From a virus: a DNA stretch of 30,468 nt. Below the pieces are notes generated by a model. The model worked only from the letters and a program-made list of their open reading frames with translations. It ran no database searches and had not been told where the DNA came from. The stretch's first letter is position 1. Each line of letters begins with the position of its first letter. The stretch spans positions 1 through 30,468 of the IMG/VR virus record IMGVR_UViG_3300035701_000189; one strand, written 5' to 3'. Of this stretch, positions 1 through 30,468 are shown piece by piece. The translations under genes were made by a program, and so were the position numbers.

Positions 1-45
1 TATAAAAAACACATGAAAGATATGGTCTATTATAAACCCGTTTAA
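1..45 (+). CDS. 3' end of an upstream gene (partial)
   Basis: The first reading frame is open from the window edge to a TAA at 43-45 and would give the last 14 residues of a protein ending in YYKPV. The other two forward frames stop almost at once. The following gene starts 11 bases later, the spacing expected in this compact gene set. Nothing can be said about its function, and a fragment this short could be open by chance. Confidence 0.3.
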   Translation, partial: YKKHMKDMVYYKPV

Positions 46-56
46 TTAATCAGATT

Positions 57-416
57 ATGAAAATTCAACTTGACACAACTACAAAAACCATAAAGGTTGA
101 AGGAATAGTAAGCCTTTTGGAATTGGTGGAAACCCTTGAAAGATTACTCCCTAATGGAGTATGGAAATCTTTTTCTCTGGAATGTGGTTCAACCATCATT
201 TGGTCTACCCCACAAATCGTTCCATTTATTTATCCTACATGGCCGTATTACCCATGGTGGACCATACCCGGTACTGTTACTGCTGGTAATGTTATAGGAT
301 ATGCAACAGGTGGGGGAGTTACCACCCCGGAAGGGACACAGTATACTCTCACCAATGTCAATGGAGAGAATGGGACATACACTTTAGCACAAGGAACTTA
401 TAATATCGAAATATAA
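57..416 (+). CDS. Small phage virion-region protein, unknown function
   Basis: This 119-residue protein has two parts. The first 50 residues are a charged alpha/beta segment (MKIQLDTTTKTIKVEG, then a LVETLERLLPNG helix). The second part is rich in aromatic residues and glycine (PTWPYYPWW near residue 60, then a GNVIGYATGGG beta-like tail). The N-terminal pattern resembles small proteins of unknown function found beside tail and fibre genes in gut Bacteroidota phages; that is recalled resemblance, not a search result. There is no signal peptide or membrane segment. The start has no Shine-Dalgarno sequence, only an A/T-rich leader. Lying just upstream of a fibre-type protein, it may be a minor virion component. 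Confidence 0.6.
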   Translation: MKIQLDTTTKTIKVEGIVSLLELVETLERLLPNGVWKSFSLECGSTIIWSTPQIVPFIYPTWPYYPWWTIPGTVTAGNVIGYATGGGVTTPEGTQYTLTNVNGENGTYTLAQGTYNIEI

Positions 417-457
417 GCAAGTTCAATGTAGTATTAACAATTTAAAACTTTACTAAA

Positions 458-901
458 ATGGCTGGAAGTAAAAAAGACAATTTTGAACATGCACTTCTGG
501 ATTTAATTTTCCAGAATGCTAATCTTGCAAACATTGGTGATGCAACCGGACTGAGGGGATCAACCACAGCAGGTAACTTTTATGTTGCTCTGTATACAGC
601 TGCTCCTACGGATGCGGCTGCAGGAACCGAAACAGTGTATACCAACTATGCAAGGGTGGCAGTAGCGAGAACTTCTGGTGGTTGGACAGTAACAACAAAT
701 AACTGTTCTAACACGGCTGCTATCACTTTTGCTACATGTGGTGTTACAGGAGCAACTCTGTGCGCTTTTGCAATTTGCACCAGTGATGTGGAAACCACTG
801 ATGATGCCATCTATTGGGGAGACCTGACATCAAATCTTGCAGTGAGTTCAGGAATTACTCCGGAATTCGCCATAGGTGATCTGGATGTCAATGAAGACTA
901 A
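458..901 (+). CDS. Phage tail fibre-type structural protein
   Basis: This 147-residue protein opens with MAGSKKDNFEHALLDLIF and contains the pattern FYVALYTAAPTDAA, a YARVAVAR strand and an AITFA segment before IYWGDLT. These are hallmarks of a widespread small phage structural protein family usually annotated as tail fibre or head decoration protein, with the typical length of about 130-160 residues. It is Thr/Ala/Gly-rich and predicted to be all-beta, with no membrane segment. The start is preceded by an A/T-rich leader with no Shine-Dalgarno sequence. It is followed by a GC-rich hairpin, so it may end a transcription unit. Virion membership is well supported by the family pattern; the exact location on the particle is not. 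Confidence 0.7.
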   Translation: MAGSKKDNFEHALLDLIFQNANLANIGDATGLRGSTTAGNFYVALYTAAPTDAAAGTETVYTNYARVAVARTSGGWTVTTNNCSNTAAITFATCGVTGATLCAFAICTSDVETTDDAIYWGDLTSNLAVSSGITPEFAIGDLDVNED

Positions 902-920
902 TCCAAAGTGGGCAAAACAT

Positions 921-957
921 GTACCCGTCTCACAGACGGGGCGGGTACGCTTTGTTT
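921..957 (+). terminator. GC-rich hairpin, probable intrinsic terminator
   Basis: CCCGTCT at 924-930 pairs perfectly with AGACGGG at 934-940 around a 3-nt loop. It is followed by a moderately T-rich run (TTTGTTT at 951-957). An alternative outer stem, GTACCCG 921-927 with CGGGTAC 942-948, is also perfect, so two folds compete. The site stands out as GC-rich in an AT-rich sequence and fills the gap after the fibre-type gene. The imperfect T tract leaves open a role as attenuator or mRNA processing site. Confidence 0.55.
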
Positions 958-963
958 CTAATC

Positions 964-1728
964 ATGGGACTAAAAAAGACAGTTTTCACTTTGAATGTCG
1001 GTGGGTACAGCCCTGAAATAACAGAGTTGACCTACCCGTTACTACGATACTGGGCAAATAAGATCGGGGCAGATTTCCATGTTATTACTAAAAGGAAATT
1101 CCTGGGTTGGCCAGTAGTTTACGAGAAGATGCAGATATTTCAGTTGGGTCAGGAAATGGATAATGATTGGAATATTTATATTGACAGTGATGCCATCATC
1201 CATCCCGAAACGATAGACTGGACAGAATACCTGCATAAAGATACGGTGGCTCATAACGGTAATGATATGGGTAATATCCGATGGAAATATGATGGTTACT
1301 TTCGCCGAGATGGACGCAACATTGGGTCATGTAACTGGTTGACAATTGCCAGTGATTGGTGTCTTGACCTTTGGCATCCTTTAGAAATACCTTTGAAGGA
1401 AGCCCTTACGAATATCTTTCCTACCATACCTGAATTAAACACGGTCATCACGGTAGATCACCTGATTGACGATTATACCCTATCACGTAACATCGCAAAG
1501 TTTGGTTTGAAATTTAAGAAATTATCACAGATACAGATTGATTTAGGATTAAGTGATGCAGAATTTTTATGGCATGTTTACACCCAGCCTACCAAGGAGA
1601 AAATAAATGGTTGGGATCAAATGATGAGGGATGAAAAGGGGAATCCTAAAAAAGTTCATTTTCCGGGAATAAAAGAAATACTTGATTTGTGGAATATACC
1701 TGATCGTATAAGACACTATGCCAAATAA
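964..1728 (+). CDS. Glycosyltransferase-like protein (GT-A fold, DSD motif)
   Basis: This 254-residue protein probably transfers a sugar from a nucleotide-sugar donor in the cytoplasm. The N-terminus (TVFTLNVGGYSPEITELTYPLLRYWA, shown in part by VFTLNVGGY) followed by YEKMQIF and IYIDSDAIIH is typical of GT-A enzymes of the galactosyl-transferase GMA12/MNN10-like type. D74-S75-D76 is the expected metal and nucleotide-binding DxD motif. An in-frame ATG at 919 would add 15 residues but lies at the base of the hairpin, so the ATG at 964 is preferred. The gene overlaps the giant fibre gene by 11 bases, which couples the two and suggests the fibre, or a glycan it binds, as a target. Acceptor and sugar cannot be read from the sequence. 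Confidence 0.65.
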   Translation: MGLKKTVFTLNVGGYSPEITELTYPLLRYWANKIGADFHVITKRKFLGWPVVYEKMQIFQLGQEMDNDWNIYIDSDAIIHPETIDWTEYLHKDTVAHNGNDMGNIRWKYDGYFRRDGRNIGSCNWLTIASDWCLDLWHPLEIPLKEALTNIFPTIPELNTVITVDHLIDDYTLSRNIAKFGLKFKKLSQIQIDLGLSDAEFLWHVYTQPTKEKINGWDQMMRDEKGNPKKVHFPGIKEILDLWNIPDRIRHYAK

Positions 1729-4700
1729 CACATATAATAGTACGGCGAATACTAGTTGGACTTGTCCAAAGAATGCTATCTATGTGGTGGAATGTTGGGG
1801 AGGAGGAGGAGGAGGTGCAAGTTATGGTCGTACTACTGCTGCTCATGGATCCAATGGAGGAGGAGGAGGAGCTTATGCCAAATCAACAGTAACCTGTGTC
1901 AAAGATACAGTTTACACAATTGGTGTAGGTAATGGTGGAGCTGGGGCTACCACAAATAACAGTAATGGTACTAATGGTACAAATTCACAGTTTAATAATA
2001 GTGCCGTAAGGGCTGCGTTTGGTGGTCGTGGATTGGTGGCTGGTTCAACACCGGGTGTGGCTGGAACGGTAGCAAACTGCATTTATACAAATGTTGCTTA
2101 CCAAGGAGGTAATGGTGCCACTTATGCTTTGATGGTAGCTGGAGGAGGTGGAGGAGGAGCCAGTAATGTTGCCATAGGAAATAATGCATCAGGGGCTACT
2201 GGAGGTGTTGGTGGAGGAGGAGGAAGTAATGGAGGTACAGGTGGTGCTTCAAATACATCGGGTACGGCTTCACCAGATAGAGCCGGTGGTGGAGGTGGTG
2301 GTGCAGGAGGTAATTTGGGAACCACTATTAAATCGGGTGGGACAGGTAATAATGGTCAGATTATTATTACTTGGAATGACTGGATCATAGGTTCTGCTGA
2401 TACTACTCAGGCGAATGCTCCCTGTACTGGTACTATACATGGGCATGGAAAATTATATGGTTCATCTGATACTACTGCGGCTAATGCTAATGTTACTGGA
2501 CATTTAAGTGCCCACATGCCAATATCAGGGGTTTCAAATGGTAGTTGTACTCCTGCTTGTTCTGGTACTTTAGTTCCTACATCGGTAGTTGAATATATTT
2601 CTGGTACGACTGGTTTGAGTAGCAAGGTAACAGAAGATTTTGATTTTGATGCAAATCCAATATGGAATAATGCCAACTGGAATCAGGGTATTGGAACAGT
2701 CATTTCCGATGCTGGTTGGTATGGTGATTCTGTTTTTGGTAATTCAAATTATCCGGGTAGTTTGGCTTATTATGATGGAATATTTTGCAAGGATCAATAT
2801 TCTCAAACTTCAATTGCTCATCGTGAAAATGATGATTATTTCTTTGGGGCAGCCGTCAGGGTATCTTTAAATAATGGTTATTGTTTTGGAGTTGATACAA
2901 ATGGTTACAGGCTTTGGAAAGTAGTTAGTTCTGTATATTCATTAATAACTTCTGGTAGTGTAACAGTTGCTGATAGTGATGTATTCAGGTTGGAGATCAT
3001 TGGTACTACATTGAGGATGTTTAAAAATGGTGTCCAAGTTGGAACAGATCAGACGGATAGTGATCTAAGTGCGGGAAATCCTGGTGTAGGAGGTATTGGT
3101 TGGGATTCATATACTGCAAATGATAACTTTGAAGGTGGTAATCTGCTTGTTTCGGGGAGATTAACTGCTAAAGGTTCTTTAAAGGGTGAAATTCCATTAG
3201 GGATAGATATTGCTGTTAATGGAACGTTTGATGGTGATACTGATTGGTCAAAAACATCAGGGTGGACTATCACTGGTGAAGAACTGGTTGCTACATCTGT
3301 TCCGGCTTATAATGGGGTAACACAAAGCAATGGTGGGTATGATGTTGGGAAAAGGTATAGGATTGAATATACGATTACACAATATACAAGTGGTAGTGTA
3401 GAATTTTATTTTGGTGGTGGGGGCACTGGTAATGGTGCCGATAGAAGTTCGGTAGGTACTTTTGTTGAATATTTGGTTCCAGAAACTGATGATGGATATT
3501 ATGGATTAGGGGCATTGGGTAGTGGATTTACTGGACATATTGATAATCTTTCTATAAGGGTAGTTGTTGGGTCAATAGTTACGGGTACTCTTACTGGTAA
3601 AGTCTATTTATCAGGTGCCTCAGGAGCAGTAACGGTAAGTGATGATTTCTCTTCATCATATAGTCCTCTGCACAATTCTCCAGACTGGGATCAGGCACAG
3701 AACAGTATGGCTTCAAGTGGTGGATTGGCTTATCCCAATACTTCTGATGTTGAAACTGGAGCATATCGTGTAGGTTCCTTTAATCCAAATCAATGGGCAC
3801 AAGTTACAATAACCGATGCTACAGATGCTGGTTGTGTTGGAGTTGGTCTGCGAGGTTCTTCTGGAAATTATTATGGATTTTATTATTCAAATTATACTGA
3901 TGAATGGTGGATTTTTAGATGTACTCCTACTTTCTCATCTTTACTTAGTGGGTCTGGTACTCATACTACTGGTGATGTATTGAGATTAGAAATTTTTGGG
4001 GATATTCTTATAGCATATAAAAATGGTGTTAAAGTTGGATCAATCACTTCATCTACTATAATCTCAGGTAATATTGGAATTGTTGGGTATGGTACTGGTG
4101 CTGCCAATAACACAATTACTGATTTTCAGGGCGGTTCATTAGTTTCATTTGTAATAGGTACATTAGGAACTGCTGTTGTTGCTGGGGCAATCACTGGAGT
4201 GACAAATGGAGTTGCTACGGTTAGTATGGTTTCTCCACATCATTTAAGAGGTACTACCGATCATGATGAATGTACCAACGGTGGATTTGATGCGGATTCA
4301 GATTGGGCAAAAGGTGCTGGTTGGACTATTTCTGATGGTGTTGCTTCTAATCCGGGAGGAAATAATTATGCAACTCTTTCTCAAGGTTCTTATACTATTG
4401 GACGAAGATATTCAATTACTTTTAGCATCACTGCTTATACTTCTGGAACAATCCGCCCATACTTTGAAAACAGTCTGGGAACTTATCGCAGTGCCATAGG
4501 AACTTATACAGAAGAATTATATTGTGATTTTGATACTCTTAGATTAATAACTGGTGGAACTGGGTTTAATGGAAGTATTGATAATGTATCTATCAGAATA
4601 ATTGGTGGTGCTACTATTACGGGTGTTCTCAAAGGTAAGGGTAGACTTAGAGGATGTGATTTACTTCAAAACTTAATTCCCAATTCTGAAGAATTGGATG

Positions 4701-7700
4701 CCGATACTTGGAGTCATGTAGAAGTTGCCCATCTTGCAAATCAGGATTATGATGTGGAGGGTAACCTTACACTTGAACGACTGACTGTTAATCCGGGGTA
4801 TGAACTTGCACATTTATTTAGTTATGGGTATTATGAAGAATTATCAGTAACTCCGGGTGATACATATCGTTGGTCATTTGATGTTAAGAGAGGTACAATG
4901 ACCGATATGTGGTGGTGTGCTTATGACATGACCCATAGTCAGAATATTTTCCATGAAAGTTATTATTCTCAAACCAGTGGAACAGTTACGAGGATTTCAC
5001 GTGAATTTACTGTACCTGCAGGTTGTACACATATTGGTGTATATGTTTTACGTGATTCTGGAGTCAACGGTACTGTTTTTGTTGGCAGATGTCAATTAGA
5101 AAAGAATCATACTCCAGTATATGTAAAAACTGGTGCTTCAGCGATTGATGTAACTCAGGTAAGGACTATCACTGGTACTCTTACGGGAAAAGGTTCTTTA
5201 GTTGGATATACAGGAGGTATTGAATTATTAACAAATCATACTTTTGAAAATTCAAGTAATTGGAATTTAGTTACACATTGGACTGTTGGTGATAATGTAC
5301 TTCATGCTTCTAATTGTACCCTTTGGGAACTTGGAGCGTATCAAGGAGTAGGAGATATTAGGTGGAAAGAGGTTGTTTGTACAATGACCATAAAGAATTA
5401 CAGTTCTGGTAGTGTAAGTTTTATGGTAATACAAAGTGGGGGAAGTACAATACTAGGAACTGAAAGGAGTGCGAATGGAACTTATGTAGAATCAGTTAGA
5501 TGTGATAGTACTCTAAATGCAGCTGATTTCCGTTGGCAGGTTAGGACTGAAGGTAGCACAATGGACTTTGATGATGTGTACCTGATGATGCTTTATGGTT
5601 CCACTGTTACAGGTACTCTTACCGGTATTCCTTCAGGTGGAGGTGCTATTGCAGGAGTAACCAATGGTGTGGCATCGGTCACTGGATTAATATTCTTCCG
5701 ATTACTTGGTTCAAGTAATGGGGTTGCTACGGTTAGTGGAACTTTGGTTGGGGATGGTAAACTGTACGGTATTATTAATGGAGTATCTTCCGTATCTGTT
5801 ACATTAGTAGGTCACTGTCATCCTGCAGGAATAACAAATGGAGTTGTTACAGTATCTGGAACTTTAAAAGGTCATTGCCATCCAGTAGGAATAACAAATG
5901 GTGTAGCCAGTTGTTCAGCCACATTAAAAGGAAGGGGTTTATTAATAGGAGCTATTAATGGTGTAGCTACTATATCAGGAGTTTTACATGGACATGGTAA
6001 ATTATATGGTATAATAGATGGTGTTGCTAGTTGCTCAGCAACTACTGTTCAGGGGGGAATGGCTGGAGTATCTAATGGAGTTGCTTCGGTTACTGGTCTG
6101 GCATTTATTAATCTGTTAGGAGTTGTAAATGGTATAGCAACAGTTAGTGGAACATTGACTGGGAAGGGAGTGTTAATAGGCTTTACTGGGATTGGAATTA
6201 ATTTATTAGATACTGGTAAAGGAAAATTTGATTCAACTACAGAAGGATGGGTTCCATATGGGACTAATTCTATCTCTAATGATGCCGACTCTTTAAAGAT
6301 TGAATTTGGAACTGGTGGTAGTCAATATGGTGCTTATGTGTATCTCAGGGAAAGTTCTGATCTTAGTCAGAATTTAGTTGTTGGCAAACCTTATTTGTTA
6401 CAGGCTAAGGTAAAAGTTAATGCTGGAGCTACAATTTATTGGCAATTCCTTAGTTCTACAACTACTGCGGAAATTATATGTCAGAATACAACTTGGACAT
6501 GGATTCAATTACAATTAATTGCATTAATTTCAACTACTAATACATTTCGTTTAAGAGGCTTGGGGACTGGAGAAATTGCTTGGGTAGATGAATATTATGT
6601 TCATGAAAGTCTTGGGTCAGTACTTTCTGGAGTATTAGTAGGTAAAGGATCTTTATTAGGATCTTCAAATGGAGTTGCCTCTGTTTCAGGAACTTTATAT
6701 GGACATTGCTACCCAGCAGGCATTTCCAATGGAATTGCTTCATGTAGTGCTTTATTATATGGTAGGGCTGTATTAACAGGAACCACTTCCAGTATTGCTA
6801 CTGTGACTGGCAGTTTGCAGGGACATGGTAAATTATATGGTACTATTAATGGAGTTGCCAGTTGTTCAGCACGTCCAGTACAATTGACTATGATAGGTCA
6901 GATAAGTGGAGTGGCAACGGTTACTGGATTGATGTTTTTTAGGTTACATGCTTCATCCAATGGAGTTGCTGCTGTTTCTGCTACATTAAAAGGTCATTGT
7001 CATCCGGCAGGTGTCACGAATGGAGTTGCCAGTTGTGCAGGAATATTAAAAGGATATGCTCTCAAAGCAGGTATTGTAAATGGTATTGCTGGTTGTAGTG
7101 CTTCTTTGCATGGGCATGGGAAGTTGTACGGTACAACAAGTGGAGTTGAAACAACCGTAGGGATATTGAAGGGTGACGGAACTCTGATGGGAGCTGTATC
7201 AGGTGTTGCTTCGTTGGCTAGTTTGTTTGGAGGAACAGGTACACTGATAGGATTATTGGGTGGAGTTACAGTCACAGCAGCAGAGTTGATTGGTTGGGGA
7301 GTATTGACAGGAGAGATTGATGGTGTTGCTTTACTGACTGGTGATTTAGATGAACGTCTGCCAGGAAAGTGTGAAGGAATTATAAATGGAGTGTCATTGG
7401 TAGGGGGTACTTTGCCGGGTTGGGGAGATTTGACTGGTGTATCAAATGGTGTTACAGTAGTTACCTGTCTTTGGACTCCTTTATATGTTGGGGAGGAATT
7501 ATTAAAACCATCATTAATTACCACAGAGATATTTGAACAATCATTAATAACCACAGAACTTGCTTGGCAATCTTTAATAACAGAAGAGATTGGAGATGAA
7601 TTAGGTGGGATAGCCTTAATAACATTCATTGACATTACTAATCTTGGAGTAGTGTCTTCTGATATATTGGATCAGACAGATATTATAAGAACAATATTGA

Positions 7701-9826
7701 ATGCTGGGTATTCATTACCTATTAGATTTCCGTTGGGGACATATCGTTGTAGAAATTTATATTTACAAAATAATCAACAAATTATAATAGATGGAACCAT
7801 AAAGAATATTGATGGTATTTTATTTGATATAACACAGGATGCCTTAGAAGGGCAGAATATTATTTACATTGAGGATGCAACATCTGATCAGTTGGATTTT
7901 CTGGAAAAGTTAGTAAATGAAGCCCCTGATTATTATTATTATGTAGGTTATTTTGATGATAATTATACTATTGAAGGTGGTGGAACAGATCAGATTCATC
8001 ACAATGCTTGGGTATCAAGATTAACAGGAGTAAATAAAGTTTCTAAGTATATCACAATGAAGGACAATATTCCTACAATGCCCAATTATTGTGGAGGAAC
8101 TTTACATGTTGTTGATAATGCTATTGTAGAAGTATTATATAATGTATTTGAAGTTGATGAATGTACAAATCCTAAATTTTCAGGAAGTGGTACTGTTGAT
8201 GCAAACAGATATAACTTTGTAGACTTGAATCCTGTATGGATTTCAGGTGAAGAAGGTCATCCCGAGTTTGCGGGTTCAGGAGCAAACTTTCTTGAATGTT
8301 TCAGTGTTAGATTTGGTTATGGTTTTGAAATGACAGGTGATATAAAGTTGAGAGATGGGAAAGATAATATTATGATGTGGTATATGGATGGGTACATTCA
8401 TTTGGATGGAGTTACTTCCTACAATGCACATAATAAGAATATTGGTTTTATTATAAATATGATGGATGATTTTCCAGACATTAATTGTTTGGCCGAAAAT
8501 TGTGAAGCAGATGGATCAGATTATGAAGATGGTTTTATTGGTTACACAAGTGCAGACAATCTCACTATAAGAAACTGTGTGGCTAAAAATTGTCCCAGAT
8601 ATGGATTTTCATGGAACAGGTGGACCTCCCATGGGAACTATGCCGAAAATTTAGAGGCATATAATTGTGGTAACGCTTACAGTTTCAATAGGGGCGGTAT
8701 CACAGACATATTAACTATTAGAAATATATATTATGAGGGTGGTGGTCAACATGACAAATCTGGTGACTATCAGGCGGGAGTTGAATTGAGGAGTCAGACC
8801 GCAATCATTGGAGGTTATGAAGATATCTATAACCTCGGGATGGTTTGTGATAAACAAACCTATGGGATACTGATAATGTATAACAGAAATATTAATTTGA
8901 TATGGGATGCCACCGCCCCTGCTAAGAACAGACTCTGCGTAGGCAATCTCATACCACCGCACTCTTATGGTTATTGGTTGAGGATTGGATCAACAAGTTA
9001 CAATATAGTAATAGATGGGGGTGGTTTTTTAGAGGTTAATAATTTTAAGTATCTCTTTTATATAGAGACTGGCTCTACAAATATAGTTATAAAGAATTGC
9101 AACTTTAGTAGTTATACGAACCTTGGAATAATAGATTCATTAGTAACGTTTCAGAATAACTGGTTCAAAGGAGTGTTCTTTGCCACAGGATATCCGGGAG
9201 TTCCTCTATCAGGACTCCTTCTGCGATTTGATGCATCTCTTGAAGTGACGCGTTCTGGGGAAGATGTATCCGCATGGGGAGATCAGAGTAGTTCTAATAA
9301 TGACGCAACTCAGATTACAACTGCATTACAGCCACATTATATTGCAAGTGCAGTCAATGGATTACCAGCAATAAAGGGAGATGGAGCAGATGATATAATG
9401 GCACTTGCAAACACTATTGTTTGTAATGGAGATTTTGTAGTATTTGTAGTAATAGGAGGAAGTTCTGATCCGTCTTATATGTGGGGGCATAGTTCAGTAA
9501 TATATACCCGACCAAGATTATTAATCACAACTTGGAGAAATAGCACAACTCATTCCTTTGATCATTCTAATAAACCTTTAACTACTGGATATTTTATACA
9601 TCACATGGTCAGACGATCAGGGAATGTTAGAAGTTATAGAAACAATGTTGAGAGTTTGACAGGAGCGATAGTAAATACAACACAGTATGCAATAGGCAAA
9701 TTATTCAGTTATGGAACGAATTTTGGCGTTGGTGCGATAGCCGAATTTCGCTTATATGAGAATCTATCTGCACCAGATGAAGCCATTGTATTGGCTGAAC
9801 TAAGTACAAAATATGAACTTTATTAA
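1718..9826 (+). CDS. Giant multidomain tail fibre / adhesin (2702 aa)
   Basis: Probable receptor-binding virion protein. Domains in order (approximate residues): glycine-rich phage adhesin-type domain 5-223 (TSWTCPKNAIYVVECWGGG start); degenerate repeats 224-300; LamG-like domain 303-478; CBM-like jelly roll 497-617; second LamG-like 638-810; CBM-like domains 848-966, 981-1140 and 1166-1296; 20-residue NGVASVSGTL-type repeats 1308-1491; fifth CBM-like domain 1491-1635; repeats 1635-1925; linker with three SLIT[TE]E motifs; right-handed beta-helix about 1978-2488 (PbH1-like turns such as LTIRNCVAKNC); ConA/LamG-like end domain 2494-2702. There is no signal peptide or transmembrane segment. The beta-helix could be a polysaccharide depolymerase, but no catalytic residues can be assigned. 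Domain names rest on pattern recognition; the repeat structure is read directly. The start overlaps the preceding glycosyltransferase. Confidence 0.85.
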   Translation: MPNNTYNSTANTSWTCPKNAIYVVECWGGGGGGASYGRTTAAHGSNGGGGGAYAKSTVTCVKDTVYTIGVGNGGAGATTNNSNGTNGTNSQFNNSAVRAAFGGRGLVAGSTPGVAGTVANCIYTNVAYQGGNGATYALMVAGGGGGGASNVAIGNNASGATGGVGGGGGSNGGTGGASNTSGTASPDRAGGGGGGAGGNLGTTIKSGGTGNNGQIIITWNDWIIGSADTTQANAPCTGTIHGHGKLYGSSDTTAANANVTGHLSAHMPISGVSNGSCTPACSGTLVPTSVVEYISGTTGLSSKVTEDFDFDANPIWNNANWNQGIGTVISDAGWYGDSVFGNSNYPGSLAYYDGIFCKDQYSQTSIAHRENDDYFFGAAVRVSLNNGYCFGVDTNGYRLWKVVSSVYSLITSGSVTVADSDVFRLEIIGTTLRMFKNGVQVGTDQTDSDLSAGNPGVGGIGWDSYTANDNFEGGNLLVSGRLTAKGSLKGEIPLGIDIAVNGTFDGDTDWSKTSGWTITGEELVATSVPAYNGVTQSNGGYDVGKRYRIEYTITQYTSGSVEFYFGGGGTGNGADRSSVGTFVEYLVPETDDGYYGLGALGSGFTGHIDNLSIRVVVGSIVTGTLTGKVYLSGASGAVTVSDDFSSSYSPLHNSPDWDQAQNSMASSGGLAYPNTSDVETGAYRVGSFNPNQWAQVTITDATDAGCVGVGLRGSSGNYYGFYYSNYTDEWWIFRCTPTFSSLLSGSGTHTTGDVLRLEIFGDILIAYKNGVKVGSITSSTIISGNIGIVGYGTGAANNTITDFQGGSLVSFVIGTLGTAVVAGAITGVTNGVATVSMVSPHHLRGTTDHDECTNGGFDADSDWAKGAGWTISDGVASNPGGNNYATLSQGSYTIGRRYSITFSITAYTSGTIRPYFENSLGTYRSAIGTYTEELYCDFDTLRLITGGTGFNGSIDNVSIRIIGGATITGVLKGKGRLRGCDLLQNLIPNSEELDADTWSHVEVAHLANQDYDVEGNLTLERLTVNPGYELAHLFSYGYYEELSVTPGDTYRWSFDVKRGTMTDMWWCAYDMTHSQNIFHESYYSQTSGTVTRISREFTVPAGCTHIGVYVLRDSGVNGTVFVGRCQLEKNHTPVYVKTGASAIDVTQVRTITGTLTGKGSLVGYTGGIELLTNHTFENSSNWNLVTHWTVGDNVLHASNCTLWELGAYQGVGDIRWKEVVCTMTIKNYSSGSVSFMVIQSGGSTILGTERSANGTYVESVRCDSTLNAADFRWQVRTEGSTMDFDDVYLMMLYGSTVTGTLTGIPSGGGAIAGVTNGVASVTGLIFFRLLGSSNGVATVSGTLVGDGKLYGIINGVSSVSVTLVGHCHPAGITNGVVTVSGTLKGHCHPVGITNGVASCSATLKGRGLLIGAINGVATISGVLHGHGKLYGIIDGVASCSATTVQGGMAGVSNGVASVTGLAFINLLGVVNGIATVSGTLTGKGVLIGFTGIGINLLDTGKGKFDSTTEGWVPYGTNSISNDADSLKIEFGTGGSQYGAYVYLRESSDLSQNLVVGKPYLLQAKVKVNAGATIYWQFLSSTTTAEIICQNTTWTWIQLQLIALISTTNTFRLRGLGTGEIAWVDEYYVHESLGSVLSGVLVGKGSLLGSSNGVASVSGTLYGHCYPAGISNGIASCSALLYGRAVLTGTTSSIATVTGSLQGHGKLYGTINGVASCSARPVQLTMIGQISGVATVTGLMFFRLHASSNGVAAVSATLKGHCHPAGVTNGVASCAGILKGYALKAGIVNGIAGCSASLHGHGKLYGTTSGVETTVGILKGDGTLMGAVSGVASLASLFGGTGTLIGLLGGVTVTAAELIGWGVLTGEIDGVALLTGDLDERLPGKCEGIINGVSLVGGTLPGWGDLTGVSNGVTVVTCLWTPLYVGEELLKPSLITTEIFEQSLITTELAWQSLITEEIGDELGGIALITFIDITNLGVVSSDILDQTDIIRTILNAGYSLPIRFPLGTYRCRNLYLQNNQQIIIDGTIKNIDGILFDITQDALEGQNIIYIEDATSDQLDFLEKLVNEAPDYYYYVGYFDDNYTIEGGGTDQIHHNAWVSRLTGVNKVSKYITMKDNIPTMPNYCGGTLHVVDNAIVEVLYNVFEVDECTNPKFSGSGTVDANRYNFVDLNPVWISGEEGHPEFAGSGANFLECFSVRFGYGFEMTGDIKLRDGKDNIMMWYMDGYIHLDGVTSYNAHNKNIGFIINMMDDFPDINCLAENCEADGSDYEDGFIGYTSADNLTIRNCVAKNCPRYGFSWNRWTSHGNYAENLEAYNCGNAYSFNRGGITDILTIRNIYYEGGGQHDKSGDYQAGVELRSQTAIIGGYEDIYNLGMVCDKQTYGILIMYNRNINLIWDATAPAKNRLCVGNLIPPHSYGYWLRIGSTSYNIVIDGGGFLEVNNFKYLFYIETGSTNIVIKNCNFSSYTNLGIIDSLVTFQNNWFKGVFFATGYPGVPLSGLLLRFDASLEVTRSGEDVSAWGDQSSSNNDATQITTALQPHYIASAVNGLPAIKGDGADDIMALANTIVCNGDFVVFVVIGGSSDPSYMWGHSSVIYTRPRLLITTWRNSTTHSFDHSNKPLTTGYFIHHMVRRSGNVRSYRNNVESLTGAIVNTTQYAIGKLFSYGTNFGVGAIAEFRLYENLSAPDEAIVLAELSTKYELY
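1795..2340 (+). repeat. Low-complexity GGA/GGT (polyglycine) tract inside the fibre gene
   Basis: Runs of GGAGGA and GGTGGT encode polyglycine stretches of 4-7 residues within the N-terminal domain of the fibre. The domain pattern (sW..p, then veCWGGGGGG, then a GGGGGAYA segment) is that of the glycine-rich domain found in phage adhesins, where polyglycine helices pack together. The tract contains many GGAGG strings that look like Shine-Dalgarno sites by chance. Confidence 0.8.
5640..7490 (+). repeat. Array of ~60-bp / 20-aa repeats in the fibre gene
   Basis: About 23 consecutive units of consensus G-x-x-N-G-V-A-S-V-S-G-T-L-x-G-x-G-x-L-x, mostly exactly 60 bp, with 57- and 54-bp variants. 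The array is interrupted at about 6190-6620 by a carbohydrate-binding-like domain. Unit ends fall into classes (GHCHPA, GR.LL, GHGKLY, VQ..M, FF.LL) that recur in the same order. The block from 6659 to 6950 is 291 bp, or 97 residues, and the classes at 5828-6118 follow the same order, showing a higher-order repeat. Degenerate copies also occur at 2390-2580 and between the earlier lectin-like domains. Confidence 0.9.
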
Positions 9827-9837
9827 ATTAAAATACA

Positions 9838-10143
9838 ATGGGTAAAATATTTGTTGATCAAAGTAGTTTAAGAGTCACTCTGGATACAGGAGTGAATTGT
9901 TCAACGGCATTAAGTAGAAAAATAAGATATTGTGATCCTGATGCTATTGAAGGAGAATGGGATGCCTCATTACATCCAACAAATAATAATTATATTTTTT
10001 ATGATTTACAATCAGATGAATTATTTATGGAAGGTGTTTGGACATTCTGGGCATATGTAGTGTTTGCTGATGGTAGGGATGCTCCGGGGGATCCCATCTG
10101 TGTTAAGGTTTGGGAAGAAGGAGCATGTAGTTATAATAAATAA
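9838..10143 (+). CDS. Small beta-sandwich tail/baseplate protein, BppU_N-like
   Basis: This 101-residue protein has the pattern of a small Ig-like or jelly-roll domain: a short N-terminal strand (GKIFVDQSSLRVTLDTG), RKIRYCDPDAIEGEWDA, YDLQSDELFMEGVWTFWAYVVFADG and a last strand CVKVWEEG. The alternation of a kxxDG-like turn with a W-x-F-W-A-Y-V strand resembles the N-terminal domain of baseplate upper proteins (BppU_N) and small proteins encoded next to phage fibres. It starts 11 bases after the fibre stop behind an A/T-rich leader. A fibre-attachment or minor tail role fits the position; the family match is uncertain. Confidence 0.5.
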   Translation: MGKIFVDQSSLRVTLDTGVNCSTALSRKIRYCDPDAIEGEWDASLHPTNNNYIFYDLQSDELFMEGVWTFWAYVVFADGRDAPGDPICVKVWEEGACSYNK

Positions 10144-10147
10144 AGCA

Positions 10148-10585
10148 ATGATAAACTTATTTTTAAGACGAATGTACTTTAAACCAGATTACACGATAGG
10201 AAACCTATACGTGGGAGATCGGTTTATTTGCAATACCTTGGAAGATACCGTAAGGGATTTGAATGCGGATGGGGATTTGGATGATCCGGGTGAATGTAAG
10301 GTATATGGTGAAACTGCTATTCCTTACGGAAGGTATGAAGTAAAGGTTACATACAGTCCCAAATTCAAACGTGACCTTCCTTTGGTGGTGGATGTAAAAC
10401 ACTTTACTGGAATCAGGATACATCGGGGTAATACTGCCAAAGATACTTCTGGTTGTATATTGGTGGGGGAGAACACTCAGAAAGGTAGAATTACGAATAG
10501 TGCATTTCATGAAAAAGCAGTCATTGCTATGTTAAAAGCATACATTACGGCAGGGGAGACAATTTATATTAATATAATTAAGTAA
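10148..10585 (+). CDS. DUF5675 family protein
   Basis: This 145-residue protein matches the DUF5675 pattern: FICNTLEDTVRD near residue 29, an AIPYGRYEVKVTYSPKF strand pair, and the signature GIRIHRGNTAKDTSGCILVG near residues 94-113. The His and the Ser-Gly-Cys-Ile are spaced much as in YkuD-type L,D-transpeptidase active sites, so a cell-wall-related activity is possible but unproven (inference). The frame is open upstream to 10064 inside the previous gene. The start at 10148 is preferred because it lies 4 bases after the previous stop and removes a long overlap; an ATG at 10172 is the alternative. In many phages this family sits near lysis or tail genes. No holin-like gene is seen beside it. 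Confidence 0.65.
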   Translation: MINLFLRRMYFKPDYTIGNLYVGDRFICNTLEDTVRDLNADGDLDDPGECKVYGETAIPYGRYEVKVTYSPKFKRDLPLVVDVKHFTGIRIHRGNTAKDTSGCILVGENTQKGRITNSAFHEKAVIAMLKAYITAGETIYINIIK

Positions 10586-10604
10586 CTTTAAACTCAGATA
10601 ATCA

Positions 10605-12104
10605 ATGGAACGAACAAAACATAATAATAAATTGACAACTCAACAGTTGGCAACCTTTGCCAGTGCAATAGTTGGAAGAGCTGACTTGATGACAAGGCTT
10701 GGGCAGCAGTATGGTAATAATAGAGACCTATACGAGGCACTTGGTTACAAAAAGACATTAATCTTTACTGACTATTACGCCCAATATGAAAGGCAGGATA
10801 TTGCAAAGGCTATCATTGATCGTCCAGTAAATGCTACCTGGCAGGGGGCTTTGGAGCTTATTGAATCCAATGAACCAGAAGATACTGAGTTTGAAAAAGC
10901 TTGGAATGACCTTAATAGAAAGATAGGATTAAAAACCCGTCTAGCTCGAGTAGATCGCCTCACCAGCATTGGACAATATGGTGTATTACTATTAGGACTG
11001 GATGATGTTAAGAATTTGGATGGGTATCAACGTGAGGCTAAAGGTACTCGTGTTCTAACCTTTGTAAAACCATTCAGTCAGAAATCAGCTCCAATCTTTA
11101 ATTATGTAGAAGATTCAAAAGATATTAGGTATGGGATGCCTCTTCTTTATGAAATTGAGGTGGGTGATCCAACAAGTAAATCAACCAAGAGTGTAAAAGT
11201 TCATTATTCTAGGATTATTCATATCACGGATGGTAACTTGGAATCAGAGATACTGGGTACTCCAAGATTAGAAGCTGTGTTTAACCGATTAATGGATATT
11301 GAAAAGATTGTTGGTGGAGATGCTGAAATGTTTTGGAGAAATGCTCGTCCAGGTTTCAAAGGTACGGTGGCTCCAGAATATACTATGACTCCAAAGGCTA
11401 AAGAAGATTTATTGGAACAATTAGATGAATATGAGCATAATTTGAGACGATTCCTTATCAATGAAGGAGTTGATATAGAAGCTCTTGCACAACAAATTTC
11501 TGATCCTAGCTCACATGTGGACACTCAATTAAAGATGATTTCAGCGGAGACTGGTATTCCTCTACGCATCCTATCAGGAAGTGAGCGTGGGGAGTTAGCA
11601 AGTTCAGAGGACAGGGGGGAATGGCTCACCTATGTACAGGCTCGTAGGGAAGAACATGCTGAACCTCATATATTGAGACCAATGGTGGATCGCTTTATTG
11701 AACTTAAAATTCTGCCTGAACCGGAAAGAGATTACACAGTTAAATGGGCAGACCTATTCTCAATTAGTGAGAAAGCAAGAGTTGAAATTGGTAAGAGTAG
11801 AGCTAATGCCTTACGAGAGTATACCTCTAATCCAATAGCAGAAGCTATTATTCCACCTACCGTATTCATGATGAAGTTCTTGGGACTTACTACGGATGAA
11901 ATTGAATTGGTTGATAGGATTAGAGAAGATGAGATGGAAGAAGAAGTAAAACTAATGGCCAAGGTTAAAAAGCAATTAGAACCAGAACCTGTGGTTCAAC
12001 CTGCTGGTGGTAATCCGACCAGATCAAAAACAGCACAAGGAGAAAAGAAGGCTAAACCAACCCATGGAGAACCAGTAAAACGTAAACGGAGACCAGCTGT
12101 ATGA
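10605..12104 (+). CDS. Phage portal protein (DUF1073 type)
   Basis: Forms the dodecameric ring at the capsid vertex through which DNA is packaged and ejected. The 499-residue sequence shows the features of the DUF1073 portal family: YYAQYERQDIAKAIIDRPVNATW near residue 57, a LTSIGQYGVLLLG strand near 121-133, VHYSRIIHI near 200, and the stem/helical segment ISAETGIPLRILSGSERGELASSEDR near 310-335. The Lys/Arg/Pro-rich C-terminus (residues about 465-499) is low complexity, as in other portals. The length is usual. The stop overlaps the start of the head morphogenesis gene as ATGA, the standard portal-MuF order. The start has only an A-rich leader. The large terminase gene that normally precedes a portal is absent; the fibre block is there instead. 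Confidence 0.9.
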   Translation: MERTKHNNKLTTQQLATFASAIVGRADLMTRLGQQYGNNRDLYEALGYKKTLIFTDYYAQYERQDIAKAIIDRPVNATWQGALELIESNEPEDTEFEKAWNDLNRKIGLKTRLARVDRLTSIGQYGVLLLGLDDVKNLDGYQREAKGTRVLTFVKPFSQKSAPIFNYVEDSKDIRYGMPLLYEIEVGDPTSKSTKSVKVHYSRIIHITDGNLESEILGTPRLEAVFNRLMDIEKIVGGDAEMFWRNARPGFKGTVAPEYTMTPKAKEDLLEQLDEYEHNLRRFLINEGVDIEALAQQISDPSSHVDTQLKMISAETGIPLRILSGSERGELASSEDRGEWLTYVQARREEHAEPHILRPMVDRFIELKILPEPERDYTVKWADLFSISEKARVEIGKSRANALREYTSNPIAEAIIPPTVFMMKFLGLTTDEIELVDRIREDEMEEEVKLMAKVKKQLEPEPVVQPAGGNPTRSKTAQGEKKAKPTHGEPVKRKRRPAV

Positions 12105-13051
12105 TAAACACTTGTGAACATAGTATATTAGTCCAAAGTAGATATGATCCAACTCATACTACAGCATTGAGAAATGCCTTTGCTAGGGATGTGAAACGTA
12201 GGTTTGTGGAACTTATGAAGATAATTTGGGTAGCAATAGTTGACAAGGATTGCTTTGGTTTGACTAGTAGGATTAGTGTTTTCCAAGTGACACCTCCAGG
12301 GGATGGGGCTTTTGCTTTTTCAAAAAGCAGTAGAAAGGTTGAAGAATTTATGAAATGGTTGGATGAGCAGGTACAAAAAGGATTATTAACCGTAGCAGAG
12401 GCAGAGCAGGTAGGGGAATCAATAAATGCGGCATGGACTAATCTATACGTATGGGATTCATATAAAAGGGGAGTCATAAGGGCACGTACAGAGATGGTTC
12501 GTGCAAGAATGGTGGTACCATCAATATCTGACTCAGGGGGCATAGATATGATAATGGGGACACCCTTTCATATGGATCGGGTAGGAGTTTTGTTCACACG
12601 TGTATATAATGATTTAAAAGGGATAACCGAACAAATGGATGCTCAGATAAGTCGTATATTAGCACAGGGAATGATTGATGGGGACGGGCCAGCATTGATA
12701 GCAAGGAAGTTAATAGCGGTAATTAATGGGGAAGGCATTGATAAATTAGGTATTAGAGATACACTAGGCAGATTCATCCCAGCTATGCGTAGGGCAGAGA
12801 TGTTAGCACGTACAGAGATGATTCGTGCTTATCATTTAGCTACTATTCAGGAATATCGTAATTGGGGGGTGTTGGGAATAAAAGTTTTGGGAGAATGGAA
12901 AACTGCAGGAGATGATAGAGTTTGTGAGGAATGTGCTAGTTTAGAAGGAAAAGTGTTTACACTGGATGAGATTGAACCAATGATACCTGTGCACCCTCTT
13001 TGCAGATGTCTTGCGTTACCATATATTGAAGAATTACAAAAATATTATTAA
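12101..13051 (+). CDS. Head morphogenesis protein, Mu gpF-like minor capsid protein
   Basis: Minor head protein of the Mu gpF/SPP1 gp7 family, which binds the portal and acts in procapsid assembly. The 316-residue protein is helical, with ARTEMIRAYHLATIQEYRNWG near residues 236-256. It then has the diagnostic C-terminal signature EWKTAGDDRVCEECASLEG ... IPVHPLCRCLALPY. C275, C278, H298, C301 and C303 form the expected zinc-binding set of this family. A second RARTEMVRARM near residues 125-136 is an echo of the first helix. It overlaps the portal gene by 4 bases (ATGA). Identification is firm from the C-terminal motif and gene order. Confidence 0.9.
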   Translation: MINTCEHSILVQSRYDPTHTTALRNAFARDVKRRFVELMKIIWVAIVDKDCFGLTSRISVFQVTPPGDGAFAFSKSSRKVEEFMKWLDEQVQKGLLTVAEAEQVGESINAAWTNLYVWDSYKRGVIRARTEMVRARMVVPSISDSGGIDMIMGTPFHMDRVGVLFTRVYNDLKGITEQMDAQISRILAQGMIDGDGPALIARKLIAVINGEGIDKLGIRDTLGRFIPAMRRAEMLARTEMIRAYHLATIQEYRNWGVLGIKVLGEWKTAGDDRVCEECASLEGKVFTLDEIEPMIPVHPLCRCLALPYIEELQKYY

Positions 13052-13055
13052 AAAT

Positions 13056-13061
13056 AGGAGG
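13056..13061 (+). promoter_or_regulatory. Strong Shine-Dalgarno AGGAGG before the protease-scaffold gene
   Basis: AGGAGG lies 8 nt before the ATG at 13070. It fixes the start of the DUF2213 gene and marks the change from coupled or leaderless-type starts to strong independent initiation in the capsid genes. Confidence 0.8.
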
Positions 13062-13069
13062 ACAAAATT

Positions 13070-14317
13070 ATGCCATGGACCACAGCTGATGTAGATAGTC
13101 ATAAGAAGGGATTGAGTGATGAGCAAAAGAAGAAATGGGTTGCCACAGCCAATTCCGCTCTTACCGCTTGTATAAAGAAAGGTGGAAATGACAAATCCTG
13201 TGCCCCACAGGCTATACGAATAGCCAATGGGACAACAGGACATGAAGAAGGGTACGCTACTCATAAGAGTATGCAAGAACCTAATTACAAAGTAACTAAC
13301 CGCAAACATCAAGGGAAGCAACATTTGGTTGTTCCTGTTATAATGATGGTTGAAGGAGTTCATCATGGAAATCATGGGCTTTTATTCCATTCCATAGATG
13401 AACTTGGAAAATACCCTGAATCCTGGAATGGGATTCCTGTAGTAGTAAATCATCCAGAGATAGAGGGTGTGTCTGTTTCGGCCAATTATCCCGATATTAT
13501 AGATGAACAGACCATTGGTCGTATCTATAATACCTTTATAGATGGAAACAGATTGAAAGCTGAAGCATGGATTGATGAAGAAAAATTAAGAGTATTGTCT
13601 GCTGAATTGCTTGCACAGTTGCAAAAAGGGGAATTGATAGAAGTCAGTGTTGGAGTATTTAATGATGAAGAGATTGTGGCAGGTGATTGGAATGGAGAAC
13701 ACTATGTTGCCATTGCTAGAAATCATAGACCGGATCACTTAGCACTTCTGCTCGGCAGTGTTGGTGCCTGTTCTGTGGCTGATGGTTGTGGTATACGTGT
13801 TAATATAGATGTTAATAATTTAATTAAAAAGGAGGTTGAAATTATGGCAAATGAATGCACCCCCTGCGTCAAAAACAAGGTAGATGAACTGATTGAAACC
13901 AGTCAGGGCAAATACACTGAGGATGACAGGGAGGTTCTACAGACTTTGAGTGTACCGATGTTGGACAAAATTGCCCAGCCCGTTACAGTTGATAAGATTG
14001 TAGAGGTGGAAAAAGTCGTTGAAAAGGAAGTTCAAGTGAATGTCCTTTCTGATGAAGACAAAGCGGCTCTTGAGTATGGTAAAACCCAGCTTAAAGAGAA
14101 TCGTGAGAAACTGGTCAAGAATATTCTGACCAATACAAAGGATGTCTGGACACAGGCTCTTTTGGATGCTAAGGATCTGGATGATCTGAAAAGGATAAGT
14201 GGGATGATTAAAATGGAAGATGTAACTGATTACTCTCTGTTAGGTGCGGAGGCAATCCAAATCAATGAGGGTGTTCCGGTGATGCTTCCTATGTTTGTTG
14301 AGGATAAGAAAAAATAA
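13070..14317 (+). CDS. Prohead protease-scaffold polyprotein (ChaB-like + DUF2213)
   Basis: This 415-residue protein has three parts. Residues 1-55 resemble the ChaB-like fold (WTTADVDSHKKGL, KKWVATANSALTAC, CAPQAIRIANG). Residues about 75-245 match DUF2213, a putative capsid maturation protease: GIPVVVNHPE, TIGRIYNTFIDGNRLKAEAWID, ELIEVSVGVF, RPDHLALL and CSVADGCG. H128 and S193 sit where herpes/HK97-type prohead proteases carry the catalytic His and Ser (inference). Residues 258-415 are charged and helical, with VEVEKVVEKEVQV, as expected of a scaffold. Such proteases cut scaffold and capsid proteins during maturation. Position directly before the cement and major capsid genes fits. An internal ribosome site at 13830 suggests that the scaffold is also made alone. 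Confidence 0.8.
   Translation: MPWTTADVDSHKKGLSDEQKKKWVATANSALTACIKKGGNDKSCAPQAIRIANGTTGHEEGYATHKSMQEPNYKVTNRKHQGKQHLVVPVIMMVEGVHHGNHGLLFHSIDELGKYPESWNGIPVVVNHPEIEGVSVSANYPDIIDEQTIGRIYNTFIDGNRLKAEAWIDEEKLRVLSAELLAQLQKGELIEVSVGVFNDEEIVAGDWNGEHYVAIARNHRPDHLALLLGSVGACSVADGCGIRVNIDVNNLIKKEVEIMANECTPCVKNKVDELIETSQGKYTEDDREVLQTLSVPMLDKIAQPVTVDKIVEVEKVVEKEVQVNVLSDEDKAALEYGKTQLKENREKLVKNILTNTKDVWTQALLDAKDLDDLKRISGMIKMEDVTDYSLLGAEAIQINEGVPVMLPMFVEDKKK
13830..13835 (+). promoter_or_regulatory. Internal AGGAGG for a nested scaffold start
   Basis: AGGAGG lies in the coding sequence exactly 8 nt before an in-frame ATG at 13844. Sequence and spacing are identical to those of the four strong virion starts at 13070, 14332, 14813 and 21289, so initiation here is likely. 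Confidence 0.75.
13844..14317 (+). CDS. Nested scaffolding protein (internal in-frame start)
   Basis: Initiation at the in-frame ATG at 13844 would give a separate 157-residue protein identical to the C-terminal part of the protease gene. It starts MANECTPCVKNKVDELIE, contains a highly charged VEVEKVVEKEVQV helix and further Lys/Glu-rich helices, and has no protease residues. This is the arrangement of lambda C/Nu3, where the scaffold is made both as the C-terminus of the protease and alone in excess from an internal start. Here the internal start has a better ribosome site than most genes in the window. The scaffold role is inferred from composition and position between protease and capsid genes. 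Confidence 0.65.
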   Translation: MANECTPCVKNKVDELIETSQGKYTEDDREVLQTLSVPMLDKIAQPVTVDKIVEVEKVVEKEVQVNVLSDEDKAALEYGKTQLKENREKLVKNILTNTKDVWTQALLDAKDLDDLKRISGMIKMEDVTDYSLLGAEAIQINEGVPVMLPMFVEDKKK

Positions 14318-14331
14318 AGGAGGGAAACGCA

Positions 14332-14793
14332 ATGAATATTGCTCACAACACGATTAAACTGAAGAAATACTCGGATGTCATTGAAGAACACAAGGCAGGT
14401 GGTGCGATATATCCGGGCATGCTTCTCATTATGAGCGCTGAAGATACAGTAATCGCACATAATGATAATGATCCAGCAGCCTTCTGCACGATGGTTGCTC
14501 TGGAGGATGAACTGCAGGGAAAAGGGATTGATGATCCCTATGTAACAGGGGATCAGGTTCAGGTTTGGATTCCTTACCGTGGTGATTGGGTCTATGCTAT
14601 TGCAGAAGATGGCACTAACTATACCGTTGGATCATTTGTTGCATCCGCTGGTAATGGTTATGTAAAGGCTTTCTCATCTGGTGAAGCTTTTGGGGTTGTA
14701 GTGAAAGCTATTAACCTTTCTGGTTCATCGGGGGCGGAAGATTCCGAAGCACCCTTTGGCTACAACAAGAGAATCATGATCAGAGTATTATAA
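14332..14793 (+). CDS. Putative capsid decoration (cement) protein
   Basis: This 153-residue beta-rich protein lies immediately upstream of the major capsid gene. The pattern GAIYPGMLLIMSAEDTVIAHND, then VALEDELQGKGIDDPYVTGDQVQVWIPYRGDWVYAI, is typical of small capsid-associated proteins encoded between protease-scaffold and capsid genes in phages with DUF1073 portals. Such proteins stabilise expanded capsids. It has no signal peptide or membrane segment. AGGAGG lies 8 nt upstream of the start, consistent with the high expression needed for a capsid component. The cement role is inferred from position and general pattern. Confidence 0.65.
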   Translation: MNIAHNTIKLKKYSDVIEEHKAGGAIYPGMLLIMSAEDTVIAHNDNDPAAFCTMVALEDELQGKGIDDPYVTGDQVQVWIPYRGDWVYAIAEDGTNYTVGSFVASAGNGYVKAFSSGEAFGVVVKAINLSGSSGAEDSEAPFGYNKRIMIRVL

Positions 14794-14812
14794 AAAAAAG
14801 GAGGAAAATACA

Positions 14813-15925
14813 ATGATAAATGTTGATTTAATTGGAAGCGATGGCCAGGTGCGTGGAGAAGTAGCAAACTATTTCGCCAATCAAGGGAGACTTGATCCTG
14901 GTTATATGAGACCTTTTGTACATACTGATGGCAGAAGTTATGTATCAGTATACAAAGGTACTGGTGATCCTAAAGATCCAGCAAGTTACAAGTCTATACA
15001 GACTAATGCTGGAGCAACTCTCCGCCCGAATGAGTGGAAGTTACTTGATGAAGCCGTACAGAAGGCTGCTGAAATCAGACTTGGTGGTGTGGATGATCTC
15101 GTTGGAAGAGGTTTGACATACAACCTTGGAAATGCTATGGGTACGACAGTACTTGAATGGCATGATGTTCAGGGTGACCTGGAAGCTGATCTCACAATGG
15201 ATGCTGTAACCCGTGCTCTTGGGAACCGTCCTGTCTGGCAGTACAATTACTTGCCAATACCTATCGTGCATGTTGATTATGAAATCAATGCAAGGGCATT
15301 GGCTACCAGCCGTAACATGGGTAATCCACTGGATACCACGTTGGCTGAACGTGCTGCAAGAGCAGTGATGGTAAAACTGGAGAACATGCTGTTTACCAAT
15401 ACTACTTATAGTTTTGGTGAAAAGGATAGCAGAAGTCGCAATACCATTTACAGTTACATTAATTTTCCTGACAGAAACCAGGTTTCACTGGGGACTGCAT
15501 GGGACGATTCAGCAGTAACTGGAAAGACTATTGTTGACCAAGTTATCTCCTGGAAGCAAGTCAGTATTAATGCCAAACATTATGGGCCGTGGATGATCTA
15601 CATCCCAACGACTTATGAAACCGTTTTGGATGAGGATTATGTTGGCTCAACTCCTGATACAGCTCCCAATACGACTATCCGTGCAAGGATTCTCGCAATA
15701 TCTGGAATACTTGGCATAAAGGTTATTGACACCCTCCCGGCTAACAATGTCCTGTTCATTCAGATGACATCGGATGTTGTAAGGCTGATACGTGGTATGG
15801 GTCTACAGAACGTTGAATGGCAGACTGAAGGTAAATTTATTACCAAATACAAAGTCCTGACCATACAGGTTCCTCAGATTCGTTCCGACGTATTGGGACA
15901 GTGTGGTGTAACCCATATTGCCTAA
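14813..15925 (+). CDS. Major capsid protein (HK97/encapsulin-like fold)
   Basis: This 370-residue protein forms the icosahedral shell. Recognisable features are the N-terminal RPNEWKLLDEAVQKAAEIRL helix, DLVGRGLTYNLGNAMG, IVHVDYEINARALATSRNMG near residue 147, AERAARAVMVKLENMLF near 177-193, and the C-terminal WQTEGKFITKYKVLTIQVPQIRSDV segment. This resembles encapsulin/linocin-like capsid proteins of siphoviruses. The length is right, there is no long N-terminal delta domain (a separate scaffold fits that), and AGGAGG lies 8 nt before the start. It follows cement and scaffold genes and is followed by a terminator-like hairpin, as expected of the most abundant virion protein. Confidence 0.85.
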   Translation: MINVDLIGSDGQVRGEVANYFANQGRLDPGYMRPFVHTDGRSYVSVYKGTGDPKDPASYKSIQTNAGATLRPNEWKLLDEAVQKAAEIRLGGVDDLVGRGLTYNLGNAMGTTVLEWHDVQGDLEADLTMDAVTRALGNRPVWQYNYLPIPIVHVDYEINARALATSRNMGNPLDTTLAERAARAVMVKLENMLFTNTTYSFGEKDSRSRNTIYSYINFPDRNQVSLGTAWDDSAVTGKTIVDQVISWKQVSINAKHYGPWMIYIPTTYETVLDEDYVGSTPDTAPNTTIRARILAISGILGIKVIDTLPANNVLFIQMTSDVVRLIRGMGLQNVEWQTEGKFITKYKVLTIQVPQIRSDVLGQCGVTHIA

Positions 15926-15926
15926 T

Positions 15927-15957
15927 CTGAGAAGGACTAATCAAGTCTCTTTCTTTT
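15927..15957 (+). terminator. Terminator-like hairpin after the major capsid gene
   Basis: GACT at 15935-15938 and AGTC at 15943-15946 flank an AATC loop core. The stem is extended by weaker outer pairs (GAGA with TCTT/TTTC) and followed by TTTCTTTT. It shares the 9-mer CTAATCAAG with the hairpin after the tail tube gene. The stem is weak, so partial termination or 3'-end stabilisation is more likely than a full stop. Confidence 0.45.
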
Positions 15958-15970
15958 AAAAACATAAATT

Positions 15971-16297
15971 ATGGAACGTACAATAAAAAATGATGTAATA
16001 AAGTGGAAACATACCGGTGGTGGTATTCTTTACCTAAGTGATCACAGAGTAATTAAACCTGGTGATATATTCTTAGCCACTTCAGATCAAGTATCAATGG
16101 CTTTCAGGGATACAATAAAACCTTTGGAACCCATACCAACTGGACCAGAACCCGTAGCAGTTAAGATTGAATTCTCTGTTCAGAGGAGAGGAAAAAGTAA
16201 TTGGTATGATGCTGTTGATAATCGGGGAAAGGTTATCAATGAGAAGGCTTTGAAAAAATCTGAGGCTTTGGAACTGGTTAAAAAGTTGGAGGGTTAA
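15971..16297 (+). CDS. Unknown virion-region protein, first of two tandem paralogues
   Basis: This 108-residue protein is not assigned to a named family. The N-terminal half has the pattern IKWKH...GGILYLSDHRVIKPGDIFLAT...FRDTIKPLEP. The C-terminal half has WYDAVDNRGKVINEKALKKSEALELVKKLE. Both halves are clearly echoed in the next gene, so the two arose by duplication. The first half looks like a small beta domain (a strand, then KPGDIF) and the second a beta hairpin plus helix that ends the protein. It has no membrane segment. It lies between the major capsid gene and the glycan cassette and may be a capsid or neck accessory protein. Confidence 0.6.
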   Translation: MERTIKNDVIKWKHTGGGILYLSDHRVIKPGDIFLATSDQVSMAFRDTIKPLEPIPTGPEPVAVKIEFSVQRRGKSNWYDAVDNRGKVINEKALKKSEALELVKKLEG

Positions 16298-16299
16298 TT

Positions 16300-16698
16300 A
16301 TGGAACCTAAAGATGTCACGATCCGTTGGAAAGTTGTTTCCAGCAGAGCTTGGTATTGGGGTAAGAAAATCATGAAACCAGGGCAGATATTTTCTGCTCC
16401 TGAAAGTGCCATTCCAATAGAATTCAGACTAACAGTCATTCCTTTGGATGTTACCCTAAATATGCCAGAGAAGGAAGAATCCCAATCTATTCCTCCTCCA
16501 GAAGTGGATTTATCAATGGATAAACCCGTCATATACCGCATGAATGAGCGGGAAGATAAACATATGGAAATGGATGCGGAAGGGAAGATTATTTCACATG
16601 GTTTCTATTATGATGTAATATCTTCTGAGGGGAAAGTTATCAATGAACAACCATTGACTAAGGAACAGGCAAAGACAATGATTAAAAAACTAAAGTGA
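16300..16698 (+). CDS. Unknown virion-region protein, second tandem paralogue
   Basis: This 132-residue protein is a diverged copy of its upstream neighbour. It has IRWKVV...YWGKKIMKPGQIFSAPES...FRLTVIPLD at the front and FYYDVISSEGKVINEQPLTKEQAKTMIKKLK at the end. A proline-rich, acidic linker of about 45 residues (SIPPPEVDLSMDKP, then NEREDKHMEMD) makes it longer than the first copy. GGAGGG lies about 6 nt before the ATG. The stop overlaps the next start as TGATG. No family is recognised; the shared architecture points to two related binding or structural modules. Confidence 0.6.
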   Translation: MEPKDVTIRWKVVSSRAWYWGKKIMKPGQIFSAPESAIPIEFRLTVIPLDVTLNMPEKEESQSIPPPEVDLSMDKPVIYRMNEREDKHMEMDAEGKIISHGFYYDVISSEGKVINEQPLTKEQAKTMIKKLK

Positions 16699-17447
16699 TG
16701 AATTGGGAAGTTCCACGTATATGGGAGGGAGGAGATGTTTGGATTCTTGGAGGAGGGCCATCGGTAACAAAGCAATTTGATATTCCAGACACTCTTGTGC
16801 AAGAAGTAATGAATGGGGTTTCACCTCCCTCAATATACTCCCCTTACATGGAAGTTATCCATAAGAAGCATGTCATTGGTATTAATGCCGCATATCTGAT
16901 TGGAACTTGGATAGATATGGTTTTCTTTGGGGATAATAAATTTTTCCTTCCACATAAGGATAGATTAGCGGCATGGCCAGGTTTGAAAGTTACTTGCCAT
17001 GATGGGATTAAAGGGTATGACTGGGTTAAGTTCTTAGGTAGGGATGGAAATCATCCAAAAGGAATAACCCCTAATCCAAACATGATTTCTTGGAATGCTC
17101 ATAGTGGAGGGGCTGCAATTAGTGTTGCCGCCAATGCAGGGGCAAAGAGAATTATACTGTTAGGATTTGATATGACATTAAATGGGAATGGAGAAAAAAA
17201 TTGGCATAAACTTTATGCAGAAGAACCTACATCAGTAGTACCTGCTGGAAGAAGAGGGCAACCAAGAGATCCAAGAAAATCTCTTCCTTTTCATAAGCAT
17301 CTGTTAGGATTTCCATATATTGCAAAGGATGCCAGGATGAGAGGGATTGAAATTATTAATATCAGCCCTGATAGTGCAATTGTGGAATTTCCAAAAATGA
17401 CCTTAAAGGAGTTTTTAAATAATGAAAGTACTAATAATAAATTATAA
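16698..17447 (+). CDS. DUF115/MptE-like protein, possible glycosyl- or nucleotide-transferase
   Basis: This 249-residue protein opens with a Rossmann-type glycine motif VWILGGGPSV (G18-S22). It continues with GINAAYLIGTWIDMVFFGD near residue 56 and SGGAAISVAANAGAKRIILLGFDM near residue 135. These match the DUF115/MptE-like fold shared by motility-accessory-factor proteins and related to sialyltransferase-like enzymes. Such proteins often accompany surface glycan genes. A GTG at 16695 is possible, but the ATG at 16698 overlaps the previous stop as TGATG and is preferred. It starts the seven-gene sugar cassette. The chemical reaction cannot be assigned; nucleotide-sugar use is inferred from context. 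Confidence 0.6.
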   Translation: MNWEVPRIWEGGDVWILGGGPSVTKQFDIPDTLVQEVMNGVSPPSIYSPYMEVIHKKHVIGINAAYLIGTWIDMVFFGDNKFFLPHKDRLAAWPGLKVTCHDGIKGYDWVKFLGRDGNHPKGITPNPNMISWNAHSGGAAISVAANAGAKRIILLGFDMTLNGNGEKNWHKLYAEEPTSVVPAGRRGQPRDPRKSLPFHKHLLGFPYIAKDARMRGIEIINISPDSAIVEFPKMTLKEFLNNESTNNKL

Positions 17448-18078
17448 CCGTTTGACTCTTCCAATGAAAATGGCAGTTTGGTGTGATACACATGGACTGA
17501 CCCCTATTTTCATAGATAATCATTCGGACTATGCTCCATTGTTGGAGTACTATTATGAATGTCCTTATACTACACTTCGTTTAAAAGAAAATCATGGGCA
17601 TACTGTTATATGGAATAAAGAGGTAAATATACTACAACGTTTAGGAATAGTTAATGAAAGATATATAGTATCTGATCCAGATTTGGATTTGAGTGGAATA
17701 CCAGATGATTTCCTTACTGTACTGAATACTGGATTGGATAAATACCGGCATATTGACAAATGTGGATTTAGTCTTGAGATAAATGATTTACCTAATACTG
17801 AGGAAGGTAATTATATCAGGACTCAGGTTGAACCAAGATATTGGAGGAGTCAGTATGATAATATGTATTATAATTCTCCAGTAGATACCACATTTGCTTT
17901 ATATCGAGAAGGAGTAGTAAATTATTCCCACTCAGCAGTAAGAACGAATAGACCTTACACGGCAAGGCATGTACCTTGGTATTATTCTGATCTTACCTTA
18001 CTTTCAAAGGATGAACAATATTATTATCAGACGGCAAATGTAAATAGTGCAACAGGCAAAAAAAGGTTAGTGAAATGA
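17422..18078 (+). CDS. Glycosyltransferase-like protein
   Basis: This 218-residue protein begins MKVLIINYNRLTLPMKMAVWC and has IFIDNHSDYAPLLEYY followed by NERYIVSDPDLDLSGIP. The N-terminal strand, the DN-S turn and the D85-P-D-x-D89 acidic motif fit a family-2-like GT-A enzyme, in which the acidic motif holds metal and nucleotide. C-terminal HVPWYYSDLTLLSKDEQYYY is the pattern seen in small phage and bacterial glycosyltransferases. It overlaps the upstream gene by 26 bases and the next by 4, so it is translationally coupled. Donor and acceptor are unknown. Confidence 0.65.
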   Translation: MKVLIINYNRLTLPMKMAVWCDTHGLTPIFIDNHSDYAPLLEYYYECPYTTLRLKENHGHTVIWNKEVNILQRLGIVNERYIVSDPDLDLSGIPDDFLTVLNTGLDKYRHIDKCGFSLEINDLPNTEEGNYIRTQVEPRYWRSQYDNMYYNSPVDTTFALYREGVVNYSHSAVRTNRPYTARHVPWYYSDLTLLSKDEQYYYQTANVNSATGKKRLVK

Positions 18079-18839
18079 AATTGATTCTTGTAATGACATA
18101 TTATGAACGGCAGCTCCAACTGACTAAGACTTTGGAATCTTTGAAGAAATCTGAGTATAAAGATTTTGAAGTGATTGTAGTGGATGATGACAGTCGAAAT
18201 GATATTTTTCATAATATAAAGGAATACCCAGTAACTGTAGTGAAGATGAAGAATAAAAGGTGGACTAATCCAGAACCAGCCTACAATATGGGATTATTTC
18301 TGGCAATGAAAGCAAACCCTGATATTATTATTGTACAAAATGCTGAGTGTTATCATGTAGGGGATGTTATTTCTTATGCTACAAAGGTAACTGATTCTAC
18401 ATATTTTGCCTTTAGTTGTTTTAGTTTAGATCGGGAAAATACGTTTAAAGAACATAATGTTTTTTACCTGGCGGATAAAAATCGCCGTAGAGCCAATTTT
18501 GATGGTGATCTTGCTTGGTATAATCATCCAGTGTATAGACCTAATGCTTTTGACTTTTGTGTTGCCTTAACAGCTAAAAACATGAAGTTGTTGAATGGGT
18601 ATGATGAGCGGTTTAGTGATGGACATGCCTATGGAGACAATAATCTTATTGAAAGAGTGGGGGTACTTGGGTTACAGGTTAAAATTCCTCTCGTTCCATT
18701 TGTAGTTCATCAGTGGCATTATGTTACTCCACATCCAGTAGATTATGTCAGATTGGAGGCAAAGAATAAACTTTTATTACTTGAAATAAGAAAAGAAAAT
18801 TCATATAGGGCAAAACATATATATACAAGAGACTTATGA
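18075..18839 (+). CDS. Family 2 glycosyltransferase (GT-A)
   Basis: This 254-residue protein has the standard GT2 layout. An N-terminal MKLILVMTYYERQLQLTKTLESL leads to FEVIVVDDDSRND (D37-D39, nucleotide-binding). Then come PAYNMGLFLAMKANPDIIIVQNAEC with the second acidic/metal region, and a late NGYDERFSDGHAYGDNNLIERV segment that corresponds to the acceptor/catalytic region (galactosyltransferase C-terminal type). It is a cytoplasmic enzyme with no membrane segment. It is joined to its neighbours by ATGA overlaps on both sides. This is the clearest glycosyltransferase in the cassette; sugar and acceptor remain unknown. Confidence 0.8.
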   Translation: MKLILVMTYYERQLQLTKTLESLKKSEYKDFEVIVVDDDSRNDIFHNIKEYPVTVVKMKNKRWTNPEPAYNMGLFLAMKANPDIIIVQNAECYHVGDVISYATKVTDSTYFAFSCFSLDRENTFKEHNVFYLADKNRRRANFDGDLAWYNHPVYRPNAFDFCVALTAKNMKLLNGYDERFSDGHAYGDNNLIERVGVLGLQVKIPLVPFVVHQWHYVTPHPVDYVRLEAKNKLLLLEIRKENSYRAKHIYTRDL

Positions 18840-19048
18840 AGGTATTGCTTATAAATCCGTGGCAGAGTGATGTATTCCCTTCACCATCACTTGGCTATCT
18901 ACAAGCTACTTTGAAAGAAGCTGAGGTAGATGTCAAGGCTCGTGATTTAGATGAAGCAATGTATCTCAATGGTGGTAATTTATTTTACACTTTTGAACAG
19001 AATATTAAGACATTACAACTTTGGACAAGATTAATAAATGCAGCATGA
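18836..19048 (+). CDS. Short cobalamin-binding-like protein (N-terminal fragment of a B12 radical SAM type protein)
   Basis: This 70-residue product, MKVLLINPWQ...PSLGYLQATLKEAEVDVKARDLDEAMY, matches only the first strand-helix-strand of the B12-binding domain that precedes radical SAM enzymes. The B12-ligating DxHxxG motif, the rest of the Rossmann domain and the CxxxCxxC cluster are all missing. The last 20 residues look unrelated. Despite this it keeps ATGA overlaps with both neighbours. It may be a deletion remnant preserved for translational coupling or a shortened protein with a new role. It could be annotated as a pseudogene. Confidence 0.5.
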   Translation: MKVLLINPWQSDVFPSPSLGYLQATLKEAEVDVKARDLDEAMYLNGGNLFYTFEQNIKTLQLWTRLINAA

Positions 19049-19938
19049 AAATATTAGTAACAGGTGGAGCAGGAAATATAGGAGAGATACTGATTCCTTA
19101 TCTCAGGAGTAAAGGACATAAGGTATTCTGCATTGATATCAAACAGAAGTTTGAGGAAGGATACAGAACTGTTGATATCAATAATGGAGCTGATATTGTG
19201 AGTGCTTTCTATGAATTTAAACCAGAGATTGTTTTTCATATGGCAGCTATGGTAAGTAGGGTTACTTGTGAACATTCCCCCGTTACTACGATTAAGACAA
19301 ATGTCTGTGGTACGGAAAATGTAATTCAATTATGTAAGCAGGTGGGGGCAAAACTTATTTTCTTTTCCACTTCTGAAGTATATGGAAATTTGGTGGGTAA
19401 TTTGTCGGAGGGGCGACGTGACCTACGACCTAACAATATTTATGGGTTAAGTAAATTAATGGCGGAGCAGTTGGTAGAATATGAAATATCCAATGGATTA
19501 AATGCTGTTATTGTTCGTCCATTTATGTTTTATCATGAAGATGAATCTTTTGGAGATCACCGTTCAGCTATGATTCGCTTTGTTTATTCATTATTAAGGC
19601 ATCAGCAAATAACAGTTCATAAAGATAGTTACCGTTCATGGATGCACCTTGATGATGCCATAGTGGTTCTTGAAAAGTTATGTTATCTGAAAGAGTTTGT
19701 GATTATCAATGTGGGGAATCCTGAATTATATTCTACACAGGATATGGCAAGGATGATTTGTAAGAAGCTTGAATTATCTTATAAAGATTATGTAATTGAA
19801 ACAGCATTACCAGAAAAAATGACCTTAACGAAAGCAGCAAATTTTACTTTACAAAGTATATTGACTAAATATAATTGTTCTATATCATTGGAAGAAGGAA
19901 TTGATAGGGTAATTAAAAAGGTTAAGAAAAGATTATGA
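19045..19938 (+). CDS. NAD-dependent epimerase/dehydratase (extended SDR)
   Basis: This 297-residue protein is a member of the extended short-chain dehydrogenase family that remodels nucleotide-linked sugars. It shows the cofactor motif TGGAGNIG (T6-G13), the acidic D31 after the second strand (NAD preference), and HMAAMVS near 65. The catalytic set is S108/T109/S110 with Y133-x-x-x-K137 in YGLSK, plus an RPFMFYH strand near 160. It probably supplies the activated sugar for the neighbouring transferases. The start at 19045 is chosen because it overlaps the preceding stop as ATGA; an upstream in-frame ATG at 19021 would add 8 residues inside the previous gene. The exact substrate cannot be told. 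Confidence 0.85.
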   Translation: MKILVTGGAGNIGEILIPYLRSKGHKVFCIDIKQKFEEGYRTVDINNGADIVSAFYEFKPEIVFHMAAMVSRVTCEHSPVTTIKTNVCGTENVIQLCKQVGAKLIFFSTSEVYGNLVGNLSEGRRDLRPNNIYGLSKLMAEQLVEYEISNGLNAVIVRPFMFYHEDESFGDHRSAMIRFVYSLLRHQQITVHKDSYRSWMHLDDAIVVLEKLCYLKEFVIINVGNPELYSTQDMARMICKKLELSYKDYVIETALPEKMTLTKAANFTLQSILTKYNCSISLEEGIDRVIKKVKKRL

Positions 19939-20639
19939 TTGCTTTGATTACACCAACTGGAGCACGTCCAACACAGATTAAACTCTGTGCAGAATTTATG
20001 CATAAGCAGGATTATGAAGGGAAAGTATTGTGGGTAATTGTGGATGATGCCTTGCCGGTTACTACTAAAAATATTACATCCGACTTTCGTGAAAATTGGA
20101 AGATATTGAAAATTTATCCACAGAAGAAGTGGATGCCCGGATTAAACACACAGGCAAGTAATTTAATACGAGGTATTGAAATTGTTGAATTTTTTGAAGT
20201 TGATTATGTTTTTATAATTGAGGATGATGATTATTATTCCTCTCAGTACCTAAGTACAATGGTGAAGAAACTAAAGGGATATGACGTGGCAGGACAAATG
20301 TATACCGTTTATTATGATGTAGTGAATAAGGGATGGATGAGGAATGGAAACATTGGACATGCAAGTCTTTTCCAGGTAGCTTTTAAACCCAATATGCTTA
20401 ATATTTTCAAAACTATTTGTATACAAAGAAATAAGTTCATTGATATGAGTTTCTTTAGGGCAGTGCACCATAAAAAAGTTAATCTGTTTGATGGTCAGGA
20501 TTTAGCCATAGGGATTAAAGGACTTCCAGGTAGGGCAGGAATAGGGATGGGGCACAGGATGGATGTTAAAATGACTAGTGATGTAAATTTTGAGAAATTA
20601 AAAGAATTGATTGGGGAAGATTATAAATATTACGAATGA
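19935..20639 (+). CDS. GT-A glycosyltransferase-like protein
   Basis: This 234-residue protein begins MIALITPTGARPTQIKLCAEFM, has VLWVIVDDALP near residue 31-41 and the metal-binding-type motif FIIEDDDYY (E96-D99). A late segment, FFRAVHHKKVNLFDGQDLAIGIKGLPGRAGIGMGH, is Gly-rich. The layout is GT-A-like, resembling small phage glycosyltransferases. There is no signal peptide or membrane helix. It overlaps the epimerase and sulfotransferase genes by 4 bases each, so all three are likely made in similar amounts. Specificity cannot be deduced. Confidence 0.65.
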   Translation: MIALITPTGARPTQIKLCAEFMHKQDYEGKVLWVIVDDALPVTTKNITSDFRENWKILKIYPQKKWMPGLNTQASNLIRGIEIVEFFEVDYVFIIEDDDYYSSQYLSTMVKKLKGYDVAGQMYTVYYDVVNKGWMRNGNIGHASLFQVAFKPNMLNIFKTICIQRNKFIDMSFFRAVHHKKVNLFDGQDLAIGIKGLPGRAGIGMGHRMDVKMTSDVNFEKLKELIGEDYKYYE

Positions 20640-21301
20640 ACCAACCAATATTCATAACAGGAGTAGAGCGATCAGGTAGTTCCATGATAGCAAAGATATT
20701 TGATATTTGTGGAGTGCATAAAGGACTGACATCTACAATGTACGAAAATTTTGGAATGAATTTACTGATGGATGGATTTCTTAGTTCCAAAGTTGGTTTA
20801 TTCCCTGACATAAGAGGTTTGAGTATTCCTATGGATTGGAATGCTAAGGTGTTGGAGATATTGGAGAGGGAAGAATACAAGGATGGGTCGTGGATGTGTA
20901 AAAGTCCTAAACTGGGACAAATGTGGCCAGTTTGGAATTATGCCTTTCCAAATGCACGTTGGATTATAGTCAGAAGGAGAACGGGTGATATAGTGGAATC
21001 CTGTATAAAGACGGGGTATATGACAATGTTTAAGGATGCCAATAATTTAAAACGTGTGGGGGCAGTGGATGAAACAGAAGGATGGAAATGGTGGGTACAT
21101 CAGTATGAGAAACGATTTGTTACAATGATTGAAGCAGGAGTTAATTGCAAGATAGTATGGCCGGAGCGAATGGTAAGTGGGGATTACCAACAGATATATG
21201 AAACTCTGGAATGGTTAGGATTGGAATGGAATAGTAAAATAGTAGAAACAATTGATCCAATGTTATTAAAAAGTAGGAGGAAAACAAAATGGCATGTTTA
21301 A
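20636..21301 (+). CDS. Sulfotransferase family protein (PAPS-dependent)
   Basis: Predicted to move sulfate from PAPS to a sugar or protein hydroxyl. The 221-residue protein has the 5'-phosphosulfate loop IFITGVERSGSSM (residues 9-16 GVERSGSS), then WMCKSPKLG. The 3'-phosphate-binding segment NARWIIVRRRTGDIVESC follows near residue 107. This is the standard order of the sulfotransferase family. Its length is near the short end for the family. It lies last in the sugar cassette and overlaps the neck connector gene by 13 bases, so that gene's ribosome site is inside this coding sequence. No PAPS synthesis genes are present in the window; the host would have to supply PAPS. The acceptor is unknown. 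Confidence 0.8.
   Translation: MNQPIFITGVERSGSSMIAKIFDICGVHKGLTSTMYENFGMNLLMDGFLSSKVGLFPDIRGLSIPMDWNAKVLEILEREEYKDGSWMCKSPKLGQMWPVWNYAFPNARWIIVRRRTGDIVESCIKTGYMTMFKDANNLKRVGAVDETEGWKWWVHQYEKRFVTMIEAGVNCKIVWPERMVSGDYQQIYETLEWLGLEWNSKIVETIDPMLLKSRRKTKWHV
21275..21280 (+). promoter_or_regulatory. AGGAGG for the neck connector gene, inside the sulfotransferase gene
   Basis: AGGAGG stands 8 nt before the ATG at 21289 and lies within the last codons of the sulfotransferase. It gives the neck and tail genes their own strong start after the coupled cassette. Confidence 0.8.
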
Positions 21302-21693
21302 CAACGGCAGAAGAAGTTTTGGAAATAATGAAAGGTTGTACTTTGACAGATGCTCAAATACATCCATTCATTAATGCAGCTCACATTCTTATGGATCGAG
21401 TATTTGAATATGATACTACTACTACAACCGATCAGAAAGCAGAACTTGAAAAGTGGTTGTCTGCTCACATTATATTTTCTGTTTACGGCTCGGGAGGTAG
21501 TATTGGGGGCAGTGGAGCAGTAAAACGGGAGAAAGTGGGAGATGCAGAAATAGAATATGCAACTACTACCTTTGGCAAAGGGCTTGATTCATCCCCGTAT
21601 GGAATGATGCTGAAGGTATTGGATACAACTGGTTTGTTAGCAAACGCAGGTAAGAGGGCAGCAAGTATTTATGCAGTTAAAAGCTTTGAATAA
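21289..21693 (+). CDS. Head-tail connector (neck) protein, DUF4054-like
   Basis: This 134-residue, mostly helical protein begins TTAEEVLEIMKGCTLTDAQIHPFINAAHILMDRVF. It ends with a characteristic LDSSPYGMMLKVLDTTGLLANAGKRAASIYAV. The pattern of an N-terminal helical bundle with a late ttpYG...LDpTG...G motif is that of adaptor proteins (DUF4054/gp6-like) that bind the portal and create the first ring of the neck. It is the first gene after the glycan cassette and is followed by head closure and tail completion genes. Its stop overlaps the next start as TAATG. Confidence 0.7.
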   Translation: MACLTTAEEVLEIMKGCTLTDAQIHPFINAAHILMDRVFEYDTTTTTDQKAELEKWLSAHIIFSVYGSGGSIGGSGAVKREKVGDAEIEYATTTFGKGLDSSPYGMMLKVLDTTGLLANAGKRAASIYAVKSFE

Positions 21694-22085
21694 TGGGAAT
21701 AGCAGCATTTATAGCAAGTAAATGTGTACAGACCTGTGTCTATTGGGGTTCCCCAGTAGAAGATGGTTATGGTGGTAAAACTTTTGCTGCTCCCATAGAA
21801 ATACCTTGTCGTTGGGAGGATAAAGAGCAGATCATGGGAACTCAAGTAGGGGGTGAAGTTACTGGTGGAATAGAATTGTCTCGGTCAGTGGTCTTTGTTA
21901 CTCAGGATTTAGATGAGTTGGGTTATTTATATTTGGGTACATTGGTTGATCTTACTGCGGAAGAGTTGACTAATCCAAAGTTAAAAGAGACAGCTTACAT
22001 CATCAAACGGTTTGAGAAGACACCTGCATTGGGGTCAACGACCGAGTTTTTACATAAAGCATTTTTAACACCATTTTTAAGATAA
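21693..22085 (+). CDS. Head closure (stopper) protein
   Basis: This 130-residue beta-rich protein has VYWGSPVEDGYGGKTFAAPIEIPCRWEDKEQ, followed by VVFVTQDLDELGYLYLGTLVDL and AYIIKRFEKTPAL. This is the pattern of SPP1 gp16/lambda FII-type closure proteins that seal the neck after packaging. The W-x-x-K segment after the first beta hairpin and the late closing strands are typical. Position between connector and tail completion gene agrees. The start overlaps the previous stop by one base. Confidence 0.7.
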   Translation: MGIAAFIASKCVQTCVYWGSPVEDGYGGKTFAAPIEIPCRWEDKEQIMGTQVGGEVTGGIELSRSVVFVTQDLDELGYLYLGTLVDLTAEELTNPKLKETAYIIKRFEKTPALGSTTEFLHKAFLTPFLR

Positions 22086-22090
22086 AGCAA

Positions 22091-22654
22091 ATGGCATCAT
22101 ATAGATTATTAAGGAGTGCAAGATATCACGCAAAGAAGTATCCTAATACTCATGTGAGGGGATTTGAACAAGTTATGAATAATCTTAATGAAGCTATTAA
22201 AAGAATGCATTATAAGTCTGAGAGAGGGGCAGTTAATGCAGTGGCTTATATACGCAATGATACAGAGAAGACACCATATATTACTCCTCTTGATTTTGGA
22301 AATTTACGAGCAAGCTGGTTTGCAGTATCTAATAGTGGAACTGTCCCAGATCCAATAGGAAAAAGTGGACATTTTAGAGATAATAAGATAAGGAGATTTA
22401 CTGCAGGACAATTTAAGTCTTGGCATGAGGATGCAATTACTGAAGCAAAAGCATTGGCTGGAATGGATCCAAATAAGAGAAATGTTATATTTGGGTATAG
22501 TGCCACTTATGCTATGTGGGTTCATGAGATGTTGGGGAAGCAATTTAAACGACCTGAGTCTGGACCAAAATGGTTTGAAGAATCAATAAATCGTAATCAA
22601 AAAAAGATATTACAAATAATTCGAGAAACATCAAAAATACCTGGAACAAGATGA
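22091..22654 (+). CDS. Tail completion protein, HK97 gp10-like
   Basis: This 187-residue protein has a lysine/arginine-rich helical N-terminus with FEQVMNNLNEAIKRMH near residue 25. Then come YITPLDFGNLRASWF near 64 and FGYSATYAMWVHE near 134-147. The late FKRPESGPKWFEESINRNQKKILQII completes the layout of the HK97 gp10-like family, which joins the tail tube to the neck. It is a little longer than many members because of an insert near residues 85-125. The end overlaps the next gene as ATGA. Confidence 0.75.
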   Translation: MASYRLLRSARYHAKKYPNTHVRGFEQVMNNLNEAIKRMHYKSERGAVNAVAYIRNDTEKTPYITPLDFGNLRASWFAVSNSGTVPDPIGKSGHFRDNKIRRFTAGQFKSWHEDAITEAKALAGMDPNKRNVIFGYSATYAMWVHEMLGKQFKRPESGPKWFEESINRNQKKILQIIRETSKIPGTR

Positions 22655-23052
22655 ATGCACCATCGGTAGATATACGGGATATGTTAGAGGCAGAAAGTTC
22701 ACTGGGCTTGGTGTTCGGTGATAATCTGTTTATAGGCAAAGATCCAACAACTCCTCAAAATATGGTTACCATATTTGATACTTATGGACGTCCTCCACAA
22801 CTTACTTTGGGGGGACAGGAAGAAGGTAATTACTATTATCCATCCATTCAGATAAGAGTCCGCAGTGTTTCTTATCAGTTAGGTTGGAATTTAATATATG
22901 ACATAATGACATCGTTACATGGCCGGGCACAAGAGACATGGAACGGTACATTATATACCGTTATTTACTGTTCCAGTGGCCCAGCGTTACTGGATTGGGA
23001 TGATAACGGGCTAGTTCGTTTTATTGTTAATTTTAATTTACAAAGGAGGTAA
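22651..23052 (+). CDS. Tail terminator protein
   Basis: This 133-residue alpha/beta protein begins APSVDIRDMLEAESSLGLVFG and has MVTIFDTYGRPP, YYYPSIQIRVRS, then GWNLIYDIMTSLHG and a final FIVNFNLQRR strand. This is the pattern of tail terminators of the lambda gpU/minor-capsid-3 type, which cap the tail tube once it reaches the length set by the tape measure. It overlaps the tail completion gene by 4 bases. The last codons contain the GGAGG that starts the tail tube gene, a compact overlap of coding and ribosome site. Confidence 0.8.
   Translation: MNAPSVDIRDMLEAESSLGLVFGDNLFIGKDPTTPQNMVTIFDTYGRPPQLTLGGQEEGNYYYPSIQIRVRSVSYQLGWNLIYDIMTSLHGRAQETWNGTLYTVIYCSSGPALLDWDDNGLVRFIVNFNLQRR
23044..23049 (+). 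promoter_or_regulatory. AGGAGG setting the tail tube start
   Basis: AGGAGG lies 7 nt before the ATG at 23057 and spans the final codons of the tail terminator gene. An in-frame upstream ATG at 23024 would add 11 residues overlapping that gene and has no ribosome site, so 23057 is the start. Confidence 0.85.
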
Positions 23053-23056
23053 AACT

Positions 23057-23485
23057 ATGAGTAATGCAATTGCTGGTGTTGGAACAAAATTTTATCGGTG
23101 GAGTGGTTCTGCATGGGCAGCTCTAGCCGAAATTAATTCCATCACTGGTCCCAGTATGACCAGAGATTTCATCGACGTAACGTCGTTGGATTCCACTGGT
23201 GGATTCCGGGAATTTATTACCGGATTCCGTGATGCAGGTACGGTATCTCTTGCGATGAACTTCACTCACGAAACTTTTTCGATAGTGAAGGCTGATTTCG
23301 AGAGTGATACTGCTCAGAGCTATATGATTTGCCTACCGGATGAAGAGGTTACAAGTTTGGAATTTTTGGGTCTTATTACAGAGATACCATTGACAATTCC
23401 AACTGATGATAAAATCACTGCTGATGTAACAATCAAGATCAGTGGTACGGTTGACCTTACATCAGGTACGGGAACAAATGGCTAA
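23057..23485 (+). CDS. Major tail (tube) protein
   Basis: This 142-residue protein would polymerise to make the tail tube. It starts MSNAIAGVGTKFYRWSGSAWAAL and has EINSITGPSMTRDFIDVTSLDSTGGFREFITGFRDAGTVSLAMNF, shown in part by the motif FIDVTSLDS. A late ITEIPLTIPTDDKITADVTIKISGTV completes the layout. The D-V-T-S-L-D-S pattern, the GxxDAGTVSL strand and the final TADVTIKISG strand are standard for lambda V/TTP-type tail tube proteins. A strong ribosome site and a downstream hairpin fit an abundant protein. It lies just before the chaperone pair, as in other siphoviruses. Confidence 0.85.
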   Translation: MSNAIAGVGTKFYRWSGSAWAALAEINSITGPSMTRDFIDVTSLDSTGGFREFITGFRDAGTVSLAMNFTHETFSIVKADFESDTAQSYMICLPDEEVTSLEFLGLITEIPLTIPTDDKITADVTIKISGTVDLTSGTGTNG

Positions 23486-23500
23486 TAAGTAATGTCAAAT

Positions 23501-23529
23501 TCCTAATCAAGGATTTTTTCTTTAATTTT
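23501..23529 (+). terminator. Weak terminator-like hairpin after the tail tube gene
   Basis: TCCT at 23501-23504 pairs with AGGA at 23510-23513 around AATCA, followed by TTTTTTC and TTTAATTTTA. The stem is only 4 bp but the T tract is good. It repeats the 9-mer CTAATCAAG seen after the capsid gene (15937-15945), with different stem bases, so the loop is conserved while the stem varies. Confidence 0.45.
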
Positions 23530-23547
23530 ATTAATAATCAAAACAAA

Positions 23548-23976
23548 ATGGAAAAACTTTTAAACAGAGAGAACCTTTTAGCAAAGGAAGAACTCAAGAT
23601 CGTGAAAGTCGATCTTGGCAAAGATGAATATGTTTATGTTCGTCAGATGACTGGACGTGAAAGAGATAAATTTGAACAATCTCTTATCAAACGCACTCGT
23701 GATAGTAAAGGCAAGGTTACTGGGTATGAACAGGCACTGGATGATTTCAGAGCTAAATTAGCGGTATGTTCTGTATGTGATGAGCAGGGTAATTTACTCC
23801 TGCAACCAAATGATTACCCTCAACTGAGCCAAATGATGAGTGCAGCGAGACTGGAGAAGATTGTAAATGAATCTCAGAAACTCAATGCAATAACTGAAGA
23901 AGATAAGGAGGAACTCATAAAAAACTCCGAAGTCGCCCTTGGCGACAATTCTGCTTCAGGCTCTGTAGAGAGTTAG
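23548..23976 (+). CDS. Tail assembly chaperone, G-like (non-shifted product)
   Basis: This 142-residue product is made when no frameshift happens. It has EELKIVKVDLGKDEYVYVRQMTGRERDKFEQSLI, then DFRAKLAVCSVCDEQGNLLLQPNDYPQLSQMMSAARLEKIVNESQKLN. This is the pattern of gpG-like chaperones: a beta start with the v-r-x-m-t-g-r-e-r-d motif, then a helical body with a cvcDe-G turn. The acidic C-terminus ends with a TAG at 23974. It lies between tail tube and tape measure, as expected. Such proteins coat the tape measure and recruit tube subunits and do not remain in the virion. Confidence 0.85.
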   Translation: MEKLLNRENLLAKEELKIVKVDLGKDEYVYVRQMTGRERDKFEQSLIKRTRDSKGKVTGYEQALDDFRAKLAVCSVCDEQGNLLLQPNDYPQLSQMMSAARLEKIVNESQKLNAITEEDKEELIKNSEVALGDNSASGSVES

Positions 23977-24314
23977 GTATTATCCATCCTGATTACCTAT
24001 TGGATCATCTGACATTGGAACAGATACAAGAGTGGGAAGCATACGATGTAATTGATCCAATAGGGAAATGGAGAGACGATGTTGGTTGGGCTTCATTGCA
24101 AGCCCAGTTTACAAACTTAATGACTTGGGCACATGGTAAAAGAGCAACAAAACACACAGCACTGGATTTCATGCCTGAGTGGGATCATACTGTTCCAGAA
24201 GGGACAACATCTCAATCAGTTGATGATATGAAACGAGTACTTAAAGATATAGCAACGGCACAAAATAAAAAGGAATACATTCCTAAGAAACCACCTAATA
24301 TTAAGAAAAAATGA
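23548..24314 (+). CDS. Frameshifted tail assembly chaperone, G-T fusion (-1 shift)
   Basis: A -1 frameshift at A AAA AAC (23919-23925) joins the first 126 residues of the G-like protein to a downstream frame that is open from 23907 to a TGA at 24312, giving about 255 residues. The T part begins LRSRPWRQFCFRLCRELGIIHPDYLLDHL in spirit (key motif LCRELGIIHPDYL) and continues LEQIQEWEAYDVIDPIG, the typical T-domain pattern of an elg-x-hPd-x-L then eW-x-ay. That pattern spans codons upstream of any ATG, so the T part is not an independent gene. Lambda and many siphoviruses make G and GT in this way. The end overlaps the tape measure start as ATGA. Confidence 0.88.
23919..23951 (+). promoter_or_regulatory. 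Programmed -1 frameshift signal: slippery heptamer and hairpin
   Basis: A AAA AAC at 23919-23925 is a canonical slippery heptamer in the G frame (codons ATA AAA AAC). Six nt later a perfect GC-rich stem, GTCGCC 23932-23937 with GGCGAC 23941-23946 around a CTT loop, follows. GAA 23929-23931 can pair with TTC 23949-23951 across a 2-nt bulge. Spacing, heptamer and stem all fit ribosomal -1 shifting. Confidence 0.9.
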
Positions 24315-27300
24315 ACTTAGGCACATTAGTAGCAACTTTAACAGTAGAGACTGCTGGATTAAGAAGAGGCATAATTGATTTTGGTATGCTTGAAAAGAAA
24401 ATTCTTGCCAGTTCAAATAAAATGGTTCGGCAGTTAGGTACTGTTAATGCAGCAGTAAAAAGACTTGATAAAAATGTCAATCTGATGGCAACAAGTACTG
24501 CTATGAGTGTGTGGGAGAAGAAGATGCTTGCAGCTACAAATAAGATGGTTCGACAGTTGGGTAGAGTAACCAATCAAACACGAATGTTGAAGAAGGAATT
24601 ATTATCACTTCAAGGAGTAGGAAGAGTAACGGGAGTAGGAGTGATGGGAGGAGGAGCGATAAGTGCGGGTAAGAACATGCCTGATCCAAATAAACTTGCT
24701 AATACTTGGGGGGATAATCTTGGTAGAATGAGTATGAGGTTGAGAAGTTTTGGGTGGTTAGCTACTACAGTATTTACAGCCCCATTAATTATGGGGGCTA
24801 CTGCTATATCTAAGTTTGGTAGAGATTTTGAAATGGCTATGGCAAAAATAGAGGGATTGGTTGGTATTGCAAAATCACAGACGGAGGCATGGGGAAAGTC
24901 TCTTTTAAATATGGCAAAGGCTACTTCTAAAGGTCCACAGGAATTGGCAGATACCTTATATTATGTGGCATCTTCTGGTTTTAAATCTGCCCAAGCTCTT
25001 GAAATTACTGAAATGGCTGCAAAGGGAGCAGCCACAGGATTAGGGGAGACTGGGGATGTTGCTAACTTCTTAACCTCAGCAATGAATGCCTATCGTTCAT
25101 CTGGTTTAACGGCAGCCCGAGCAATGGATGTATTAACAGCATCAGTTAGAGAAGGAAAAGGAGAACCAGCTGAAATGGCAAGAGCACTTGGTACAATATT
25201 ACCTATCGCTGCTGAATTGGGGGTTTCACTTGATCAAGTAGGTGGTGCATTAGCGTCAATGACATTAATTACATCACAGACTGCCAATGCTGCTACCTAC
25301 CTGAGAAATGTACTTATGAAATTAATGCATCCATCTGCTGGTACGGAGAAAGCCTTTGCAAGGATGGGTACTTCCACTAAGGAGTTAAATGATATGTTAA
25401 GGAGGCAAGGACTAATGCCTACATTGTTACGATTACGAGAATTAACAGATGAATATGGGGAGTCCATGGCAGAAATATTCCCAAATATTAGGGCATTATT
25501 GGGGGCATTAAACCTTACTGGTCAGAATTTGATGTACAATAAACAGGTAATGGAAGCGGTTACACAGTCTATGGGAGATTTTGAGAAGGCTTTCTTTATT
25601 GCTTCCCAGACTATTGCTTTCAGATGGAATACTGCATTAGTTGGCATGAAAGTTAATTTGATTAAGTTAGGTGTTGTCATTGCTCAACTAATACTTCCCA
25701 TATTGGAAAAATGGAGTCAGAAGTTACAAAATGTAATTGAGTGGTTCACTAATCTAAACAAAGGAACACAGAGGATGATTGTACAACTGGGTAAATGGCT
25801 TGTACTAATTGGTCCAATGGCACTTATTTTTAGTACATTTGGTATGGCTATTGGATTTGTGGCTGATAAATTTAAAAAACTAGCTGGGGGAATGGCTTCT
25901 GTAGGGAGGTTTCTTATAACAAATCCATGGCTACTTCTGGCAACAGCAATAGTGGCTGCCACTGTGGCGATTGTAAGACATGTAAGAGCACAAAAGGAAT
26001 TCAAGGATGTTGTAGGTAATGTGAATAGTCTTGTCGCTGAAGAAATCACCAAATTAACGTATGTATTCAATAGGGCTAAGAAGGCGGCAGAAGGAACTAC
26101 AGATAGGGCAAATGCAATTCGAGTAATAAATGAACGATATGGGGTATACTTAAAGAATCTACTAACAGAGAAGTCTTCACTGGAAGATATAGAAGAAGTT
26201 CAGCGTCAGGTAACAAATGCCATGGTTGCCGCAGCTACGGTAAGAGGAAGTGAACAAGAACTTTCAAGTGTTTATGGTAAGATTTCTAACAAGTTCAGGA
26301 CTGAGATGGGGGCAATTACTGATGCATTCACTGAGAGGTATGGGGGTGACATGTTAGGGGAATTTGTACAAGACATGTATGATACGGCTGATAAGGTACT
26401 TAAGACGGAAGGTGGTAAAATAAAGACTGATCTTTACCTAGTGTCACAAGACACATGGAGGGCTGTACATGATCTGTGGGAGGAATATGTACTAGAAATG
26501 TCACGGTCAACTGGAATGTTAAGGTATGATTGGGAAGAGTTTGGAAAGGCATTCTTAAAATTTGCAGCATATAAAGGAATGGCGTCAGGTCCAATAAATA
26601 TGTTGAATGCTATGATTTCTGCAAATCAGGAGGCTGTTGATTCACAGAAAGAATTGGAAGAATCTATGTCAAGTATTTATGCAAAAATTGACACTCCCGC
26701 CATACGGCAAGTATTAATGGATATGGCTGCTATGGATAGGATTTATAATGCGACTAAAGAAGATATGGATGAACAGGGTAAGGAATATGATGTAATAACA
26801 GACAAAACTAATTTATATAATGCCGCATTAGTAAAATTAAAAGCACTTGGATTAGAAGAGGCGGGAGAATGGATAAAACATGTAGAAGGTTTGTTGCATT
26901 CATTATCAACTGAGACTGGTGATACTGGTAGTAGGGTAGATGAACTTACAAAAATAATGGGTGAGTTCAATAATAAAATGCAAACTCTTAAAGACATAAA
27001 TGCTGATTCTGCCATGAAGGATCAGTTTGAGGAATATGGAAAGGTATTTGATTTTGTAGGAGAAAAGGCAGATTTACTTTCATCTACCATTACAGAATTA
27101 ATGGAAAATGGATTTTTCAAAGATGAGTTCACTCAAAAGTTAATTAAGGAATTCAAGGATTTACCAAAAAATATGGGACCAGCTATTATAATATTGGCCA
27201 AACTTGGTAGTAAGTTGGAGGCACTTAAGAATCAACGTGAACATATGGAACAGTTTGGAAAGTATGGGGAGACCTTTGATTTTGTAGGTGAAAAGGCTAA

Positions 27301-29056
27301 ATTACTTGAATCCGCTATTACAGAATTAATGGAAAATGGATTCTTTGAAGAAGAATTCGTACAGGGATTAATTGAAGAATTTAAGAATTTACCACCCAGT
27401 ATACTCTCAGTTATTCAGGTATTGGACAAATTGAGAGAAGCATTAGAGGTAGCACAAGTGAAAGCTAAGTTTGAAGGTCCAAAGTTTGATGTAATTGGTG
27501 CAGAAATATCAGCATATGAATCTGCAATAGATGGCATTATTGAGGCAATGAGTAAAATGGAAAATCTGAAAACGGCTACATTCACTATTGAAGTTGAAGG
27601 AGTTCAACAGACAATTTCACTTGTAGCCTATTTGAATTTAACATTGCGTGAGTTTTACAATAAACTTGACATGCTTAAAATGGCTCAGCAAACTGCTATT
27701 GATCAGGAGATGATAAATCTTTTACAGGCTGAAGCTGATGCCTTTGGTGGGGTGATTGGTAAGGTAAATGTTTTAACCTATGCTCTTGAGGCACAAGAGA
27801 AACAACTGAGAAGTATGCTGAAGGCAAATGCAACGAAGAAAGCATTTACTCCAGAGGAAATCCAAAATACTATAAATAATATAAACACCTTAAAATATGC
27901 AATAGAGGATTTGAATGCTGCTATTGATATTAAGTATTTGCAGGACATGAATAATCTTTTTGGTAACCTGAGTACCAGTATGGCTTTACTTGATGGGTAT
28001 ATGGCAGTGATGGAAGATCAATTAAAGGCAATGTCTGCCAATGGTATGGAGGCTACTGATGAATTCAGGAATTTAGCCAGTCAACTACAAAAATATAAGA
28101 ATACCATAATGGTTGTAGAAGAATTTACAGGTGCTATGGATGGTATGATTAGAACATTAATTGAAGGAGGGGATGAAACACAGAGCCTTGGTGAAAAGAT
28201 GAGTGAGTATTTGTCAGACACCTTAAAAGATATCATAGCTAAACTAATTTCAGCAACCCTTAGATTTGTTATATTTACTAATGTAATAAAGGGATTTAAA
28301 CTTGAACAGGGTTCATTTGGTAAGTCATTAGCGGATGCATTTGATATAGGAAAGTCAGGATTGAAGTTGATGGACTTTTCTGGTGTACTCAAGACTGGTG
28401 GCATTGAAGATTTTACGGATGTTGTAAATAATTTGAAAGATTCTTTAGGGGAACTTAGTAAGATTTTTGATGAAGTTTCCAAAGGGCAGGTTCTAAATAC
28501 CGGAGTTGTAGAAAAAGGAACAGAAGCATTGAGTTTTGCAGAAGTAGTATATAATGCTCTAACAAAGGCTAAGAAAGGAGAAGCAGTGGCTACGGCTGCG
28601 GTAACTGTGGCTGATCAAGTGAGTATTGGAGTTAAGGCTAAAGGGATGGCTGTAGCTGGGACACAGGTGATCGTAGAAAAGGCACTCACTATACAAAAAG
28701 AGAAATCAGCATTTGCAACTTTTCTGTTGGCTGGAGCAGAGGCTTTATTAAAAGGAGTAAGAAGTTTAGGACTGGCTGGAATTATTGCTGGGGCACTTTT
28801 TGCGGTTGCCGCAATTGCTATGGTTACTATGGCAGTGAGAAAGGCAAAGAAAATGGATAAGGGTGGTATAATTCCACCAGGGTATCCAAATGATACTTAT
28901 CCAGCATTACTAACATCTGGAGAAGCTGTTATCCCATTAGATCAAATGGAAAAGCAAACATGGAGTTTGGAAGGGGCAGAGGTAAGATTTGAAATTGAAG
29001 GAGATCGGTTAGTGGGTATATTAAAGAAACAAATGAAGAAAAAATCAATATACTAA
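24311..29056 (+). CDS. Tape measure protein
   Basis: This 1581-residue protein sets tail length and is ejected with the DNA. The N-terminus (NLGTLVATLTVETAGLRRGI) is typical. Residues about 165-400 match the PhageMin_Tail/TP901 core domain (FEMAMAKIEGLVG, then TLYYVASSGFKSAQALEI and ATYLRNVLMKLMHP). Hydrophobic segments lie near 146-166, 495-517, 537-557 and 1488-1512. The centre is helical and repetitive: about five degenerate units with the FDxxGEK...L..AI.EL pattern lie between 26750 and 27960, two of which are near-identical 76-77-residue copies. The C-terminus has the common KGGIIPPGYPNDTYPALLTSGEAVIPL motif. At the usual 1.5 Angstrom per residue it predicts a tail near 240 nm (inference). 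No ribosome site: translation is coupled to the G-T gene. Confidence 0.92.
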   Translation: MNLGTLVATLTVETAGLRRGIIDFGMLEKKILASSNKMVRQLGTVNAAVKRLDKNVNLMATSTAMSVWEKKMLAATNKMVRQLGRVTNQTRMLKKELLSLQGVGRVTGVGVMGGGAISAGKNMPDPNKLANTWGDNLGRMSMRLRSFGWLATTVFTAPLIMGATAISKFGRDFEMAMAKIEGLVGIAKSQTEAWGKSLLNMAKATSKGPQELADTLYYVASSGFKSAQALEITEMAAKGAATGLGETGDVANFLTSAMNAYRSSGLTAARAMDVLTASVREGKGEPAEMARALGTILPIAAELGVSLDQVGGALASMTLITSQTANAATYLRNVLMKLMHPSAGTEKAFARMGTSTKELNDMLRRQGLMPTLLRLRELTDEYGESMAEIFPNIRALLGALNLTGQNLMYNKQVMEAVTQSMGDFEKAFFIASQTIAFRWNTALVGMKVNLIKLGVVIAQLILPILEKWSQKLQNVIEWFTNLNKGTQRMIVQLGKWLVLIGPMALIFSTFGMAIGFVADKFKKLAGGMASVGRFLITNPWLLLATAIVAATVAIVRHVRAQKEFKDVVGNVNSLVAEEITKLTYVFNRAKKAAEGTTDRANAIRVINERYGVYLKNLLTEKSSLEDIEEVQRQVTNAMVAAATVRGSEQELSSVYGKISNKFRTEMGAITDAFTERYGGDMLGEFVQDMYDTADKVLKTEGGKIKTDLYLVSQDTWRAVHDLWEEYVLEMSRSTGMLRYDWEEFGKAFLKFAAYKGMASGPINMLNAMISANQEAVDSQKELEESMSSIYAKIDTPAIRQVLMDMAAMDRIYNATKEDMDEQGKEYDVITDKTNLYNAALVKLKALGLEEAGEWIKHVEGLLHSLSTETGDTGSRVDELTKIMGEFNNKMQTLKDINADSAMKDQFEEYGKVFDFVGEKADLLSSTITELMENGFFKDEFTQKLIKEFKDLPKNMGPAIIILAKLGSKLEALKNQREHMEQFGKYGETFDFVGEKAKLLESAITELMENGFFEEEFVQGLIEEFKNLPPSILSVIQVLDKLREALEVAQVKAKFEGPKFDVIGAEISAYESAIDGIIEAMSKMENLKTATFTIEVEGVQQTISLVAYLNLTLREFYNKLDMLKMAQQTAIDQEMINLLQAEADAFGGVIGKVNVLTYALEAQEKQLRSMLKANATKKAFTPEEIQNTINNINTLKYAIEDLNAAIDIKYLQDMNNLFGNLSTSMALLDGYMAVMEDQLKAMSANGMEATDEFRNLASQLQKYKNTIMVVEEFTGAMDGMIRTLIEGGDETQSLGEKMSEYLSDTLKDIIAKLISATLRFVIFTNVIKGFKLEQGSFGKSLADAFDIGKSGLKLMDFSGVLKTGGIEDFTDVVNNLKDSLGELSKIFDEVSKGQVLNTGVVEKGTEALSFAEVVYNALTKAKKGEAVATAAVTVADQVSIGVKAKGMAVAGTQVIVEKALTIQKEKSAFATFLLAGAEALLKGVRSLGLAGIIAGALFAVAAIAMVTMAVRKAKKMDKGGIIPPGYPNDTYPALLTSGEAVIPLDQMEKQTWSLEGAEVRFEIEGDRLVGILKKQMKKKSIY
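27014..27474 (+). repeat. Tandem duplication of ~76-77 codons in the tape measure gene
   Basis: Two consecutive copies encode a QFxxYGxxFDFVGEKAxLLxSxITELMENGFF...LIxEFKxLP unit. A 26-nt stretch is identical at 27089-27114 and 27317-27342, so the duplication is recent relative to the more degenerate neighbouring units at about 26760 and 27480. Confidence 0.85.
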
Positions 29057-29058
29057 TC

Positions 29059-30468
29059 ATGGCAGAGTTATCAGATTATGGACTTAAATACCAGTCGGAC
29101 TTTTATAATTACTTTGGTAAATTAGTATCAGTAAAGATTTACCGGGTGGATTATGATTTGGGTGTTACCAATCTAAGAACATCTGAAGTGACTATTGAAA
29201 GTAGTTATACTGATGATGACACCCCAATTATTGGTAAGGGTGCAAAGATTGTGGTCATAGCTGATACAGAGGAGATGTCTTATTTGGAAGATTTATTGCT
29301 TTCTACTGAAAAAGAATTTTATTGTACCATAGAGTATAATTCTCAACCAGTATTTAAAGGGTTCTCCATTTGTGATGTAAATGAACGGCAGTTATTACCA
29401 TTTGCTCAAGTAACTTTACAATTTACAGATTATTTACATAGGGTAGAGGGACAGTATTCAAAATTATTATTCTCTACAAATGGCGTAGTTCAATTGCATC
29501 AACTTGTTAGGGAATTACTTCAGGTCACTAATTTTGATTTCAATCTATTTGTTAATTCTACATTATTTGAAGATTCAATGACAAAAGAGATTGATGATAC
29601 TTGGTTGGATCAAACGTATGTTCAGAGTTCTATGTTTTTCAGTGATGCCTATACAATTGATAATCTTTATGATGAGATAAATAAAGCCCTTAAATCATTC
29701 AGTGCTTTCTTGTACTCTTATAATAATAAATGGGTGCTTGAACGTCAGGAAGATATTACCCGTGATGGTACCTGGGTTACATATGGACAGGAAGTTATTA
29801 ATGATCTTGCTTCTACAGCACGGCAGTTCGTTAATGATCATTATACTTCTTTATATAATGATGAAAGTGTGGCAGTGTTTAATAGTGGAGTCAGTATAAT
29901 ATTTGGTGGATATTTTAATTTTACGACTCCTACCATTGCAAATGCTACTGGTGATTTGGCTGGAACAGTTAATTCTCCTACTTCAAGTTATACTCCTGGA
30001 ACGAATGCGATAGATCGAGTATACCCTAATAGTTCTACCGGAGTGCTAAAAATTCTTTGTTCTTATTCTTTAGGGATAATGAGTTCAGCTATTGGTGATC
30101 CAGAGCTAACCTGTTCTTCATTTGTAACGAATTGGAGTACACAATTTGCTGCTTCAGGAAATACATTATCTTATAATGAAGATGGGGATGGATGGTATGT
30201 TCAAATTGAGAGGGATGGGGCACTTAATACTAATCATCAACATATGACAGGTAGTCTTGATGTAACAATTGCACATATCCAAACTCATACTAATAAAACC
30301 GCTAAAGTACAATCCATTACACTCACTGGAGCCTATGGAACAGCTAATATAACAGTGAATGGATCAGGAAATAAATTACTTGGAGTGCCAAGTGAACCTG
30401 ACCCTGATATAGATACGGTGATAGTATCAGTAACAAATTCATTAAAACAAACACTAAACAAACAGGAT
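29059..30468 (+). CDS. Tail-tip / distal tail region protein, 3' end beyond window
   Basis: The frame is open from the ATG at 29059 for 470 codons to the window edge without a stop. The N-terminus MAELSDYGLKYQSDFYNYFGKLVSVKIYRVDY, then IIGKGAKIVVIADTEE, FYCTIEYNSQPVFKGFS and LPFAQVTLQFTDYLH, looks like an early beta domain of a tail hub or distal tail protein. A helical middle with NLYDEINKALKSF follows, then a Thr/Asn/Gly-rich beta part (FTTPTIANATGDLAG). It starts 2 bases after the tape measure stop, the usual place for distal tail or tail-tip genes. I do not recognise a named family. Its full length is unknown. Confidence 0.65.
   Translation, partial: MAELSDYGLKYQSDFYNYFGKLVSVKIYRVDYDLGVTNLRTSEVTIESSYTDDDTPIIGKGAKIVVIADTEEMSYLEDLLLSTEKEFYCTIEYNSQPVFKGFSICDVNERQLLPFAQVTLQFTDYLHRVEGQYSKLLFSTNGVVQLHQLVRELLQVTNFDFNLFVNSTLFEDSMTKEIDDTWLDQTYVQSSMFFSDAYTIDNLYDEINKALKSFSAFLYSYNNKWVLERQEDITRDGTWVTYGQEVINDLASTARQFVNDHYTSLYNDESVAVFNSGVSIIFGGYFNFTTPTIANATGDLAGTVNSPTSSYTPGTNAIDRVYPNSSTGVLKILCSYSLGIMSSAIGDPELTCSSFVTNWSTQFAASGNTLSYNEDGDGWYVQIERDGALNTNHQHMTGSLDVTIAHIQTHTNKTAKVQSITLTGAYGTANITVNGSGNKLLGVPSEPDPDIDTVIVSVTNSLKQTLNKQD

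Follow-up and report, generated by a model that had tools for sequence, protein, structure and literature searches.

Virion glycosylation by phages has been described in a small number of isolates that use one or two transferases; in bacterial O-antigen and capsule loci, transferase and sugar-nucleotide genes are exchanged between conserved flanks. The locus described here, found within a window of 30,468 nucleotides of viral DNA (the whole stretch that was analyzed), shares with those bacterial loci the conserved flanks and the swapped interior, but it has no predicted multi-spanning membrane proteins and sits in the structural operon of a virus. Among phages, the mycobacteriophages Che8, Corndog, and Myrna are reported to encode glycosyltransferases that glycosylate their virions (Freeman 2023, cited in PMC12619734 and PMC12363180). 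As these citing papers present them, the mycobacteriophage systems resemble ours in that phage transferases are proposed to modify structural proteins. They rely on one or two transferases tied to glycans that were demonstrated on the capsid and tail tube, whereas our island, described from its genes, comprises multiple genes and is hypervariable; its sulfotransferase is conserved, and relatives also encode APS kinases.

Cytoplasmic O-glycosylation of flagellin, performed by Maf (PMC11339370) and by FlmG of Caulobacter (PMC7591256), provides another point of comparison. The first gene of the island, A, belongs to the MptE/DUF115 superfamily that includes Maf, and the enzymes are likewise soluble (PMC11339370). 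As in the modular FlmG, glycosyltransferases of the relatives carry extra domains (PMC7591256). In contrast to both, A scores below the Pfam gathering cut-off of PF01973 (16.5 bits vs 34.6, E 0.007), and the acceptor of the island is not flagellin. Jumbo phages of Caulobacter and Brevundimonas, with their DUF115/"sialyltransferase" clusters, also have an A-like gene (24-30% identical to A) surrounded by structural genes; it belongs to a late group of small enzymes and lies between tail and lysis genes. No homologue of the last gene, G, was found in those jumbo phage records.

According to the ORF calls, seven overlapping genes (A to G) occupy positions 16695-21301, leading from the small genes that follow the MCP to the neck gene (Table 1). 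Gene A starts with GTG and overlaps g16300 by 4 nt, B overlaps A by 26 nt, and overlaps of 4 nt join C to B, D to C, E to D (with the ATG start of E), F to E, and G to F, while the neck gene overlaps G by 13 nt. The overlaps at both ends indicate that the chain runs on into the structural genes on either side. The seven genes and stop/start overlaps reported in the preliminary description were all present, and its sugar-building chain ending in sulfation inside a late operon agrees with the GT2, SDR, and Sulfotransfer_3 families and with the overlaps to structural genes. Its "capsid paralogues" preceding the cassette did not stand, as g15971 and g16300 are paralogues of each other and not of the MCP. 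A mechanically called TTG start of E at 19021 is less likely than the ATG at 19045.

Table 1 Features of the MCP-to-neck locus in the window
Feature	Position	Strand	Support
MCP (HK97-fold family), left structural anchor	14813..15925	+	PHROG 771/264 head proteins; 303 IMG/VR relatives
g15971, small two-domain protein, candidate glycan acceptor or docking protein	15971..16297	+	
g16300, g15971 paralogue	16300..16698	+	31% identical to g15971
A, MptE/DUF115-like, sialyltransferase superfamily, conserved first enzyme	16695..17447	+	phrog_4603 E 3e-24
B, possible GT-A-like	17422..18078	+	DPDLDL (DxD-like) motif
C, GT2 family glycosyltransferase	18075..18839	+	PF00535 E 1.8e-11
D, B12-binding radical-SAM remnant	18836..19048	+	DNA comparison with L004
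E, NAD-dependent epimerase/dehydratase (SDR), putative nucleotide-sugar enzyme	19045..19938	+	PF01370 E 2.9e-36
F, GT2-like glycosyltransferase	19935..20639	+	PF00535 E 2.1e-5
G, predicted PAPS-dependent sulfotransferase, conserved last enzyme	20636..21301	+	PF13469 E 4.3e-9
Neck protein (DUF4054), right structural anchor	21289..21693	+	PF13262 E 3.9e-5, phrog_302

Related MCPs are encoded by about 300 (303) IMG/VR contigs, from which we compared 69 dereplicated MCP-to-neck intervals spanning 16-10996 bp. Gene A followed shortly after the MCP in 62 of the 69, and G was present in 52, where it closes the cassette on the neck side, in some cases with just an APS kinase behind it. Out of 82 dereplicated G genes, 62 were separated from the neck gene by at most 100 bp and 15 more by at most 564 bp; the other five had no neck gene in the locus, so that all 77 that could be placed fell within 564 bp. 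Between these conserved ends there were 0-12 glycosyltransferase, methyltransferase, and sugar-nucleotide genes. These 294 middle genes fall into 117 clusters and turn over faster than the structural genes. Two relatives with 96% identical MCPs (L008 and L012) had no middle gene in common. In the long relatives, 20 of 22 matches to PF00535 (GT2 family) were located inside the A-G segment, which makes up 10.6% of their sequence (binomial p 6e-18, with matches treated as independent). Conservation of the cassette in related phages, proposed earlier as a check, was borne out: A and G keep to their places in the MCP-to-neck interval, next to late genes, and these fixed positions rule out ordinary scattered metabolic genes. 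The chain is not obligatory, since one relative (L072) has G without A or other cassette genes and another (L008) has A without G. A comparison with L004 yielded dN/dS values of 0.05-0.20 for A, B, C, E, F, and G; this purifying selection, together with a locus conserved in dozens of relatives, rules out a chance run of ORFs. Isolate relatives displayed an empty site at the island position and offered no pointer to the host. Matches in genome contigs were to short binned contigs of unrelated phyla; hence, we name no host.

The enzymes that hold or fill this site are consistent with glycan synthesis. The assignment of A as DUF115/MptE-like was upheld by its PHROG match and by its AlphaFold model (pLDDT 90), which was closest in the PDB to MptE (8sd5; Foldseek E 3.3e-4, probability 1.00, TM 0.34-0.39) and had viral MptE-like matches in BFVD; a profile search of A against the PDB returned marginal matches only. 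Gene E, rightly taken for an SDR epimerase, keeps the Y-x3-K and GxxGxxG residues, invariant in the alignment, and its PDB relatives are GDP-fucose synthase and GDP-mannose 3,5-epimerase. GT-A-like proteins had also been proposed. This holds for C and F, both above the PF00535 cut-off and linked by a profile match, with an invariant EDDD in F. The claim is unproven for B: it is conserved in eight relatives, neither Pfam nor the PDB gave a match for it, profile comparison linked it to neither C nor F, and its DxD-like motif hints at a GT-A glycosyltransferase.

Judging from the sequences, sugar enzymes kept at a fixed site and usually ending in a sulfotransferase probably allow these phages to cover a portion of their own virions with sugars that vary and are often sulfated. 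Of the readings considered, we favor with some confidence a hypervariable glycan-and-sulfate modification island with a virion protein as acceptor; here we infer the acceptor, the order of the reactions, and the structure of the glycan. The cassette would be one allele of an island at a site ordered as MCP, g15971-type protein, island, and DUF4054 neck gene in a large group of uncultured tailed phages, and it would be translated together with the capsid and neck genes. Gene E and host enzymes would provide an activated sugar, A, C, F, and perhaps B, as soluble transferases, would build up a short glycan on a virion protein within the cytoplasm, and G would add sulfate taken from PAPS. As middle genes are swapped between phages, each phage would wear its own glycan, making the island a viral counterpart of an O-antigen locus. 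More tentatively, this lineage could display a strain-specific sulfated glycan coat on its heads, encoded by an O-antigen-like island between MCP and neck, with a phage APS kinase feeding the sulfotransferase in some members.

The acceptor would most likely be the g15971 and g16300 proteins, or the MCP lattice presumed to carry them. Each of the 64 intervals that contain A or G also had a g15971/g16300-type gene, as did two of the five lacking both (p 2e-4, from raw interval counts that ignore kinship), those two being L074 and L076. In six relatives (L009-L012, L034, L035), the N-terminal domain of g15971 is fused to glycosyltransferase-like enzymes. The protein is fast evolving; family searches matched it to no known family, and its predicted model (pTM 0.39, a low confidence) gave no significant fold match.

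The same enzymes might instead act late in infection on a surface glycan of the host, or on the cytoplasmic precursor of that glycan, blocking superinfection or the re-adsorption of progeny. Envelope polysaccharide loci typically contain GT2, GT9, SDR, and methyltransferase genes, F bears a weak resemblance to a TarS-type wall-teichoic-acid transferase entry, and the variability of the island could track host serotypes. Moreover, soluble transferases can also act on cytoplasmic host lipid-linked sugars, which counts against a virion acceptor. Nevertheless, we consider this alternative unlikely. None of the 294 middle genes has two or more predicted TM segments, and thus none resembles a flippase, polymerase, or GtrA; integrases occurred in just two of 24 long records. 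Together with the tight coupling to capsid and neck genes and the fusion of the post-capsid domain to glyco-enzymes, this favors an acceptor on the virion. The lack of multi-spanning GtrA/Gtr proteins and the rarity of integrases also weaken the reading of temperate-phage seroconversion (gtr).

The identification of G as a sulfotransferase was upheld: it scored 37.4 bits against a Sulfotransfer_3 gathering cut-off of 27. R12-S13-G14, K89, R113/R114, and S122 were invariant among 28 sequences; we take the RSG and RR...S segments to be the 5'- and 3'-phosphate-binding motifs of PAPS-type enzymes. Its dN/dS against L004 was 0.048. An APS kinase (PF01583, E 1e-16 to 6e-22) lies beside G in at least seven relatives, which supports PAPS-dependent sulfation: between G and the neck gene in L059, L093, L179, L185 (at 1680-2102), L187, and L195, and adjoining G in L161; in L032 it occurs as a fusion. 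The predicted sulfation capacity of the island and its position in the locus are well supported. No match to G was detected among 50,697 isolate phage records, and we found no sulfated phage particle of this type in the open-access papers that we searched.

It is improbable that G acts independently of the sugar genes and transfers sulfate straight onto a virion protein, at tyrosine or another side chain. The closest PDB sequences to G are protein-tyrosine sulfotransferases (a weak profile match, E 0.002), and the MCP-to-neck interval of L072 holds just G and a g15971-type gene. However, G travels with A and glycan genes in nearly all relatives, its candidate catalytic Glu near residue 37 is not invariant among the 28 sequences, and g15971 has no conserved Tyr, its aromatic position being Y, W, or F. 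Least credible, and weakened here, is a cassette that hypermodifies phage DNA bases with sulfated sugars: phage glycosyltransferases that decorate DNA are known, and base modification by glyco/sulfo systems was put forward by Iyer 2013 (as cited in PMC10829341), but the 24 long relatives held no thymidylate-synthase-family gene (PF00303, with a working control), Tet_JBP (PF12851) had no match in a search whose control matched nowhere either, and the island lies in the head operon instead of with replication genes.

These findings describe a lineage with hundreds of contigs that keeps a dedicated, fast-changing biosynthetic island inside its head operon; the sulfotransferase of this island is conserved, and an APS kinase of its own sometimes accompanies it. 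If the resulting glycan is placed on the virion, phage heads would carry variable, charged, sulfated surfaces, which bears on how the particles adsorb, how stable they are, and how lectins or antibodies recognize them; the co-location of structural and glycan genes would make the system directly testable. Should the reading of a head coat be true, sulfated virions and variable virus "serotypes" would be made by the virus itself.

Gene D had been described as a cobalamin-binding-like fragment. Its B12-binding origin is retained, but D is a broken gene: compared with L004, 900 bp were lost in frame and the radical-SAM core is gone, which rules out a cobalamin-dependent activity in the phage of the window. 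Along with the high variability of the middle, the fixed genes at either end, and the APS kinases, the broken state of D goes beyond the preliminary description. The counterpart in L004 is intact, with 370 aa and matches to PF04055 (E 1e-23) and PF02310 (E 6e-9).

The window spans the full IMG/VR record (30,468 bases) and carries the late operon of a siphophage. The preliminary description proposed a chain of seven genes amid late structural genes, and this chain is real: every cassette gene (A to G) overlaps its neighbours by 4-26 nt. The overlaps run on upstream into 16300-16698 and downstream into the neck gene, indicating that the cassette is built into the translation of the surrounding structural genes. 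Relatives revealed a far more systematic setting than the sequence alone could.

Positions of structural genes in the window and of selected homologues in related loci (L labels)
Feature	Position
Portal	10605
Head morphogenesis	12101
Protease	13070
Decoration	14332
Major capsid protein (MCP)	14813
Two small paralogues	15971 and 16300
Neck gene DUF4054, followed by more neck genes	21289
Major tail protein	23024
Tape measure	24311
Short APS-kinase homologue	L185:1680-2102
Short APS-kinase homologue	L179:10701-11096
APS-kinase homologue fused to cytidylyltransferase-like domain	L032:20089-20808
g15971 N-domain fusion	L009:12189-14306
g15971 N-domain fusion	L011:12181-13125
g15971 N-domain fusion	L012:12514-14634

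Searches of IMG/VR yielded 303 related stretches with the MCP and 342 with G, while no G homologues were found in isolate phages. From the best 80 loci of each search, 69 dereplicated MCP-to-neck intervals were compared, the shortest being 16 bp (L033, an empty site) and the longest 10,996 bp, with a median of 5,364. Gene A occurred in 62 of the 69, mostly 340-810 bp past the MCP, and G in 52, abutting the neck gene in 43 and separated from it by 126-549 bp in nine. The neck gene was present in the loci of 77 of 82 dereplicated G genes, and in all 77 G lay at most 564 bp from it. Minimal forms were A-F-G (L053), A-F (L113), A alone (L008), and G alone (L072); in phages like L072, G could sulfate a protein directly, with no sugar involved.

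The middle genes of the island turned over quickly. In the 62 intervals with A, these 294 genes formed 117 clusters (78 singletons), including GT2, GT9, SAM methyltransferase, SDR epimerase, and FkbM methyltransferase families. Their mean Jaccard similarity fell from 0.35 at MCP identities of at least 90% to 0.05 at 50-60%, and L008 and L012 (MCP identity 96%) had none in common. Of 22 GT2 matches, taken as independent, in the 19 long records that encode both A and G, 20 fell inside the A-G interval, which makes up 10.6% of the sequence. Collectively, these sequence comparisons strongly support a glycan island that is hypervariable, has conserved ends, and occupies a fixed position in the head operon.

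Virion glycosylation by phage-encoded transferases has been described (Freeman 2023, as cited in PMC12619734 and PMC12363180), so this kind of system is already known. Within the literature and databases searched, its size, variability, and sulfation are new. Distant A homologues occur in the cultured jumbo phages CcrBL9 of Caulobacter (119097-123622) and Kabachok of Brevundimonas. They sit in late clusters that separate the tail from the lysis genes and consist of small genes, most of them lacking annotation. These systems could be experimentally tractable.

Gene A is MptE/DUF115-like, matching phrog_4603 ("alpha-2,3-sialyltransferase", 3e-24) and falling under the cut-off for Pfam MptE-like. 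Its AlphaFold model (pLDDT 90) had Methanocaldococcus MptE as top PDB match (E 3e-4), albeit with low TM-scores (0.34-0.39); it also matched viral MptE-like proteins and, among weaker hits, human ST6GALNAC2. Genes C and F are GT2 proteins related to each other by profile, with an invariant EDDD in F. Gene E is an SDR that retains the Rossmann motif and catalytic Tyr/Lys, and its nearest PDB entries are nucleotide-sugar epimerases and reductases. Pfam, PDB, and profile comparison assigned gene B to no family.

Gene G belongs to Sulfotransfer_3, with invariant phosphosulfate-binding-type residues and tyrosylprotein sulfotransferases as nearest PDB sequences (E 0.002). An APS kinase search matched two long relatives, in one of which (G018, containing L161) the match adjoins G. 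APS_kinase was also the top Pfam family of ORFs between G and the neck gene (L059, L093, L179, L185, L187, and L195; E 1e-16 to 6e-22), and the fused form lies immediately before G in L032; L167 encodes such a fusion too. These homologues have about 125-140 aa, and their matches span only the first two thirds or so of the Pfam profile. A phage-borne PAPS-synthesis enzyme adjoining the sulfotransferase argues for sulfation as the actual chemistry; the proposed sulfation step is well supported as genuine. The window has no APS kinase beside G, and its sulfotransferase would have to draw on host PAPS.

Gene D (18836-19048) was previously called a cobalamin-binding-like fragment. The B12-binding kinship holds, but the fragment is the remnant of a longer enzyme: it has 70 aa, against 370 aa in L004 (14031-15143), whose copy carries radical-SAM and B12-binding domains. 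DNA comparison with L004 showed 900 bp gone in frame near an imperfect direct repeat (GATTTAGATGA/GATTTGATGA), and the decayed gene still overlaps both neighbours. Together with L041 and L043, in which D is missing between C and E, this loss indicates a dispensable step, discarded by the window phage with reading-frame coupling retained.

The small two-domain protein g15971, encoded between the MCP and A, belongs to a family absent from Pfam and PDB, with isolated PHROG matches only. Genes of this type occurred in 64 of 64 intervals with A or G versus two of five without (Fisher p 2e-4, uncorrected for phylogeny), and isolate relatives lacking the island gave no match. Among the genes compared, it changed most quickly, with a median identity of 0.62 (0.86 for the MCP) and a dN/dS of 0.53 (0.05-0.21 for the others). 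In six relatives, its N-terminal domain heads larger, glycosyltransferase-like island proteins of two types: one of about 705 aa matching Capsule_synth, and one of about 315 aa without a Pfam family, whose resemblance to GT-B was judged by eye. We read this domain as a putative shared docking or carrier domain, which would bring transferases to the site of g15971. This is reminiscent of Caulobacter FlmG, whose cytoplasmic glycosylation of flagellin, described as modular in PMC7591256, offers a precedent for modular recognition.

We infer a virion protein as the acceptor. Modification of the host surface by the island enzymes is less likely: many envelope transferases are soluble, but no island gene had two or more predicted TM segments, and integrases were rare. 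DNA modification by the cassette is highly improbable, as its usual companion genes were missing in the relatives searched.

Upstream of the portal, an ORF of 2702 aa (1718-9826) carries a glycine-rich N-terminal domain (PF21722, E 4e-13) and had no PHROG match; it is possibly a very long fibre and a further candidate glycan acceptor. On either side of this giant gene, at 458-901 and 10064-10585, lie genes whose products carry a podophage fibre domain of Gp80-like type (PF23140, E 2e-15) in one case and DUF5675 (E 3e-31) in the other.
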